Source: Nostoc commune NIES-4072 (GTDB taxonomy: Bacteria > Cyanobacteriota > Cyanobacteriia > Cyanobacteriales > Nostocaceae). From it: DNA of 64,000 bases. Every line of letters starts with the position of its first letter. Position 1 is the first letter of the stretch. Made by a program: the position numbers and the translations under genes. The stretch spans positions 124,001 to 188,000 of the forward strand of contig NZ_BDUD01000002.1 in NCBI RefSeq assembly GCF_003113895.1. Reading direction: 5' to 3'. The notes beneath the pieces are model-generated. The model saw only the letters and a list, made by a program, of their open reading frames with translations, had not been told where the DNA came from and did no database searches. Shown here piece after piece: positions 1-64,000 of this stretch.

Positions 1-1
1 A

Positions 2-244
2 GAGGACGCATTTCTCAACCCAACACAAATTGGTGAGGTAGTAGGAATGTCTGCACGGGCTGTTAACCACTGCTTACTAAATTCTGGACTGCAATACAGA
101 ACTGACGACAAGAAAATTCCCTATCGTCCTACTGAATCTGGTAAGCAATGGGGTCGCATGGTTCCCGCAGTCGCCAAATCCTCAAATCAAACTGTTTTTC
201 AACTGCGGTGGTTGCCCGAAATAGTAAAAGTCATCTCTCAATAA
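2..244 (+). CDS. C-terminal part of an antirepressor/HTH-like protein (cut by window start)
   Basis: The reading frame is open from the first base of the window, so the N-terminus lies outside it. The visible 80 residues contain an HTH-like stretch (NPTQIGEVVGMSARAVNHCL), then a segment of the type 'PTESGKQWG...LRWLPEIVKVI', as at the C-terminus of many phage or plasmid antirepressor (KilAC-like) proteins. The family call is inferred from that pattern. It precedes the AlkB-Rep module; a different antirepressor-like gene precedes the second AlkB-Rep module at 47.5 kb, so the context is repeated. Confidence 0.55.
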   Translation, partial: EDAFLNPTQIGEVVGMSARAVNHCLLNSGLQYRTDDKKIPYRPTESGKQWGRMVPAVAKSSNQTVFQLRWLPEIVKVISQ

Positions 245-269
245 TTCCCTACCTAACTCAACAACAATT

Positions 270-548
270 ATGAACACTCTACGAAAAACCTTGGCAGAAA
301 AATACGGTCTAGTTGCTGATATTATGCACGACGATTATTTTTTTGTTCAGCTACCAGAAAACGAAGATCATTCACTTAAGTTTTTAGAGAGCAATTTACC
401 AGAGTGTATTCGGGTTGAACTTGCAGAATGTTTTGCTGGTAGTGTGATTGCGGCTTGGGAAGTCCCCTTATTTTTACTCCCTCAAGTGTTACAGCAAGCC
501 CATGATTTTGTTATTGAGTATTGGGAGCAAGTGTCTCAAGAAATGTGA
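270..548 (+). CDS. Hypothetical 92-aa protein
   Basis: Small acidic protein of 92 residues starting at ATG 270, 25 bp after the preceding stop, in the same direction as the rep module. There is no signal peptide, membrane segment or motif I recognise. Position and spacing suggest co-transcription with the antirepressor-like gene upstream and the AlkB-like gene downstream. Function unknown. Confidence 0.55.
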   Translation: MNTLRKTLAEKYGLVADIMHDDYFFVQLPENEDHSLKFLESNLPECIRVELAECFAGSVIAAWEVPLFLLPQVLQQAHDFVIEYWEQVSQEM

Positions 549-617
549 AGTATTCTCCAGCAACTAAAACTAACAGCAATTGCTTCAGCACACGTTTTTT
601 AATTGCAGAAAACTACC

Positions 618-1217
618 ATGCAACAACTCAATTTATTTGCTGAATTAGCCCCAGTTTTACCAGTCACTTATTATCCCGATTTCTTAAGTTTTGAACAGGC
701 CAATGAACTCTACCAACACTGTCTACAACTGCAATGGCAGCAGAATCAAATCAGGATCGCGGGTAAAACAATGCCCGTCCCCCGCCTGGAATGCCTGTAC
801 GGTGACAAAAACTGTGACTATCTTTACTCAAACAGCGTATTTTTGAAACCCCTGATTTGGACAGACAATCTGGCTAACTTGCGCGATCGCATCACTGCAC
901 TTACTGGTTATAAATTCCGTATCGTCATCGGCAATCAGTATCGCAGTGGACAAGATTCTATCGGATGGCACGCTGATACTGATTCTTCGATGGGATATCA
1001 GCCAGCGATCGCTTCCCTTAGCCTGGGGTCATGTCGCAAGTTTCAAATCAAACCGAGGAATGGCAAACCTACTGATTTCTGGTTGGAACACGGCAGCTTG
1101 CTTGTGATGCACCCAGGCTGTCAATCGACACATCTGCATCAGCTTCCCAAGACCAACAAAGTGGTTAGTACCCGTATCAATCTCACATTTCGACCGCACA
1201 CAGGAGGGGGTAGATAA
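618..1217 (+). CDS. AlkB-like 2OG-Fe(II) oxygenase
   Basis: Probable alpha-ketoglutarate-dependent dioxygenase of the AlkB family, which oxidatively removes alkyl groups from nucleic acid bases. An ATG at 618 is preferred over the TTG at 603, because the second copy at 48.3 kb has its ATG at the same place. The protein is 199 residues. The iron triad is visible: His118-x-Asp120 (WHADTD) and a distal His172/His174 (THLHQLPK). The 2OG-binding arginines follow in RINLTFR (Arg186, Arg192). It ends about 115 bp before the rep gene. A truncated copy occupies the same position before the second rep gene, so the pair behaves as a module. Whether it protects plasmid DNA or acts on other substrates is unknown. 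Confidence 0.85.
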   Translation: MQQLNLFAELAPVLPVTYYPDFLSFEQANELYQHCLQLQWQQNQIRIAGKTMPVPRLECLYGDKNCDYLYSNSVFLKPLIWTDNLANLRDRITALTGYKFRIVIGNQYRSGQDSIGWHADTDSSMGYQPAIASLSLGSCRKFQIKPRNGKPTDFWLEHGSLLVMHPGCQSTHLHQLPKTNKVVSTRINLTFRPHTGGGR

Positions 1218-1332
1218 CGCTGTGGCTGGCTGTTGAGGATTTCATAGCCAGCATAAGCTCTCACACAAATTTGAACCGGCGGCATGGGTGCAATGCCGCA
1301 CCCTGCACCATGCGTCAAAAAACAGAGGGAAT

Positions 1333-4300
1333 ATGCGTATAATCGAATTTGATTCTCAAGCTCTACACTTACAAGAATGGCTCAACAGTTGCGTTGACGA
1401 AGAAATCATTGCCTTAAATGTACGCTCACTCTCCAGCACAACACCCTACGAATACTTGCTCTACAGCCCCAAAATCTCCCGCCGCAATGATGGGCGCTTA
1501 CGAGACAGAGACTTGAAGAAATACCAGCACATTGAGCTAGGCGGCTGGTGGTGCAGTGGCGTTGACCCTCTCAACGACTATGTACTGATGATGTGGGGCT
1601 GTTTCAAACCAGACCACCCCCGAAGAGATCGCCAGAAAATTCACAAATTCATCAAGTACGAACACCCATTTAGAGAAGAGACACGCGCCTTCTTCCTCCT
1701 AGTACCGAATCGCATTTGGGTAAAAGTCTCCAACCGTAGTGGCATCCCCATCACTGAAGAGGACTTACAGCATCCTGGGGGTTTCTGGCACTGGGTTTGG
1801 CGGCATAATGTGCCAGTCACAATTGTCGAAGGTGTCAAGAAAGCGGGGGCATTACTGACTGCTGGTTATGCTGCGATCGCAATTCCGGGAGTAAACGCTG
1901 GATACCGCACACCCCAAGATGAGTACGGTACTGCCATCGGTAAACCCTCTCTGATTCCTGACTTGAAACATTTTGCAACACAAGGAAGACAGGTTAACAT
2001 CTGCTTTGACCAGGATAATAAGCCCGAAACTGTACAGCGAGTCAGAACTGTTATCAGTCGCATGGGACGGCTGCTGGTAAATGAGGGCTGTTCGCTACGA
2101 GTGATTGATTTACCGCTAGGACAAGAAAAAGGGGTTGATGATTTTATCGTTGCCAAAGGACAGCCAGCATTTGACGCACTCTACAATACGGCTGTTGCAT
2201 TGGAGTTGTGGGAAATCAAGCTGTTTACCCTGCTGACTTACCCGCCAGCGATCGCACTCAACCAAAGATTCTTGGGCCAGCTTCTCGTCCCCGAAGGTGA
2301 AAAGCTGATTATCCTCAAAGCTCCCAAAGGCACTGGTAAAACCGAATGGCTGGCAACTGAGGTAGCGAAAGCACACGACCAAGAGAGACGAGTATTAATA
2401 ATCACCCATCGCATTCAACTGGGTGAGGCATTGTGTAATCGGTTTGGTGTTAACTATGTTACTGAAGTCCGCACGAATGAAACAGGCACATTGTTAGGAT
2501 ACGGGGTGTGCGTTGATTCGCTGCATCAGGAGAGTCAGGCGCGATTCAACCCCAATGACTGGGCGAATGATGTCATAATTATCGACGAGTGTGACCAAGT
2601 GTTCTGGCATTTGCTCAACTCTGGTACGGAGGTTGCTAAACGTCGGGTATCGGTTCTAAAAAACTTGAAACAACTGGTACAAAATGTTCTCGGTAGCGAA
2701 CACGGCAAGATTTACCTATCTTCTGCCGATGTGTCAGATACTGATGTGAAGTATGTTTTATCACTCGCTGGTGAATATCGGGTTAATCCATTCGTAATCG
2801 TCAACAATTATCGGCACGTAGCCGGTAACTGTTACAACTATTCTGGCAGTAACCCGAAAAATCTCATCGCTGCACTAGACAAAGCGATAGCCAAAGGGGG
2901 GCATCATTTATTATGCTGTTCTGCTCAAAAGGCTAAGTCCAAATGGGGAACCCAAGCATTGGAGGAACGTTTTCGCCGCAAATTCCCTCATTTACGAATC
3001 CTGAGAATTGACAGCGAATCTGTTGCAGATCCCTCTCATGCTGCTATGGGGTGTATTTCTCACCTGAACGAAATTCTGACCGAGTATGATTTAGTTATCG
3101 CCTCACCCAGTCTTGAAACTGGGGTATCCATCGACATTGAAGGACACTTTGATGCTGTTTGGGGGATTTTTCAGGGAGTGCAGCCGGTTAATTCCGTGCG
3201 TCAGATGTTGGCAAGGGTTAGGGAAACTGTTGACCGTCATATCTGGGTCAGAGAGTGGGGGATGGGTGTTGTGGGCAATGGTTCCACTACCATTGGAGGA
3301 TTGCTGAGAAGTCAACACGTCGCAACACAGGCTAACATTGCGCTGTTGTCGGCGGCGGATAATGCGGATTTGAGCTATATTGATCAGAATTTTCAGCCCG
3401 AATCCCTACAGACTTGGGGTAAGCGTGGTTCTGTAATCAACGTAGAAATGCGGCGTTATCGAGAGTCTGTGCTTGCGGGTTTGGTCGAGGATGGTTACAC
3501 CGTTATCGATGCCTCGGATGCTGATGATGACGAGAGTGGGGCAGTAATCGAGTCGGTTAAAGCCGCGTCTGAGGAATTGTATACTGCTGAGTGTAAAGCG
3601 ATCGCGGATTCTCCAACCATCTCTGATGCCGAACTTAAGAAGCTCCTTGACACAAGGGCGAAAACGAAAACTGAACGACATCAGCAGCGCAAGGCTGAAT
3701 TGTCTCGTCGCTACGAAATTGACGTAACCCCTGATTTGGTCGAGAAAGATGACGACGGCTGGTATCCTCAACTGCGGATGCACTATTATTTGACGCTGGG
3801 TCGGGAATTTCTGACCAACCGTGATGCGAAACGAGCTAAGGCACAAGCCGAAGCCGGGAATAATGCTATCTGGAAGCCGGATTTTAACAAGGGGCAGCTA
3901 TTGACTGCTGTCCTATTATTGGAGAGACTGAACTTGTTGCAGTTTCTTACACCTGGGGAACACTTACGCTCTTCTGACGAGGCGATGCAGGAGTTGAAGA
4001 AGGCGGCGATGAAGAATCGGTATCTCATCAAAACTTGTTTAAACGTCACCATTTCGGAAAAATTTACTCCCATAACGATCGCTCAGAAATTACTTGCCAA
4101 GATTGATTTGAAGTTGAATTACGTTGGTCGGTTGGGTAAGCGTGAAAATCGGGAGTGCGTTTATCGGTTTGTTGCACCTGATGATCAGCGTGATTCGATT
4201 TTTGGACAGTGGTTAAATCGAGATGAATTATTTCAAAATGAGTTGGTGTCAGTCAGCAATAATATAAGTACAATTACACCAGTCATTGACACCCAATCCC

Positions 4301-4554
4301 AGGATATTCCTCAAACACTCACGCCAGTGGAAAGTCCTGTTACCCAAGGATGGAAGGGGCTGAAGCTGAAAATACGCCAAGGACTCGACAGCGCTGGTCG
4401 GTTCTACAGTGAGTTAGTCTACAAGGTTGGCTTTTCTCTTGGTGTTGCTGATGGTGAGCCTTACTGGAATGGCTATCTGGGGCAGTGGCAGGTTTGGGTT
4501 AACTTTGCCACTGGGTGTACGTCTGTGGTGTGCGATTGGTTGGAGGCAGTGTAG
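1333..4554 (+). CDS. Plasmid replication protein, CyRepA1 family (DUF3854 + SF2 helicase)
   Basis: Large plasmid initiator/helicase-primase-like protein of the type named CyRepA1 in cyanobacteria, 1073 residues from the ATG at 1333. That ATG has a strong AGAGGGA ribosome site; a GTG at 1288 lacks one. The N-terminal half carries the DUF3854/Toprim-like domain (Glu166 in IVEGVKKA; CFDQD). A helicase core follows: Walker A APKGTGKTE (Lys336), Walker B IIIDECD, motif III LSSAD, and a C-terminal lobe with SPSLETGVSID and QMLARVR. The last 60 residues (WKGLKLK...WNGYLGQWQVWVNF) form a conserved small domain. A serine/threonine-rich linker before it carries an inverted repeat at the DNA level (4245-4293). 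Truncated copies of its 3' part lie at 16.9, 19.8 and 53.5 kb. Confidence 0.9.
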   Translation: MRIIEFDSQALHLQEWLNSCVDEEIIALNVRSLSSTTPYEYLLYSPKISRRNDGRLRDRDLKKYQHIELGGWWCSGVDPLNDYVLMMWGCFKPDHPRRDRQKIHKFIKYEHPFREETRAFFLLVPNRIWVKVSNRSGIPITEEDLQHPGGFWHWVWRHNVPVTIVEGVKKAGALLTAGYAAIAIPGVNAGYRTPQDEYGTAIGKPSLIPDLKHFATQGRQVNICFDQDNKPETVQRVRTVISRMGRLLVNEGCSLRVIDLPLGQEKGVDDFIVAKGQPAFDALYNTAVALELWEIKLFTLLTYPPAIALNQRFLGQLLVPEGEKLIILKAPKGTGKTEWLATEVAKAHDQERRVLIITHRIQLGEALCNRFGVNYVTEVRTNETGTLLGYGVCVDSLHQESQARFNPNDWANDVIIIDECDQVFWHLLNSGTEVAKRRVSVLKNLKQLVQNVLGSEHGKIYLSSADVSDTDVKYVLSLAGEYRVNPFVIVNNYRHVAGNCYNYSGSNPKNLIAALDKAIAKGGHHLLCCSAQKAKSKWGTQALEERFRRKFPHLRILRIDSESVADPSHAAMGCISHLNEILTEYDLVIASPSLETGVSIDIEGHFDAVWGIFQGVQPVNSVRQMLARVRETVDRHIWVREWGMGVVGNGSTTIGGLLRSQHVATQANIALLSAADNADLSYIDQNFQPESLQTWGKRGSVINVEMRRYRESVLAGLVEDGYTVIDASDADDDESGAVIESVKAASEELYTAECKAIADSPTISDAELKKLLDTRAKTKTERHQQRKAELSRRYEIDVTPDLVEKDDDGWYPQLRMHYYLTLGREFLTNRDAKRAKAQAEAGNNAIWKPDFNKGQLLTAVLLLERLNLLQFLTPGEHLRSSDEAMQELKKAAMKNRYLIKTCLNVTISEKFTPITIAQKLLAKIDLKLNYVGRLGKRENRECVYRFVAPDDQRDSIFGQWLNRDELFQNELVSVSNNISTITPVIDTQSQDIPQTLTPVESPVTQGWKGLKLKIRQGLDSAGRFYSELVYKVGFSLGVADGEPYWNGYLGQWQVWVNFATGCTSVVCDWLEAV
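4245..4293 (+). repeat. 49-bp inverted-repeat unit inside rep (candidate Rep site/origin)
   Basis: Inside the rep coding region, arms GGTGTCA (4245-4251) and TGACACC (4287-4293) enclose an AT-rich centre with AATAATATA. The same unit, 48-49 bp long, occurs twice in each of the two truncated rep copies at 17.9-18.0 and 20.3-20.4 kb. The second rep gene has a different inverted repeat of similar length at the corresponding position. The role as a binding site or origin is inferred. Confidence 0.5.
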
Positions 4555-4676
4555 TACCGCAAGGGGCAAGTCACGCATTCACTAGCGGCCATCGCTACTT
4601 TTTTTTCTCGGTCGATTAAGTTAAACGACACGGAATAGCCGGTCGCAGATATCGCTATGACCAAATTTTCCCTACC

Positions 4677-5060
4677 TTAGTTAACAAAAGGATTTTCAAT
4701 TTTTAGTCCAGCAATTCCTTGAAAGTCATTAGAATTTCTTGTTACTAAAACTGCGTCTTTATGTAGTGCAGTAGCAGCAATAATTGCATCAGGAAGCTTA
4801 ATCTTATACTGTCGTCTCAATTGGATTGTCTGCTCTTCAATCTCTCTTAACAAGGGAACTGAGTAAAACTGGGATAGTAAATCTTTGATCGCTTGCTCTT
4901 CTTGTTTCTCTAAACCTACAAAACTTAGTAATTCCATGCGGATAATCGGTGAGATCAGAACCTCGTGCAAATTCAGAAATTTTTCTGTAAACAATGAATT
5001 AACTGTTGGTTCATCAGCAAGATAGTAAATAAAAATATTTGTATCATAAACGTATCTCAT
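4677..5060 (-). CDS. PIN-domain toxin (VapC-like)
   Basis: Probable ribonuclease toxin of a type II toxin-antitoxin pair, 127 residues from an ATG at 5060. That ATG overlaps the antitoxin stop as ATGA, which favours it over the upstream start at 5069. PIN acidic residues are visible: Asp in RYVYDTNIF, Glu in IRMELLSF, Asp in LPDAIIAATA, and NSNDF near the C-terminus. Expected to cleave RNA when free of its antitoxin and to act as a plasmid maintenance module. It sits next to the rep gene, a usual place for such systems. Confidence 0.85.
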   Translation of the reverse strand: MRYVYDTNIFIYYLADEPTVNSLFTEKFLNLHEVLISPIIRMELLSFVGLEKQEEQAIKDLLSQFYSVPLLREIEEQTIQLRRQYKIKLPDAIIAATALHKDAVLVTRNSNDFQGIAGLKIENPFVN

Positions 5061-5254
5061 CCATCCCACTCCTGACGTAGAGCATCTAAATGAGCCAGCA
5101 TAGCTTCTTTTTTCTGCTTCAAAATCCCTTTGGCAAGAGCCACTTTTTTATAGTCTTTTTCCCAATCTAACAGCAGTGATTCTGGTATATCTACTGTAAT
5201 TGAATCTTCATCTTGATATACAAGGTAATGTTTTGGTATTTTGATTATTGGCAC
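5057..5254 (-). CDS. Antitoxin partner of the PIN toxin
   Basis: A 65-residue protein directly upstream of the PIN toxin, with stop and start codons overlapping (ATGA), so the two are translationally coupled. The N-terminus (MPIIKIPKHYLVYQDEDSI) could form a small beta-type DNA-binding fold and the C-terminus is helical and charged (LAHLDALRQEW), as expected of an antitoxin that covers the toxin. No clear DNA-binding family is recognised; the assignment rests mainly on position. Confidence 0.7.
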   Translation of the reverse strand: MPIIKIPKHYLVYQDEDSITVDIPESLLLDWEKDYKKVALAKGILKQKKEAMLAHLDALRQEWDG

Positions 5255-5500
5255 AGTTTTATTCTCCTGAAAAGAAGATTTGTTGGTTTGATTATAACGG
5301 ATTTGTTTTAACTGCTGTCCGCGGATTTAAGTTGCATAGGTTCAATAAAAAAGTAAGTTTTGTGTTGGGGTTAAATCCCCATTACAAAACTTAACCCTTC
5401 GGCAACTCTTAGAGACGCTCTGCGCGTTCGCTCAGGGTAAATTACGTAGCTTGCTTCTCGCCGGAGGCGAGTATTACGAATTTTTTAATTCTTATTAAAC
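5255..5500. other. Non-coding spacer with small dispersed repeats
   Basis: No gene is seen. The part next to 5255 should hold the toxin-antitoxin promoter. Around 5405-5475 there are short GC-rich palindromic pieces (AGAGACGCTCTGCGCGTTCG; TCGCCGGAGGCGA) like the small dispersed repeats common between Nostoc-type genes. Confidence 0.45.
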
Positions 5501-5812
5501 TTAGATGCTAGCTGTCAGATTGGAGTAGAATATGATGCTCAGTTAGCGATTGAGCGCTTTGAGTCTGGTGTAGAATCGGTTAAAGAATTACTCAGTACAC
5601 TAACGAGTGATGAGTCTTGTGGGGTGATGCTGAAGTTTGATGAGGTCAGCCCGGACAAGTTTGCCCAACTGGTGGTAGCAGCGCCCGATTGGGTAGAATG
5701 CAATACTGCTCGGTTAAGGAAAGAAAGTAGGCTGAAACCCTTGAAATATCGTTGTCTATAATGACCAAAAGAGGCTTAACCGAGCAGTATTGGGGTAGAA
5801 TGGATGAGTTGA
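5501..5812 (+). pseudogene. Remnant of a CyRepA1 gene (second-copy type), deleted and interrupted
   Basis: The first 20 bases match positions near 50985-51000 of the second rep gene. The sequence then jumps to the equivalent of 51997 and follows the rep C-terminus ([11 protein letters not shown]...GVMLKFDE...PDWVEW). About 1 kb of rep is therefore deleted. The last codons are split by the 92-bp miniature element at 5701-5792; removing it with one target copy restores the ending D-W-V-E-W-M-S-stop. It is non-functional as it stands. Confidence 0.8.
5701..5792. mobile_element. 92-bp miniature inverted-repeat element (MITE), family A
   Basis: The ends are perfect 18-bp inverted repeats: CAATACTGCTCGGTTAAG at the left and its complement at the right. 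A 10-bp direct duplication GGGTAGAATG flanks it (5691-5700 and 5793-5802). There is no coding capacity. The insertion splits the end of a rep remnant, which proves its mobility in the past. A diverged relative with the same ends lies at 61226-61339. Ten-base duplications are known for several IS4-family groups, so a parent transposase of that type is plausible but not seen here. Confidence 0.85.
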
Positions 5813-5902
5813 TTTCCCCAGGCTATAGACATTTGTGACGGATAGGTTCGCTAGCATTACAGAATTGAAGAGGTTTTAATATAGCATAGAAAGCGTGTAT
5901 AA

Positions 5903-7003
5903 ATGTTTGCAAAACAAAGACTAGAATTTAACTGGTGCGCTCCAGTATCTGGTGATGGATTCTATTTAGGTTTGCCCATTTGGGAACGTCCTCCCAACCT
6001 TGAGTATACTGTTGAGATTTTTAAAACAGCAGAACGATTTGGGTTTCGACAGCTTCTCATTGGTATGGGTTTCACACATCACGTTATGGAGGCTTGGACT
6101 TTAGCAACAGCAGTTTTAGCGCTTACTGTTAATGCTGGAGCAATGGTAGCTGTCCGTCCAGGTTTCTATTCAGCCCCAGTATTAGCAAAGATGGCTGTTA
6201 CCTTAGATAACATCTGTAAGGGTCGCCTTTCGCTTAATATTGTCACGGGTGGACGACCGATGGAACAAGCAATGTATGGTGATTATTTAGACCACGATAG
6301 TCGCTATCGTCGCACCCGTGAATTTATGCAAATTTGTCGTCAGTTATGGTCAACTACGGCTCCCTTTGATTATGAAGGAGAATTTTATAAACTCCGTCAA
6401 ACTCGTTTAGAAACTTTGCCTGTGCAACCATCTGGGCCGCTGTTCTATTTCGGTGGTGCGAGTGAAATGGCTCAACGAGTGAGTGCAGAGTTTGCAGATG
6501 TTTATCTGATGTGGGGGGAAACACTAAATCAAATTACTGAGCGGATGAATCGGATGCAGCAATTACAGGCTGACATCGGACGGAAAAAAAAGATGCGTTA
6601 TGGATTAAGAATTAATATTATCGCTCGACCAACCCAAGCTCAAGCAAGGGAAACAGCAAAAGAAATGCTGGCAAAAGTTTCTCCAGAAGTATTAGCTAAA
6701 GCACGAGCCACAGAATTTCCTAATACTAGGCGAGAAAGTGTCGGTCAAAGTCGGCAGTGTGAATTACGTGGAAACGCTGATAAAGATTGGTATGTTGAGC
6801 CACTGCTTTGGGCTGGGATTTCGGTAGTGCGGAGTGGTGCGGGAATGACGATTGTTGGTAGTTACCAACAGGTGGCGGAGTATCTTTTACAGTATATAAA
6901 CTTGGGAATTACAGTTTTTATTTTGTCTGGCTATCCCCATTTAGAAGAGTGCGAAAATGTCGGGCGAAATGTTTTACCGTTAGTTAGAGAGGGCTACCTT
7001 TAG
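5903..7003 (+). CDS. LLM-class flavin-dependent monooxygenase (SsuD-like)
   Basis: Luciferase-like FMNH2-dependent monooxygenase of 366 residues, closest in pattern to alkanesulfonate monooxygenase SsuD. Visible signatures are the N-terminal strand with ERPPNLEYTVEIFKTAERFG, AVRPGFYSAPVLAKMAVTLD, GRLSLNIVTGG and LDHDSRYRRTREFM, and a C-terminal FILSGYPHLEE. In known relatives the enzyme uses reduced FMN from a partner reductase to oxidise a small organic substrate. No reductase or sulfonate transporter is present here; instead it lies beside an amidase and two asparagine-synthetase-like ligases, so the substrate may be different. Its 3' end overlaps the convergent amidase gene by 20 bp. Confidence 0.85.
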   Translation: MFAKQRLEFNWCAPVSGDGFYLGLPIWERPPNLEYTVEIFKTAERFGFRQLLIGMGFTHHVMEAWTLATAVLALTVNAGAMVAVRPGFYSAPVLAKMAVTLDNICKGRLSLNIVTGGRPMEQAMYGDYLDHDSRYRRTREFMQICRQLWSTTAPFDYEGEFYKLRQTRLETLPVQPSGPLFYFGGASEMAQRVSAEFADVYLMWGETLNQITERMNRMQQLQADIGRKKKMRYGLRINIIARPTQAQARETAKEMLAKVSPEVLAKARATEFPNTRRESVGQSRQCELRGNADKDWYVEPLLWAGISVVRSGAGMTIVGSYQQVAEYLLQYINLGITVFILSGYPHLEECENVGRNVLPLVREGYL

Positions 7004-8345
7004 AGAAAGCAGTAGCAATTTCAAAAGCTAATGCGACTCTCAAAATCAAAGCTTCGTCATAAGAATTACTAACAATTTGTAATCCTATAGGCAAACCCTG
7101 ACTACTCCAGCCACAAGGCAGCGATATTGCAGGTAAACCCATAAAACTAAAAGGTAGCATAAATCGCTGATTTAATTGATAGATTTTACGGTCACTATTA
7201 ATCGGAGGTGCAACCATTGGTGTTGTTGGTGTTAACACAACATCTACTTGCTCAAACAGTTTTTGCCCTAGAGGAAGCCATCTTTCACATTTTTGCTTTG
7301 CGTTTTTATAATGATGGCGAGAAATTTTTACTCCTTTTGATAAATCACTTTGCACTTTGTCTCCAAATACATTGGGGTTAACAGCATATTCTACTTGCAA
7401 AGCTTGGCTAAATTCATAAAGAGCAATGGTGGAGTAAGTCACCTGATCAAATTCTTCTAAAAATCTTGAATCTAAGGTGACAATTTCCGCTCCCAGTTCT
7501 CTCAAAATAGATATGGTGTTGTAAATAGCCTTGGCAATTTCTCCCTCAATGCCACAAAATGTATAGTTACTAATTACGCCCAACTTTAAACCGTTGATAT
7601 TAGTTGGTAGAGGATAAAGTTGTTTTAAATTTGTGGAAATAGGGAAGAGTACAGCATCAAGCACAATGGCAACATCTTCTACACAATTTGCCATCAAACC
7701 GACTGTATCAAAACTGGGAACGCGAGGAAAAACACCCTGATTGCTAAGTAGTCCAAAAGTTGGGCGTAGTCCCACCACTCCCGACCAACTAGCCGGAACT
7801 CGAATTGAACCTCCTGTATCTGTGCCAATTCCAGCTAGACAAAGATCAGATGCAATAGCTGTTGCACTTCCACTAGAAGAACCTCCTGATGAGTGCTTAT
7901 GGTTCCAAACGTTGCAGGTGTTACCGTAAAAAAGATTGTTACCTGAAAGTTCAGCAGCAAATTCGTTTAAATTTGTCTTACCTAAAATTACCACACCTGC
8001 TGCTTTTAACTTTTGGACGATCGCACTATCAGATAATGGTATGCGATCGCAAAAAAGTTGTGACCCAACGGTGGTTTTTATTCCTGCTGTATCAATATTG
8101 TCTTTAATAACAACTGGAATTCCGTGTAATAACCCTCGTTCTTGACCGTTACTTCGCTCAAAATCTAGTTGAGCAGCAGCTTCTAGAGCTTCTTGTTCTA
8201 AAATAGTAATAAAAGCATTGAGTAGAGGATTTAAGTTGTGAATCCGTGCAAGGTAATATTTGACTAACGCTGTTGAAGTTAACAAGCCACTTTGCATTTG
8301 CTGACTTGCTTGTACGATAGTTTTCGGGATAAAATCTGCTTGCAT
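6984..8345 (-). CDS. Amidase (amidase-signature family)
   Basis: Hydrolase of 453 residues that cleaves carboxamides, related to GatA and indole-acetamide type amidases. The catalytic Ser-cisSer-Lys set is visible: Lys81 in PVVIKDN, the Ser156-158 cluster in SSGGSSSGSA, and nucleophile Ser180 in GTDTGGSIRVPAS. No signal peptide, so cytoplasmic. It is divergent from the asparagine-synthetase-like gene at 8397 with only 51 bp between the starts, so the two promoters must share that gap. There is no GatB/GatC nearby, so a role in tRNA amidation is unlikely; amide hydrolysis of a small molecule made or consumed in this island is the better guess. Confidence 0.88.
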   Translation of the reverse strand: MQADFIPKTIVQASQQMQSGLLTSTALVKYYLARIHNLNPLLNAFITILEQEALEAAAQLDFERSNGQERGLLHGIPVVIKDNIDTAGIKTTVGSQLFCDRIPLSDSAIVQKLKAAGVVILGKTNLNEFAAELSGNNLFYGNTCNVWNHKHSSGGSSSGSATAIASDLCLAGIGTDTGGSIRVPASWSGVVGLRPTFGLLSNQGVFPRVPSFDTVGLMANCVEDVAIVLDAVLFPISTNLKQLYPLPTNINGLKLGVISNYTFCGIEGEIAKAIYNTISILRELGAEIVTLDSRFLEEFDQVTYSTIALYEFSQALQVEYAVNPNVFGDKVQSDLSKGVKISRHHYKNAKQKCERWLPLGQKLFEQVDVVLTPTTPMVAPPINSDRKIYQLNQRFMLPFSFMGLPAISLPCGWSSQGLPIGLQIVSNSYDEALILRVALAFEIATAFSKGSPL

Positions 8346-8396
8346 CGATGATTCATACTGTAGTCAAAATTAATTATTATGCGTTAAAAATTCCCC

Positions 8397-10145
8397 ATGC
8401 TATTTGATGCCTTTAAAAGCCGTAAATCTTCTCAAAACTTATTGATCAATCCTAACCCGACTTGGCGCGTAGCTTGGGGAGAAGTTAATGCAAGTTATGA
8501 AGACATAGCTTGGCGAGATGAAAAATTTTTGGTGATTTTACCACGCACCGTTTCTGGATTTCTGGCAGAGAAATTAGCAATCAGTTCTGAAAAACAATTT
8601 GTTGTTGTTGGTGATATTTGGTTAACTAACCAAGTGCAGTTGCTAGAACAGTTGGGAATTGAACCAGATAGCTTTGGAGGAAATTATCTGCAACTAGTTG
8701 CTAATCTTTGGGAACAATGGGGTAATGAAAGTCTTAAGCAACTTGTGGGAATGTTTGCACTAGTGGTTTGGGATCGGGAAAAACAGGTGTTGCAGTTGAT
8801 TCGCGATCGCATCGGTAGCCGCACTCTCTACTACACTAATACTGGTGCGGTTCGTTGGATTGCGCCTCAATTAAGAACTTTATCACCTTATCGTTCTTCT
8901 GATTTGGATTTGGTGGCATTGCGAGATTACCTTTGTTGTGCTTTTGTTCCAGGAGAAAGAACGCTTTGGGAACAGGTGCGGGAACTGCGACCTGGAAGCG
9001 TTTTACAATTTCCTGACGAGAAGGTTCAAACTTATTGGCAGTTGCAAGAACAGATTACAGCCATAGATCAACCTTTAGTATGGCATGGCGATCGCTTGCG
9101 AGAACTGCTAAACCAAGTTATTCAAGAATATTTACCACCACAAAACGAACCGGTTGGGGTTTTTCTTTCAGGTGGTTTAGACTCTAGCAGCATCACTGCT
9201 TTGGCGGCAAAATTCCATAGTTCTCCAGTCCATACTTTCTCAATTCATTTTGGCGCTGAATGTCCCAATGAATTAGAATTTTCCAGTCTCGTTGCAACTC
9301 ATTGCCAAACACAGCATCACATTTTAGAAATTACTTTTGCGGATATGTGGGAACGTTTACCCCAAACAATGGCGTATTTAGATGACCCCATTGGCGACCC
9401 ATTAACTATTCCTAATCTTTTGCTGGGACAACTAGCACGAGAAAGTGTACAAGTAGTTTTAAATGGTGAAGGTGGCGACCCCTGTTTTGGTGGGCCAAAA
9501 AATCAGCCAATGTTGATTAATAGTTTATATGGCTCTGTCACCAATCAAGATTCATTACAAGCTTATTTAATTTCTTTTCAAAAGTGCGCTGCTGACTTAC
9601 CCCAACTTTTAAAACCAGAAGTTTTGACAGCAATACAAACAGCACCTTGGATTTTTGAAGAAGATTTATATTCTCAAGCCAGCTATCTGAATCGGTTAAT
9701 GGCAATGAATATTAAATTTAAAGGTGCTGACCAAATTCTTACCAAAGTAAGTAATTTGACTCAAGCCGCAGATTTGCAAGGTCGTTCTCCTTTATTTGAT
9801 CAGCGAGTCGTACATTTAAGCATGACAATTCCTCCAGAGTATAAGCTTTCGGGAGTGTCAGAAAAAGCAGTTTTAAAACAAGCGATTGCAGATATTTTAC
9901 CAGAGAGCATTATTCATCGTCCTAAAAGTGGGATGATGGTACCAGTACAGTTAGGATTTCGCAAATATTGGCAAAAAGAAGCCAGAGATTTATTGCTTAA
10001 TCGTAATGCAGCGATCGCTCCTTATTTTAACCAATTACCAATTCGCAATTGGTTAAACTATCAAGGCGATACTTGGAGTCGTTATGGTGTAAAGCTGTGG
10101 TTACTTGTTAGTTTAGAAATTTGGTTGCAAGTAAATCGAAAATGA
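8397..10145 (+). CDS. Asparagine-synthetase-like ATP-dependent ligase 1 (no glutaminase Cys)
   Basis: 582 residues with an N-terminal Ntn-hydrolase-like half and a C-terminal AMP-forming synthetase half. The PP-loop SGGLDSS lies at residues 258-264, followed by GEGGDPCFGG. A true asparagine synthetase B has Cys at position 2 to release ammonia from glutamine; this protein starts MLFDAF, so the glutaminase is inactive. The same loss is seen in beta-lactam synthetases, carbapenam synthetase and lasso-peptide cyclases, which use the synthetase half to form amide or lactam bonds. A similar tailoring or cyclising role is inferred. A second paralogue lies at 14278-16086. It converges on the membrane-protein gene ending at 10151. 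Confidence 0.82.
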   Translation: MLFDAFKSRKSSQNLLINPNPTWRVAWGEVNASYEDIAWRDEKFLVILPRTVSGFLAEKLAISSEKQFVVVGDIWLTNQVQLLEQLGIEPDSFGGNYLQLVANLWEQWGNESLKQLVGMFALVVWDREKQVLQLIRDRIGSRTLYYTNTGAVRWIAPQLRTLSPYRSSDLDLVALRDYLCCAFVPGERTLWEQVRELRPGSVLQFPDEKVQTYWQLQEQITAIDQPLVWHGDRLRELLNQVIQEYLPPQNEPVGVFLSGGLDSSSITALAAKFHSSPVHTFSIHFGAECPNELEFSSLVATHCQTQHHILEITFADMWERLPQTMAYLDDPIGDPLTIPNLLLGQLARESVQVVLNGEGGDPCFGGPKNQPMLINSLYGSVTNQDSLQAYLISFQKCAADLPQLLKPEVLTAIQTAPWIFEEDLYSQASYLNRLMAMNIKFKGADQILTKVSNLTQAADLQGRSPLFDQRVVHLSMTIPPEYKLSGVSEKAVLKQAIADILPESIIHRPKSGMMVPVQLGFRKYWQKEARDLLLNRNAAIAPYFNQLPIRNWLNYQGDTWSRYGVKLWLLVSLEIWLQVNRK

Positions 10146-10150
10146 GCGTT

Positions 10151-11578
10151 CTAACCAAAACTTTCAGCTGCATACAAATAAATATTTGTACTTTCATCTG
10201 CAATCATCAAACTCTGTTCATCAAGAGCTAAATGTTGATTTGTAGCCATACTGTGATTTAGTATTTGAATCAATTTTTGTGGCTGGAAAGATTCTAGTTC
10301 AACACGATTACCTTCCATTAACCATTTGAGTTCTTCAGTGTTGAGACTCTGCTGAATTTCTGTAGGTAAACTTTTAGCTTGTAACGCTAATTCTTTTAAT
10401 CTTGTAATCCATATTTTGTGACCCTTAAATACTTGACGTGGCAATATACCAACATCAAAAATTGTCACATCGCTATCTCTAAACCATCGCGCATCAGTAC
10501 GCAATTGATAAACTAGGCTGACTCCTTGAGGACTACAATCATGCAGTGCATAGACTTGCAAATCAGGATTGCGCCGCAGCATTTGCATAGTAATTTCAAA
10601 GATATTCTGGGGATAGCCACTAATACTGAGAATGGCGCAATTCCTTTCAAAATGAAAATTATTAGCGATGAGAAATTGTGCAATACTATCCTTGTCACAC
10701 ACTACCAACCTATCGAAGCTGTAAGCAGTAATATCAGAATTTGGAGTTATAACTCTTGTAGTTTGTCGAGAAGTATCAGCGCGAAGTAGTTTTTCAATCA
10801 CTCCATTAGTTTTCTCCCACTTGTCTATGGAATTGTTAACAGTTGCTTTCTCATACCATCCAGGGTTATCTATTTGCTGAGTAACTGTTGTGATAACACG
10901 ATTGCCTGCGATTATATCACCTAAATACATAGAAATAATCGAGAGATATCTCCCTAATAATATTGCGGCTATCGCTAACCAAAAAAATGATGAATTATTG
11001 TCAGCATAATAAAGTAACTGGCTGAAGACAACTCCTATAATGATCACAAGTACATCTTTAATTAGCTGGGTTGTTGGATTACTCTGAATTCGCTCGCTCC
11101 TAACTTTATCATACTCTGATGAATAATCTGAAGATTTAATATTTAAAGTGCAAGTTAACAAAGAAGTAACCAAAAAGAAGAAAAATCTTAGATCAAATAC
11201 AACAAAATTAGTGATAATCAATCTTGTAACAACATTCAAGATAGCATACACAAAAAACAAAAGTAAACTAATAGATAGGCAGGAAGTCAAGTTAATCTTC
11301 TTAATCCTCCACTTTCGGGACTCTGTAATCCTCGGTTTGATATCTGATATGAGTTGTCTGGTAACAAAATATTCAAGTTGAGCGACAGTGAAATATAGAG
11401 TATTATTAGCAGAAATATGAGCGATCGCATTAGCAAAAAGTTGGTCTGTTAACTTCCTATAAGTATACCTACCGGTACCGGGTTCACATACAAAATGATG
11501 ACCACATTTTTTACAATTACCATAATTTTTATTCCAGTCTCTTCGATTATTATTACTTCCGCATTTAATACATTTCAT
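10151..11578 (-). CDS. Zinc-ribbon membrane protein with degenerate TopoVI-A/Toprim-like C-terminal domain (paralogue 1)
   Basis: 475 residues in three parts. The first 30 residues form a zinc ribbon (CIKCG and CKKCG). About four hydrophobic segments follow between residues 95 and 220. The C-terminal third reads DRLVVCDKDSIAQFL, NCAILSISGYP and VYALHDCSPQG, which follows the order of the Toprim region of topoisomerase VI A/Spo11 (VVEKD, GxPD, DxDPxG). The metal-binding D-x-D is D-C-S here, so nuclease-type catalysis is doubtful. Paralogue 2 ends 154 bp upstream on the same strand. The domain relationship is read by eye. Function unknown; a membrane-anchored sensor or binding protein is possible. 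Confidence 0.7.
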   Translation of the reverse strand: MKCIKCGSNNNRRDWNKNYGNCKKCGHHFVCEPGTGRYTYRKLTDQLFANAIAHISANNTLYFTVAQLEYFVTRQLISDIKPRITESRKWRIKKINLTSCLSISLLLFFVYAILNVVTRLIITNFVVFDLRFFFFLVTSLLTCTLNIKSSDYSSEYDKVRSERIQSNPTTQLIKDVLVIIIGVVFSQLLYYADNNSSFFWLAIAAILLGRYLSIISMYLGDIIAGNRVITTVTQQIDNPGWYEKATVNNSIDKWEKTNGVIEKLLRADTSRQTTRVITPNSDITAYSFDRLVVCDKDSIAQFLIANNFHFERNCAILSISGYPQNIFEITMQMLRRNPDLQVYALHDCSPQGVSLVYQLRTDARWFRDSDVTIFDVGILPRQVFKGHKIWITRLKELALQAKSLPTEIQQSLNTEELKWLMEGNRVELESFQPQKLIQILNHSMATNQHLALDEQSLMIADESTNIYLYAAESFG

Positions 11579-11732
11579 AGCAGCAATTTCCTCCTAATTG
11601 TTAGCTGTTAATCCTCGAAAAAAAACGAAAAAAAATTTCCTTCTCTGTGTTTTATGCACCACGCTAGTCGCTACAACAAAGAGACAGCGCCGTGGTGAAG
11701 CAGCAAGGAGAAGGGTAGGGGCTGGTGAAAAA

Positions 11733-12995
11733 TTAACCAAAGCTTTCGACAGCATATATAGAACTTCCGGTATAACTTCCAGAATCACCAACTAAAATCA
11801 AGCTGCTGTCATCGTTATCTAAAGTCCGACTATTGATTATGCCGCGATTGAGAATTTGAATCAATTTTTGAGGACTAAATGATTCTAATTCCACAAAATT
11901 ACCAGATTCCAGCCATGCTAATTCTTCAGCCGATAAACTCTGACGAATTTCTGGTGACAATCGAAAAGCCGCCTCAGTTGATTCTGGAGAAGCTTGAATG
12001 AACATACTCCGACTTGCAGCCAGAATTTGGCGTGGTAATAATCCCACATCAATAATAGTGATATCGCTATCTTTAAACCACTTCGGGCTAGTGCGGAGTT
12101 GATTAAGTAAATTCATTCCTTTGGCGCTACAATCATGCAATGCATATACTTTTAAATCAGGATTGCGACGCAGCATTTGCATGGTAGTATCAAAAATATT
12201 TTGGGGATAACCAGTGATACTAAGAATGGCACAGTTATTTTCAAAATGAAAGTTATTAGCGATTAACATTTGGGCAACTGCTGCATTATCACAAACCACT
12301 AACCTATCAAAACTATAAGCAGTGACATCAGGATTGATAGTAATAGGTATGCTTTCTTCTTGAGGGGGAGGTAAAATTTTATTAATTCGATTGTTAACCT
12401 GTATCCAAGATGTTAGCCAACCCTGAAATTGGCTATCACTAATTGTAAGTTTTTGGGCGTTATTAGTAGGTTGCGCCAATTCTCGAGTACCTAAATAAAT
12501 AGCTAACATTCCTATAGCTACACTAAATGCAAATGAGCTAAATGAATTGATAGCTAAACTAAAAATAATCCCTGCTATCAAAGTAATTATTCCCAATATT
12601 CTTAAAGTTTTAGCTGATTTTTCACGCTGGGAATAAGAGCGCTTCATCGAGCGCATTTGATTGTAAAAAATGGCGATAATAATTGCTGCTATAGCCAAAT
12701 ATCCAAATACAAAAAAGCTATATACACTGACAAGTATCACTAAAAATCCCAATGAAGTTTGGTTTTTGGTTCGCAATCTTTTATCAATCAGATAAAAAAA
12801 CTGCTTAGGTGTAAAAAATAGCGTATGATTAGCAGAAATATCTGCGATCGCTTTAGCAAAAAAAGGATCAGTAAATCTAATTACTGTCATACTAGTTGGT
12901 TCAAAAACAAACGGATGATGACAGTTTTTACAACGACCTTGATTATCTGTTCTATCTTTTAGCTTATTATCAGTGCCACATTGAATACATTTCAT
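11733..12995 (-). CDS. Zinc-ribbon membrane protein with degenerate TopoVI-A/Toprim-like C-terminal domain (paralogue 2)
   Basis: 420 residues with the same layout as its neighbour: an N-terminal zinc ribbon (CIQCG and CKNCH), about four membrane segments between residues 80 and 180, and a C-terminal domain with DRLVVCDNAAVAQML, NCAILSITGYP and YALHDCSAKG. The last residues (ESGNFVELESFSPQKLIQIL) resemble the end of TopoVI-A-type domains. The C-terminal domain is far better conserved between the two paralogues than the membrane part, so it carries the selected function. It is expressed in line with the decarboxylase-like gene upstream (56 bp gap), so the genes from 16.7 kb down to 10.2 kb may form one operon. 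Confidence 0.7.
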   Translation of the reverse strand: MKCIQCGTDNKLKDRTDNQGRCKNCHHPFVFEPTSMTVIRFTDPFFAKAIADISANHTLFFTPKQFFYLIDKRLRTKNQTSLGFLVILVSVYSFFVFGYLAIAAIIIAIFYNQMRSMKRSYSQREKSAKTLRILGIITLIAGIIFSLAINSFSSFAFSVAIGMLAIYLGTRELAQPTNNAQKLTISDSQFQGWLTSWIQVNNRINKILPPPQEESIPITINPDVTAYSFDRLVVCDNAAVAQMLIANNFHFENNCAILSITGYPQNIFDTTMQMLRRNPDLKVYALHDCSAKGMNLLNQLRTSPKWFKDSDITIIDVGLLPRQILAASRSMFIQASPESTEAAFRLSPEIRQSLSAEELAWLESGNFVELESFSPQKLIQILNRGIINSRTLDNDDSSLILVGDSGSYTGSSIYAVESFG

Positions 12996-13051
12996 GGTAG
13001 TTATTTTGAGAATTTAATTGTTGATTAATATAATGATGCATTATTCCTTCT

Positions 13052-14326
13052 TCAATTGAATATTTGATTGTTCAACAAAACATTATATTCCTCCCGTTTA
13101 CGAATTAAACGATGTACATGATTTTCTAACAACACTTCCGCAGGTTTAGGACGATGTAAAAAGTGTGATGACATCGCATAACCATAAGCGCCAACATCTA
13201 AAATACCGATAATATCGCCAATTGCTAACGCAGGTAAATAACAGTTTCGGCTTAAATAATCTCGTGAATAAGTTGTGTTTCCACAGACATCTGTCAAGTA
13301 AGTTTTGGATTTTGATTCTTTCCACGCGACAATTTCTCGATAACCGCCATGTACTGCGGGAACAGAGAGATTAGCAACGGTAGTATCTACGCCAATAATT
13401 TGTTTATCTGATTGCCATTTTACCGAAACTACTTTGGCAAGTAGAGTAGCACAACCAGCGATCGCAGATCGTCCAGGTTCAATAACTAACTCAATATTTC
13501 TTCCTAAACGACTGATTTGATCGCTCAAATCTGCACCAAAAGTTTCCCAGTTAAAAGCTGCACCATCATGATGATATGGATAGCCAAAACCACCGCCAAA
13601 ATCTAGATATTCCCAATCAGGTAAAAGTTTTGCTGTGGCTATTACCTGATTAATTACATTGGTAAAGGCTGCTGTGGCATTAGTACCAGTACCTCGATAA
13701 AAATGCAACCCACTAAGTTTTAATCCTACTTGATGAGTAACTGCGATCGCATCAGCAAATTCTTCTAGACGTACACCAATACGGCTATCACCAGTAATTT
13801 CTGGTAAGTTCAGACGTAAGCCTAGACGAGGTGCGAATCCAGGAGTAAGAGATTTATAGACTTCGCAACAAAGTTGTAACTGAGAAATACTATCCAAATT
13901 GAGAGTTCTGACACCCCAATTTAAGACTTGTTCCATCTCGACACGATTTAAATTACTTCCACTGTATACAATTTGTTCTGCTGAAAAACCTGCTTGTAAT
14001 CCCAGATAAATATCCCCAGGGGTATTAGCGTGTAGTCCCCAACCTGCGGCGCGAAAAATTTGCAGCAGTGAAATATTGCCATTGGTAACACTCGCAAAGC
14101 GAAATTGAGTCTGAGGATAAGAAAAAGCCTCAGTGATGCGTGTGATGGTTTGATTTAAGATGTCAGCTTGGTAAATGTAGAGAGGTGAATCATAAGTATT
14201 TAGTAACTCTTCAGCAAGTTCATAACTAGATGAAGAATGGAATTTCTCACTTTCAACTCCTAACTCATAACTTGTTTCTAAGCTTGCCATTTTTTCTGAA
14301 ATCTCCATAGCTTTTGTGGTATCCAA
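13052..14326 (-). CDS. Fold-type III PLP decarboxylase-like protein lacking the PLP lysine
   Basis: 424 residues with the layout of diaminopimelate/ornithine decarboxylases (alanine-racemase fold). Visible signatures are HFYRGTGTN (substrate-side strand), LDFGGGFGYPY (glycine loop), IEPGRSAIAG, and GDIIGILDVGAYGYAMSSHF. In active enzymes the first strand reads Y-A-V-K-A-N with the Schiff-base lysine; here it reads F-A-S-V-T-N and the lysine position is Val80. A normal PLP enzyme is therefore unlikely unless another lysine serves. The start overlaps the upstream ligase gene by 49 bp (13 bp if Met13 is used), so the two are translationally coupled. Confidence 0.78.
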   Translation of the reverse strand: MDTTKAMEISEKMASLETSYELGVESEKFHSSSSYELAEELLNTYDSPLYIYQADILNQTITRITEAFSYPQTQFRFASVTNGNISLLQIFRAAGWGLHANTPGDIYLGLQAGFSAEQIVYSGSNLNRVEMEQVLNWGVRTLNLDSISQLQLCCEVYKSLTPGFAPRLGLRLNLPEITGDSRIGVRLEEFADAIAVTHQVGLKLSGLHFYRGTGTNATAAFTNVINQVIATAKLLPDWEYLDFGGGFGYPYHHDGAAFNWETFGADLSDQISRLGRNIELVIEPGRSAIAGCATLLAKVVSVKWQSDKQIIGVDTTVANLSVPAVHGGYREIVAWKESKSKTYLTDVCGNTTYSRDYLSRNCYLPALAIGDIIGILDVGAYGYAMSSHFLHRPKPAEVLLENHVHRLIRKREEYNVLLNNQIFN

Positions 14327-16086
14327 AATGGATGATCAAAAGATTCTTGACCCGATTCTTCACTAAAAACATAGACTCGCCAAAGTTGCCACATAATCAG
14401 CAACCATAAAATTTCACCAATCCGACGACCTTGAATAGTAGCACCTAACTTTCCACCAACAATTTGTGCTGCAAGATGGGGAGAAAAGCGGTTTTCTACA
14501 CGAAGTTTGCCAGGATTTAAGCACTTACCAATCTGATTCCAAAACTCATTCAAACACCAAGAGGTTAAAGGAACTCCCATACCACGCTTTTGTCGCCAAA
14601 CAATTTCTGAGGGTAATAAGTTTTCTACGGCTCGCTTGAGGATGTATTTCTCACAAACTCCCTGCAAACAGAGTTCTCCAGATACTTGAAACGTCCACTC
14701 AGCCAATGGTAAATCGCAGAAAGGCGATCGCACAAACAACCCATGAGCAAACCCTAAAGCAGTGGCACGCGGATGTATATTTTGTGACCCTTTCAACATC
14801 AAACTGGCACGGCGCAACCGATGCAAAACGGCTGTACAATACTCAGGGTCAAGTGCTTCTGCAATCCAATCTTCTGGATGTAAATTTTGGATCTGATCAT
14901 AAATATGTGGCTGGTAAATTTGAGCTTCGTAACCCCAAAGACGGTGAAAAGTGCGGAGATATTGTTGGATAAAATTTTCTTGAATAGAGAGATTTTCGTT
15001 TTGATAAACTCCTGCTGCGATTAAAGGTTTATTCGTCCAACCTGCAAACAATTGATCACCACCTTCGCCGTTAAAAATCACCCTAGTATCTTGGCTAGCC
15101 CTTTGTCCTAAAAGAAACAACGGAACTGTTACGCCATCGCCAAAAGGCAAATCTAGCGCCTGTACAGTCGAAATCAGAGCCTTCTGGATTTGATGAGGAT
15201 TGGCATCAACTTTTACCAAAGGAATTTGCAGATGTTGGGCGACAATTTCGGCATAAAGAGATTCAGAAATACCTGCCTTCCCAAAATCCAAGGTATAACC
15301 AATCACCTTTATCCCCGCTTGCACCAGTAAGGCGGCGACAACAGAAGAATCTAATCCCCCAGAGAGAAAAACGCCTACAGGCTCATCTGTTAAGTCAGAA
15401 ATTTGCCTTTCAACAGCTTGTTGAAGCAGAGCTTGTAGTTGTTTGACAGCCGTTGTTTCATCTTTTATTTGCACACCTGCTTCACACCATTGTGATAAAC
15501 GTTGAGAAATTGGCGCCCAAAGCCTTTGTGACTCAGATTGACTTTGCCAGACTAATTCCTCTCCAGCCGGAACTGCAAATATTTGACTCACTGGCGTTAG
15601 GGGATTGGGAACATAAGAAAAACAAGAATAACCGTATAAAGCCGGAATGTTGACTTCAGGATTTTCAACAACTTTCAACAGCAGTTGCAGACGGGATGCA
15701 AACCAAATGACTTGTCCTTGTTGCATCCAATATAGGGGGACTTTTCCAAAAGGTTCTCGTCCTAAAATTAAGCGATCGCTTCGCTGTAATTTTACCCAAA
15801 TATCAGAGTTTAAATAAGTAAATATTCCAGATGCAGATATAGCAGCTATTCTTTCTGGATGATGAATTGGCAAGATTGATTGTTGCGAAAAACCAATATG
15901 AGCAACATTCCAAATAGGATAATTATTCTCGGTTAGCAAGTCGAGATCAGATAACTGGTCAGAGGTAGTATGCAGCGTTTTGATAATACTTAGCCGCGCT
16001 TCTAACTCGCATCGAGAACCATAACCCCAATATCCAATAAATTGCTGAGGCTGATTTATCTTTTCGCGCGGCGGCATATTTTCCAT
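14278..16086 (-). CDS. Asparagine-synthetase-like ATP-dependent ligase 2 (no glutaminase Cys)
   Basis: 602 residues with an N-terminal domain lacking Cys2 (it begins MENMPP) and a C-terminal synthetase domain: PP-loop SGGLDSS at residues 242-248, then FNGEGGDQLFAGW and a conserved KRGMGVP near the end. Like ligase 1 it probably adenylates a carboxylate and joins it to an amine without glutamine hydrolysis. It is the middle of a tight cluster: a single base separates it from the membrane protein upstream and it overlaps the decarboxylase-like gene downstream. No lasso leader protease, RRE protein or precursor peptide is seen, so a lasso pathway is not supported. The exact substrate is unknown. 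Confidence 0.82.
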   Translation of the reverse strand: MENMPPREKINQPQQFIGYWGYGSRCELEARLSIIKTLHTTSDQLSDLDLLTENNYPIWNVAHIGFSQQSILPIHHPERIAAISASGIFTYLNSDIWVKLQRSDRLILGREPFGKVPLYWMQQGQVIWFASRLQLLLKVVENPEVNIPALYGYSCFSYVPNPLTPVSQIFAVPAGEELVWQSQSESQRLWAPISQRLSQWCEAGVQIKDETTAVKQLQALLQQAVERQISDLTDEPVGVFLSGGLDSSVVAALLVQAGIKVIGYTLDFGKAGISESLYAEIVAQHLQIPLVKVDANPHQIQKALISTVQALDLPFGDGVTVPLFLLGQRASQDTRVIFNGEGGDQLFAGWTNKPLIAAGVYQNENLSIQENFIQQYLRTFHRLWGYEAQIYQPHIYDQIQNLHPEDWIAEALDPEYCTAVLHRLRRASLMLKGSQNIHPRATALGFAHGLFVRSPFCDLPLAEWTFQVSGELCLQGVCEKYILKRAVENLLPSEIVWRQKRGMGVPLTSWCLNEFWNQIGKCLNPGKLRVENRFSPHLAAQIVGGKLGATIQGRRIGEILWLLIMWQLWRVYVFSEESGQESFDHPFWIPQKLWRFQKKWQA

Positions 16087-16087
16087 A

Positions 16088-16711
16088 CTATTTCACTTCA
16101 AATTCTGTTTCGCTAAGTTGGCGACCTTGGAGAAATATTTGCGCCTTCCACTTACCTGGAGTCGATGCAGAACCGATGATATAACGGCACTGAGTATCCC
16201 AGATGGATTTGTCAATTTCACGGGTTTGATAGCGATTTTGCTTGACAATTTCACCATTAGGATTAATCCAATTGCATGTTAAATCTAGCTTTTGACCTAT
16301 GGGTGCATCTTTTAAGGTCACACGATAAAAGACTTCTGGGCTGTTCTGGCGTGAGATATTTCTCAGGTCACTACCATCATCTTGAGTGAGAGTAATCCGG
16401 TTTCTTTGAGTAGAAACCCGTTCAAGAGTAGAATTATGCTGTTGAATACTAAATAAAGTACCCATAATGACGATCGCTATAGCAGCAATGACCCCAATAG
16501 CAATTGTCCGATTACGTTTTTCCTGTACTTTCAAAACTTGCCGACGCTGCACTTGAACCAGCGCTTCATCTAGCAAATCCGGTGGTAAACCTAATTCCTG
16601 TAAAATTTGCTTGACTTGTTCGGGTTCAATTTCTGCTTCTTTTCGTGTTTGCAGGTTTCCGACTTCAGCGACGATTTGCGTTAGTTGCTCTGTAGTTAGT
16701 CTCTGGTTCAT
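16088..16711 (-). CDS. Single-pass membrane protein, first gene of the ligase/decarboxylase cluster
   Basis: 207 residues from the ATG at 16711 (a TTG two codons upstream is less likely). Residues 1-65 are soluble and helical (EQVKQILQELGLPPDLLDEAL), one membrane segment follows at about 70-90 (IAIGVIAAIAIVIMGTLF), and an external beta-rich domain ends the protein (DLTCNWINPNGEIVKQNRY, PGKWKAQIFLQGRQL), similar in pattern to DUF3859-like domains. It sits one base from the ligase 2 gene, so they are co-transcribed. Function unknown; it may tether or sense for the pathway. Confidence 0.65.
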   Translation of the reverse strand: MNQRLTTEQLTQIVAEVGNLQTRKEAEIEPEQVKQILQELGLPPDLLDEALVQVQRRQVLKVQEKRNRTIAIGVIAAIAIVIMGTLFSIQQHNSTLERVSTQRNRITLTQDDGSDLRNISRQNSPEVFYRVTLKDAPIGQKLDLTCNWINPNGEIVKQNRYQTREIDKSIWDTQCRYIIGSASTPGKWKAQIFLQGRQLSETEFEVK

Positions 16712-16717
16712 GATCAA

Positions 16718-16950
16718 ATACCACTCCTACATAAAAAAGCGTTTAATTTTCTGCCAAAATAGCTTTGTTTGAGGTTGTGTGTCAAAGAAACACCTTCACA
16801 GCATAACTAAAAGAGTTTTTATAGATATAAAATAGCGATCACCCACTCGCCTTTTTTGCATAAGAAAGATTTTTGCTTCTAGTTTAGCTACAACTGCTCC
16901 TTGTCAATTTCCGGTTTTTTCAACTTTAAGTCCTTTACAAGTGGGCAGCA
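16718..16950. other. Intergenic region, promoter side of the 16.7-10.2 kb cluster
   Basis: No gene seen. It should contain the promoter of the minus-strand cluster that starts at 16711. The right edge (about 16951) is the junction at which a truncated rep copy begins. Confidence 0.4.
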
Positions 16951-17892
16951 ACTAGGAAGTCAACACGTTGCAACGAGGGCTAACATTGCGCTGTTGTCGG
17001 CGGCAGATAATGACGATTACAGCTTTATTGACCAGAACTTCCAGCCAGAGTCATTGCAGACTTGGGGTAAGCGTGGTTCTGTAATCAACGTTGAGATGCG
17101 GCGCTATCGAGAGTCTGTGCTTGCGGGTTTGGTCGAAGATGGCTACACCGTTATCGATGCTGACGATGCTGATGATGATGAGAGTGGGGCAGTTATCGAG
17201 TCGGTTAAAGCCGCGTCTGTTGAATTGTATGCTGTGGAGTGTAAAGCGATCGCTAATTCTGATGAACTCTCTGATGCCGAACTCAAGAAGCTGCAAGACA
17301 CAAGGGCGAAAACGAAAACCGAACGACATCAGCAGCGCAAGGCTGAATTATCCCGTCGTTATGAAGTTGAAGTTACGCCTGATTTGGTCGAGAAAGATGA
17401 CGACGCCTGGTATCCTCAGTTGCGGATGCACTACTATTTGACACTGGGGCGGGAATTTCTGACAACTCGTGATGCTAAACGAGCTAAGGCGCAGTTAGAA
17501 GCGGGGGAAAATTCGATTTGGAAACCAGATTTTAACAAGGGGCAGATGTTGCCATCGGTGCTGTTGTTAGAAGAACTGAATCTGTTGCAGTTGCTTACGC
17601 CAGGCGTTCGGTTACGCTCTTCTGACGAGGCAATGCAGGAATTTAAAGCATTGGCACTAAAGCATCGGCACGTTCTCAAGAATTACTTGAATGTCAGCAT
17701 ATCGGAAAAACTGACTCCGATAGCGATCGCACAGAAGTTGTTGGAGAAAATTGACTTAAAACTGAGTTATGTAGGTCGGCTTGGATCACGAGATAACCGG
17801 GAGTGCGTTTATCAATTTGTTGCCCCTAATGATCAACGTGATTCGATTTTTGGGCAATGGTTAAATCGGGATGAAGCAACTAAAAGGGATTC

Positions 17893-17941
17893 GGTGTCAG
17901 TCATGAATAATATAGATATAACCACACCTGTCATTGACACC
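17893..17941 (+). repeat. Rep-linker inverted-repeat unit, copy 1 of 2
   Basis: Arms GGTGTCA and TGACACC, 49 bp end to end, with AATAATATA in the centre; same unit as 4245-4293 in the intact rep gene. Confidence 0.55.
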
Positions 17942-17973
17942 ACCTCACAGTTAATCCCCAAAAATACTGATTT

Positions 17974-18021
17974 GGTGTCAGCCACTAATAATATAGATAT
18001 AACCACACAACTGACTGACAC
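17974..18021 (+). repeat. Rep-linker inverted-repeat unit, copy 2 of 2
   Basis: Arms GGTGTCA and TGACAC, 48 bp end to end, starting 81 bp after copy 1. The tandem pair is encoded in a serine/threonine/asparagine-rich linker. Confidence 0.55.
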
Positions 18022-18311
18022 ATCCCAATCAAACCCCCTTTCATTAAATCAGGTTGAAAGTCCTGTAACCCAAGGCTGGAAGGGGCTAAAGCTGAAATTG
18101 CAGCAAGGCATGGATTGCGCTGGCTCCTTCTACAATGAGTTAGTCTCCACAATCGGGGAGGCTGTCGGTGTTGCTGATGGGGAGCCTTACTGGAATGGGT
18201 ATCTGGGGCAGTGGCAGGTTTGGGTTAACTTCGCTTCGGGGTGCAAATCCGTGTTCTGTGATTGGTTGGTAGCGGTGTAGATCAGAGTAGTACACTATTC
18301 CTTCAATTCCA

Positions 18312-18533
18312 TTACTCTGAGTCGGTTATTGTGCAGATTCTGAGTTTGGGGCAAATAATCTCTCTTGCCAAGCCATTGAAAAAAACAATTGTGTGTTTGT
18401 TATCTTGTCCGTCGCTTAAAGTGACAAGTTTTGTTCTGCTCATTTTTTCCATCTCAGAGACGGTATTCTCAAAGAAATACGATTTATGTCCACAGTCGCA
18501 ATAAAATGATGATGGAAACACGGTTCTTGCCAT
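18312..18533 (-). CDS. Small hypothetical protein with a CxC motif
   Basis: 73 residues from Met at 18533 (MARTVFPSSFYCDCGHKSYF). The CDCGH motif near the N-terminus and one more cysteine (IICPKL) could bind a metal. The balanced composition and the absence of any overlap with another gene suggest it is real. It lies between a truncated rep copy and the Rpn nuclease. Function unknown. Confidence 0.45.
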   Translation of the reverse strand: MARTVFPSSFYCDCGHKSYFFENTVSEMEKMSRTKLVTLSDGQDNKHTIVFFNGLAREIICPKLRICTITDSE

Positions 18534-18600
18534 TTTAAAAGCCAGGATAAATACTCCAAATACTACCATGCTCTATGGGATAGATATCTAGGTCATGCTG

Positions 18601-19533
18601 TTATCCGGCTTGCTGGTTCAACCAAGCTTCTAAATCCGCCACTACAGAAAAATCTAATAACGCCTCTCCTAGAATAGACAATTGCTCAATAGATAATCCT
18701 CGAACTCGTTCAATCAAAGATGCATCAATTTCACCAAGACGACGATTTAGCTGACGTATAATTAAATCCTGTTGTCCTTCTTGTCTCCCTTGTTGTTTTC
18801 CTTCTTGTCTCCCTTCTTGTTTCCCTTCAAGTTTTGCTCTTTCACGGTCTTGCTGATAAAGTGGTTCTAATCGCATAATTAACTCCCTGTCATCTGATTC
18901 TAAATTTTGATTGACTCTTAAATTCTGGCGCAGGTTGTAAACTAATTCTAGCGTTGCTTGCTTGTATGGGTGATTCAATGGTAGCTTTGATAATTCCACA
19001 ATTGCCTGTGACTGCACACTTCCCCTGCCAAGAATTCTTAACCACAACGTTTCCGGTGTTTGTGGTAGTTGGTGAATAGCAACAACTGCTGTACGTAGAG
19101 CATCACCTAAAAAGTATACTCCTGGCAACCACCCGGATTTCTGATTAACGTTAAAGCTTGATAATAGTGCCGGGGATGCAGTTGGACTAAGAACCCATAG
19201 TTTCGGAATATCTGACTCCTGAAGTTTGGTTTTATTCGCTTTAGCGTCTCGTCGCAATAGAGCTTTTACTTCTAATAATTTTTGAATACAATCACAAATT
19301 TCGTCACCAGAAGCGGCATTCCGAAATGGTTCTAATATTGCTGGAAACTCTGTAAATCTTCCAAGTAGCCCTAGCACTTCTAAATTAGAGTTTTGCTGTG
19401 CTAAAGGAGTAAATAGCACATCAATTTCTTTGATCTCTCCTGATATTTTTGATGATGACTTTACTTCCCCATAAGGTTTTAATAGTTCTTCTAGATAATC
19501 TTTGGCAAATTCGTCATGTACAAATCGAGTCAT
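18601..19533 (-). CDS. Rpn-family PD-(D/E)XK nuclease-like protein with DUF4351
   Basis: 310 residues of the Rpn (recombination-promoting nuclease/putative transposase) type common in cyanobacteria. The N-terminus (FAKDYLEELLKPYG, then GEIKEIDVLF) matches the nuclease fold, with the acidic residues in EIDVLF. Residues 228-250 form a charged QEG/KQ-rich repeat typical of the group, and residues 255-305 are the DUF4351 helical domain (RRLGEIDASLIERVRGLS). In E. coli relatives promote RecA-independent recombination. The gene lies among rep fragments, and a recombination role would fit, but that link is inference. Confidence 0.8.
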   Translation of the reverse strand: MTRFVHDEFAKDYLEELLKPYGEVKSSSKISGEIKEIDVLFTPLAQQNSNLEVLGLLGRFTEFPAILEPFRNAASGDEICDCIQKLLEVKALLRRDAKANKTKLQESDIPKLWVLSPTASPALLSSFNVNQKSGWLPGVYFLGDALRTAVVAIHQLPQTPETLWLRILGRGSVQSQAIVELSKLPLNHPYKQATLELVYNLRQNLRVNQNLESDDRELIMRLEPLYQQDRERAKLEGKQEGRQEGKQQGRQEGQQDLIIRQLNRRLGEIDASLIERVRGLSIEQLSILGEALLDFSVVADLEAWLNQQAG

Positions 19534-19625
19534 TCAATTAGGTTATTAAGAATTAATTGGAAGTGATTAATAATATTTTATCTGTATTTACAACCCATTT
19601 TAATCACACCTCAAATTTAAGCCGA

Positions 19626-19690
19626 ATTCAGTCTGTTTCATGCTGTTTCGCAATCAGCCGACAGTTTGCGCTCAACAGTTATGGCGGTAT
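19626..19690 (+). pseudogene. Short remnant of a second-type rep gene
   Basis: About 60 bp match the helicase motif VI region of the second rep gene (near 50755-50812): FHAVSQSA, then CAQQLWRY after a one-base shift. It is fused directly to an unrelated gene fragment. Confidence 0.6.
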
Positions 19691-19805
19691 GGACGGACGG
19701 GCGAGGTTTGCTGCTCATACTGGGTTTGATGACCCAACAAGCCCACCAGATGCCCCAGCTAGAGAAAGTATTGAATTGCGGACGCTGGTTTTCTATCCTA
19801 CATAA
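19690..19805 (+). pseudogene. 3' end of a CmcJ/NvfI-like oxygenase gene
   Basis: The frame from 19690 reads MDGRARFAAHTGFDDP, then PPDAPARESIELRTLVFYP and stop. This is the C-terminal pattern of CmcJ/NvfI-family non-haem oxygenases. Only 38 residues remain, without the iron-binding part, so it is a non-functional fragment between two rep fragments. Confidence 0.5.
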
Positions 19806-20304
19806 GAATGATCACGGCTGGTATCCCAAACGGAGGATGCACTATTATTTGACACTGGGGCGGGAATTTCTGACAACCCGTGATGCACTCACGGGCCAAG
19901 GCACAATTGGAATTAGGGGAGAATTCGGTTTGGAAACCAGATTTTAACAAGGGCCAGTTATTACCTGCTATGTTGTTATTAGAAAATCTGAATCTGTTGC
20001 GGTTTCTTACGCCAGACGTTCAGTTGCGGGGGTCTGATGAGAAGATGCTGGAGTTTAAAGTGCTGGCTGTAAAGCATCGGCACGTTATCAAGAATTACTT
20101 GAATGTTAGTATCTCGGAAAAACTGACTCCGATAGCGATCGCTCAGAAACTACTTGGCAAAATTGATTTGAAATTGAATTACGTTGGTCGGTTGGGTAAG
20201 CGTGAAAACCGGGAGTGCGTTTATCAATTCGTGCCTGTTGATGATCAGCGTGATTCGATTTTTGGGCAGTGGTTCAATCGGGATGAATTATTTCAAAGTG
20301 AGTC

Positions 20305-20352
20305 GGTGTCAGTCACGAATAATATAAAGTTACAAACACCAGGTATTGACAC
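20305..20352 (+). repeat. Rep-linker inverted-repeat unit, copy 1 of 2
   Basis: Arms GGTGTCA and TGACAC, 48 bp, with AATAATATA between them, at the same place in the linker as in the other rep copies. Confidence 0.55.
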
Positions 20353-20385
20353 AACATCACTGTCCATATTCCACAATACTGAAGT

Positions 20386-20433
20386 GGTGTCAGGCACTAA
20401 TAATATAGTAAGAGCAACACCACTCAGTGACAC
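20386..20433 (+). repeat. Rep-linker inverted-repeat unit, copy 2 of 2
   Basis: Arms GGTGTCA and TGACAC, 48 bp, starting 81 bp after the first unit. Confidence 0.55.
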
Positions 20434-20832
20434 AGCACCACATACCCCAGAAAATATTGCGATTCTTGGATGGAAGGGGCTAAAGCTGAAATTGCAGCAA
20501 GGTTTGGACAGCACTGGTCAGTTCTACCAACAGCTAGTCTCCACAATCGGCAAAGCTATCGGTGTTGCTGATGGGGAGCCTTACTGGAATGGATATCTGG
20601 GGCAGTGGCAGGTTTGGGTTAACTTTGGAGGCGGCTGTACGGCTGTGGTGTGCGATTGGGTGGTGGTGGTGTAGGTCATTCTTCACAAAGCTCACGCCTA
20701 TTAATCACAGAGATTGCCTCTCTGGTAAAATAGCTTTAGTGTAGGTATTGCCCAAAAGCTATTGAGGTCAATTGGGTAAAAGTTGTACCCCAAGAAAAGT
20801 GTCGGTAAACATAGAGATTGTGCCGAAAATAG

Positions 20833-23121
20833 CTAACTACTGGTAGCAGCAACCACCTCAAATGCGATCGCCATTGCTGCCAGTTTTTTGGTATCAATAC
20901 CACGAACTCCATCAGGAAGTGCGATCCCTTCGACATTAATGGCGCCACGAGTCCCTGCATCTAAGTCATAAAGCAAACTATTGGTAATATCTAACACTTC
21001 ATTAGGAATGGCAACAGGCGCACTACGATTTTCTAGTCCCCTTGACTTAGCAATTGTTTGCAATGCTTTGAGAGAAGTTCGCAGAGGTGTTGTACTAGCA
21101 ACAATCAGGGCTTCAGATATTCCCAAAGGGTCACCAATGGTGAGTTTAAATCCATCATCAACCTGGGGAATTACCCGTTTTTGTTTAGCTTCTATTAATG
21201 CTGCATCTTCTGAGGCTGACCAATTATTGGGAAAGATGACTGTCATTTCTCCTTGTGCATCAATTACCAAAATACTAACGTAGAGAGAACTAGATTCGTT
21301 ATTTGCAATTTGGAAAGTAATCTCAGTTCCTATTGGTAATTTGGCTATACCAGAATCAGAATAATTGATCGGTTGTGCAGGCACTGGTTTATTTGTCTCT
21401 CCAGTTTGTTTGTTTACAGCACCGCGAATCGTGAAAGTTTCAGCAAGTAACTCGTTATTGTTGGCGATATTCATCGATGCGGTGACTGCAATCTGGGAGG
21501 TGTTAGTATTTCCCATTATTTGCTTGACAGTTCTGGCTGCTAACAGGGATTTTAACTTGGGTTGCAACCGCTTTACTGCCTCAGTTACTGTTTCGTTATT
21601 CTTACCAAAAGAGGCCGGAACTATTTGGTCTTGACTGGGTAAAAATAAACCATAACTACCTACGGTGGGGAGATTAACTATTAGTTGTTTCTGTAATTGT
21701 TGATGTTTTGCCTCAGTCATGCGCCCAAAAATATATTGCACCTCCAAAGTTCCCAAGGATTTGGGTTCAATGCGATTGATTACTCGTAATGCTTGTGTTG
21801 CCTGCTGGGTAGTATTCTTATCTAAGGAGTTATCTAGTCCAATTTTTAAAGTTAAACTGTTGGGAATGCTGCGGATACGTTCTTGTAATAGAGTTCCTGG
21901 TTGGATTGGGATTTGTGCCCTGGCAGTCGTTAGTAGTTTACCATTGGCAATTAATCCTTGGCGATCACCTAACTTTACCAATCCTCTTTCACCGCCTTTA
22001 GGATCTAAGACGGTTAAAATCATATCTTTTTTAAACGCTTCCAACCTTTGTGAATCTATGCCGCCGAGCCACAATTTCACTTGGTCTCCGTTGACTTGAG
22101 TGACCACAGCCTCTGCTGGGAGAGCCGAAAAGGAAGAGAAATAGATCGGTGCGTTGGTATTTTCTTTGCTAAAGTTTGTTTCTAATTGTGGATCTTGAAA
22201 GTTTCCTTGCTCTCTAGCTAGAATTTTTGTACTCCGAGCTACATTGATGATCGCTCTATTCACAGGTTCATTGCCACTTTGCTGCCATAGATATTGAGTT
22301 AATAAGTAGGTAAAGGCTCCGGCATAAAAGTCATCAAAAGCTGCATCGGCGGCGTATTGTTCACGTTTGGCGCTGGCAATGACCACTCCCTTAGCAACTC
22401 CTTTTCTGCGGCGTTCGATAAATTGTTGTTGTGAAAGTCCGAGTTTTTTTAACCATTGTTGCTGATAATCGAGTTCCGCTTGACTCGGTTGGAGGAGTGA
22501 ACTACCATCACGCGATCGCACCCGCAAATTTCCCCGTGTCCCACCTCCAGAATGACAGCTATCTAACACAACTGTAATGTTGTCTGTTTTCAGTGCAGAC
22601 ATCAATAAAAACAGCGTGTGTCCCATAATGTCTTGGACTGCGCCACCAACAACCGGATATCCTGGCGGTAATTGGCTATCTATGGGTACAAAAGTGCTGT
22701 TGAATCCATCTGGGGAATCGCGATCGCGATCTTCTACCCGTGAACCATGCCCGGAAAAGTGAAATACTACTACATCTCCAGGTTTCGCTTGTTTAATCAA
22801 ATGTTCTTCAAAGGCTGTGAGAATACCTTGACGGGTAGCTTGTTTATCGGTCAAGATGCGGATATCTTCTGATTTAAAGCCAAAGCGGTAAATTAATAAT
22901 TCTTTCTGCAACATTACGTCATTTACACAACCTTTTAAAGCTGAAATTGTACCAGAATACTCATTGATGCCCACCAGTAGCGCTAGTTTACGGGGTGGAC
23001 TTTGGGCGAGGACTTGGGCCATGCGTTCGCCCTGCTGCATAATATTCAACTGGCTTAAACCCAATGTTGCGAGAGTGGAAGCGGAAAATTGGAGAAGATG
23101 ACGACGTTTAATGTTAGACAT
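20833..23121 (-). CDS. Caspase-family (C14) peptidase with DUF4384-like C-terminus
   Basis: 762 residues. The N-terminus has a twin-arginine-like export signal (KRRHLLQFSASTLATLGL), so the protein may leave the cytoplasm. The p20-like caspase domain spans about residues 44-300, with catalytic His125 (HFSGHGSR) and Cys189 (LDSCHSGGG). The C-terminal part (residues about 560-680, NYSDSGIAKLPIGTEITFQIANN) resembles DUF4384. Orthocaspases of cyanobacteria cleave after arginine or lysine; that specificity is known for the family only. A conserved bipartite promoter motif lies about 45 bp upstream, shared with CHAT/TPR genes of this region, so it probably belongs to the same regulon. Confidence 0.88.
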   Translation of the reverse strand: MSNIKRRHLLQFSASTLATLGLSQLNIMQQGERMAQVLAQSPPRKLALLVGINEYSGTISALKGCVNDVMLQKELLIYRFGFKSEDIRILTDKQATRQGILTAFEEHLIKQAKPGDVVVFHFSGHGSRVEDRDRDSPDGFNSTFVPIDSQLPPGYPVVGGAVQDIMGHTLFLLMSALKTDNITVVLDSCHSGGGTRGNLRVRSRDGSSLLQPSQAELDYQQQWLKKLGLSQQQFIERRRKGVAKGVVIASAKREQYAADAAFDDFYAGAFTYLLTQYLWQQSGNEPVNRAIINVARSTKILAREQGNFQDPQLETNFSKENTNAPIYFSSFSALPAEAVVTQVNGDQVKLWLGGIDSQRLEAFKKDMILTVLDPKGGERGLVKLGDRQGLIANGKLLTTARAQIPIQPGTLLQERIRSIPNSLTLKIGLDNSLDKNTTQQATQALRVINRIEPKSLGTLEVQYIFGRMTEAKHQQLQKQLIVNLPTVGSYGLFLPSQDQIVPASFGKNNETVTEAVKRLQPKLKSLLAARTVKQIMGNTNTSQIAVTASMNIANNNELLAETFTIRGAVNKQTGETNKPVPAQPINYSDSGIAKLPIGTEITFQIANNESSSLYVSILVIDAQGEMTVIFPNNWSASEDAALIEAKQKRVIPQVDDGFKLTIGDPLGISEALIVASTTPLRTSLKALQTIAKSRGLENRSAPVAIPNEVLDITNSLLYDLDAGTRGAINVEGIALPDGVRGIDTKKLAAMAIAFEVVAATSS

Positions 23122-23165
23122 TATGATTTTATTTATATATTGGCTGAAGTTGCTTTAAAGGATTG

Positions 23166-23193
23166 TATCTCTGGGTTGTCTGAGGTTATGCAA
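23166..23193 (-). promoter_or_regulatory. Bipartite promoter-like motif upstream of the caspase gene
   Basis: Read on the minus strand: TTGCATAACC, 12 bases, GAGATA. It starts about 45 bp before the caspase start codon. The identical arrangement lies at 25485, 33564 and 39099. Confidence 0.6.
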
Positions 23194-23406
23194 AAACCAA
23201 CATTTTTATAAATCTTCCGCTTCGTTGCTATATATTTTAGATATAAATGTAAATTTTACCAGTTCGCTATTAGAGAATCGTTTTGACTCTCGGCAGCTAG
23301 TTAAAAGCGATCGCCTGACATGAACTAATAGAGAAATTCGGTCTGAAATACAATTTTGAGTAGTGGGGCAAGATGCAATTTATACTGCACGCCGGAGGTA
23401 AACTAA

Positions 23407-23694
23407 ATGTCAGTAACCGCAGCAAAATGGACTTTGGAAGAATACCACCACATGATTAAGGCGGGCATTTTAGACGATCGCCAGGTTGAGTTATTGAGAG
23501 GAGAAATAGTTGAAATCTTCGCAGAAGGGGAACCCCACGCCTATTCTAGAAATGAAGCTGGAGAATACTTAGCAAAATTATTAGGTGATCAGGCTAAAGT
23601 CCGCCAAGACAGTCCGATTACCTTACCTAATAACTCTGAACCAGAACCAGATATTGCTGTTGTCCAAAATCTCGGACGAGAATATCGTTTTCAT
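23407..23694 (+). pseudogene. 5' half of a Uma2-family nuclease gene, truncated by IS66
   Basis: The first 96 codons match the Uma2 (PD-(D/E)XK, DUF820) family: WTLEEYHHMIKAGILDDRQVELLRGE, then EPEPDIAVVQNLGREYRF. The similarity stops exactly at 23694, where the IS66 end begins, and a few foreign codons follow to a stop. The catalytic second half is absent, so it is inactive. A complete relative is at 25709. Confidence 0.85.
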
Positions 23695-25243
23695 GTAAGG
23701 ATTCAGGTCTAATATTTAGGAAGCAGGGATGGGACAGACAAATAATTATTGGAATTAGCCAGCAGTGCTTGTGCAAAAAAATCAATCACAGACCGACTTT
23801 GACGACGGCAGGTTTGCACTACCGTCAACAGATGGGCAGTGTGTTTAAACCTGTCCATTGATCGGGAACCACCACTAACCTTACGTTTGGTCACAGCCAA
23901 ACGCAGCGATCGCTCGGCCTGATTGTTATCAGGAGGGATTTCAGGATTGTCAAGAAAATACCACCATTGACTTGCTTTATCACGCAAAGAACGTAAAAGG
24001 TGGCCAGCTGTAGCTCCTGCTTTGTCAATCCACTGATTGAGCGAGGAGTGCAACTTGGATTTGAATTGATTGACCCAATCGTTATAACTACTTGAATCAA
24101 GAGTCTTAAACCCGAAGAGCATAACTGCTAAAAGCTTCATCAATTAAATCAACAAAAGCTTCACCGATAGCTTGGTTGTGAAGACCTGGAAGTATAATTA
24201 GTTTTTTGAAGTGACGACGTAGATGAGCCAAACATTTCTGTTGGTCAGCCACTGCATAACCATTGTAAACACTAAAATCGTCGCTGCTGAGTACCCCTGT
24301 ATATTTAGCCCCTAAAATTGTTTCTAATTCGGATCGTGAGCGAGTATCAGCTGCTGTAAATAAACAGAAATCAGAATTAGCAACTACCCACAACCATTCT
24401 TTGATTCCTTTGACTGACCAAGGTGTTTCATCTACATGGATGTTAGGTTGGGTTTGTTTTACCCAATTACTTAATTCAATAATGCTTGGTTCAATTGCTT
24501 GAGTAATTCGTTCATTGGTGGCGACTAAAGTTCCTAACCCAATTTCAATTTGCCCCAGTTCCCACAACATTTCTTGCTGTTTTTCATAGGGCATGTGTGC
24601 ATAATTGTTTACCCATCCCAAGAACGCCTGTAATCTAACTCCTAAATCTTGCCCTGGAACGATATCTGGCGACCATGAGGCTGTTTGTATATTTCCACAG
24701 CATTCACACACGCACGTCTGACGTTGATACTCCACTATTTCAATGGGACGTTCCACTAATTGCGCTACAGACTGTTTTTCTATTTTTACTGCCACGGTCG
24801 CAAATGCTTTTTGACCGCAATAAACACAATCTTCTGGACGTAAGATTTCATAACGATCTACTCTGCCAAAACCAGAGCGCGTTTTTCCTCGATGCCCTGG
24901 TTGTCCTCCTGGTTTCCTTTTCGGAGCCTCACTCTCAAGAAGTTTATCCTGCTGCTTGTTCTCTGTTTTTTTGAGGATATCTCCCGATGGTGGTTTCGAT
25001 GATGTTTTACTATTCTATTTCTCTACTGACCTTGAGTTTCTCTAGTTCTTGTTCTAGTTTTAAAATTCTGGAGTTTAGTTTCTCTGTAGCGATCGCCTGC
25101 TCGACAATGATATCCACCAGTTGTTCCGGAGCCAACTGGAGAAGGGTTTCACGCTCTAGTTTCAGAGGCAGGTCTTTTTCCATAATTGTGATAGTCCGCC
25201 TTAGATGTCACACTTGTCAATACCCCTTGACCTGAATCCTTAC
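23695..25243 (-). mobile_element. IS66-family insertion sequence, degenerate
   Basis: The terminal inverted repeats GTAAGGATTCAGGTC (23695) and its complement (ending 25243) begin with the GTAAG typical of IS66 elements. Length 1549 bp. Flanking bases are not duplicated (left ...GTTTTCAT, right GTAATGCT), although IS66 elements normally make an 8-bp duplication. Truncated genes lie on both sides, which points to recombination or deletion after insertion. Confidence 0.85.
23709..25183 (-). pseudogene. IS66-family transposase, frameshifted
   Basis: Pieces of one DDE transposase in order: an N-terminal coiled segment (LNSRILKLEQELEKL) from ATG 25183, a frameshift near 25015, SKTSSKPPSGDILKK, a zinc-binding part (CVYCG, CVCECCG), and the catalytic core with HVDETPW and SSDDFSVYNGY. 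A second frameshift follows near 24115, before the C-terminal NNQAERSLRLAVTKRKVSGG. Two shifts make it inactive. It has no accessory TnpA/TnpB genes, as in several short IS66-group elements. Confidence 0.85.
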
Positions 25244-25442
25244 GTAATGCTTCTTTATATTGACTGTTATGAAACTGCTCATTACCTTGCTGAAACAGTC
25301 GGTCTGCTTCAACTTTGTGGTCTGCTGGTGTTTGCGCCAATACCTGCGACGCTTGGAATAGTGGAGGCAAATTTGCAATCGGCAGTGAAACAGTCAAGAT
25401 GAGAGTGGTCAATGCAGTTAAACTAAGTTTGCGATCGCGCAT
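25244..25442 (-). pseudogene. 5' fragment of a secreted TPR (CHAT-type) gene, cut by IS66
   Basis: It begins MRDRKLSLTALTTLILTV with a signal peptide ending VLAQT, then the start of a TPR (ADRLFQQGNEQFHNSQYKEAL), like the N-termini of the CHAT-TPR proteins at 28.9 and 36.8 kb. The coding sequence ends at the IS66 boundary. It still has the shared upstream promoter motif. Confidence 0.8.
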
Positions 25443-25484
25443 AGATTTTAGAGTTAGGGGTAAAGCAGGAAGTCTAAGGAGATA

Positions 25485-25512
25485 TATCTCTCACCTGCTG
25501 AAGGATATGCAA
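25485..25512 (-). promoter_or_regulatory. Bipartite promoter-like motif upstream of the truncated TPR gene
   Basis: Minus strand: TTTGCATATCC, 12 bases, GAGATATAT, about 40 bp before the start codon. One base differs from the other three in the first half (TATCC for TAACC). Confidence 0.55.
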
Positions 25513-25708
25513 ATTAGATTTACTGTGCAAGAGTCAACAAAAGCGATGGTCAACAGCTTGGTTTGTGACAAATCCGGGTGTGAGTGTATTGTAAATCAAG
25601 GTGTCTCACCCGTTTTACAAGAAAAATTAGCGATCGCAAGATGGGCAATAGCCAATGGATACAGATGGTAAACTGGAAAGTACATAACAGTTAAATCGGT
25701 GATGTCCC

Positions 25709-26398
25709 ATGAACGTTGTCACACCAAAGCGATTCACTATTGACGAATATCATCGGCTGATTGAACTGGAATTTCTCAAGGAGAGCGATCGCATTGAATT
25801 GATTCGCGGAGAACTAATTGAGATGGTAGCCAAAGGCACACCTCATACATTTTGCACAACTCGACTTTGTAGACAACTGGATCGATTGCTAGGCGATCGG
25901 GTTGTTGTGCGTTGTCAAGAGCCAATCATACTACCATCAGATAGTGAACCTGAACCAGATGTAGCGATCGCACGAGGAAATGAGACTGACTATCTTCCCC
26001 ATCATCCCTATCCTGAAGATATTTTTTTAGTGATTGAAATTTCAGACTCAACCCTAAATTACGACCAAACAACAAAGTTAGAAATCTACGCAGAAGCAGG
26101 AATTGCTGATTATTGGATTGTCAACTTAAATGTTCGCCAGCTTGAGCGTTACAGCCAACCGTATCAAAATGCTCAAGGTGAATTCAATTATCTCAGCAAG
26201 CAGATATCTTTGCCCCATCAGTCAGTAGCGATTCCTGGATTTGAAGATGTCTTATTAGACTTGAGTAGAATTTTTCCCACGGTTGTAGGCAGGGCAAACG
26301 CATCTAAATTACTCTTGATTACAACGAGGGTTAAGAACAAACCAAAAAATCAGGATTTCGGGTTTAATTATTTTTTAAGCCCCAAAGCGATCGCCTAA
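25709..26398 (+). CDS. Uma2-family (DUF820) restriction-endonuclease-like protein
   Basis: 229 residues with the complete Uma2 signature: FTIDEYHRLIELEFLKE, DRIELIRGELIEMVAKGTPH, SEPEPDVAIARG, and the catalytic core DIFLVIEISDSTLNYD followed by KLEIYAEAGIADYWIVNL. The acidic residues and the K-x-x-x-Y-A motif of the PD-(D/E)XK fold are present, so it may be active. These proteins are abundant in cyanobacteria and their substrates are unknown. The last 40 residues (after GFEDVLLDLSRIF) look like an added tail and end in a HIP1 site. Confidence 0.88.
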   Translation: MNVVTPKRFTIDEYHRLIELEFLKESDRIELIRGELIEMVAKGTPHTFCTTRLCRQLDRLLGDRVVVRCQEPIILPSDSEPEPDVAIARGNETDYLPHHPYPEDIFLVIEISDSTLNYDQTTKLEIYAEAGIADYWIVNLNVRQLERYSQPYQNAQGEFNYLSKQISLPHQSVAIPGFEDVLLDLSRIFPTVVGRANASKLLLITTRVKNKPKNQDFGFNYFLSPKAIA

Positions 26399-26717
26399 AA
26401 TTTTCGCAATAAGCAAGAGTTAATGACATTATTTTTAAGCCTATTGAGAATAGACTTTGCTTATTGACATGATGCGGCCGCCCTGCGGTTGTAGGTGGTT
26501 AGTCGTAGGTTGAGCAAAACCCAATCTAATCTACAAAAAATGGCGAAGGTATTCTTAGAAAATAGAGCTAATTATTGTGAGAGCGTTGAAAATCAAGATA
26601 TCTCATTTGTTGTGTCGGAAAATTCAGCGATCGCAAGATATTTTTGACTTGTAAATGAGTTTAATACTTGTGAACGAACCTTTGGCGTTGTGGAAATTTA
26701 TTCAAACCATAACCCTC
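26399..26717. other. Intergenic region without a recognised gene
   Basis: Nothing coding is seen. A stretch near 26579-26641 is about 70 percent similar to 25580-25642 on the other side of the Uma2 gene, both ending in a HIP1 site; this may be a diverged flanking repeat. Confidence 0.35.
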
Positions 26718-28871
26718 TTATCGCGCCTTTTTCACCGCCTGTACCGCCGCATCAGCGTTGACTAATCCTTTACCAAAGAAGTACTGCTGACCTTTAACTG
26801 AGGAAGAGACTGCACCTTTACTTCGTAATGAACCATATAATTTGGTATCTTCTTCAGAAATACTCAGCCCTTGATAACTGGCTGTAGATTTCAAGATACT
26901 AACCAAGCGTTTTCTGCTAAGTTCCCTATTTTCTCCTTTCATTAATGCAAGTACCCCCGCTACAGCTGGCGAAGAAAAGGATGTACCTTGCACCCACCAA
27001 TATTTACCTTTAAGATCAACCACAGAAGACCAACGAGATTCAGGATTCGGGATACCTTGCCAAAAGGCATTCAGCCAAGTACCGCCTGTGGCAGGAATTC
27101 CACCCAACAATCCTGGTGTATCTAAGTCGCCTCCGGGTGCAACTAGGTCTAATCTCTTACCGTAGTTACTGTAGGGCGCACGATTACCAACAATATTAGT
27201 TGCCCCAACTGCAACTACTCCTGTGTAAGCAGCAGGAAAAGATACTTGGTTGAGATTTTCGTTGCCAGCAGCAGCCACAATTACTAGTTTAGGATGTGCT
27301 TTGAGAACCTGTGCGATCGCCTCTTCTTCTCCCGGAGTTGGTAAACTACCACCCAGGCTAAGATTAATGATATCAGCACCGCGCGAGGCTGCATAGCCAA
27401 TGGCTTCAATGTATGCAGAAGGACTATAACTACCATTCAACCCAAATACCCGCACTGGTAAAATTTGAGCATTGGGAGCTACACCCACAAGTCCTTCACC
27501 ATTTTGCGGTTTAGCAGCAATAGTTCCACTCACATAAGTGCCGTGAAATTCCCCACCTATTTTATAAGTACGAAAAACATAACGTAAAACACTAGCGATT
27601 TGCTCTAGAGAGTAATCTGGATTTTTTTCCTTCACCTCCAGCGCTTCTTGGGGGTATTGCTGAACTAATTTGGCATCAGATAATTGGAAGGTATCTTGAA
27701 ATTTTGCACCGAGAATAGCCAACTCTACGGGGCTGACACGAGTATCAGCATCGCCGTTTTCGCAGGGGTTGCTGCTATTACCGCCAGCAGAAAAATCCCA
27801 ACCGTGGACTTCCCCTGGACATTTATCAGCAGCTTTTACTGTATACAAACTATCTGCCAAATCAGGATGATTCCATTGAATTAAACTATCTATGACTGCC
27901 ACAACGACACCGCGTCCGCCGTTGCTACGTTTCCAGGCATCTGTAACCCGCATATCTGTGCGAGACATAGCCGATTTTGTCGCTACAGTTGGTTTTTGCA
28001 GACAAGTTTGCAGTGATTCCCAGCTAGATACCTCCTCTTGCAGACATTGTTTGAGCGGTAAGCTATCCAAATGCCACGCCAATCCCAGGAAGTTGGTTTT
28101 CGGGGAAATAGCTCTGGTAGATTCAGGGGCAGTATTCTGTTTAGTCAGGTTGTAAAATTGCTGAGAATTTTTTAGATTAGCGACTTGTTTAGCAGCTGTT
28201 TTGAGATTTTGGTCAGTAATAGATTGAATAAAGTTGGGTGCAGCAGAAGTAACTCCCTTGACCTGGTTTAGCTGGTTGGCAGCATTGAGAATTTTTGTGC
28301 CAGTAGCGACAGTGGATTTGACTATATAGCGATCGCTATTAAAGCGCAATGGACGAATGATCGCTAAATTATTTTGCTGTAAAATTGTTTGTCTCTGAGC
28401 CTCAGTCAGTTTGGCATCAAAGCTGATGATAATTTCGTTAGGGATAATAATAATTTCTCGGCGTTGACTGCGACTTAGCACGGGTAGGGTAGTTTGTACA
28501 TAAGCTTGCTGTTGAATGTTCTGCTGCACAATATCTCTGGTTCCCATTGGCAGACTGACCACAGCATAATTCTCGCCCAAAGGACTGACCCTTGGCGGAG
28601 TAATGGCGCGAATACTACCCTGGAGGTCTTTTTGAAGTTGGAGGTACAGGGGAGTAGCCGCAAGATCACGAGTTGCCACTTTTTTAAAGGCAACTGCGAT
28701 CGTATCTTGCCGTTGGTTTAGGGGAATGCGTTGTCCTTTATAAAGGTAAAATAAATCACCATCCTCTTGGGTTTGAGCAACTGCGCTAACTTGTGGTGGA
28801 AGGGAGAACATACCCAAGCCAGACCAAACAAAACCAGTTAATAAAATGCCAGATGTAATGCGTTTCATCAT
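26718..28871 (-). CDS. Secreted S8 (subtilisin-type) serine peptidase
   Basis: 717 residues with an N-terminal signal (ITSGILLTGFVWSGLGMF). A propeptide-like region follows to about residue 300, including NEIIISFDAKLTEAQRQTIL, a fervidolysin-like prodomain pattern. The catalytic domain has Asp328 (VVAVIDSLIQWNHPDL), His443 (GEFHGTYVSGTIAA) and Ser631 (QGTSFSSPAVAG), with the oxyanion region VAAAGNENLN. An unusual insert of about 80 residues lies between Asp and His. It is probably exported and activated by propeptide removal. It is last in a same-strand run of CHAT, TPR and DUF928 genes, so it may be the effector or processing enzyme of that group. Confidence 0.9.
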   Translation of the reverse strand: MMKRITSGILLTGFVWSGLGMFSLPPQVSAVAQTQEDGDLFYLYKGQRIPLNQRQDTIAVAFKKVATRDLAATPLYLQLQKDLQGSIRAITPPRVSPLGENYAVVSLPMGTRDIVQQNIQQQAYVQTTLPVLSRSQRREIIIIPNEIIISFDAKLTEAQRQTILQQNNLAIIRPLRFNSDRYIVKSTVATGTKILNAANQLNQVKGVTSAAPNFIQSITDQNLKTAAKQVANLKNSQQFYNLTKQNTAPESTRAISPKTNFLGLAWHLDSLPLKQCLQEEVSSWESLQTCLQKPTVATKSAMSRTDMRVTDAWKRSNGGRGVVVAVIDSLIQWNHPDLADSLYTVKAADKCPGEVHGWDFSAGGNSSNPCENGDADTRVSPVELAILGAKFQDTFQLSDAKLVQQYPQEALEVKEKNPDYSLEQIASVLRYVFRTYKIGGEFHGTYVSGTIAAKPQNGEGLVGVAPNAQILPVRVFGLNGSYSPSAYIEAIGYAASRGADIINLSLGGSLPTPGEEEAIAQVLKAHPKLVIVAAAGNENLNQVSFPAAYTGVVAVGATNIVGNRAPYSNYGKRLDLVAPGGDLDTPGLLGGIPATGGTWLNAFWQGIPNPESRWSSVVDLKGKYWWVQGTSFSSPAVAGVLALMKGENRELSRKRLVSILKSTASYQGLSISEEDTKLYGSLRSKGAVSSSVKGQQYFFGKGLVNADAAVQAVKKAR

Positions 28872-28904
28872 GTTATTTTCTTTGATTAAAAGATTATTTT
28901 GTAG

Positions 28905-28962
28905 TCAGGTTTGTAGTAAGGGCTGAAGCCCTTAAGAAAGCACGCTTTGTGCTTACCACGAA
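28905..28962. repeat. Palindromic intergenic repeat (GTAGTAAG...CTTAC type)
   Basis: Contains GTTTGTAGTAAGGGCTGAAGCCCTTAAG, here described by its two stems GGGCTGAAGCCC and AAGCACGCTTTGTGCTT. It has the form of a dispersed hairpin repeat and may also end transcription. A relative is at 31370-31416. Confidence 0.5.
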
Positions 28963-28964
28963 CC

Positions 28965-31292
28965 CTAGTACTCGCCGATTAAGGTAAATGCAGCCCAATA
29001 TTTTGGTTCGGGATATTTTTGCATTGTTGTCAGCATGGCTTTTCTTAATGCCGTAGCTTTGTCAAGCTTTTGTTGCAGATTTTTATAAAACTCCGTCATC
29101 AGAAAAGATGTGGAATTATCATCAACTGCCCACAAGGAGACAATGACACTGGGGACACCTGCGCTAATTAAAGAGCGAGATAAGCCGATGACACCATCAC
29201 CAGTAATGCGTCCGCGTCCGGTGTCGCAAGCGCTGAGGACAACTAAATCTGCATTGAGCTTGAGATTCAGGATTTCTTCGGCGGTGAGTAAACCGTTATC
29301 ATTACCGGAGGGTGCAAGAGCGATCGCACTTCCCAATCCTCGGTTATCATCAAGTAATCCATGCGTTGCTAGATGAATGATTCGCGCAGAAGGCATTTTT
29401 TTGACTATTGCTGCTTTGGTGGCTTGCTTACCTGTAATTGCATCAGTTTTTAGCAGTGAAGCAATGTCTTGAGCTTCCTTTTTTGCCCACGGTAAATCTT
29501 TTAATTGTTCAGGGGATTGTCCAGGTTCCAACACCACTTTCGGCATGATAGGATTACCAACAATCAAGGCATTCTCTAGAGAAGTTGTAGTTTCTGCGCC
29601 TCGTTGTCTACGGGTTAAATCTAAAACCTGAATTGATGGCGCGGTGAGGATGGTGTGTTTTTCAATTAGGTATTTGCCTTGTTCATCTTGCAGCGCTGGG
29701 AAGGGAACGAGGAATAGGGAACTTTGGGGAATGAAGATAACACGGTTATTCTCATTGCTGGATAAAAGGTCTGCAATGGGCTTGATTAACAATTCATGCA
29801 GCCGCTTTAATTGGTTAAGATTTTCACTGGCTATAATACCACCCCTGACACCGATAGATTGGCGGCTGGTAGTAACGAGTTTTGCTAAAGTTGTATTTTC
29901 TTTTTGCAAGAGGGATTCGAGGTCAGATTCGCGGAAAGTAACTTCACCTGTCGGCTTAATTACCCAAATGTAGAGTTTTGATTTGTCGTCACCAATAACT
30001 GAGTATTGAACTAAGGTTGCGTTTTGCTGTTTGGCGATTTTCTGTAACAACGGTAATGTCGGTTTATCAACAACAGGTTCGCTTGTGGTAACACCTTTAC
30101 CATTGGTAGACAAGCGTCTAGCTAATAAATCCACAAATGCCCTAGCGCGTCCCCACTCAGAAACTTCCAAAGCTTCGTTATTTTTTTCCTGCCCGATTAG
30201 CACTTGTTGCAGTCCTTGGTAAATTTTTGCTTCCTGCTCAAAAATTGACACCTTATAGGCATCATTATTACCTAATTTTTTCCGTAGAGATTCATGAACA
30301 TCAATCGCATCCCGTAAGCTTTTCTCTGCTTCTGGGAGTTTACCAAATAGAGCAAGGGTCAAGCCTAAATTGTACAGGTTTATTGCTTCTCCTCTGGTAT
30401 ATTTAACTTCTCGCGCAATTAGTAGACTTTGCTGATAATATTCAACAGCTTTACTATAGTTTTTAAGCCGACTATAAGCACTGGCTAAATATCCTAATGT
30501 TTGACTTTCACCGAGGCGATCGCGAAATTCTCGCTGAATTGCCAAATCCTTTTCAAAATAGTCAATCGCTTTAGCAGCCTCGCCTTTCGAGGCGTAAACT
30601 AGTCCTATATTTCCCAGTACTTGCCCCTCTCCTTGCCGTTGTTTTTGGGAGCGAGCAATGGACAAGAATTGCTGATAGTAATCAATTGCTTTATCGTATT
30701 CAGATTTTTGATAGTAAATGTTACCAAGAGTCATGAGTGCCTGAGCTTCATCACTAACGCTTTTACCTCTTCGTGTGACCGTTAAATGATTCTGAATAAA
30801 TTGACCACTAAATGTAGCTGTTCGTGCGCTAGCTAAATGTTGCTGACTGTATTTAATTGCTTGTTCATAATCAGCTATTAAATAGTAAGCTCGACTCAGA
30901 TAGTCGAGAAATTTCATTTCTGCCGAACTGTCTAGAATTTCTCCAGCGAGTGCTAAACCTTGCCGAGAAACATCAATTGCAGCAGCATAATCTTCCTGAC
31001 TGAGGTAAACCTCGCTCAGGGCTTTTAAAATAGACACTGCTGTTGATTGGTCTTTATTAGCCTTTGCGATCGCTAAACCCTGCTGATAAAATTCTATTGC
31101 TCGTGGTATGTTATTGAGTTCCTTATAATAATCACCAAGCTTTACTAAAGATAGTGCCTCACTATTTGCAGTTTGAGCCGATACTGACGGGGATTGAAAT
31201 ACTAGTAGAAAATTGGCGGGTATAAATGAAATAATTAAGGTAAGAGTGGTAAATACGGTTAAGCTAATTCGGCGATAATGTATAGTTTTCAT
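28965..31292 (-). CDS. Secreted TPR-CHAT protease-like protein
   Basis: 775 residues with a signal peptide (LTVFTTLTLIISFIPANFLL, ending VSAQT), then about seven TPRs (residues 45-360), a linker (ALEVSEWGRARAFVDLLARRL), and a CHAT domain from about 430 to the end. The CHAT dyad is intact: His644 (HLATHG) and Cys689 (LSACDTG). CHAT domains are caspase-like cysteine proteases; the TPRs probably bind the trigger or substrate. It is preceded by half of the regional promoter motif (TTTGCATAACC near 31335) but lacks the GAGATA half. It belongs to the same-strand protease group. Confidence 0.9.
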   Translation of the reverse strand: MKTIHYRRISLTVFTTLTLIISFIPANFLLVFQSPSVSAQTANSEALSLVKLGDYYKELNNIPRAIEFYQQGLAIAKANKDQSTAVSILKALSEVYLSQEDYAAAIDVSRQGLALAGEILDSSAEMKFLDYLSRAYYLIADYEQAIKYSQQHLASARTATFSGQFIQNHLTVTRRGKSVSDEAQALMTLGNIYYQKSEYDKAIDYYQQFLSIARSQKQRQGEGQVLGNIGLVYASKGEAAKAIDYFEKDLAIQREFRDRLGESQTLGYLASAYSRLKNYSKAVEYYQQSLLIAREVKYTRGEAINLYNLGLTLALFGKLPEAEKSLRDAIDVHESLRKKLGNNDAYKVSIFEQEAKIYQGLQQVLIGQEKNNEALEVSEWGRARAFVDLLARRLSTNGKGVTTSEPVVDKPTLPLLQKIAKQQNATLVQYSVIGDDKSKLYIWVIKPTGEVTFRESDLESLLQKENTTLAKLVTTSRQSIGVRGGIIASENLNQLKRLHELLIKPIADLLSSNENNRVIFIPQSSLFLVPFPALQDEQGKYLIEKHTILTAPSIQVLDLTRRQRGAETTTSLENALIVGNPIMPKVVLEPGQSPEQLKDLPWAKKEAQDIASLLKTDAITGKQATKAAIVKKMPSARIIHLATHGLLDDNRGLGSAIALAPSGNDNGLLTAEEILNLKLNADLVVLSACDTGRGRITGDGVIGLSRSLISAGVPSVIVSLWAVDDNSTSFLMTEFYKNLQQKLDKATALRKAMLTTMQKYPEPKYWAAFTLIGEY

Positions 31293-31369
31293 ATTGTTAC
31301 CTACAAAATCAGAAGTTTCAAAACGCTACTAAAAGGTTATGCAAATCTCACAGTTGAAAAGTAAATTGA

Positions 31370-31416
31370 GGTTTGTAGTAAGCATAAAGCGTGCTTAAAA
31401 AGTGCTTACTACGTAC
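31370..31416. repeat. Palindromic intergenic repeat (GTAGTAAG...CTTACTAC type)
   Basis: GTAGTAAGCA...GTGCTTACTAC flanks a GC-rich centre with AAGCGTGCTT. Related in ends and centre to the repeat at 28905; likely a dispersed hairpin repeat at a gene boundary. Confidence 0.5.
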
Positions 31417-31431
31417 CACAAAAATATGCCA

Positions 31432-32865
31432 TTAGGACACGCCAATCAGAGTAAAAGCCGCCCAATCTCTAGGATTTGGATACTTTTTCATCGTTGCTAA
31501 CATCGCTTGACGCAGGGCAGAAGCTTTATGCGGGTTTTTACTTAGATTTTCATAAAACTTAGTCATTAGCAACACAGTTTCTCTGTCCGCCGGACTCCAC
31601 AAAGAACCAACGACACTAGGCACACCTGCGCTAAAGAAAGAGCGAGATAACCCAATAACTCCATCTCCAGTAATTTTGCCTAAAGCTGTATCACAACTAC
31701 TTAAAACAACTAACTCTGCATTCAGCTTCAAATTCATAACTTCTTCAGATTTCAACCAACCATCATCTTGACTCGACGGTGCAAAAGCTAGTTTACCAGG
31801 GATACTCATTCCCTCAAACTCAAGAATACCTTGTGTTGCAAAGTGAATAATTCTAGCTTGGGACATTCGCTGTTTAACTGTAGTTTCGGTTGCTACATCA
31901 CCTGTAAGTGCTTGGGTATTGAAAAGACGAGCAATTTCGTTTGCTTCCTCTTCTGCACCCGTTAGCGGACTTAGTTTCTGCGGCTTTTCTCCAGGCTTCG
32001 GCGCTATGCTGGGCATGGTGGGATTACCGACTATAAGCACCTCCTTAGCTACACCTTGAATTTGCTGCTGTCGTTGATAAAGTAAATCCAGCACCTGAAT
32101 CGAGGGAGCGGTGGAAATGGTATGTTTTTGAATTAAGTATTTACCCTTTGCATCTGGTAACGCCGCGAAGGGAACAAGAAACAGCGAATTTTGAGGAATG
32201 AAAATAATTTTATCATCCGGTTTAGTTGGTAAAACGTCTGCAATGGGTTGAATTAATAGTTGATGTAATTTTTGCAATTTTTCTGTTAAGCGATTATCTC
32301 CTCTAGATTTTCCCTTATGTATAACTAAGCCTTTAACATTTCCCCGGCTGACACCAATCGACTGACGACTACTGGTTATTAAATTAGTTAAAGATGTTTT
32401 TTGTTTCTGCCACAGAGGTTTCAGATCAACGCTACGAAAAATGATTTCACCTGTAGGTTTGACTGCCCAAATATACAGTTCTAATTCTTGAGTTTGGCGT
32501 TTACCTCCAAGGTTCAACTCATCAGTTATAATTGAATATTCAACAAGTGTAGCGTTTTGTTGTTTGGCAACTTGTTTAATTTTGATAATTGATGGAGAAA
32601 CAGATAAATCATCTGTTGGCGATAAGCGCTTTACCAATAAATCCACCAATGCACGGGTACGACCTCTTTCAGAAACTTCTAGCGCTGCTTCGTTTGGATT
32701 TTGAGCAATAAGGGTTTTTTGCAGTTGCTGGTAGGATGGCGCTTGGGTATTTACAGTTTGCGCTAATACCTTATTTGCCCTTAATAAATTTAAAGGCATT
32801 GAGATAGTAGCCACAATAATGATAAAAGCCGGAGCCAGTTTAGGGATTAAGTGTAAAAAGGTCAT
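31432..32865 (-). CDS. CHAT-domain protein without TPRs and with the catalytic His replaced
   Basis: 477 residues with a signal peptide (ending VLAQT) followed directly by the linker helix (LQKTLIAQNPNEAALEVSERGR) and a full-length CHAT domain. Compared with its neighbour the whole TPR array is missing, as if deleted in frame. Cys391 (LSSCDT) is kept but the catalytic His is Gln345 (HFATQG, codon CAA). It is therefore probably not a protease; it could be a regulatory pseudo-enzyme or a decaying gene. The frame is intact over the whole length, which argues for retained function. It lacks the regional promoter motif. Confidence 0.82.
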   Translation of the reverse strand: MTFLHLIPKLAPAFIIIVATISMPLNLLRANKVLAQTVNTQAPSYQQLQKTLIAQNPNEAALEVSERGRTRALVDLLVKRLSPTDDLSVSPSIIKIKQVAKQQNATLVEYSIITDELNLGGKRQTQELELYIWAVKPTGEIIFRSVDLKPLWQKQKTSLTNLITSSRQSIGVSRGNVKGLVIHKGKSRGDNRLTEKLQKLHQLLIQPIADVLPTKPDDKIIFIPQNSLFLVPFAALPDAKGKYLIQKHTISTAPSIQVLDLLYQRQQQIQGVAKEVLIVGNPTMPSIAPKPGEKPQKLSPLTGAEEEANEIARLFNTQALTGDVATETTVKQRMSQARIIHFATQGILEFEGMSIPGKLAFAPSSQDDGWLKSEEVMNLKLNAELVVLSSCDTALGKITGDGVIGLSRSFFSAGVPSVVGSLWSPADRETVLLMTKFYENLSKNPHKASALRQAMLATMKKYPNPRDWAAFTLIGVS

Positions 32866-32947
32866 TTTTTGATTTCGTGATGATTTGGCTGTTCTCTAAA
32901 GGTTCACCAAACCCGATTTTTCAAACAAATCGGGTTTGGGGTAGCGT

Positions 32948-33454
32948 TTAACTCTCCTGTATCTTCTCAATTGCGTCGGTTACTTTTTGGGCAAATTCCT
33001 GATTACCTTCTTGTTTAAAGAGTCTGAATGCTTTCTGTAAATCTGCGATCGCACCTTGTTTGTCTTTTAAAGCAAAGTTTGTAAAACCTCGGAAATAATA
33101 AGCATAAGCAATATCGTGATTAATTTCTAAAGCTTTGTCAAAATCTATCTTTGCTGCTTGATAGTCTTCCAAACTAAAATTGCCTAATCCTCTACCAAGG
33201 TAAGCATAAGCATTATCAGGTTCAATCTTCAGGATTTGGTTAAAATCTTCAATTGCCCCCTGATAATCTTTCGACTCCAAGCGTTTAAAAGCCCGTTTTA
33301 AGTATTCTTCGGTATCATTTTTATTTTCAGTTTGTGAGTCGGTAACTTGTGCTATTACTTGTCGAGTATTTAACAAGTTTTTAGCTTCAGCTTTCGGTGC
33401 AAAAGTCAATATTCCAAATACTAGAATTACTGCTGCTAATTTCAAACTTTTCAT
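32948..33454 (-). CDS. Secreted TPR protein
   Basis: 168 residues: a signal peptide (LAAVILVFGILTFAPKAEA), then three TPRs (KDYQGAIEDFNQILKIEPDN; EDYQAAKIDFDKALEINHD; KDKQGAIADLQKAF). Probably a periplasmic scaffold for protein contacts. It is preceded by the regional promoter motif about 110 bp upstream, the longest distance of the four, so it may be the first gene of a transcript that continues into the CHAT genes at 32.9-29.0 kb. Confidence 0.8.
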   Translation of the reverse strand: MKSLKLAAVILVFGILTFAPKAEAKNLLNTRQVIAQVTDSQTENKNDTEEYLKRAFKRLESKDYQGAIEDFNQILKIEPDNAYAYLGRGLGNFSLEDYQAAKIDFDKALEINHDIAYAYYFRGFTNFALKDKQGAIADLQKAFRLFKQEGNQEFAQKVTDAIEKIQES

Positions 33455-33563
33455 TGTTGTGTCTCCTCAAATACTAAGTGTTTTTATTGATTAGTAAACC
33501 AATCGATGTTACCGATTGCGAAACTCTTCGATTGCAAAGGTTTACTTGCTGCTCACAGGTATA

Positions 33564-33592
33564 TATCTCTGAGTGTTGAGAGGTTATGCAAA
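33564..33592 (-). promoter_or_regulatory. Bipartite promoter-like motif upstream of the TPR gene
   Basis: Minus strand: TTTTGCATAACC, 12 bases, GAGATATATA. Same spacing as at 23166, 25485 and 39099. Confidence 0.6.
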
Positions 33593-33606
33593 ATCAGAGC
33601 GATTTG

Positions 33607-34302
33607 CTAACGAGTCGCGGAATTCTTAGCGTCTGATTTAGGTACGTCACACAAGTTATCGATATTTTTGATCATCTCCTGCAATCCATCTGAACGATTT
33701 TGCACGGAGTAAGCTTGCTGTAAGGCATCTGACCACAGATTAGAATCAGCAAAGTACTTGGCTTTAGCAAAGGCGATCGCCTCAATATCTGCTCCTTGTG
33801 CTTGTAGTTGATTTTCTAAAGTCTTCAATTCTGCGGTGATACGATCGCGCTGTTGCGTCTCCATAATTTGAAATGGGACGAATCTCGATGAGTTGACCAT
33901 CCATTGGTAAGTTTGACCTGGTTGTAGTGGTTGACCTTGATAGGTAATATTCTGAGTCTGTGTTACTGGTTGATTCCATAAGTCTTGCTCACTATTTATT
34001 GGACGTACTGCTATTGTTTGCACTCGACCTTTCCAAATAAATAACGGGCGATCGCTCCAAACAATTCTGGGTTTAGCGGGAGCGTCTGGGGAAACCATAC
34101 AGATAGCATCACTGGGACGAGAACCACCTTTGCGCGGTTCCACTGGAGGCTTTTTACTAAATAGAATTCGAGAAATATTTGCCCAAGAAAAGGTTTGTTG
34201 TATTGAACTTTTTTTAGCAGGTATCGCTTGATTAGATAGAACAGGTGCAGTACTCAAAGCGATAGTTGATAGCACCACAATATGTAATAAAAGTTTATTC
34301 AT
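33607..34302 (-). CDS. DUF928-like secreted protein
   Basis: 231 residues with a signal peptide (LLLHIVVLSTIALSTAPVLS). It then has the DUF928 pattern seen beside CHAT proteins in cyanobacteria: RKGGSRPSDAICMVSPD, PRIVWSDRPLFIWKG, GQTYQWMVNSSRFVPFQIM, and a helical C-terminus with TPR-like features. Its start overlaps the CHAT-CHASE2 gene by 8 bp, so they are translationally coupled and likely act together at the membrane or in the periplasm. The biochemical role of DUF928 is unknown. Confidence 0.75.
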   Translation of the reverse strand: MNKLLLHIVVLSTIALSTAPVLSNQAIPAKKSSIQQTFSWANISRILFSKKPPVEPRKGGSRPSDAICMVSPDAPAKPRIVWSDRPLFIWKGRVQTIAVRPINSEQDLWNQPVTQTQNITYQGQPLQPGQTYQWMVNSSRFVPFQIMETQQRDRITAELKTLENQLQAQGADIEAIAFAKAKYFADSNLWSDALQQAYSVQNRSDGLQEMIKNIDNLCDVPKSDAKNSATR

Positions 34303-36733
34303 GAGTTTTCCTTTTGGAAATAGTAGGTAAAGCGTAAAACCAGAATGCTATCGATGGTAAAGACCAAGGTAATAGGATTGCAGTTGCAGATATATAAATT
34401 TGCAAGCTAACCAGTCCATACAACCCTGTAATAATACTGGGCAACATTAACGATTGCAATAGAGAATACTGCTTACTTGGTCGCAGTAAATATATCGTTT
34501 TGCCTAGCAATATCGCTATGCAAATCATCCAGAAATCGGGAATTGGAATAACTAATCTCTGAGTTAGAAAATGATGTATTATGTAAGCATGATATTGTCC
34601 ACCTGTAAATACTTTGCTTTTGTTAATGGGATTTTCTTGATTGCGCCAGTATTTAATAGCAGGTGGTGACTCGGAATCTTTAAAAGTATCATCACCATCT
34701 TTGACAATCCCAGCTTCGTTATATCCTCCGGGTGCAATAATCACAATTTGCTGCTGTAAGCTTTGAGGAACAGCTTGATTTTCTAAGAATTGCCAAGCCG
34801 GAATAGAATGATATACCTGATTAGGGGGAATGGAAAAGTCAATGATTGGGTGTAACCAACTTTGCTTGAGTGAATAACTCAAAGCTGTAACTAATTGTAG
34901 ATGCGATCGCTCTGATTTTAAAATCGTTTGATTAGCTTTATTAGCATCTTTTAAAAAATCACTAATCTGTTGAAAAAAGTCTATTTTGCTGTCGATTTTT
35001 GGCTGCGGTGCGTTGGGAATTTGTTGCAATTGATACCCAAGAGCTAATAAACTAGCAAAGTGCCAAGGCTGGGATTGAAAATCATCATGGGGTAACAGTT
35101 CCATATACCAAGGATAATTGTCAATTTCCCCTTCTAAACTCCAATTAAGATTAGCAATTTCAGGTAGTACCCTCAGCCATACGTTGTCGTTAGAAGTTGC
35201 AGAAAATACAAACAATGTCGGACTGGGTGAAGAACTTACAGCAGCTTGAATAGATTTGGCAAGAATGCGATCGCCTTGCTCTTGATGCCGATCCAGGAGA
35301 TAATCGATACCGACTACCCTAGCCTTATTAGCCGTCAGTTGGTCAACTAGACTCGCCAAATACTGACGATTCATCGGCTTAGGGTTGGATATTTTGGCGA
35401 GTCTAATCGATTCTTCGTCAATTTGCACCAAGAGGACTGGCGGTAGACTTGCAACACTTGCAACTTGACGGGTAATTTGACGATAGAAAGCCTGTACCAG
35501 TACACGCCGTTGTAACAAAAAGCTCTGCACTGGCAATAGTAAACTAATTATTAGCAAAACCGAAAGTGCGATCGCTTCTTGACGACTTGGTTTCAAACTC
35601 TTAAAAAATTCCTTGATACCAAAAGGTTGGAGGCGAAATAAGTCTGCTTCTGGATGGCGAAACAAAGAGGGAATTAGATAAGCACTTGGATAAGTGAAAT
35701 TCTTTTCTAACTTCAGATATTTCGATGCTGCTAATAATGATTCGTGGACATCTTGATATTGAGCTAATGCTTGGATAAATTGCAGAAAAAATTCTCCAGC
35801 AACGCGATTGTGAATTGGTTCGCGCATGACTGCAACCTGACTTAATCCTAAGTCAATGAGTTTATTAGCAATGCTTAAACCCTTGCAAGAATTAAAAATA
35901 GCAACCTGCAATCCTCTTGATTTAGCAGTAATTAATGGCTGTTCTATCTCACTAATTAATAAAGCTACATTGGGAGCGATCGCTATTTCTCCACCAGTCA
36001 AACTTGTTTCATTACTGTGACCTGCAAAGAATAAAATGTCCCATCCTGCTTCTGAGGCTATTTCCTGAACAATTTTAGTTTTTAATTCAGTAATACTTTC
36101 GTGGGGTTGCCAACCAATAAAAGTAATTTTAGCTACCGATTCTAAGGAACTTACAGTTGATTTTTCTGTTTTGAAATCTAAACCACTTTCATCTCCTAAA
36201 ATTACTAAAATTCTAGCTTTCCGAGCATGGTAGCCATTAGTATTTATTGCTTCACACCTATTTATCGGTGTGCGGACAATACGAATTTTACTATAATCGA
36301 GAGCAAATTCTGCGCCAAGTTCCCAGACTTCCCACGGTAATCGTGACAATTCTAGAGGATTACAAGTTATAAAAATATCAATATAGCGATTATTGCTGTT
36401 TTTGGTTGCTTGGGCGATCGCTGCCCGAATTTCATATAATTCTGCACTGCGTAACCAGTGATGAAATTCATATAAAAGTTGTGCTTCTGCCTGGACTAGT
36501 TGCGAGTGCCAATCAACAGGCGGTGTAGTAAAACTCCCAATCTCTTCTACTTTGCCTCGCAATTTTGTGTTATAAAAACGGAGATAAATTCGCTGCCATT
36601 CTTGGTATTTGAAATCCAGATCATCAGGATAGGCGAGTGTCACACCAAGTTGCTGACCCTTACCCCAAGATAGTTCAAATGCACAAAGTTGATCGAATTG
36701 TTGAACTTTTAAATTAAAAATAGAAGCAGTCAT
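34295..36733 (-). CDS. CHAT-CHASE2 membrane protein
   Basis: 812 residues. The N-terminal half is cytoplasmic with a CHAT domain (about residues 120-350), His239 (FFAGHS) and Cys283 (FNSCKG) both present. One membrane segment (about 387-407, SVLLIISLLLPVQSF) leads to an extracytoplasmic CHASE2 sensor (about 420-690, PPVLLVQIDEESI; VVGIDYLLDR). Three closing membrane helices end the protein. The design suggests that a signal sensed outside controls a caspase-like domain inside. It overlaps the DUF928 gene downstream and follows the TPR-CHAT/DUF1822/sigma-like genes upstream, all on one strand. Confidence 0.88.
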   Translation of the reverse strand: MTASIFNLKVQQFDQLCAFELSWGKGQQLGVTLAYPDDLDFKYQEWQRIYLRFYNTKLRGKVEEIGSFTTPPVDWHSQLVQAEAQLLYEFHHWLRSAELYEIRAAIAQATKNSNNRYIDIFITCNPLELSRLPWEVWELGAEFALDYSKIRIVRTPINRCEAINTNGYHARKARILVILGDESGLDFKTEKSTVSSLESVAKITFIGWQPHESITELKTKIVQEIASEAGWDILFFAGHSNETSLTGGEIAIAPNVALLISEIEQPLITAKSRGLQVAIFNSCKGLSIANKLIDLGLSQVAVMREPIHNRVAGEFFLQFIQALAQYQDVHESLLAASKYLKLEKNFTYPSAYLIPSLFRHPEADLFRLQPFGIKEFFKSLKPSRQEAIALSVLLIISLLLPVQSFLLQRRVLVQAFYRQITRQVASVASLPPVLLVQIDEESIRLAKISNPKPMNRQYLASLVDQLTANKARVVGIDYLLDRHQEQGDRILAKSIQAAVSSSPSPTLFVFSATSNDNVWLRVLPEIANLNWSLEGEIDNYPWYMELLPHDDFQSQPWHFASLLALGYQLQQIPNAPQPKIDSKIDFFQQISDFLKDANKANQTILKSERSHLQLVTALSYSLKQSWLHPIIDFSIPPNQVYHSIPAWQFLENQAVPQSLQQQIVIIAPGGYNEAGIVKDGDDTFKDSESPPAIKYWRNQENPINKSKVFTGGQYHAYIIHHFLTQRLVIPIPDFWMICIAILLGKTIYLLRPSKQYSLLQSLMLPSIITGLYGLVSLQIYISATAILLPWSLPSIAFWFYALPTISKRKTHE

Positions 36734-36816
36734 AATTAATTAACCGCCGATAAACCCTGATAAAATATACTGTAAACTCTTTCCGTTCCCTCTCTGCGCC
36801 TCTGTGTGAACTTTTC

Positions 36817-39048
36817 CTAAGACTCCCCAATCAACGTAAAAGCCGCCCAATTAACAGGCTGAGGATGCTTTTTCATAGTAATCAGCATCGCATTCCGTAA
36901 AGCCACAGCCTTATCAGGATTTTGTTCCCATTGTTGATAGAACTCCGTCATTAATTCTGATGTGGCTGAATCAGGAACTTTCCACAAAGAGACAATCACA
37001 CTCGGCGCGCCAGCCGTAATCAAAGAACGAGATAATCCAACCACACCATCACCAGTAATTGCACCTCTACCAGTGTCGCAAGCGCTTAACACCACTAATT
37101 CAGCGTTGATTTTTAAATCGACAATTTCCGCAGGGGTGAGCAAACCGTCATCGTTACTGGTGGGTGTAAGGGCGATCGCGCTTGGTATACTCTTATCAGC
37201 ATCATCTAACAATCCATGCGTTGCTAAATGAATAATCCTGGCAGTTGATAATTTTTCTTTAAAAGCCGCTTTTGTGGCATCTTTACCAGTTGGTTTAATA
37301 ACCCAAATGTAAAGTTTTGATTCCATAATTGAATATTCAACAAGTGTGGCATTTTGTACTTTAGCAATTTGCTTAATTTGCTCAATATTAGGTGGTTTGA
37401 TCGCTTGTTGATTGTCGATATTTCCAGATATCTTGGAGGCTAATAACTCAATAAAGGCTCTAGCTCGACTTCGTTCAGATATTTCTAATGCTGTGTTAGT
37501 TTTATTTTGGGCAATTAAAGCTTTTTGTAAAAAACGGTAGGTAGAAGCTTGTGTTTCAAAGATTGATATTTTTTGGTCATCAGTTAAATCTCGTGTTCGC
37601 AGAGTCTCGTTAACTTTAATAGCAGCAAATAAGGTTTTTTCCGCATCGGCATATTTACTCTGACTGCCATAAACTACGCCAATATTGCTAAGAGTTATCC
37701 CTTGTCCTGCTGTATCACCGATTTGTTTGTGAATAGCTAAGGCTTGCTGATAAAACTCTAATGCTTTGGTGTATTGTCCAAGAATGGCGTAAACTCCCCC
37801 AATATTGCTGAGAGTTAGCCCTTTTCCTGCTTTATTGCGTATTTGTTTGTGAATAGCTAAGGCTTGCTGATAAGACTTCAAGCCCTCGGCATACTGTCCC
37901 TGACTTTTGTAAACTTTGCCAATATTGTTGAGAGTAAACCCTTCTCCTGCTTTGTCGCTAATTTGTTTACGAATTGCTAAAGCTTTCTGATAAGACTCCA
38001 ATGCTTTGGCGTACTGCCCTAGACTGTCATAAACTACGCCAATATTGTTGAGAGTTATGCCTTCCCCTACTTTGTAGTCAATTTGTTTGTGAATTGCTAA
38101 AGCTTGCTGATAAAACTCTAATGCTTTGGCATACTGTCCTAAATCATCGTAAACTGCGGCAATATTGTTGAAAGTTGTTCCTTCTAGCACCTTAGTGCCG
38201 ACTTGTTGGTGAATAGCTAAACCTTGCTGAAAGAACTTTAATGCTTTGGCATAGTGTCCTTGATTTTTGTAAACTGTAGCAATATTGTTGAGAGTTACCC
38301 CTTCCGCTGCTTGGTTGCGGAATTGTTTGTGAATTGCTAAAGCTTGCTGATGAAACTCTAATGCTTTGGCATACTCTCCTTGATTTTGGTAAACGGTGCC
38401 AATATTGCTGAGAATTACCCCTTCCGCTGCTTGGTTGCGGAATTGTTTATGAACAGCTAAGGCTTTCTGATATAACTCCAATGCTTTGGCATACTCTCCC
38501 AGCTTGTCGTAAACTTGTCCAATATTGTTGAGAATTATTCCTTTATGTGCTTGATTAGCAAGTTGTTTCTCAATAGCTAAACCTTGCTCATGGAACTCCA
38601 ACGCTTTGGTGTATTGTCCCAGACTCTCGTAAATTTTGCCAATATTGCTGAGAGTTATAGCTTCCCCGGATTTATCACCCATTTCTTTAAGAATAGCTAA
38701 AGCTTGCACAGAAACCTCTAAGGCTTTGGTGTATTGTCCCAGGTTCTCGTAATTTGCCCCAATACTATTGAGAGTTGCACCTTCGCCTTGGCGATCACCT
38801 ATTTGTCTAAAAATGACTAAAGCTTGTTCAAAAGTCTTTACCGCTTGTTGAAATTGACTTTGACTAAGCTGTTGAAAACCTAATTGAGTCAGTTGCAGTG
38901 CTTCTTCCCTAAGTTCTTGTGTCGTTTGCGCCTGTGCAGTCAGAATAGTTGGCACTAATCTTCTTGTCTTTGATTGAGCAAAACTTGTAAATAAGAACAG
39001 CGAAAGCACTAAAGTAGCAACAGAGAGGAATTTAAGACGATAATGCAC
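36817..39048 (-). CDS. Secreted protein with eleven 40-residue TPRs and a shortened CHAT domain
   Basis: 743 residues from a GTG at 39048 with GGAGG upstream; a TTG at 39126 would place the promoter motif inside the gene. A signal segment (FLSVATLVLSLFLFTSFA) is followed by about eleven kinesin-light-chain-type TPRs of exactly 40 residues (typical: NNIGVVYDSLGQYAKALESY). The CHAT part keeps His611 (HLATHG) and Cys657 (LSACDTG). However, about 170 residues present in the 28.9-kb homologue between LYIWVIKPTG and the ATKAA helix are missing, an in-frame deletion that removes the first half of the domain. Activity is therefore doubtful. The regional promoter motif lies about 50 bp upstream. Confidence 0.85.
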   Translation of the reverse strand: MHYRLKFLSVATLVLSLFLFTSFAQSKTRRLVPTILTAQAQTTQELREEALQLTQLGFQQLSQSQFQQAVKTFEQALVIFRQIGDRQGEGATLNSIGANYENLGQYTKALEVSVQALAILKEMGDKSGEAITLSNIGKIYESLGQYTKALEFHEQGLAIEKQLANQAHKGIILNNIGQVYDKLGEYAKALELYQKALAVHKQFRNQAAEGVILSNIGTVYQNQGEYAKALEFHQQALAIHKQFRNQAAEGVTLNNIATVYKNQGHYAKALKFFQQGLAIHQQVGTKVLEGTTFNNIAAVYDDLGQYAKALEFYQQALAIHKQIDYKVGEGITLNNIGVVYDSLGQYAKALESYQKALAIRKQISDKAGEGFTLNNIGKVYKSQGQYAEGLKSYQQALAIHKQIRNKAGKGLTLSNIGGVYAILGQYTKALEFYQQALAIHKQIGDTAGQGITLSNIGVVYGSQSKYADAEKTLFAAIKVNETLRTRDLTDDQKISIFETQASTYRFLQKALIAQNKTNTALEISERSRARAFIELLASKISGNIDNQQAIKPPNIEQIKQIAKVQNATLVEYSIMESKLYIWVIKPTGKDATKAAFKEKLSTARIIHLATHGLLDDADKSIPSAIALTPTSNDDGLLTPAEIVDLKINAELVVLSACDTGRGAITGDGVVGLSRSLITAGAPSVIVSLWKVPDSATSELMTEFYQQWEQNPDKAVALRNAMLITMKKHPQPVNWAAFTLIGES

Positions 39049-39098
39049 GAGAAGCAGTCCTCCAAGCAGTGTGAGAGTATTTACTGGCTGATTATCTA

Positions 39099-39126
39099 TA
39101 TCTCTCACGCTTGGGAGGTTATGCAA
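39099..39126 (-). promoter_or_regulatory. Bipartite promoter-like motif upstream of the TPR-CHAT gene
   Basis: Minus strand: TTGCATAACC, 12 bases, GAGATATA, about 50 bp before the GTG start at 39048. Same spacing as the other three sites. Confidence 0.6.
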
Positions 39127-39193
39127 AAATTTTGTTTGTAGTTGCCAAATTTAACCTACAAAGGTTTGTAACAAACAAGTTTCAGTTAGCGAT

Positions 39194-39337
39194 CGCCTAA
39201 ACCAAGGTTTAGAAATCAACTACGCCATCAGGTTTCCATTCCACAAATTCATCAAACGTCAATAGCGCCTAAACCAAGGTTTAGAAATCAACTACGCCAT
39301 CAGGTTTCCATTCCACAAATTCATCAAACGTCAATAG
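39194..39337. repeat. Tandem duplication of 72 bp
   Basis: Positions 39194-39265 and 39266-39337 are two consecutive identical copies, beginning CGCCTAAACC and ending GTCAATAG. The copies contain part of a Uma2-type gene start on the minus strand. It looks like a recent slip or recombination event. Confidence 0.9.
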
Positions 39338-39364
39338 ATTGAGTTGTGCTATGGCTTGAGACAT
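39284..39364 (-). pseudogene. N-terminal remnant of a Uma2-family gene
   Basis: From an ATG at 39364 the minus strand reads MSQAIAQLNLLTFDEFVEW, then KPDGVVDF and a stop, the typical first strand of Uma2 nucleases (L-T-F-x-E-F-x-x-W). Only this piece is left; the tandem duplication repeats most of it. Confidence 0.6.
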
Positions 39365-39435
39365 AATTTATCCCTGTTTGGGTATTTTCCAAATGTGCTT
39401 TCATTTTAGCGTTACAAAAAATGTAACCAGAGAAA

Positions 39436-40779
39436 CTAAAACGATCGCACTGGATAAAATGCAAATGGAGGTAAGGTCAACTCTATACCATCTATTAGAC
39501 TCACACTAACCAGAAATTTCTCATCCCACCCGCCAACCACACGAGTAAACAAATAAGAATTTCCCTGTTCTTGATTTGTACTCTGTTCTAATAAAATACT
39601 CGTTTGGTCACTGACCCGCATTTTTAAATGTGAAGGTAAAGCATCATGTGAAACTGTACCTAGCACTAACAATAATGTCCATAAATGTTTGTCTGATTCA
39701 GATAATATATGCCAAGTTACAGCATATAGCCGCAAAGAAATTCCTGCTAATACTAAATCGTGATAAGCACCCCGCGCCTGGGAAGGAATTTCTACACCTC
39801 TATGCTGAAGTTGGGTGATAATTGCTTGAAATTCTTCTGTAGGACTTCGCATTGCGATCGCAGGTGTCAAACTAGGTAACAGCACCCATGAAAATTCCTC
39901 CCCTAATTCATCTAATTCATCCCACAACCAACGTCCGACATTGAGGGCTGGCTGTGTCAAGAATTTCAGTAAATCTTTTAAGTTTATTTTGGGTGTATTG
40001 TGTGCTTGCTGCAAATTATAAACCCAATTGAGTAATTCTGGATTAGTCAAAACAGCACTTCCTTGTTCCCAAGTCAACACTTCCCAAAGTTCACGTTCGG
40101 GTGATTGTAACTGCGGTAATAATGTCGCTAATTCACCTTCCATTGTCGATAAAATATGAGAGCCTTCGCTCTTGACATTTGGTAAATAAATTGCTTCAGA
40201 TTCTAAACAACGCAAATATAACAACAAACGGTCTGGTTGAGCTTCAAACCAACTCAAAGGTATTTGATAAGTCCAGTCTGACTCCGACTGTAAGTTCGCT
40301 CTTACCTGATTTTTTATTAATTCTTGATAGGAGATAAATCCAGAAATCACGGCAGATTCTTGTTCTTCTAAAACTTCTACCAATACATAAAAATGAGGAA
40401 CATATTGTGGTAAATCTACGACTACTTTAGGTAGAGTCACTTCCAAATCAGTGAGGCTAGCAGTGGGAATCAGGCAGAGTTTAAATTCACCAACTTGCAA
40501 ATTGGCCACGGCTGCGATCGCATTCGCAAGTGGTGGCTGCAAAACTGTACATTGTTCCCGATTAATAGTTAGAGAATCGGCGCGTTCTTCTAGCCATTGT
40601 TCAAAAGCAAATAGTGCTAAAGCATGAATATAAGTTTGCCACTGCCGAGATGTACTGGGAATTTGCTGACTGAGTTTTACTGCCTGATTGATTTGGTTAG
40701 ATGAGAGAATAATTGTTTCTGTAGGCAGAACTTCAAAATCTAGCTCTAGCTCAGGAATGTTACTTGATATATTTTTCAT
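39436..40779 (-). CDS. DUF1822 family protein
   Basis: 447 residues matching the cyanobacterial DUF1822 family: an N-terminal part with ALALFAFEQWLEER and a middle beta-rich domain (FKLCLIPTASL, FYVLVEVLEE). The C-terminus (YLFTRVVGGWDEKFLVSVSLIDGIELTLPPFAF) is the most conserved region. No signal peptide, so cytoplasmic. It begins 2 bp after the sigma-like gene and is clearly co-transcribed with it. In other cyanobacteria this pair is found beside CHAT/CHASE2 and DUF928 genes (from memory), which fits the context here. Biochemical function unknown. Confidence 0.8.
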   Translation of the reverse strand: MKNISSNIPELELDFEVLPTETIILSSNQINQAVKLSQQIPSTSRQWQTYIHALALFAFEQWLEERADSLTINREQCTVLQPPLANAIAAVANLQVGEFKLCLIPTASLTDLEVTLPKVVVDLPQYVPHFYVLVEVLEEQESAVISGFISYQELIKNQVRANLQSESDWTYQIPLSWFEAQPDRLLLYLRCLESEAIYLPNVKSEGSHILSTMEGELATLLPQLQSPERELWEVLTWEQGSAVLTNPELLNWVYNLQQAHNTPKINLKDLLKFLTQPALNVGRWLWDELDELGEEFSWVLLPSLTPAIAMRSPTEEFQAIITQLQHRGVEIPSQARGAYHDLVLAGISLRLYAVTWHILSESDKHLWTLLLVLGTVSHDALPSHLKMRVSDQTSILLEQSTNQEQGNSYLFTRVVGGWDEKFLVSVSLIDGIELTLPPFAFYPVRSF

Positions 40780-40781
40780 AT

Positions 40782-42209
40782 CTACTTATTTATTCTATCG
40801 AGATAACGACATAATTGCTGGGAAAAAAGATTGCTTATTACAATACTTTGAGGCGTTTGAGATGAAATTTTGGCATCTCTAATTACTGTAGAAATGTGTG
40901 ACTCCAGGGCAGATGAAATCTGATCTTCTAGGGTTTCAAGACGACCTGTATCAAAGTAATTTTTTGCCAAATCAAGGACGCGATCGCGCAATATAACCAA
41001 AAGCTGTTGTTGCACATCAGCACGGAATTCCTTGAGTTTTAGCAAGCGAGTTACTGCATCCTGTGCCCTTAATTCTAACCGACTAGCAATTTCTGTCATC
41101 GGCATTTGTTGACAGTAAACTAGCTGGAGTGCTGTCAGGAATTTTTGGGCTTTATCTCCTTTCTTAGGAAGTAACTGTTTCACTCGTGATGTAATCACCA
41201 CAGCTAATGCTTGGTCTAAACAAGCGAGGAATTCAGGACGATATAACTGCAAAAAATCTGCTTGCTCGTCTTCATTCTCTCCAGGATTGCTAACATCAGC
41301 ATTCAGAATACTTTGTTTACCCAACACATCTATCGATGTTGTTGGTAAAAAACCACCCCGGACATGAATTCGATACTGTCGCAATAGAGAAGCAAGCTTT
41401 TGTAATTGTGCCATCACAGTTTCACTCTTGGGCATCTGACCGCTTTGACTTTGGATATTTAAAGCAATTTCTTGTAATTGCTGCGTAGTGGGCGGCAGAC
41501 ATTTCCCCCTGATACCTAAAGAGCGCTGTTGCAGCCTTTGTGCGCGATACACAAGGTGGTAACTTTCTAAAAAGATGACGAAATATTCAATTTCTTTAGG
41601 CGTTAACGAATAAAATTCTCTGAAAATTCGCTCTAGCTGTTTAGGTCGAGTATCGTTGAGAATTGCCCAGTCACTCACAAGATATAATCCTGATTCCAGC
41701 AAAAATTGGTTGAGCGCCGGATATTGTTTTACCTTTGTCGTTGTCCAGGTTGTGAGACTACTTTGGTCTGGGTCAAAACTTTGTAAAATTTTTCGAGAAA
41801 GGCATTGGTAAGAACCTGTTGGTTCTAATCTGCCATCGTCATCTAGGACATAAGGTAATAAATCACTGCAATTAAAACCATGAGCAATCCCAAAATTAGT
41901 TTCTAATTGTAAGCAAACTTGCTCAATTTGCCAAGATATAAAGCAGAGTAGGCAACGCTGGGCTAGCAAGCATCTATCAGCAGGAGCATCCCGCGATAAT
42001 TGCACCAGTTGGAGTTGAATTTCTGCATCTGGGACATCATTATTATCTGCGTATGCGTAGCCCGTCGTAGATATCGCGTTGTGCCCACCGCAGGCGATCC
42101 CTGAAAACACATCACTGAAAAACGCTTTAGCTCGAGCAATTGCCTGGACTTGCCGCCGTCCAGCAGCATCAATTTTCACTAGTTGCCAATATCGTGATGC
42201 TACACCCAT
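40782..42209 (-). CDS. Sigma-factor-like protein with region-4-type HTH (putative)
   Basis: 475 residues. The last third contains a segment like sigma-70 region 4: FLTALQLVYCQQMPMTEIAS, then RLELRAQDAVTRLLKLKEFR (about residues 345-385). The central part (TTWTTTKVKQYPALNQFLLES, then LTPKEIEYFVIFLESYH) is helical and may hold a region-2-like part, but I cannot show it. It heads the run DUF1822-CHAT-CHASE2-DUF928, so it may drive the promoter motif found before four genes of this region. Residues about 38-55 (IACGGHNAISTTGYAYA) come from a dispersed DNA repeat inserted in frame. Confidence 0.55.
   Translation of the reverse strand: MGVASRYWQLVKIDAAGRRQVQAIARAKAFFSDVFSGIACGGHNAISTTGYAYADNNDVPDAEIQLQLVQLSRDAPADRCLLAQRCLLCFISWQIEQVCLQLETNFGIAHGFNCSDLLPYVLDDDGRLEPTGSYQCLSRKILQSFDPDQSSLTTWTTTKVKQYPALNQFLLESGLYLVSDWAILNDTRPKQLERIFREFYSLTPKEIEYFVIFLESYHLVYRAQRLQQRSLGIRGKCLPPTTQQLQEIALNIQSQSGQMPKSETVMAQLQKLASLLRQYRIHVRGGFLPTTSIDVLGKQSILNADVSNPGENEDEQADFLQLYRPEFLACLDQALAVVITSRVKQLLPKKGDKAQKFLTALQLVYCQQMPMTEIASRLELRAQDAVTRLLKLKEFRADVQQQLLVILRDRVLDLAKNYFDTGRLETLEDQISSALESHISTVIRDAKISSQTPQSIVISNLFSQQLCRYLDRINK
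42050..42102 (-). repeat. Small dispersed repeat inserted in frame in the sigma-like gene
   Basis: Minus strand GCGATATCTACGACGGGC, then TACGCATACGC: the common Nostoc-type dispersed repeat (GCGATGYCTRCGRCGGGC...ACGC). It adds about 17 codons without breaking the frame. A relative is at 47783. Confidence 0.6.
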
Positions 42210-42390
42210 AAATATTTGAACTCAACCATCAACAGCAGTATTGCCTGACATTCATTCTTAACTCCAGACTCACTGATCTTATGCAGTTTTAGCTTGTATG
42301 ACAAAAACTCATTCAGGACAAAAACTGCGGTTTGTCCATGCACTGCGCTTTAGCTGATTGCGGTAAGCATAGCCATGCTGTCAGGCTGCG

Positions 42391-42558
42391 CTATTCTTCC
42401 TCTGTCAACTCCTCAACTTCCGCAGCACTAACTGTAATTGTTGCTGAACTTGGATCTACTTGCTGGGAGATATCCTCGTTTGCAGAGTTAGCTGCTGAAG
42501 TTGAATCGGTAGATGGGGCAGAGGTGGCTTTGTTGCGTCTAGAAGGTGGTTTAGGCAT
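42391..42558 (-). CDS. 55-residue acidic Ser/Thr/Ala-rich peptide
   Basis: Starts ATG at 42558 with a good ribosome site (AAGGTGG, 7 bp upstream): MPKPPSRRNKATSAPSTDST, then an acidic tail ending VSAAEVEELTEEE. The composition is disordered, basic at the start and acidic at the end. It precedes the sigma-like gene on the same strand, with a degenerate promoter-motif candidate (GCATAAGA-N12-GAGTTA) between them. Not recognised; it could be a small regulator or anti-sigma-like peptide, which is speculation. Confidence 0.45.
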   Translation of the reverse strand: MPKPPSRRNKATSAPSTDSTSAANSANEDISQQVDPSSATITVSAAEVEELTEEE

Positions 42559-42710
42559 GATTCCACCTTTTCTAGTTCAATGAGATTTTCTCAGAGTCAA
42601 TTGCAACGTAAATTCTGGATGTAACTGATAACTGCATAGTTGTAGCCCAACCCAGGTATCGCTTCTCTAATAAGACAGAGGGGAGAGCAAGAGGATTAAT
42701 AGTATAAAGG

Positions 42711-42962
42711 TCAATCATCAAACTGTACCCCTAAATCTACACCCAGCACCTCTTCAATTTTCCGAAGAGTTTCTTCTGCTACACCACCTAAAACAGCTTC
42801 CGCCTCTAACTGATACCAATAGTTACGGGATATTCCAACTTCTTTGGCCATCTGTGTAACTGGCCGCCCCCTAGCTTCTCTGGCCTGTTTAATGCGATCG
42901 CCCAATCCAGGAACATCAACTTCTAGCTTAATAATCCGTCTTACTTTCACAGTCATAGTCAT
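42711..42962 (-). CDS. XRE-family HTH transcriptional regulator
   Basis: 83 residues. The HTH is clear: LGDRIKQAREARGRPVTQMA, then KEVGISRNYWYQLEAE, then TLRKIEEVLGVDLGVQF. It starts with MTMTVKVRRIIKLEV, a short beta strand before the HTH. It is divergent from the plus-strand plasmid gene at 43105; two palindromes lie in the gap between them, so it probably represses itself and perhaps the 43.1-48.3 kb gene run. Confidence 0.88.
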   Translation of the reverse strand: MTMTVKVRRIIKLEVDVPGLGDRIKQAREARGRPVTQMAKEVGISRNYWYQLEAEAVLGGVAEETLRKIEEVLGVDLGVQFDD

Positions 42963-42988
42963 AATTCCAATTCTAAAAGTATATGTTA

Positions 42989-43029
42989 ATTGTCAACTAA
43001 ACAGTTGACAATCTGTTAATTAACAGATT
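42989..43029. promoter_or_regulatory. Two adjoining palindromic operators between divergent genes
   Basis: The first is ATTGTCAACT-aaac-AGTTGACAAT (42989-43012), the second is the perfect palindrome AATCTGTTAATTAACAGATT (43010-43029); they overlap by 3 bp. They lie 27 bp upstream of the XRE gene and 76 bp upstream of the plus-strand gene, as expected of operator sites for a dimeric HTH regulator. Confidence 0.65.
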
Positions 43030-43104
43030 ACACTATTAGGTATAAAGAAAGCGCCCCAGACTGGTAATCGAAGCGCTTTCCGTCCCGTTAGGAACTGATT
43101 CATT

Positions 43105-44271
43105 ATGACCCACATTATCTACAGCCAACAACAGCTGCAACTGAAATCCATTGCCCGTCTGAAGCAAATCTACAGCGAAATCGCCTGTACAGTTGAAGTA
43201 AGCGACAAACGCTGTAAGGATGCCTGGATTACTGCGATTGTTGAATATCAGGCAAGCAAAGTTCAAAAACTCGCCCCTGCTGCCCCCGACGAACAAACCA
43301 CAGCCCAAGCCGAACTCGACAACTACATCGCTGACCAAGCCCAAGCTGTAGCTCCCGAACCCCTCACAATAGTCGAAATCTCGTTTTCTGATTACGAATA
43401 TTACGCTGGCAATCAACTCATAGCCAGCATCAGCCATGACGACAACCACCTAACCCAACGCTGGGTAGTCATGGTCAACGGTAAAGAAGTATTCCGTGCC
43501 AACACTCTAATGCGCTGTCATCGGTTCATCTGCACTCACTACAAAGATGGCACACTGCCAGTGCAGGAGAAAGAAACAACACCCCCCACGACCGAAAACC
43601 GAATCATGGCGCATATCTTCAACGAGTGCGAGAATTACGGGTTTGAAATTATCGACGATGGGATTTATACCAGCGATACTGAAGGCGGCAAACTACGCAA
43701 ATTGGGCCAAGTCGGCTGCACTAATGGGAATTGGTGGGTAATCCTGGGTTGTTCAGGTCAGCAGCAGTATTCTAACTCGGTGTTTGATGCAGTGCGATCG
43801 CTCTCGATGGCTCAAGAGGCAACGGTGCAGGGAGCGGGGAGCATGGGGGAACAATTCTCTAACCAAATCATGGCACAGATTTTCATCGAGTGTGAGAAAT
43901 TCGGCTTTGAAATCCTCGATGACGGAATATACCACAACGACCTGAAACTGGGCGAAGTAGGGCAGACTGACGGCAGCTGGTGGTTCACACGCGCCACAGA
44001 CGAAATGCAGCAGCGTATTCCCTGCGACTCAGCGCTGGATGCCGTGTGGTGGCTGTCGATGGTGGATGTCGTACTCCAGGCTGAACCATCTCAGGAATAC
44101 TTGCAATATCGCCCATTGGAGCAACTGACTACTGAGGAATTACAGCAGTTGCTGGATGCAGAAGTGCCCGACTGTGAGCAATTGCTGGATCGCCCATTTG
44201 ACGAACTGACCGCCGAAGAGTGGGAACGGTTGCCCAAATATGAGCCGCACTTGGAGTTAGTAGCGGCGTAA
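43105..44271 (+). CDS. Hypothetical plasmid protein with two internal repeats
   Basis: 388 residues. Two homologous segments follow each other at about 165-232 and 254-318. Each has IMAxIFxECExxGFEIxDDGIY, with a basic-free beta pattern GxVGxTxGxWW and a closing helix (SVFDAVRSLSM / SALDAVWWLSM). The C-terminus repeats a shorter EQL-L-EEL-LL motif. No enzyme motif is recognised. It is the first gene of a plus-strand run that ends in the AlkB-Rep module and is controlled by the operator region shared with the XRE gene. The antisense frame at 43036-43449 looks like a shadow. Confidence 0.7.
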   Translation: MTHIIYSQQQLQLKSIARLKQIYSEIACTVEVSDKRCKDAWITAIVEYQASKVQKLAPAAPDEQTTAQAELDNYIADQAQAVAPEPLTIVEISFSDYEYYAGNQLIASISHDDNHLTQRWVVMVNGKEVFRANTLMRCHRFICTHYKDGTLPVQEKETTPPTTENRIMAHIFNECENYGFEIIDDGIYTSDTEGGKLRKLGQVGCTNGNWWVILGCSGQQQYSNSVFDAVRSLSMAQEATVQGAGSMGEQFSNQIMAQIFIECEKFGFEILDDGIYHNDLKLGEVGQTDGSWWFTRATDEMQQRIPCDSALDAVWWLSMVDVVLQAEPSQEYLQYRPLEQLTTEELQQLLDAEVPDCEQLLDRPFDELTAEEWERLPKYEPHLELVAA

Positions 44272-44352
44272 TTCCTACAACACGGCGATCGCACTTTCAT
44301 AACAATCTGCGATCGCCTCTACCCACATTCTCAACAATCCCCAATTAAATCA

Positions 44353-44679
44353 ATGCAACCAACAATATCCATTCCCCAACACTGGGACTACCCTCGCTTT
44401 GCTTTGGATCAGCGTACTAAAGATGGCATCATTCTGGGGCTTTATTACTATCCCTATGGTACAGAATTGGCTGAACAATTCGGTGGTGGTTGGCGCTATA
44501 CGCTGATGCCTGATAAAAACTCTGATGAATTGTTTCACTTTCAGGAGTCTCAAATCCAACCGCTTTCCCCACAGGAACTATTTTCACAGATACGCGCAGA
44601 AATTGACTTTTATCAACAGCAGATAGCAATTCGGCAACACCAATTATTAGCCATCACTGGAGGTAGTACAAATGGCTAA
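44353..44679 (+). CDS. Hypothetical 108-aa protein
   Basis: 108 residues (MQPTISIPQHWDYPRF...QHQLLAITGGSTNG). The N-terminal half is beta-rich with aromatic residues (GLYYYPYG, FGGGWRYTL); the C-terminal half is helical (QELFSQIRAEIDFYQQQI). Its 3' end overlaps the next gene by 8 bp, so they are coupled. No family recognised. Confidence 0.6.
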   Translation: MQPTISIPQHWDYPRFALDQRTKDGIILGLYYYPYGTELAEQFGGGWRYTLMPDKNSDELFHFQESQIQPLSPQELFSQIRAEIDFYQQQIAIRQHQLLAITGGSTNG

Positions 44680-44944
44680 TTCTACAAATAGTTTTGACCG
44701 TAGAGCAAATCATTCGCTTCGCTCAAATTCAAAATTATTAATTCAAAATTCAAAATTGAAGAATAAGAAATCAATTTTGCATTTTGAATTTTGCATTTTG
44801 AATTGTTTTGGTGGTTGTGTACCTCTGCATCGGCTTCAGTTCCAATTCTCTGATTCAGTTATTCAAACCCTGTTGGATAAAGAACTGGTGCAAGTACAGA
44901 ACACTGGACGCGGCTTTTTGTTAGAGATTGCCGAGGATTTTTAG
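44672..44944 (+). CDS. Hypothetical protein with an in-frame repeat insertion
   Basis: 90 residues. Codons about 16-48 derive from a dispersed AT-rich hairpin repeat (AATTCAAAATTCAAAATTG... / ...CATTTTGAATTTTGCATT), giving the odd text SKLLIQNSKLKNKKSIL. The original protein is the short head (MANSTNSFDRR) plus the tail (CVPLHRLQFQFSDSVIQTLL, then EDF). The frame survives. Function unknown. Confidence 0.5.
   Translation: MANSTNSFDRRANHSLRSNSKLLIQNSKLKNKKSILHFEFCILNCFGGCVPLHRLQFQFSDSVIQTLLDKELVQVQNTGRGFLLEIAEDF
44722..44810. repeat. AT-rich hairpin repeat inside the 44672 gene
   Basis: AATTCAAAATTCAAAATTGAAG on one side and AATTTTGCATTTTGAAT on the other form an imperfect stem; this kind of repeat is common between genes in Nostoc-type genomes but here lies inside a reading frame. 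Confidence 0.55.
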
Positions 44945-44968
44945 CTCTTAATCGAAGAGGAACCAATT

Positions 44969-45358
44969 ATGAAACTTTACGCTAAGACGATTCCACACAC
45001 ATTACCAGATTGGGCAACCACCGTTACAAAGAGTGCAGATTTGTTTGAGGTTGAAATTAACGATGAACACCCAAATTTTCAATCTTTACTTGAAGAATTA
45101 GCGACAGAGATTGAACCAGGAACAATAGGAGTAAAAGCAGAGGATTTATGTTCACGGCTTGGCATTGAGATGTCTAACCCAAATCTCCACCAATTAGTTG
45201 AACAAGCTCAAACTCTGATATCCGAAATTGCTACACACCCAGACTACAAACAACTGTTGGACTTGGGATATCAACCTGATTTAAACATTGCTGATGCTCA
45301 AACTGCACTGACTTATCTGCAATGGGAGTTAGAACGGAATCGAGAACTTTCTGTTTAG
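44969..45358 (+). CDS. Hypothetical 129-aa protein
   Basis: 129 residues starting MKLYAKTIPHTLPDWATTV, with a ribosome site AAGAGGAA upstream. Acidic and helical (LLEELATEIEPGTIG; LHQLVEQAQTLISEIA). It lies in the plus-strand run between two other unrecognised plasmid genes. No motif known to me. Confidence 0.6.
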   Translation: MKLYAKTIPHTLPDWATTVTKSADLFEVEINDEHPNFQSLLEELATEIEPGTIGVKAEDLCSRLGIEMSNPNLHQLVEQAQTLISEIATHPDYKQLLDLGYQPDLNIADAQTALTYLQWELERNRELSV

Positions 45359-45373
45359 TAAAAAAGCGATTGC

Positions 45374-46309
45374 TTGAATATCAGCTTTTCTTCAAGCAAT
45401 CGTAAAGCACTGAAAGTTACGTTACAAACCACTAATTATTGCACAGGTCAACAAAATATGGTTACTGAAATCAAACTAGGTTTATGCAACCCTCCAGAAC
45501 CCATCTATTTATATGTCAAAAACGCCGAGTTAGGTGGTGAATCTTACCTGTGGTATCACTACGATATTGACAGGGAGAAAACCATCCCTGTTACCCAAAG
45601 AGCATTAACTGGGTGTCTGTCTGAACTGCGATTTACGACTAAAGAGTTCAAAGGAAAGGATAATCTGAAGCTGGATATTGTTGTCAGTGCCGATGAACTT
45701 TATGTCATAAGAAGTGGTATTGAAACAAACTTTACCAAAAGCTTTCTGCTTGCTGCATCAGGTATCCAGGATTTTTCTAAGCCACTGATTATTGCTGCTA
45801 CTGCTGGTGAACAAAATACCGTTTTCTGTAATCTATATGATGCAGTAACTAAAAGCAGAATTGAAAGAGAATGGAATAAAAATGCTGATTGGGAAACTCT
45901 CATTAATGAGATTCAATCTCGCTTAGGTGGCACATCCTCAACTATCCCATCTATAGCAGAAACCCCAGTAGCTCCAGCAAAACTTAGTGTAGTTCCGCAA
46001 AAAGTACATCCTCAAGACCTACGAATCAAAAATATCCGTACTTTGCTTGATTATCCTCTTGATTTAGTCAAGAAGTGGTTGCAATTTCAGGATGTTGACC
46101 GTCCAAGTCTACTTCATATTACCAAGATTAATGAACTGGTAAAAACAATGTGTTTGGCTTGGGCTTCAGGCAAGTGTGAATATCCTAATCATGCCGAGTC
46201 TTCATATCAAAATTTTGTTGTTGATGCTGTTGCTAAGGGTGCTGATGAATTAACGGCAATCAACGGATGGATGCAACAGTTGCAAGCTGCAAAAGCCGGA
46301 GCGGTGTAA
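45374..46309 (+). CDS. Hypothetical plasmid protein (possible ssDNA-binding type)
   Basis: Up to 311 residues; Met29 at 45458 (MVTEIKLGLCNPPEPIYLYV) is a more likely start because the similar-looking body begins there. The first 150 residues are beta-rich; a linker with prolines (residues 190-215) follows, then a helical C-terminal domain (LLDYPLDLVKKWLQFQ, YQNFVVDAVAKG). A beta-domain/linker/helical design would fit a nucleic-acid-binding accessory protein of the plasmid, but this is a guess. Confidence 0.55.
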   Translation: MNISFSSSNRKALKVTLQTTNYCTGQQNMVTEIKLGLCNPPEPIYLYVKNAELGGESYLWYHYDIDREKTIPVTQRALTGCLSELRFTTKEFKGKDNLKLDIVVSADELYVIRSGIETNFTKSFLLAASGIQDFSKPLIIAATAGEQNTVFCNLYDAVTKSRIEREWNKNADWETLINEIQSRLGGTSSTIPSIAETPVAPAKLSVVPQKVHPQDLRIKNIRTLLDYPLDLVKKWLQFQDVDRPSLLHITKINELVKTMCLAWASGKCEYPNHAESSYQNFVVDAVAKGADELTAINGWMQQLQAAKAGAV

Positions 46310-46313
46310 ATCA

Positions 46314-46392
46314 AAAGTCAGAAGTCAGAATTCAGGATTCAGAATTATTCTGATTTCTGACTCCTGACTCCTGACTCCTGAATTCTCAACAT
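46314..46392. repeat. Dispersed hairpin repeat (TCAGAATTCAG / CTGACTCCTGAC type)
   Basis: Left part AGTCAGAAGTCAGAATTCAGG and right part CTGATTTCTGACTCCTGACT are complementary, with three tandem CTGACTC units. This is the common intergenic repeat of filamentous cyanobacteria. It lies right after the 46309 stop and may act as a terminator. Confidence 0.65.
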
Positions 46393-46406
46393 CAGAGGAA
46401 TTAACC

Positions 46407-46616
46407 ATGAGAGTCATCGTTACAGTTTTTGAAAAAATTACCAGCGAAGCACATATCAATATTCCTGATGGGCTGAATCAATCTGCTATCAAACAGCACA
46501 TAGTAAACCGCTATAACACTGGGGGAATGCAAACTGAGATGAACATTTTCCAAGTGGACTTTGAATCTATCAGCGCTCGGATTGTACCAGAAAATTCTTC
46601 TCCTAAATCTGCATAA
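46407..46616 (+). CDS. Hypothetical 69-aa protein
   Basis: 69 residues with a ribosome site AGAGGAA: MRVIVTVFEKITSEAHINIP, then IKQHIVNRYNTGG. A small alpha/beta protein with no family recognised; it lies 16 bp before the HTH gene and is likely co-transcribed with it. Confidence 0.55.
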   Translation: MRVIVTVFEKITSEAHINIPDGLNQSAIKQHIVNRYNTGGMQTEMNIFQVDFESISARIVPENSSPKSA

Positions 46617-46632
46617 ACATTGGAGGTAATAA

Positions 46633-47031
46633 ATGAATCCCAAATGGACTGATGAAGAACTCGGAATCATTGAAGCTAAAGCTGAACTTTATACCCCTAA
46701 ACAAATAGCCTCAATCTTAAAAAGACATGGGTATTTTCGTACTCCAATCGCTATCGCTACTAAGCTTTGGGCTTTGGGTTATTCTACAAGCCCCTTTCTC
46801 GATAACTATAGCAGTGCTGAAATCGCCCGTGTTCTGTGTGTGCATTCCACCACCGTTTCTGGTTGGGTGAGACGTGGTTGGTTGAAAACTAGTCGCCGTT
46901 CTTCTAAGCGTTATCAAGTTCGGAGATGGCATCTCAAAAGCTTTTTTGAAAATCCCCCACAACATTTAAAAAAGCGTATTGCCTCTATTGACTCCGAAGC
47001 CATTAATTACTTATTAGGGAGAAAAGCATGA
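46633..47031 (+). CDS. DNA-binding protein with two HTH-like segments
   Basis: 132 residues with a good ribosome site (TGGAGG). The first half is SANT/HTH-like (KWTDEELGIIEAKAELYTPK, then QIASILKRHG); the second half has a MerR/excisionase-type helix pair (SSAEIARVLCVHSTTVSGWV, then RRGWL). Probably a plasmid regulator. Its stop overlaps the next start as ATGA, so the two are coupled. Confidence 0.7.
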   Translation: MNPKWTDEELGIIEAKAELYTPKQIASILKRHGYFRTPIAIATKLWALGYSTSPFLDNYSSAEIARVLCVHSTTVSGWVRRGWLKTSRRSSKRYQVRRWHLKSFFENPPQHLKKRIASIDSEAINYLLGRKA

Positions 47032-47486
47032 TTGACCACATTAACGCACTTCAAACAAGCTGGTATCTCTCTCCACCTTGGCGTGGAACAATTCCACCTG
47101 TTGCAGTTAATTTACTGGAGAGAGTTTTCCTACGAACTACAAGGAGATTTGGTTACTGCTGCGGTATGCAATGGAAACACGAGTGCTGGATTTATTCAAT
47201 TGATTGCGGTAAAGAAATCCTCCACGCTACACAAAACCAAATCATCGGGACTGGTGAATTAGAAGCCATTACTGTGCAAAAACCTGCTTTTGTTTTGGGC
47301 GAAAGAGTGATCCTCTGCTCTCACGATCAGGGAACAAAACAACGGCTGATTCTGGGGATTGCGCTGGTGCATAATTCTTGGTTTTACCTTATTGAATTGA
47401 TGTCACCAACGTTAATTAAGACACCAACTATATCGAATCGTTTTTCATTGGTTGGTGAAAAAAGTTTGGTGCGCGTGAATATTTAA
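47028..47486 (+). CDS. Hypothetical 152-aa protein
   Basis: 152 residues, beta-rich with several aromatic residues (CCGMQWKHECWIYSIDCGKE). Translationally coupled to the HTH gene by ATGA. No domain recognised. An overlapping frame at 47032-47262 appears to be a shadow. Confidence 0.6.
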   Translation: MIDHINALQTSWYLSPPWRGTIPPVAVNLLERVFLRTTRRFGYCCGMQWKHECWIYSIDCGKEILHATQNQIIGTGELEAITVQKPAFVLGERVILCSHDQGTKQRLILGIALVHNSWFYLIELMSPTLIKTPTISNRFSLVGEKSLVRVNI

Positions 47487-47531
47487 TTCTTTCTAATCAC
47501 ACAACTGCAAATTATCACATAACTAAAAATT

Positions 47532-48317
47532 ATGTCAGCAATTGAAATCACCGAAATCATAAAGCAAATATCTCAAGAGATTGAAGTAGACTCCAATGGT
47601 CATGGTAAAGCCAGCATCAAAGCTACTGCACGACTAGCTGGAGTTGATGACGAATCTATCAGAAAAGCTTTAAAATCAAGCGCCGACCTAGTACCCTCAA
47701 AATTAGCCAAAGAGCTTATGCTGCAAGGATTTTCAGCCGCCGACCTCAGCCAGTGGAGAACCGATGGAATCCCTGATATAGCGATGCCTGCGGCGGGCGG
47801 GTACGCCAACGCAATTATCTTAGAGTACTACGCTTACGAAGCTGGTAGATACTGCACCAAGCAAGCCAGATTAGTATGCCGTTCATTCAATACCATCGGC
47901 ATTCGGGCATGGATTCAAGACAAATTGGGCTGGACAAAACCTGCCTCTAATAGCGAAACAGCGATGACACAAATACAGTTACTCGCTGCAATCGCTCAAC
48001 AGATGGCACAGCAAGAACAGCATTTACTCCAACAACAACAGCAACAGACTGAAATTTTGCACCGTCTCAAAGCGGTTGAAGTTGAGCAAGACAGAGTAAA
48101 TACCCCATGTGGACATAAATACAGCGTTGTTGGATTCGCCAATCTTCAAGGTTTAGAAATATCGGTTAAAGAAGCCGGTACTAAAGGTCGAAAAGCAAGC
48201 GCATTGTGTCGGAAACAAGGAATAGAAATAGAACGCATTCATGACCCACGTTTTGGAAAAGTTGGTTTGTATCCAGAAAGTGTATTAATTGAGGTTTTCT
48301 CTACTGGTCAAAACTAA
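47532..48317 (+). CDS. Antirepressor-like protein
   Basis: 261 residues. The N-terminal part (KASIKATARLAGVDDESIRK, KELMLQGFSAADLSQW, ILEYYAYEAGRYCTKQAR, IGIRAWIQDKLGW) matches a group of Nostoc plasmid proteins related to phage antirepressors. A glutamine-rich coiled segment follows, then a C-terminal domain (YSVVGFANLQGLEISVKEAG, RKASALCRKQGIEIERIHDP). Residues about 84-94 (AMPAAGGYAN) come from a small dispersed repeat. It precedes the AlkB-Rep module, as another such gene does at the window start. Confidence 0.65.
   Translation: MSAIEITEIIKQISQEIEVDSNGHGKASIKATARLAGVDDESIRKALKSSADLVPSKLAKELMLQGFSAADLSQWRTDGIPDIAMPAAGGYANAIILEYYAYEAGRYCTKQARLVCRSFNTIGIRAWIQDKLGWTKPASNSETAMTQIQLLAAIAQQMAQQEQHLLQQQQQQTEILHRLKAVEVEQDRVNTPCGHKYSVVGFANLQGLEISVKEAGTKGRKASALCRKQGIEIERIHDPRFGKVGLYPESVLIEVFSTGQN
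47783..47815 (+). repeat. Small dispersed repeat inserted in frame in the antirepressor-like gene
   Basis: GCGATGCCTGCGGCGGGC, a short gap, then TACGCCAACGC: same family as the copy at 42050. It adds about 11 codons without a frame change. Confidence 0.55.
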
Positions 48318-48362
48318 CAGCAATTGTTTTCAAAATACTTTCTTTAATTGGAAAAAAGTACC

Positions 48363-48803
48363 ATGCAACAACTCAATTTATTTGCTGAATCAGTCCCAGT
48401 TTTACCCATCACTTATTATCCCGATTTCTTAAGTCTTGAACAAGCCAATGAACTTTACCAACACTGCTTGAAACTGGAGTGGCAACAGAATCAAATCAGG
48501 ATCGCGGGTAAAACAATGCCTGTTCCCCGCCTGGAGTGTATTTATGGTGATGCCGGATGTGATTATCTTTACTCTAATAGCGTCTTTTTAAAACCACTAT
48601 GGTGGACAGAGGCTCTGTCTAGCTTACGGGACAGAATCACTGCGTTGACTGGTTACAAGTTCCGTATTGTCATCGGCAATCAATATCGCACAGGTATGGA
48701 TTCGATAGGGTGGCACGCAGACAATGAGCAATCAATGGGTATAAATCCAGCCATCGCATCAGTCAGCCTATTGATTGCTGGTACTCATTTAACACTTCTT
48801 TAA
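48363..48803 (+). pseudogene. AlkB-like 2OG-Fe(II) oxygenase, 3'-truncated copy
   Basis: The first 135 codons are about 85 percent identical to the AlkB-like protein at 618 and keep H-x-D (GWHADNEQSMG). After IASVSL the sequence changes to unrelated codons and a stop, so the distal iron His and the 2OG-binding arginines are missing. It cannot be an active dioxygenase. It lies 80 bp before the second rep gene, as the intact copy does before the first. Confidence 0.82.
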
Positions 48804-48885
48804 ACCCTATCTGCGTAACCAACATTCATTAGCGGTATGAGCATATACCGCTAACTTATCCATGCGTCAAAATATCGGAGGGGAT

Positions 48886-51800
48886 ATGAATATTATCGAT
48901 GCACACCAAAATCCGAATAATCAGCTAGCTCCCAACCATTGGCACGAATGGGTAGTCAATTCCGCCGTTGATCCCAAACTCACTACCCTAAATGTCCGTT
49001 CACTCATTGGTTCGGAAATATACGAATACCTTTTATACGCTCTCCCCCAAACTGCCAGACGCAACGATGGGCGACTGCGCGATGGCTACTTGAAAAGATA
49101 CGCTCACGTAGAGTCGGGCGCATGGTGGGTTAGTGGACTTGACCCGCTTAAAGATTGGCTACCGATGGACTGGGGACGGATGAAACCCGATTACCCAAGA
49201 CTCGAATGGGACAAGACAACCCTTGAGCAAACGCAAAAGCCCGTTAAATATGAGTCGCCACCCAAAACTCCCAATCGTGTCACCTACCTGAGAGTACCGC
49301 TACACATTTGGCGGTTAATATCGTTGAGGTATGACGTGCCAATGCCAGAACATATCACTATTACCTCGGATGGTGAAGTTTTAGGGTTTTGGGCTTGGGT
49401 CATGGCTCACCCCGAAATCCCTGTATGCCTTACGGAGGGCGAGAAGAAAGCCGCTTGTCTCCTAACTTTGGGATTTGTAGCGATCGCACTTCCTGGAATC
49501 TGGAACGGTCGAGTCGGCAAGGAAGACTTGGAATACCTGCACCCCGATTTAGTTCCAATGGCGCAGAAAGGACGCAAATTCGTTATTCTTTTCGACTACG
49601 AAAGCAAGCCCAAAACCAAACAGCAGGTTTTTACTGCTACTCGCCGCACCTGCCAAGTTATTCTCCAACTTGCGTGCCATTGTGTTGTGGCGCTGCTGCC
49701 TGGGCCCGAAAAAGGAATTGACGATTGGGTTGTGGCTTTGGGTAAGAAAGCCGAGAAAGCAGTCAGCACGATGATTGCTGATGCCTTGAGAATCAACGAA
49801 TACCAGCAAAGATTTTTCATTAATCGTGCCAGGGGACTTCGCAATTTCAAACCCAATGTAATAGTCAATACTCGCTATCTTTCCACAGTTATCCGCTCAC
49901 TGCCTCAATCAGGGTTAGTTGGTTTGGCTTCTGACATGGGGACTGGCAAGACCGAAATCTTGGCAATGATTAGAAGAGATAACCCAGAAAGAAGCTTTTT
50001 AAATAACGGGCATCGGGTTACTTTGCTGAAAAATCTCAGCGATCGCCTACAAACAGCAATGTACTCTGCAATTTCTTGCGGCGACTGGGCTAAAGCCAAA
50101 GCACTCAGCATCACCGTAGACTCGCTGTATAAAATGGCGAATGATTTACAGGCTTATGACATCTTATTTATAGATGAAGCCTGTCAGTACCTCGCTCACT
50201 TGCTCAAGTCCAAAACTTGCAAAGAACACCGGGGGGCTATTCTGGAAGTGCTGGAGTATCTGGTTTACAATGCCAAGTTGGTTGTTTTAGCAGATGCCCA
50301 CTTGGATGATTTGACCATTGAGTTTTTTATGCAAATGCGACCGGCTGGCGAAAAACCCTACATCATCAAAAACGAATACCGCTCAGGGGGTCGTCAGGTT
50401 TATTGGTATGAAGGTAAAAACAGCAGTGCGATCGTTGCCGAGTTTCACGCTCAACTGATGTCAGGTCAAAAACTGATGATGGTCAGTGATAGCAAGCGGT
50501 TTATCAAAAAGCTGGAGAGAGCGCTCAATGATGGTTCCGCAATTGATGATAACGACGAAACACCGGAATCAGCCGAAGACCGCAAGTTACGGGTGTGGGC
50601 TATTCATTCGGAAAACAGTGGCAGTGAGGAAAATGTGATTTTCATCAGGGAGATTAACGTCGCCATTAAGGATATCGACGCTTTTCTGATTACTCCCAGT
50701 CTCGGTACTGGAGTTGACATTTCCACTGAACATTTTGATGCAATATTCGGTGTGTTTCATGCTGTAAGTCAATCGGCTACAGAATGCGCCCAGCAGTTAT
50801 GGCGGTATCGTCCCAATGTTCCCATGCACGTTTGGGTTGCACCACGCCCTCCATTTGGTTACGCCGAAACTAATGCCCGTCGCATCAAAGAAAAGATTCT
50901 CCAGAAGAATGAAATGACTGCGTTTCTCATCCGTATTGACAGAGAAACGGGCAGACGTGGTGCAGAGAAAGACTGGGCGTTGGATGCTAGCTGTCAGATT
51001 GAGGCGCAGCGCAATTGGTCTATCAATAATTTACGGGCTGACTTGCGATCGCTACTTGAAGAAATGGGCAATACGATTATTCCTTTGGGCGACGGTGGTG
51101 ATGAAAGGACTTCGCAGTGGATGAAGGCAGCTGGTATTGCTATCGATTCGGAGCATTACGGTAAAGTTGCCAATGCCAAAGATATTGATAGAAGGACTTA
51201 CACAAGTAGGCAGCATCAGGATTATCTCAAGCCGGAGGAGGTGCTGGAGTGTGAGAAGTTCCGCATTCAGGACACTTATGGGATGAGCGTTACCCCAGAA
51301 CTGGTTGAGCAAGATGACGGGGGACGCTTAATTAAAAAGATTGTCGCACTTGAAGCGATATTGGCAGCGCCGGGAGAAATGATTTCCGATGACCTTGTTG
51401 CACCGCCGCCTGTTGTGGCAGAGCGGGATAAATCAGAGCGTGAACGTTTGAGCATCTGCACTGACTGGAGTAACCATTCTACCGCGTGGCTTATGCGTCA
51501 TCGGCTGGGATTGAGAGCAGTGCTGTTGGATCTCATCGCTGGGGTTGAGATTAAAGGCGACGAGGCGATGATTCAGGTTTTGGCTGAGTTCTCCAAGCGT
51601 AACGCATCTCACGTTAAGGGGATTCTCAATCTGACTATTCCCCTTGATGAATCACCGATCTGGATTTTGGGGCAGTATCTCTCGCAATTGGGTCTATCTA
51701 CTGAGTCTCGCCGACCACTTGAGAATGGTCAACGGGTTCGGTATTATCGGCTGAATACTGAGAATGTGGTGTTTATCCAGAACGTACTCTCTTATCGGCT

Positions 51801-52173
51801 TCGTCAACGGGAGGACAGGGAAAAGAAACGCCAAGATGAACAAGAACGAAATGCAGCGTATGCGGCTAGAATGCAGACACAGTATGGGATGAACCCGCCG
51901 TCCACACCCCCCAATGAAATAGATGGAAGTAATAATTGGGGGGGTGTGGACACAGATGAATCATCCAGTATTTCTTGGTGTGAACGGGTTAAATATTATG
52001 CTCAGTTGGCGATTGAACGCTTTGTGTACGGTGTTGACGCAGTTAAAGAACTACTAAGTACATTGACGAGTGATGAGCGTTGTGGGGTGATGCTGAAGTT
52101 TGAGGACATTGACCAAGACTTGTTTGCTCAATTGGTGGCAGATGCGCCTGATTGGGTGGAGTGGATGGGGTGA
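48886..52173 (+). CDS. Plasmid replication protein, CyRepA1 family, second copy
   Basis: 1095 residues from the ATG at 48886 with ribosome site GGAGGGG; an upstream ATG at 48862 is less likely. Domains as in the first copy: a DUF3854/Toprim-like part ([18 protein letters not shown]), Walker [11 protein letters not shown], Walker B LFIDEACQ, motif III LADAH, and [11 protein letters not shown] with QQLWRYR. It is clearly diverged from copy 1, and the C-terminal small domain is of a different type ([27 protein letters not shown]). The linker carries a 52-bp inverted repeat. Two different CyRepA1 genes suggest a fused plasmid or two compatible origins. Confidence 0.9.
51900..51951 (+). repeat. 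52-bp inverted repeat inside the second rep gene (candidate Rep site)
   Basis: Left arm GTCCACACCCCCCAAT (51900-51915), right arm ATTGGGGGGGTGTGGAC (51935-51951), identical apart from one extra G, with an AT-rich centre. Same location in the gene and same length class as the GGTGTCA...TGACACC units of the first rep type, but a different sequence. Binding-site function is inferred. Confidence 0.55.
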
Positions 52174-52259
52174 TTTTTGGGTTTTTGGTTGTGTGTAGTC
52201 AGTGCAAACACAGAGGGAGCGTCGCCTTTGCTGTCGGGTTGATTTATGTTGGCTAATAA

Positions 52260-52634
52260 TTACCTAAAAAGCGTTATCTCATCGTTTTTATGGACATTTA
52301 CGACCTCATCCATAATTGGGGCGCTCATGTGCGTGAGAGCTAAAACTGATTCTTCTTTGATGCTAGTTAAGCGGACGTATGCGATAGTTTCTTCTGGGTT
52401 GAGTCCAGCCACAACAATTCTATCCATTGGCAGTAAATCATTACTCGTCGGTAATGCGTAGGTTGCTACTTTGAACAAATCACCTGTTGCCGGGTGAGCT
52501 AAATAATTAATCACAACGCAACCAACCCCATATTTTTGGGACATTAAGCGATAAAATTGCCCAATCCTTAATTGTTGAAATTGGCTGTCAAATGCACTTG
52601 TTTTTTGTTTTTTGGCTGATTTGTTTTTGGACAT
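52260..52634 (-). CDS. Hypothetical plasmid protein
   Basis: 124 residues from Met at 52634 (MSKNKSAKKQKTSAFDSQFQ). Basic N-terminal tail, then a small beta-rich domain (LRIGQFYRLMSQKYGVGCVV; LLPMDRIVVAGLNPEETIAY). An upstream start at 52661 is possible. It converges on the second rep gene. No family recognised. Confidence 0.55.
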   Translation of the reverse strand: MSKNKSAKKQKTSAFDSQFQQLRIGQFYRLMSQKYGVGCVVINYLAHPATGDLFKVATYALPTSNDLLPMDRIVVAGLNPEETIAYVRLTSIKEESVLALTHMSAPIMDEVVNVHKNDEITLFR

Positions 52635-52827
52635 TGCGACATTATTAGTATTTTCTCTCAAGTAACCGTTTCAGTAACTTAATACTACTTTTATTCTAAT
52701 CCCTGTTAATACTTTTTATCCGTCTTATCAACAGATAATATATTTAAATAAATTAATTTTTTCCATAATTTTAATAAACTTTGTAGTTTTAATTTAATAT
52801 ATTAAAGTAGACATTAAGTCAAGTATA

Positions 52828-53472
52828 ATGTTTCCAAATCTGGAACAATTACAATCAAGAATACTGCCAAATAATCTAGCTGTTGAGGAACTAAATTATT
52901 TGGGAGATTTAGATGTTAATTCTTATTTATTTTATCAAAGAGGAACTGATAAACAAAACGAGAAATATCAGCTTACTTATAAATATCTTGGCGAGTCTCA
53001 CTTTGAGTTTAATGGGAAGGAAATCACAGAAGATTTTATCAAAATCTATGGTCTAAGTAAAAAGGGTGATTTTACAGATTTCTATGTTTACTATAAAACA
53101 GAATCATATATTTTTTTGTCTGTAGACATACCTCATAACGTATCAAAATTTAAATTTCGTCGTTCTAATTTATATGATTACAATCCAAACATAGATGTTA
53201 AAGAGCATTTTGAACATACTAGAAACCCTTTGAAATCTGAAGTTATTAAAAAATCAATTGAGTCTATTGGGTCTATTTACTCTAATTATAAACTGACAGC
53301 AAAGACAAAAGGATATAAATCAGGCTGGGTTTATTACAGAATGCGTGAAATTGATTTTAAGGACATACCAGAAGTTGTTAAAGCTTGGGATACTATAGAA
53401 TGTTACATACACCCTTATGCTTTATATTGTTACTTAAGCCAATTACCTGAATGGATCAAACGTTTTGATTAG
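52828..53472 (+). CDS. Hypothetical 214-aa protein
   Basis: 214 residues, rich in Tyr, Asn and Lys, with a markedly lower GC content than its neighbours; the 150 bp before it are also very AT-rich. This suggests transfer from another source. Motifs such as KGDFTDFYVYYKTESYIFLS, and GWVYYRMREIDFKDIPEVVK near the end, do not match a family I know. Confidence 0.55.
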   Translation: MFPNLEQLQSRILPNNLAVEELNYLGDLDVNSYLFYQRGTDKQNEKYQLTYKYLGESHFEFNGKEITEDFIKIYGLSKKGDFTDFYVYYKTESYIFLSVDIPHNVSKFKFRRSNLYDYNPNIDVKEHFEHTRNPLKSEVIKKSIESIGSIYSNYKLTAKTKGYKSGWVYYRMREIDFKDIPEVVKAWDTIECYIHPYALYCYLSQLPEWIKRFD

Positions 53473-53508
53473 AAGTGAACTTTGAGCCATAAAAATCTAG
53501 TCTATGTG

Positions 53509-54160
53509 ATTGCGCTGTTGTCGGCGGCGGCGGATAATGCGGATTTGAGCTACGTTGATCAGAATTTTCAACCAGAGTCATTGCAGACTTGGGGTAAACG
53601 TGGTTCTGTGATTAACGTCGAGATGCGGCGCTATTGAGAGTCTGTGCTTGCGGGTTTGGTCGAGGATGGGTACACCATTATCGATGCCGACGATGCATCG
53701 GACGATGAGAGTGGGGCTGTAATCGAGTCGGTAAAAGCGGCAAGTGAGCAATTGTATACTGCTGAATGTCAGGCGATCGCGGATTCCGATGAACTCTCCC
53801 CAACCGAATTGAAGAAGCTGCAAGATAAAAGGGCGAAAACGAAAACTCAACGACATCAGCAGCGCAAGGCCCAATTATCCCGTCGCTACGAAATTGACGT
53901 AACCCCTGATTTGGTCGAGAAAGATGATGATGGGTGGTATCCTCAACTGAGAATGGGAGCAACGCGAAAAAGTGAGATCGGGGTTTAGTTCTCAATTACA
54001 CCCCTATATTCTCAACAAAATCTGGTTTTTTAGTTGCGATCGCATCCTGAAACAAGCTATATACGTCCCAGATTTTAGCACCTCACAAAATCGCGTTGCT
54101 CCCACTGAGAATGCACTATTATTTGACGCTGGGGCGGGAATTTCTGACCAACCGTGATGT
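53509..54160 (+). pseudogene. CyRepA1 fragment with in-frame stop and MITE insertion
   Basis: Follows the first rep gene from its 3340 region (ALLSAA.NADLSY.DQNFQPESLQTWGKRGS). A CGA codon became TGA (RRY-stop-ESVLAG at 53635). At 53955 a 149-bp miniature element interrupts the sequence, which resumes at 54113 with GCACTATTATTTGACGCTGG and ends soon after. Confidence 0.8.
53955..54103. mobile_element. 149-bp miniature inverted-repeat element (MITE), family B
   Basis: Ends GGGAGCAACGCGA and its exact complement (13 bp, with a further matching GTGAG block after 4 bases). A 9-bp direct duplication ACTGAGAAT flanks it (53946-53954; 54104-54112). It splits a rep remnant, and removing the element plus one repeat restores the alignment to the intact rep gene. 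No coding capacity. Confidence 0.85.
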
Positions 54161-54182
54161 AAGTTCTCAATTTTCCTAGTTT

Positions 54183-54275
54183 GAGGTTTTTAAAAGCATT
54201 TTTAGCCTCTGCTTGCGGCTGGCGATCGCTCAAAAGAAGAGATGGGCAATACAATTATTCCTTTGGGTAAGAGTG
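54183..54275 (+). pseudogene. Short rep-derived block (copy 1)
   Basis: GAGGTTTTTAAAAGCATTTT and the following bases to GATGGGCAATAC are shared with 56925-57000. The ATGGGCAATAC...ATTATTCCTTTGGG part matches the second rep gene near 51064. Confidence 0.6.
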
Positions 54276-54279
54276 AAAA

Positions 54280-54893
54280 GCGTATATCCCTGATATTCCT
54301 AGATGAAAGGGTGCGGGGTTGCAGGTTCACTTTCCGATTACCTTAGCTATAGCAAATGTCTCCTTTCGTTTCTGGAAGTTTTGGATTTACAACAATTTCA
54401 TTTAGTAGGACACTCATTCGGCGGAGGTATTGCCATTACTTTATCTACACTTGTTCCAGAAAAAGTCAGAAGTGTAATTCTGATAGATAGTACTGGAATT
54501 CCTACGCCATCTATACCGGAGATGATCCCGCGAAGGGCAATCGAAATGACCGCTCAACTGTTTCTCCCAAGACGCAGGTTGAAATTAGTTGATATTCCTT
54601 TGATTTTCTCCTATAACTTATTATTTAATACAAAAAATGTCATTCAAGGATTGCTAATTTCTTTATACGAAAATATCAACCATCTGCTACCAAAAATCCC
54701 AGCTCCCTGTTTGTTATTATGGTCAGAAAAAGACCTAACTACACCATTAAGTAACGCTCAAGAAATGGCGGCAATTATTCCAGACTCTAAATTAATTACT
54801 GTAGAAGAAGGTTTCCACGAATGGGGACTCTGGTATCCTGAGAAATTTACATCACTCATATTGGATTTTATTTGTCAACTTGAGCAATATTGA
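54280..54893 (+). pseudogene. Alpha/beta hydrolase, 5'-truncated
   Basis: From 54303 an open frame of 196 residues has the nucleophile elbow GHSFGGG (Ser at residue 42), a strand VRSVILIDSTG, acid residue in LLLWSEKDLTTPLS, and the final His in EEGFHEWG. The N-terminal strands and the oxyanion HG loop are missing; traces of them (YIPDIP) lie upstream in another frame behind a rep fragment. So the gene lost its start by rearrangement. The remaining part could fold only partly. Confidence 0.7.
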
Positions 54894-54966
54894 TACAGCT
54901 TGAACTGGGGCAAAGTACAAGCTCAGTCATTGATCACAACTGGTCGAGTCGAACATACGTATATAG

Positions 54967-55026
54967 GTGGTTAACTTCGCTTCTGAGTTTACCTCTGTAG
55001 TCTGTGATTGGCTCAAAGCTGTGTAG
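54967..55026 (+). pseudogene. Rep C-terminal remnant
   Basis: GGTTAACTTCGCTTC...GTAGTCTGTGATTGGCT...GTGTAG follows the last 20 codons of the first rep gene (WVNFATG...CDWLEAV-stop). Confidence 0.6.
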
Positions 55027-55068
55027 ATCGAGAAAGCTTTGGTAAAGAGTTGAGTAATTCATGCTTTA

Positions 55069-55648
55069 CTATTTCGTCTTACCAGCTTTTTTAGAGACAG
55101 CAATTGCACCAACTCCAAACAATAGACCTAGTAGGGAAGTGGGTTCAGGTATGGATGTAGATGAAGAACTGACGGTAATATTGGCAGCAGAATCTTGATA
55201 GATGTATGTTCCTGCCCGTCCCACTTCACCCGTCAAGCTAATTTCCGAGCTTGAAGTTCAATAATAAGGTATATCTAGGAGCATCAAAAGCAATGCCAAA
55301 ATCAACCACTAAATTCCAATTCGACCCAGAATCAAGCTCAAAATCAACATCTGGGGTTAAGTTACTGCCATTAGTAGATCCTGGATTCAAATTCAAGTTT
55401 AGATTGTTGACGGATAGCTCCCAATCGCTCAAAGTCCCGGACTCTGAGTAAACCACGAATCCAGAATATTCGCTTTCTTCTGGCAAAGAGTTCGTAAGGA
55501 ATGGGCTAGTAGCATCGACTAAGGTAAAATCACCTGAAAATTCTTGTCTAGTTAGAATAGCTCCCAGCACGGGAGTAGCATGAAATACGCTTGCAACTAC
55601 CAAACCAATCACGGCGACGCTAACTTTAGGGAGTCGAACTTGATTCAT
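55069..55648 (-). pseudogene. PEP-CTERM sorted protein, frameshifted
   Basis: From ATG 55648 an export signal (VAVIGLVVASVFHATPVLGA) and a beta-rich domain follow. The frame ends at 55238, but another frame continues ISLTGEVGRAGTYIYQ, then SIPEPTSLLGLLFGVGAIAV and SKKAGKTK-stop at 55069. That is a full PEP-CTERM anchor (PEP motif, membrane helix, basic tail). A one- or two-base shift near 55245-55260 separates the parts. Such proteins are exported and processed at the cell surface. Confidence 0.75.
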
Positions 55649-55770
55649 GGATTAGGTATGCTATCTAAAATTGTTGAAGGTATGCTATCACATCGGGAGC
55701 AACTTAAGATACATTCGATACACCAAAATTTTCTGCGATGTGCGGTGTTCTCGAAGAATCGCTCAAGCCA

Positions 55771-55892
55771 AGAAATGGGCAATATATTAAAGAATTACTC
55801 AGTACGCTAAGGAATGATGAGCGGTTGAGTGTAATGCTGGAGTTTGAAGACGCAAGCCCTGACAAATTTGCTTAATTGGTGGCAGATACGCC
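55771..55892 (+). pseudogene. Rep C-terminal remnant
   Basis: Matches the second rep gene (KELLSTL..DERLSVMLEFED.SPDKFA) with an internal stop (TTTGCTTAATTGG). Confidence 0.6.
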
Positions 55893-56013
55893 CCATCTAA
55901 GCCCCAGCGATCGCAGTTTCTACGTCTTTTGACACAAGTTTATTTAATTTTGAGAGATTAATCAGAGATTAATGAGATATTAAGTTGAAAAACGGTTCTT
56001 CAGATAGAAACTT

Positions 56014-56248
56014 ATGGCAACCGAGCAAGAGCTTCAATCTCTTTTTAATAAATTAGATACCGATCTTGACGGCAAAATCTCCATTAATGATCTTTTTTTA
56101 AGTCCTGGCTTAAGTACAATCATTTCATCAGAAACTTTCTATCAGTACTCCCCAGGAATTGCTAGTAAATTATGATTCAGACTCTGACGGTAGTATTACA
56201 TTTGAAGAGTTAAAGTCAGCCGTTAAGAAAGCAGATAATTTAACCTAG
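56014..56248 (+). pseudogene. EF-hand protein, frameshifted
   Basis: ATG 56014 begins MATEQELQSLFNKLDTDLDG, a complete EF-hand loop (DTDLDGKISIND). A frameshift near 56150 follows, and the second loop (DSDSDGSITFEEL) ends KSAVKKADNLT-stop at 56248 in another frame. Two calcium-binding loops of a calmodulin-like protein are thus present but split. Confidence 0.7.
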
Positions 56249-56390
56249 CTGTCAAAAAACCCAATACCAAATATCAATACCCAAAATCCCTCTAAGCGCC
56301 CACGTTTTGAGGGATTTGCAATTCTCATGGTCATTGGTGACTCGCTAGCACAAAAGAGATGACCACACAAGTAATTCACATAATATCCTT

Positions 56391-56503
56391 TGACATTCCC
56401 CAAACACTCACCCAGGTAGAAAGTGCTGCTATTCAAGGTTGCAAGGGGAGCAATGCTGAAAATACAGCTTGGGCTTACCAGTGTTGGCTCTTTCTACAGT
56501 TGA
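56391..56503 (+). pseudogene. Rep linker/C-terminal remnant
   Basis: CCAAACACTCACCCAGGTAG and the following 90 bp match the first rep gene from 4311 (the T-P-V-E-S-P-V-T-Q-G-W-K-G-L-K-L-K region) with several small changes. Confidence 0.6.
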
Positions 56504-56519
56504 CGGGAGCAAGTTTGTT

Positions 56520-56717
56520 TTAACCCAAGATTGAACCTGAACCAACTTCCCATTGATATTTGAGCAGTTCCTGGTAAGTCTTTTCCCTTATCATCATCTG
56601 CTTATACAGCATCTGCAAAAATTCTTGAGCTTGTTCACGAGACATCTGCTTCACTTGGTCTGCGAAAGTTCTAAGGCTAAATTCTTGTTCTAAAGATAAT
56701 TCAATGGGTTGATTCAT
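56520..56717 (-). CDS. nblA: Phycobilisome degradation protein NblA
   Basis: 65 residues: MNQPIELSLEQEFSLRTFAD, then MSREQAQEFLQMLYKQMMIR and a C-terminal YQELLKYQW. This is the full NblA/Ycf18 pattern, a small helical protein that acts as an adaptor bringing Clp protease to phycobilisomes when nitrogen or sulfur runs short. The length is normal and there is no disruption, in contrast to the decayed neighbours. A plasmid copy could change the timing of pigment breakdown. An AT-rich stretch upstream (56750-56815) probably contains its promoter. Confidence 0.9.
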   Translation of the reverse strand: MNQPIELSLEQEFSLRTFADQVKQMSREQAQEFLQMLYKQMMIREKTYQELLKYQWEVGSGSILG

Positions 56718-56924
56718 CGCTTTTATTACCTACTCTTTTATTTGAGTTTGCTAAGTTAAGCAAATATTGCTTTATATAAATAAATGTTACGATTACTTTA
56801 CAAAAACTAAAGGGGTGTAAACCGTATTAAGTAGGTTAGAATGCCGTATCTGCTGCTAAAAACCTTGATATCACTCCATTGTGGCAACCCAAGTAAAAAC
56901 CTAAGTTCTAAAGTTTCTTACTAA

Positions 56925-57106
56925 GAGGTTTTTAAAAGCATTTTTAGCCTCTGCAAGCGGCTGGCGATCGCTGTTGAAGGAGATGGGCAATACTTTGGGC
57001 AAGAGTGGTGAGCGTTGCGGCGTGATGCTGGAGTTTGAGAATGTGGAGATGAAAAATTTGCTCGACTGGTGACAGGTGCCCGCAGTGGACTGAGTGGATG
57101 GCGTGA
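56925..57106 (+). pseudogene. Short rep-derived block (copy 2)
   Basis: GAGGTTTTTAAAAGCATTTT and the following bases repeat 54183-54256. Then GATGGGCAATACTTTGGGCA joins rep C-terminal codons (ERCGVMLEFENVEM) with stops, ending ATGGCGTGA like the rep end. Confidence 0.6.
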
Positions 57107-57295
57107 GAAAGTTGGGCACAGATTGCGATCGCTAAAATGTCAGTTCCTCCCAAGCAAAAAGAACTAACTCTTATCCAGCATCCAGAGATTATTAACTATG
57201 GGGGCTGTCTTTGAGCCTCACCAAAATTCTAGTCGCACACCAACGTCAGATAGCATATCGAGAACTCGTATCAGTACATAGTGTAAACATTCTAT
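57107..57295. other. Spacer without a recognised gene
   Basis: Nothing supported here on either strand. Confidence 0.3.
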
Positions 57296-57688
57296 TCAGG
57301 CATTTTCTACCACAGTTCCTTGGTGATACACAATCTTCCAACCCTGCGGTGTCTGTCGCCAGATCGTTGAGCGTCGGGTAATGCGAGTACCCTGAATCAG
57401 GGTATAGGTTACAAGGTAGTTTTCGGCGGCAATCTCAAGGCAATGAAAGTCGCGAGTCTGCCATGTGTCTTCCTCTGGGCTGGCATAACGCTTCTCCATC
57501 TCATCCAACACATACTGCCGACTGTAACGCCGACCCGACGCACCCACTTCTCAAAATGTGGCTTCCGTCATCCGCTCAAAATCGGTACGTCTCGTCCCCA
57601 ACTCTGGACGATGAAAAATCGGTTCCCGTTGTATAAGTTCGTTCAAAACATTTAGTATCTTTGGATCTGTGACTAAATTAGGTTCCAT
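57296..57688 (-). pseudogene. DUF4440/SnoaL-like protein with an internal stop
   Basis: From ATG 57688: MEPNLVTDPKILNVLNELIQ, REPIFHRPELG, FERMTEATF, then TGA at 57553-57551. The same frame goes on EVGASGRRYSRQYVLDEM to ENA-stop. The missing residue is probably Trp (TGG to TGA), as ATFWEVGASG fits DUF4440 proteins (small NTF2-like folds). A GTG at 57547 could restart a 83-residue fragment. Confidence 0.7.
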
Positions 57689-57775
57689 ATTCTTTGACAC
57701 AATATCACAGCCAATACCCCCTAATATTAGATGGGGCGGCTCAAAGTCGTTTGAACTTTTTCTGGAGAAATCTCA

Positions 57776-58282
57776 ATGACCATTTCAATGTACCAAGCTT
57801 TAATACCCGTGTCTATTCGCACACTGAATAACCTTACAAACATTCTTGAAAAAGGTTCTGCTTATGCTGAAACTAAAAAAATAGATCCGAATGTCTTGAT
57901 TAATAGTCGTCTATCCCCAGATATGTTTCCATTATCAAAGCAAGTACAAATTGCCTCTGACATAGTAAATAGAGGTGCCGCACGGTTAGCAGGAATAGAA
58001 CCACCTAAATTCGAGGACAATGAAACTACATTTGGTCAACTTATTGACCGTATTCAAAAAACTATCTCTTATTTAAATACTTTTAAACCTGAGCAAATTG
58101 ACGGTTCAGAAGAGAGAGAAATTACCCTACAGATGCGTGACAACACTCTCTCTTTTCAAGGAATGCCATTTCTCCTATATTTTGTTTTACCAAACCTTTA
58201 TTTCCATGTCACAACAGCCTATGACATTCTTAGGCACTGCGGTGTAGAACTTGGTAAAGGAGACTTTCTTGGTCAGCCTTAA
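57776..58282 (+). CDS. DUF1993 family protein
   Basis: 168 residues, complete. Patterns of the family: MYQALIPVSIRTLNNLTNIL near the start, LINSRLSPDMFPLSKQVQIA, the middle helix TFGQLIDRIQKT, and PNLYFHVTTAYDILRHCGVE, then GDFLGQP at the end. The fold is a DinB-like four-helix bundle; the function is unknown. A ribosome site (TGGAG) precedes the ATG. Confidence 0.88.
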   Translation: MTISMYQALIPVSIRTLNNLTNILEKGSAYAETKKIDPNVLINSRLSPDMFPLSKQVQIASDIVNRGAARLAGIEPPKFEDNETTFGQLIDRIQKTISYLNTFKPEQIDGSEEREITLQMRDNTLSFQGMPFLLYFVLPNLYFHVTTAYDILRHCGVELGKGDFLGQP

Positions 58283-58525
58283 TCAGAGCAATATCTAACG
58301 CAATTTTTTCGAGATTTTCCGATCTTGCTTGGGTTAGTAAAAAATAGATTTCTTGACTTATTGGCATTGTGGGGAAAAGTTTTTTCTTCAACATTTCCCT
58401 TTTCTCTTTCTCAGTAATTACACTAGCTTGAATTTCGCCGATTAATTAGTAAAATCTAATACTACATCAAATTCAATATTTGTTCGGTTATAAGTATGAT
58501 TTCGTTTAGACCAATGATATTGATT
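58283..58525 (-). pseudogene. 3' fragment of an unrecognised gene, cut by the IS5-like element
   Basis: The minus strand reads WSKRNHTYNRTNIEFDVVLD, then, after a frameshift near 58450, LIGEIQASVITEKEKREMLK and MPISQEIYFLLTQARSENLE. The upstream end coincides with the boundary of the element at 58526. Family not recognised. Confidence 0.4.
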
Positions 58526-59467
58526 ATAGAACCCATTTGATATCTTTTAGCCGACCAAGTAGAATCAACAGAAATAGGTGGATTCAAGCAGTGAGGGTTG
58601 AAAATGGGGTATTCAAGCGACGTGACTGACGCATAGTGGGAAATTATTGAGCCATTATTGCCGACTAAGAAAAAAAACTAGACCCCCTGTATGGACAAAG
58701 CGGCAAATCCTCAACCGGATATTTTATCAACTTAAGAATGGTTGTAATTGGGCTGACTTACCTAGAGATATGCCGCCATATTCAACAGTATTCTGGTATT
58801 ACCAGCAGTGGTGTGAAGAGGACATCTTGAAGAAAATCATGACTGAGTTGCATCATCAGGTGCGGGAACAAGTCAAAAAAAACCACAGTGGACAACCTTG
58901 ATGATGATTGATTCCCAAGCTGTAAAAAACACTTGTAATGCCAGTGTTGAATCCAAAGGGTTTTGTTTCTACAAAGCCACTAATGGGATTAAAAGACACC
59001 TAGCTGTTGATATACTTGGCTTTCCCTTCTTTACTCACGCTCTCTAAAGCCAGCTTGTCTGATGATTGCGGCTTCATTGAAATGTTCGAGCAAAACATTG
59101 ATTATTTCATATCTAAACCTGTCGATCTGCCCAAGATTACAATCTTAGTAGATCATGGCTATCACCCGGAGAAACTGACAATAGCGTTAGAGCAGATTTA
59201 TCCCCAGATTATGACCAAAATCCAATTTGAACTCTCAGCCAAACCATCAAAAGCTGAAAAAGAAGCTACTGGCAAATCTGGCTTTGTGCCTGTTGCTGCT
59301 AGATGGGTTATTGAAAGGTCAAACGCTTGGGTGGAGCGATGTAAAAGTTTAGTCAAAAATTTTGACCGAACACTCGCTCGTGCTAATGCCAAGCTCAAGC
59401 TTTGTTTTATCAGATTGATGCTCAAAAGACTAGCTGCTAGCTAAAAAAGATATTAAATGGGTTCTAT
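58526..59467 (+). mobile_element. IS5-like insertion sequence, degenerate (copy 1)
   Basis: Ends ATAGAACCCATTTGA and the complementary CAAATGGGTTCTAT (one base altered: TAAATGG); 942 bp. The bases TA lie on both sides. Same element as at 62549. Confidence 0.8.
58604..59444 (+). pseudogene. IS5-family transposase, copy 1, multiply broken
   Basis: MGYSSDVTDA then a TAG stop (K/E position), EIIEPLLP, a shift at the A-run before TPPVWTKRQIL, and pieces WTKRQILNRIFYQLKNGCNW, IDSQAVKNTC and VAARWVIERSNAWVERCKSL. This is the DUF4096/DDE order of the IS5 group. At least three lesions make it inactive. Confidence 0.8.
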
Positions 59468-59506
59468 AGAAGTGATTGACTGGTATCTGATGTTTATTAG
59501 TAGAGA

Positions 59507-60268
59507 ATGAAGCAACCCAGGCTCGCTTATGTGGAAATGTCTCTACCAGATGGAACTCAGGCGGAGAAATTTGCAGCCATCCGGCGTTGGGGCATCGGTT
59601 TAGAGATTGCTAATTTGGGGGATATACAGATAGACGTGTATAAATGCGCCCAGATACCAATTACTGCCGTGCAGGCATATCAAATGCATGATCTCCATCC
59701 GCTTCATCGGAATAGGGAACATCGTCATCAAGCCAAAATTCATGTAGAACATACCTTGGAGGTAGCCGCTCAACTCAATGCCCCTAGAATTGTGACAGTC
59801 TGCGGCTTTGGACATGATCTAGCAGATAATCCTTTAGAACGAGCGGTGGAGTTCTTCTCCAACTTGGCTCAACAAGCAGCAAAGTTAGGGGTTCGCATCA
59901 TGATTGAACCCTTGAGTCCAAAACGTGCTGGGGCATTAACACATCCTGATGAGATTGTGTCTCTCATCAGATGCCTAAATCAACCAAAGGTGTTTTCTAT
60001 CCTGCTAGATACTGGACATTTGCTCGATAGTGGCTTTGATCTGAATTTGTTTTTCTCCATCTGGCAGTATCCAATCGAAGAACTGCAACTCAAAGGCATG
60101 AACTCAACTCCACCAACCTTGACCATACCGCTCACGAACTGGATAAAATCCAAGTCCCCGCCCGATGTGATTTGCATAGAGCATCGTCAGGCTATTTCCT
60201 GGAAAGAATTTGACCAGATTATCCAAAAATGTTTCCACTGCTTAGAGAAATTAAATAGAAACATTTGA
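59507..60268 (+). CDS. Xylose-isomerase-like TIM-barrel protein (AP-endonuclease 2 family)
   Basis: 253 residues with the pattern of sugar isomerase/epimerase barrels: a first strand LAYVEMSLPDG, PITAVQAYQMHDLHPLHRNR, APRIVTVCGFGHDLADNP, VRIMIEPLSPKRAGALTHPD (metal Glu), SILLDTGHLLDSGFD (metal Asp/His) and ELQLKGMN. It probably acts on a sugar or cyclitol; the substrate is unknown. The IS5-like element ends 39 bp before the start, so its original promoter was probably replaced or cut. Confidence 0.75.
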   Translation: MKQPRLAYVEMSLPDGTQAEKFAAIRRWGIGLEIANLGDIQIDVYKCAQIPITAVQAYQMHDLHPLHRNREHRHQAKIHVEHTLEVAAQLNAPRIVTVCGFGHDLADNPLERAVEFFSNLAQQAAKLGVRIMIEPLSPKRAGALTHPDEIVSLIRCLNQPKVFSILLDTGHLLDSGFDLNLFFSIWQYPIEELQLKGMNSTPPTLTIPLTNWIKSKSPPDVICIEHRQAISWKEFDQIIQKCFHCLEKLNRNI

Positions 60269-60359
60269 GTTGCAATTACCCTTGTGAGTTTACAGGAACT
60301 GAAACAGCATTGGGGAAAGTGGCAGGCACTGTATTTCAATCCAAATCATTTTCTGGTAA

Positions 60360-61052
60360 TCAACTGTCTAGATTATTCCACCATAGCAGTAGTTGACAAC
60401 AGGAAGTTTTGAAAGAGGTTGCTAGACGATAAGATTTGCGGATTATATCTAAGGCAGAGTATGGCACAGGGAGTCGAAGTGGGCATAACACGGGGAGATA
60501 TAACCAGTAATAAGCCTTCTTTAAGTCATTCCATTTTGAACAGGCTCCAAGATGTAAAAAATCTGAAATGTCTACAACTAACCCTCTACCCTGATGCATC
60601 ATAACATTACGCCCGTGAACATCATGAGGGTAGAGGGAGCAACGTCGGGCATAGTCAAGAGCTTCATCGATGTCTCTTATTACCTGCCTGGGAATCGCTA
60701 AACCGTATTGCATACAATCGTACAAAGTTGTTCCATAAAGCCGTTTCAAAATTAGAAAGCTATCTTTGGCGTACAAACACTCAGAAAATGCCGGATGAGA
60801 GCCTAGACGACGGTAGACTTCTACTTCCTCTTCAAAGCCTGATCGTCCTGGGGCATAAATTTTAACTACACACTCAGGGTAATCGGGGTGATAAACTACT
60901 GCGGCATAATTTCCTTTACCAAGCAGCCGCCAGGGTTGTGAAAGATAGCTGACCTGAATGGGATTACGGGGATTGACACTTTGAATTTGTAATCTAGGCA
61001 GTAGTTGCTGATAAATGGTTTCAAGCAGATGCTTTGGGGGCGATTTGTCCAT
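60360..61052 (-). CDS. Small protein-kinase-like protein
   Basis: 230 residues with a compact kinase core: glycine-rich loop LLGKGNYAAVVY, Lys in CVVKIYAP, Glu in FEEEVEVYRRLG, catalytic loop YPHDVHGRNVMM and metal loop VVDISDFLH. The C-lobe is short, as in ABC1/RIO/LPS-kinase-like or Bud32-like proteins. Likely phosphorylates a protein or small molecule; no neighbour tells which. It converges on the TIM-barrel gene. Confidence 0.75.
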   Translation of the reverse strand: MDKSPPKHLLETIYQQLLPRLQIQSVNPRNPIQVSYLSQPWRLLGKGNYAAVVYHPDYPECVVKIYAPGRSGFEEEVEVYRRLGSHPAFSECLYAKDSFLILKRLYGTTLYDCMQYGLAIPRQVIRDIDEALDYARRCSLYPHDVHGRNVMMHQGRGLVVDISDFLHLGACSKWNDLKKAYYWLYLPVLCPLRLPVPYSALDIIRKSYRLATSFKTSCCQLLLWWNNLDS

Positions 61053-61225
61053 AGAGGATAGGTATCTAAAACGAATATCACGCTTGTAAAGGTAAAATTA
61101 TTGCTAGGGTAAGTGTAGAGAATTTGTAAATATTCTTATTGGTTCTCAGTTGTTTACCCTATACCTTCACACCCAAAAGCCAGTCATATTATAGAAGTAG
61201 TCCAATCTGAACAAGCATTGAAACT

Positions 61226-61339
61226 CAATACTGCTCGGGTAAAGCATTTTCAACTCGGAATTAGGTTCGGGGAAAAGGTTACTGGGTTTAGGTTAAAGGT
61301 TTTTTCTTTCCCCTTTTCCCCAAAACCCGACAAGTATTG
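61226..61339. mobile_element. 114-bp miniature element, diverged family A
   Basis: Left end CAATACTGCTCGGGTAAAG, right end (complement) CAATACTTGTCGGGTTTTG. Flanked by CATTGAAACT (61216-61225) and CATTGAGACT (61340-61349), a 10-bp duplication with one change. It matches the element at 5701 in ends and duplication length. Confidence 0.65.
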
Positions 61340-61491
61340 CATTGAGACTACCATCACTGTTCTTCAGCATTCAACCTAAATGTCTATAGGTTCAGACGAT
61401 TTCATTCGTTCTTCACCTACCTCACCCCAAGTACATAAGCTTTACGCAAAGTGTTTCTTCAGAGCAAAGATTATGCAGTGTATTTTGTATT

Positions 61492-61827
61492 TCAGTCTCC
61501 AGCCATTTGCAGGTAATGAGAATGAATCCAACCAGGACGATCAGCAAGCTTTACCCATTCGCGAGAAGACTTGCTGACTCTGACATTGACATCATATTGG
61601 TAAGGGATGACGCCAATTTTTTGATAATTAGAACCAGGGCCAGACCGGATGGCGACTCCAATTGGGGCAGTTACCAACACTGTGCAAACAGGATTAATAC
61701 CTGGTCTTAGCCGACATAGTTGTTCTGCTGGGCTTTGAGCTTGAGTAGCAACGGCTGGCAAAACTATGCCAGTTGCAACTAGTGTTAAAAATACTAAGGC
61801 AGCCAGTTGTTTGTTGAATTTAGGCAT
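61492..61827 (-). CDS. Secreted SH3-domain protein
   Basis: 111 residues from Met at 61827 (an upstream ATG at 61857 is also possible). A signal peptide (LAALVFLTLVATGIVLPAVA) is followed by a bacterial SH3 domain: APIGVAIRSGPGSNYQKIGV, then REWVKLADRPGWIHSHYLQM. Such domains bind peptidoglycan or proteins in the periplasm. Single gene without obvious operon partners. Confidence 0.82.
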   Translation of the reverse strand: MPKFNKQLAALVFLTLVATGIVLPAVATQAQSPAEQLCRLRPGINPVCTVLVTAPIGVAIRSGPGSNYQKIGVIPYQYDVNVRVSKSSREWVKLADRPGWIHSHYLQMAGD

Positions 61828-61859
61828 AATTTTAGTTTGTTTGTAAAAAGTCTCCATTT

Positions 61860-62548
61860 ATTATTTCTTAAGGTTTGATTGAGGGCTGCGACGAGCAGAT
61901 TTTTAGCAGGTTGTATTAACAGAAACTTCAGAATTACTATCCGTAGGGTTAGAGTGCATTCCATTTGTGCAACCAGAGGGTGACAGTTTTGAGATTTATT
62001 CCAATGTCGCTAGCAAAGTTTTTCTTCGTTCCCTATTATTAATTCAACGGATTTGTTGTCTATTCCAGAAAAGTTGACAGTTTTCTATTATTCGTTAACA
62101 GATTATTTGTTATACCAGATTAACGTCAGTTCGACGGGTTGAAAAAGATGCTTTAAAAGCTAAGACTGGAATAAGAAGAAAATTCAAGAGTGATTTTTAT
62201 AACATAAAACCTCCTAAACCGAATCTTCGGGCTAGGTTTCCCACCAACACGCCACTCATCACTTTAATAGCCCACATCAGCAGCACTTTCGGTAATCACT
62301 CGTGAGAATCAATTGAGGAGGCGATGACTACCCTCCATAAGAGCGATCGCTACTTCCTCCATCCCTAGATTTCCTTACTCAGCACCCCATCACCAGCAGC
62401 CATGTCCTGTGTCCCGCCAAGGAAGAAGTTCAAAGTCGCGGATGCCCTCTGTGATACGCTAGCTGATGCTGACCTCTATACTTTGTAATACCAACTTCAA
62501 GATTATTCGATTTTTGCGTAAAACATGAAACTTGAGGTGAATAGTATT
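61860..62548. other. 689-bp region without a recognised gene
   Basis: No open frame of convincing composition, RNA gene or repeat was recognised; a HIP1 site lies at 62342. It ends at the IS5-like element. Confidence 0.4.
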
Positions 62549-63498
62549 ATAGAACCCATTTGAGATCTTTTTAGGCGATCGAGTAGAATCGGCAGAAGTA
62601 GTTGGAATTGCTGGCAGGACAAGGCGAAAAATGGGGTATTCAAGCGACGTGACAGACAAAGAGTGGGGAATAATTGAGCCATTATTGCCTATTAAGAAGA
62701 AAACAAGACCCCCAGTGTGGACAAAAAGACAAATTTTGAATGGGATATTGTATCAACTCAAGAATGGTTGCAATTGGGCAAACTTACCCAAAGATCTACC
62801 GCCCTATTCGACGGTGTTTTGGCATTACAAACAATGGTGTGAGGATGGCGTCCTAGACAAAATCATGACAGAGCTACATCGACGAGTGCGCGAACAAGTC
62901 AAAAAAAAAACCACAATGGACAACTCTAATCATGATTGATTCTCAAGCAGTGAAAAACACTTGTAAAGAAGAGTGTTGAGTCGAAAGGGTTTTGTTTTTA
63001 CAAAACGACAAATGGAATTAAACGACATCTAGCAGTAGATATCTTGGGATTCCCCTTCTTTACTCACTGCACTAAAGCCAACGTATCTGACGACCAAGGG
63101 TTGATTGAAATGCTCACACAAAACATCGATTACTTCAAATCTAAACCGAGCGAGCTACCGAAGATTACCCTCCTGGTTGATCATGGCTATCATCCTGATA
63201 AACTAACGATCGCTTTAGAGCAAATTTATCCTCAAATCATGACTAAGATTCAGTTTGAACTCAAAGCCTTGCCATCAAAAGGCGAAAAGGAGGCTCAAGG
63301 ACTATCTGGATTTGTTCCGGTGGCTGCTAGATGGGGGAAGAGAACGGTCAAATGCTTAGGTGGAGCGATGTAAAAGTTTAGTCAAAAATTTTGACCGGAC
63401 ACTCGCTCGTGCCAAGCTCAAGCTCAAGCTTTGTTTTATCCGATTGATGCTCAAACGACTTGCTGCTAGCTAGAAAAAAGATCTCAAATGGGTTCTAT
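62549..63498 (+). mobile_element. IS5-like insertion sequence, degenerate (copy 2)
   Basis: Ends ATAGAACCCATTTGAGATCT and the complementary AGATCTCAAATGGGTTCTAT; 950 bp. TA on both sides, no longer duplication. About 80 percent identical to the copy at 58526. Confidence 0.85.
62631..63473 (+). pseudogene. IS5-family transposase, copy 2, frameshifted
   Basis: First half intact: MGYSSDVTDKEWGIIEPLLP, RPPVWTKRQILNGILYQLKN, ending at an A-run (AAAAAAAAAA near 62905) where a programmed shift to the second frame (PQWTTLIMIDSQAVKNTC) could occur. The second half then has two more shifts (near 62968 and 63345) before AARWGKRTVK..., so the copy is inactive. Its DDE residues lie in the second frame (LLVDHGYHPDKL). 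Confidence 0.8.
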
Positions 63499-63643
63499 AA
63501 GCAAGATTCTGATAAATGAAGAGCAGCGCGTCGCGATAATCATCTTTCCCCCGAATCTTGATACCCTTGTGCTGCTAGTCTTAAAGAATATACTGCTGTT
63601 TTTCTTTATATTACGAGTAGCTAGCGAGGATCAAATTTTAAAT

Positions 63644-63859
63644 ATGGCTTTTGAGCAAATCGAAGCATTTTTAAAGAAAATGCAGTCTGAACCTGAACTT
63701 AAAAACGAGGTGCTCGCAGCACCAACCGCAGATGATGTTGCGCGAATAGCACTAAAGCTTGGTTTTGAATTTTCAGGTGATGAATTATTGAGAATGTCAG
63801 GTAAGAAAGTTGGCAGCATTACTGTTAGAAAAACTGATCTTCCTGGAGAGTACAACTAG
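63644..63859 (+). CDS. Nif11-domain leader-type peptide
   Basis: 71 residues from the ATG at 63644, with GAGGA upstream; a longer frame from 63488 starts inside the IS end and is less likely. MAFEQIEAFLKKMQSEPELK, then AAPTADDVARIALKLGFEFS and GDELLRMSGKKVG is the Nif11 leader pattern used by RiPP precursors. The usual Gly-Gly cleavage site is not clear (MSGKKVGS), and the possible core is short (SITVRKTDLPGEYN, no Cys). It could be a precursor for an enzyme outside the window or a free-standing Nif11 protein. Confidence 0.72.
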   Translation: MAFEQIEAFLKKMQSEPELKNEVLAAPTADDVARIALKLGFEFSGDELLRMSGKKVGSITVRKTDLPGEYN

Positions 63860-64000
63860 GGGTCACGCGAGAATTTTTGAAGAAGGCAGAAGGCAGCCAT
63901 GCTGAGGGCAGAGGGCAGAAGGAACAATTGAATGGGGATTCAGACCCCAACCAATTGTCGGCGCCGTGTAGACAGCGGGACTTTAAACCCTTGTTCCATG
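63860..64000. other. Window end, repeat-like spacer
   Basis: GAAGGCAGAAGGCAGCCATG and AGGGCAGAGGGCAGAAGG are short GGCAGAAGG-type repeats, common in Nostoc-type spacers. No gene seen. Confidence 0.4.

Follow-up and report, generated by a model that had tools for sequence, protein, structure and literature searches.

A two-box motif in front of caspase, CHAT and TPR genes of Nostoc commune: a probable promoter of a divergent sigma-like protein

Caspases and CHAT proteins of cyanobacteria are treated mostly as effectors of cell death or immunity, and a defined promoter class with its sigma factor would offer a direct handle on how they are switched. The locus studied here raises this question, since the same two-part motif stands before several caspase, CHAT and TPR genes in a window of 64,000 nucleotides of Nostoc commune NIES-4072 (the whole stretch of DNA analysed). 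A preliminary description, made from the letters of the window, had read the motif as an alternative-sigma promoter or a regulator site, with a sigma-like gene in the same region. We conclude that it is very probably a -35/-10 promoter read by the product of that gene (hereafter SIG), autoregulated and driving a regulon of caspase, CHAT, TPR and subtilase genes, a reading that draws on sequence comparison. The features are listed in Table 1.

Table 1. Proposed promoter sites and genes of the cluster (window coordinates)
Feature	Position	Strand	Remark
Promoter site 1 (TTGCATAACC-N12-GAGATA)	23166..23193	-	exact copy; caspase gene begins 44 nt on
Promoter site 2	25485..25512	-	one change; precedes truncated CHAT-TPR-like gene remnant
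Promoter site 3	33564..33591	-	exact; small TPR gene 109 nt downstream, then CHAT gene
Promoter site 4	39099..39126	-	exact; 50 nt to probable GTG start of CHAT-TPR gene
Half site, -35-like TTGCATAACC without matching -10	31317..31344	-	upstream of CHAT-TPR gene 28965-31292
SIG promoter variant TGCATAAG-N13-GAGTTA	42259..42285	-	49 nt upstream of SIG start; related sites in relatives
SIG, divergent sigma-70-like protein, 475 aa	40782..42209	-	predicted reader of motif
DUF1822 protein	39436..40779	-	directly after SIG; proposed inhibitor
CHAT-TPR protein, signal-peptide-like N terminus	36817..39048	-	start is our estimate (GTG at 39048)
CHASE2-CHAT protein	34295..36733	-	N-terminal CHAT, then hydrophobic segment, CHASE2; proposed sensor protease
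DUF928-like protein, signal-peptide-like	33607..34302	-	
Small TPR protein, signal-peptide-like	32948..33454	-	
CHAT protein, signal-peptide-like	31432..32865	-	
CHAT-TPR protein, signal-peptide-like	28965..31292	-	
S8 subtilase	26718..28871	-	without own motif here
CHAT-TPR-like gene remnant, 97 codons	25149..25442	-	cut by IS66-type element
Caspase (Peptidase_C14), twin-arginine-like N terminus	20833..23121	-	

The three exact sites at 23166, 33564 and 39099 and the one-change site at 25485 were found on the minus strand as first described, although the second exact site ends at 33591 and not at 33592. The gene distances of 40-110 bp given at that time also hold, with the qualifications that site 25485 precedes only the 97-codon remnant and that the listed TTG start at 39126 overlaps the motif, the probable start being the GTG at 39048. 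The half site reported before the 28965 CHAT gene has a good left half (GCATAACC from 31342, 18.0 bits) and no -10, its total being only 5.8 bits. At three or fewer mismatches the motif has 4 matches in the window against 0.56 expected, and four were reached in 0 of 100 shuffles. A weight matrix derived from sites in other genomes, excluding the window but including loci of the same genus, gives the four sites 31.3-34.5 bits, the next best place in the window 10.2 and the reversed window at most 6.1; sites for the matrix were picked by the core consensus, so the information content of the core is there by construction. Mean pairwise identity of the four sites is 0.25 over the 60 bases upstream, 0.32 in the spacers and 0.30 over the 40 bases downstream (random 0.26), while the two boxes reach 0.95 and 1.0. 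Flanks and spacers near random identity beside conserved boxes point to selection on the boxes and not to recent duplication, as had been argued from the differing spacers; for the four window sites recent duplication is refuted.

In the 8.2-Mb genome of this strain, exact GCATAACC-N12-GAGATA occurs at the three window places only, and at up to two mismatches there is no genome-wide excess (54 matches, 53 in the reversed control). The relaxed pattern TGCATA-N14-RGARWTA gives 8 matches over the whole genome, with 0 in the control; five of them, including the site of the SIG gene, lie on one strand of the 19-kb cluster. All four sites of the strict pattern are inside the cluster, and the genome has one SIG gene. 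The genome has 7 caspase matches and 30 CHAT matches, 29 of the latter above the cut-off; in the whole-genome scan the CHAT and caspase genes outside the cluster are without the strict motif. The genome scan with a list of downstream genes, suggested earlier as a check, thus finds the strict motif of this strain to be cluster-local and no general marker of CHAT or caspase genes. Here the regulon would be the cluster itself, and in some relatives it appears to be spread over the genome.

SIG relatives are present in 14 of 59 near genomes (this one counted); across the order, 133 of 388 genomes have one at E <=1e-30. Eighty named SIG loci were kept out of 178 relatives, and since locus sets partly overlap for some genomes, distinct counts were taken separately. 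Where 8 kb or more follows SIG (67 loci), DUF1822 is the first recognised gene after it in 63 (57 of 60 distinct SIG proteins) and a CHASE2-CHAT gene lies within 9 kb in 52 (47 of 60 distinct). The window and 99 loci, some of which overlap in part, were scanned for GCATAWCC with a -10-like word behind it: 68 cases (52 distinct) have a spacing of 12 or 13 nt, and the reversed control gave a single case over all spacings from 5 to 23. The constant spacing of 12 noted before holds in the window, whereas relatives have 12 or 13: over 135 distinct sites outside the window it is 12 in 90, 13 in 43, 11 once and 14 once. Such a layout, in which two unlike boxes keep a nearly constant distance (12 or 13 in 133 of the 135), is that expected of a sigma promoter; its -35 would be TGCATAWCC and its -10 AGARATA, GCATAWCC and GARATA being 12 or 13 nt apart. 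In one relative (L055, minus strand, 5658/5739/5820) three promoter copies stand in tandem, 81 bp apart, before one TPR gene.

The strict form TGCATAWCCYN{10,11}AGARATA has 136 matches in 52 of the 388 genomes, against 5 in the reversed control. It is found in 46 of the 133 genomes with SIG and in 6 of the 255 without (Fisher odds ratio 21.9, p 3e-18, kinship uncorrected), and 128 of the 136 sites fall in SIG-bearing genomes. The 87 SIG-bearing genomes that lack the strict motif may in some cases carry a divergent SIG subfamily. In the six genomes with the motif alone, SIG was not found even at E 1e-3; two of these are only 76% and 88% complete, and in two a CHAT-TPR gene follows the site. On shared contigs, 49 of the 136 sites lie within 40 kb of one of the 90 top-scoring SIG genes and 87 do not, a count in which fragmented assemblies may hide linkage; in one genome of 3 contigs (G156), two sites share a contig with the SIG gene but are over 1 Mb away from it.

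What follows the sites was assessed on 93 site records (90 distinct sites). Only 6 lie inside an ORF of at least 150 aa, and in 65 an ORF starts within 320 nt downstream (median 51 nt). Thirty records were unclassified, having no ORF of at least 80 aa starting within 320 nt, and 58 of the 63 with an ORF were analysed, the others being three near SIG by hand check, one SIG itself and one masked. Enrichment of CHAT, caspase and TPR genes after the motif, named in the preliminary description as support for a regulon, is seen in the relatives: 33 of the 58 first ORFs after sites not near a listed SIG gene match protein families of this cluster (23 CHAT-TPR, 4 caspase, 4 S8, 1 TPR and 1 DUF1822), against 4 of 100 control ORFs, drawn at random out of 137 in 20 arbitrary, hand-picked regions of these genomes, all 4 from one chance SIG locus. 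Pfam assigned TPR_12 to 23 of the 58, CHAT to 5 (an undercount, many downstream ORFs being cut by locus ends), S8 to 4 and caspase to 4; the 25 families listed for the 100 control ORFs include none of the four, so that each occurs there in at most 2. In some relatives the S8 gene has the motif directly upstream. The comparison across genomes therefore shows the motif to belong to SIG-bearing genomes and to SIG-linked gene families, and the regulon could be listed in any genome and the switch examined within a single operon.

Many of the products look exported. By a simple home-made heuristic, 30 of the 58 downstream ORFs are signal-peptide-positive against 22 of 100 controls, and within the loci the positives are 14 of 19 S8, 8 of 9 CHAT, 50 of 77 CHAT-TPR, 14 of 19 small TPR and 38 of 52 DUF928 proteins. 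Caspases are positive in 0 of 9, yet 6 of the 9 have a twin-arginine pattern. The corresponding counts are 0 of 94 for SIG, 0 of 64 for CHASE2-CHAT and 11 of 92 for DUF1822, with similar distinct counts. This suggests that the switch is cytoplasmic or in the membrane and that the effectors are exported, and the many exported-looking targets point to envelope or intercellular proteolysis.

The sigma-like gene noticed earlier in the region is SIG, whose predicted fold appears sigma-like, although the best Foldseek match of its model is at E 0.098, with nothing at E <=0.001, and the long VIA alignments have rmsd mostly of 13-17 A. SIG has no Pfam match, and no sigma model is among the 25 listed of 89 families for 63 members. 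Against the NCBIfam model sigma70-ECF (TIGR02937) it scores 15.3 bits, below the cut-off of 42.9, and single and profile sequence searches of the PDB gave no sigma factor among the matches listed. ECF (group IV) sigma factors have about 200 aa and consist of sigma2 and sigma4 only; SIG, with 475 aa and helical segments in its model between the sigma2-like and sigma4-like parts, does not have that size and architecture. It would represent a sigma-like lineage missed by the Pfam and NCBIfam profiles used here, and such regulators are therefore probably under-annotated.

Upstream of SIG itself, TGCATANNN-N12/13-GARWTA is found in 43 of 96 rows, against 0 of 96 reversed ones; counted over distinct proteins it precedes 39 of 88, again with 0 reversed, its typical form being AACTGCATAAG-N12-AGAGTTAAGAA. 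The variant first described before the sigma-like gene is thus real, although it sits at 42259-42285 and not at 42270-42297, and given its recurrence it is better called a conserved second promoter class than a degenerate site. SIG would start its own operon from it. Since both boxes of this variant differ from those of the effector sites, a second factor could also be acting there.

A divergent SIG subfamily offers a further comparison. The main motif occurs 115 times in 94 main loci (99 distinct; 0 reversed) and 0 times in 26 divergent loci. In 9 of 25 divergent loci an unbiased dyad count found ATAAG-N15-TCTAT (shuffled maximum 3), although the SIG N termini of three of the nine (L289, L290 and L293) are nearly the same. 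Typically the site reads TGCATAAG-N13-CATCTAT, with CATCTA where GAGTTA stands, both being xAxxTA. By a looser test 10 of 25 divergent loci are positive (reversed 2) and 12 of 25 pass neither test, and over whole loci the divergent pattern occurs 5 times (reversed 1) in divergent and 2 times (reversed 5) in main loci. A common -35 with an altered -10 is the outcome that would be expected from divergence of the sigma2 part, which lends modest support. The form TGCATAAG-N13-CATCTAT was seen upstream of SIG in L063, L288, L294 and L301, with similar ones in L305, L289, L290, L293 and L295. One genome (G032; L034, L045, L048 and L049) has four SIG genes, drawn from both subfamilies, and so provides a natural test of promoter orthogonality.

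Co-occurrence and position could also be produced by an operator of a DNA-binding regulator, such as a response regulator, inherited with the cluster; the six motif-bearing genomes in which SIG was not detected would fit such an operator as well. However, the two halves are dissimilar and not palindromic, their spacing varies by one, and an ORF starts shortly after most sites. The predicted fold of SIG also speaks for a sigma factor, as does the divergent subfamily, 9 of whose 25 loci combine the shared -35 with a different -10, and we consider an operator unlikely.

Even less probable are ordinary promoters of the housekeeping sigma factor, kept through descent of the cluster. TTGCAT does resemble the housekeeping -35 consensus TTGACA, but no TATAAT-like box follows it at about 17 nt, the CC after TGCATAW and the AGARATA are kept across unrelated flanks and distant genomes, and only 6 of the 255 genomes lacking SIG have the pattern. 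Duplication of promoter segments together with their genes could be imagined, given that the gene families here are paralogous and that L055 carries its tandem copies, but with window flanks at random identity and the motif recurring before unrelated families (caspase, S8, TPR) we give it practically no credence. The alternative-sigma reading is supported by the co-occurrence with SIG, the position before genes and the spacing of 12 or 13, and further by the conserved variant upstream of SIG, the predicted sigma-like fold and the -35 shared with the divergent subfamily. We infer that SIG reads the motif, and it would drive caspase, CHAT, TPR, subtilase and related genes, many of whose products have export signals.

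The gene neighbourhood was already known: Kaur et al. (2021, eLife 10:e70394, PMC8195603) described EACC2-caspase / ECF-sigma / DUF1822 neighbourhoods and suggested that the sigma factor mediates the transcription of many genes. As there, a sigma gene and DUF1822 stand here beside a caspase-like gene, the caspase-like protein possibly having CHASE2 in their account. The available part of that paper gives no promoter or target genes and reads the system as immunity or apoptosis; in contrast, a promoter and a regulon are proposed here from comparison, and many targets look exported. DUF1822 is there a TPR protein, whereas our model of it (pLDDT 87) is predicted to have helices, an alpha/beta part and a beta sandwich. 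In the literature searched, neither the promoter nor its targets nor the export pattern turned up; apparently new is thus the promoter with its regulon, which has an unusual sigma lineage and unusual targets.

How SIG might be controlled is more speculative. DUF1822 may hold SIG inactive, and the membrane CHASE2-CHAT protease, triggered outside the cytoplasm, would inactivate DUF1822 and free SIG, with the resulting proteases acting in the periplasm or thylakoid lumen. This relay is proposed on the precedent of the Csx29-Csx30-CASP-sigma relay of Craspase (CASP), in which Csx29 is a TPR-CHAT protease and Csx30 the inhibitor (Strecker et al. 2022, PMC10028731). As in the part of that work available, a CHAT protease, a putative inhibitor and a sigma factor are side by side, and sigma sites in the own locus point to positive autoregulation. 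Unlike Craspase, the sensor here would be a membrane CHASE2-CHAT protein, and neither the CRISPR effector Cas7-11 nor Csx30 is among the annotated cluster neighbours. In CHASE2-CHAT, the CHAT domain stands before the hydrophobic segment (transmembrane segments were judged by eye from sequence), and the catalytic H239/C283 are kept in 61 of 65 rows, the remaining 4 being gapped. DUF1822 is a candidate inhibitor; no known anti-sigma factor is among the matches listed for the model, and by eye its sequence has no obvious membrane segment. The protease-released sigma factors of E. coli (RseA/sigmaE) and B. subtilis (RsiW/sigmaW), as outlined in PMC10028731, are likewise freed by an envelope signal for a stress response. 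They differ in that SIG is about twice as long as an ECF factor, its sigma2-like and sigma4-like parts being separated by helical segments, and in the lack of an obvious membrane segment in DUF1822. As a tentative conjecture, and one that we hold to be rather doubtful as a whole, CHASE2-CHAT would sense an outside signal, cut DUF1822 and free an autoregulated SIG for a promoter class that serves exported subtilases, caspases and CHAT proteins; this would be a counterpart of Craspase without CRISPR, arming the periplasm or the intercellular spaces of filamentous cyanobacteria.

Two minor observations concern the cluster DNA. The CHAT-TPR-like gene is interrupted after about 68 codons by an IS66-type element (about 23695-25243; inverted ends of 15 bp, 23695-23709 and 25229-25243), which leaves promoter site 2 upstream intact; in the remnant, the first 68 residues still match CHAT-TPR proteins found in relatives (E down to 4e-13). 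In the gap that separates promoter site 4 from the DUF1822 gene, around 39190-39340, there is a tandem direct repeat with a unit of about 70 bp that looks like a degraded gene piece.
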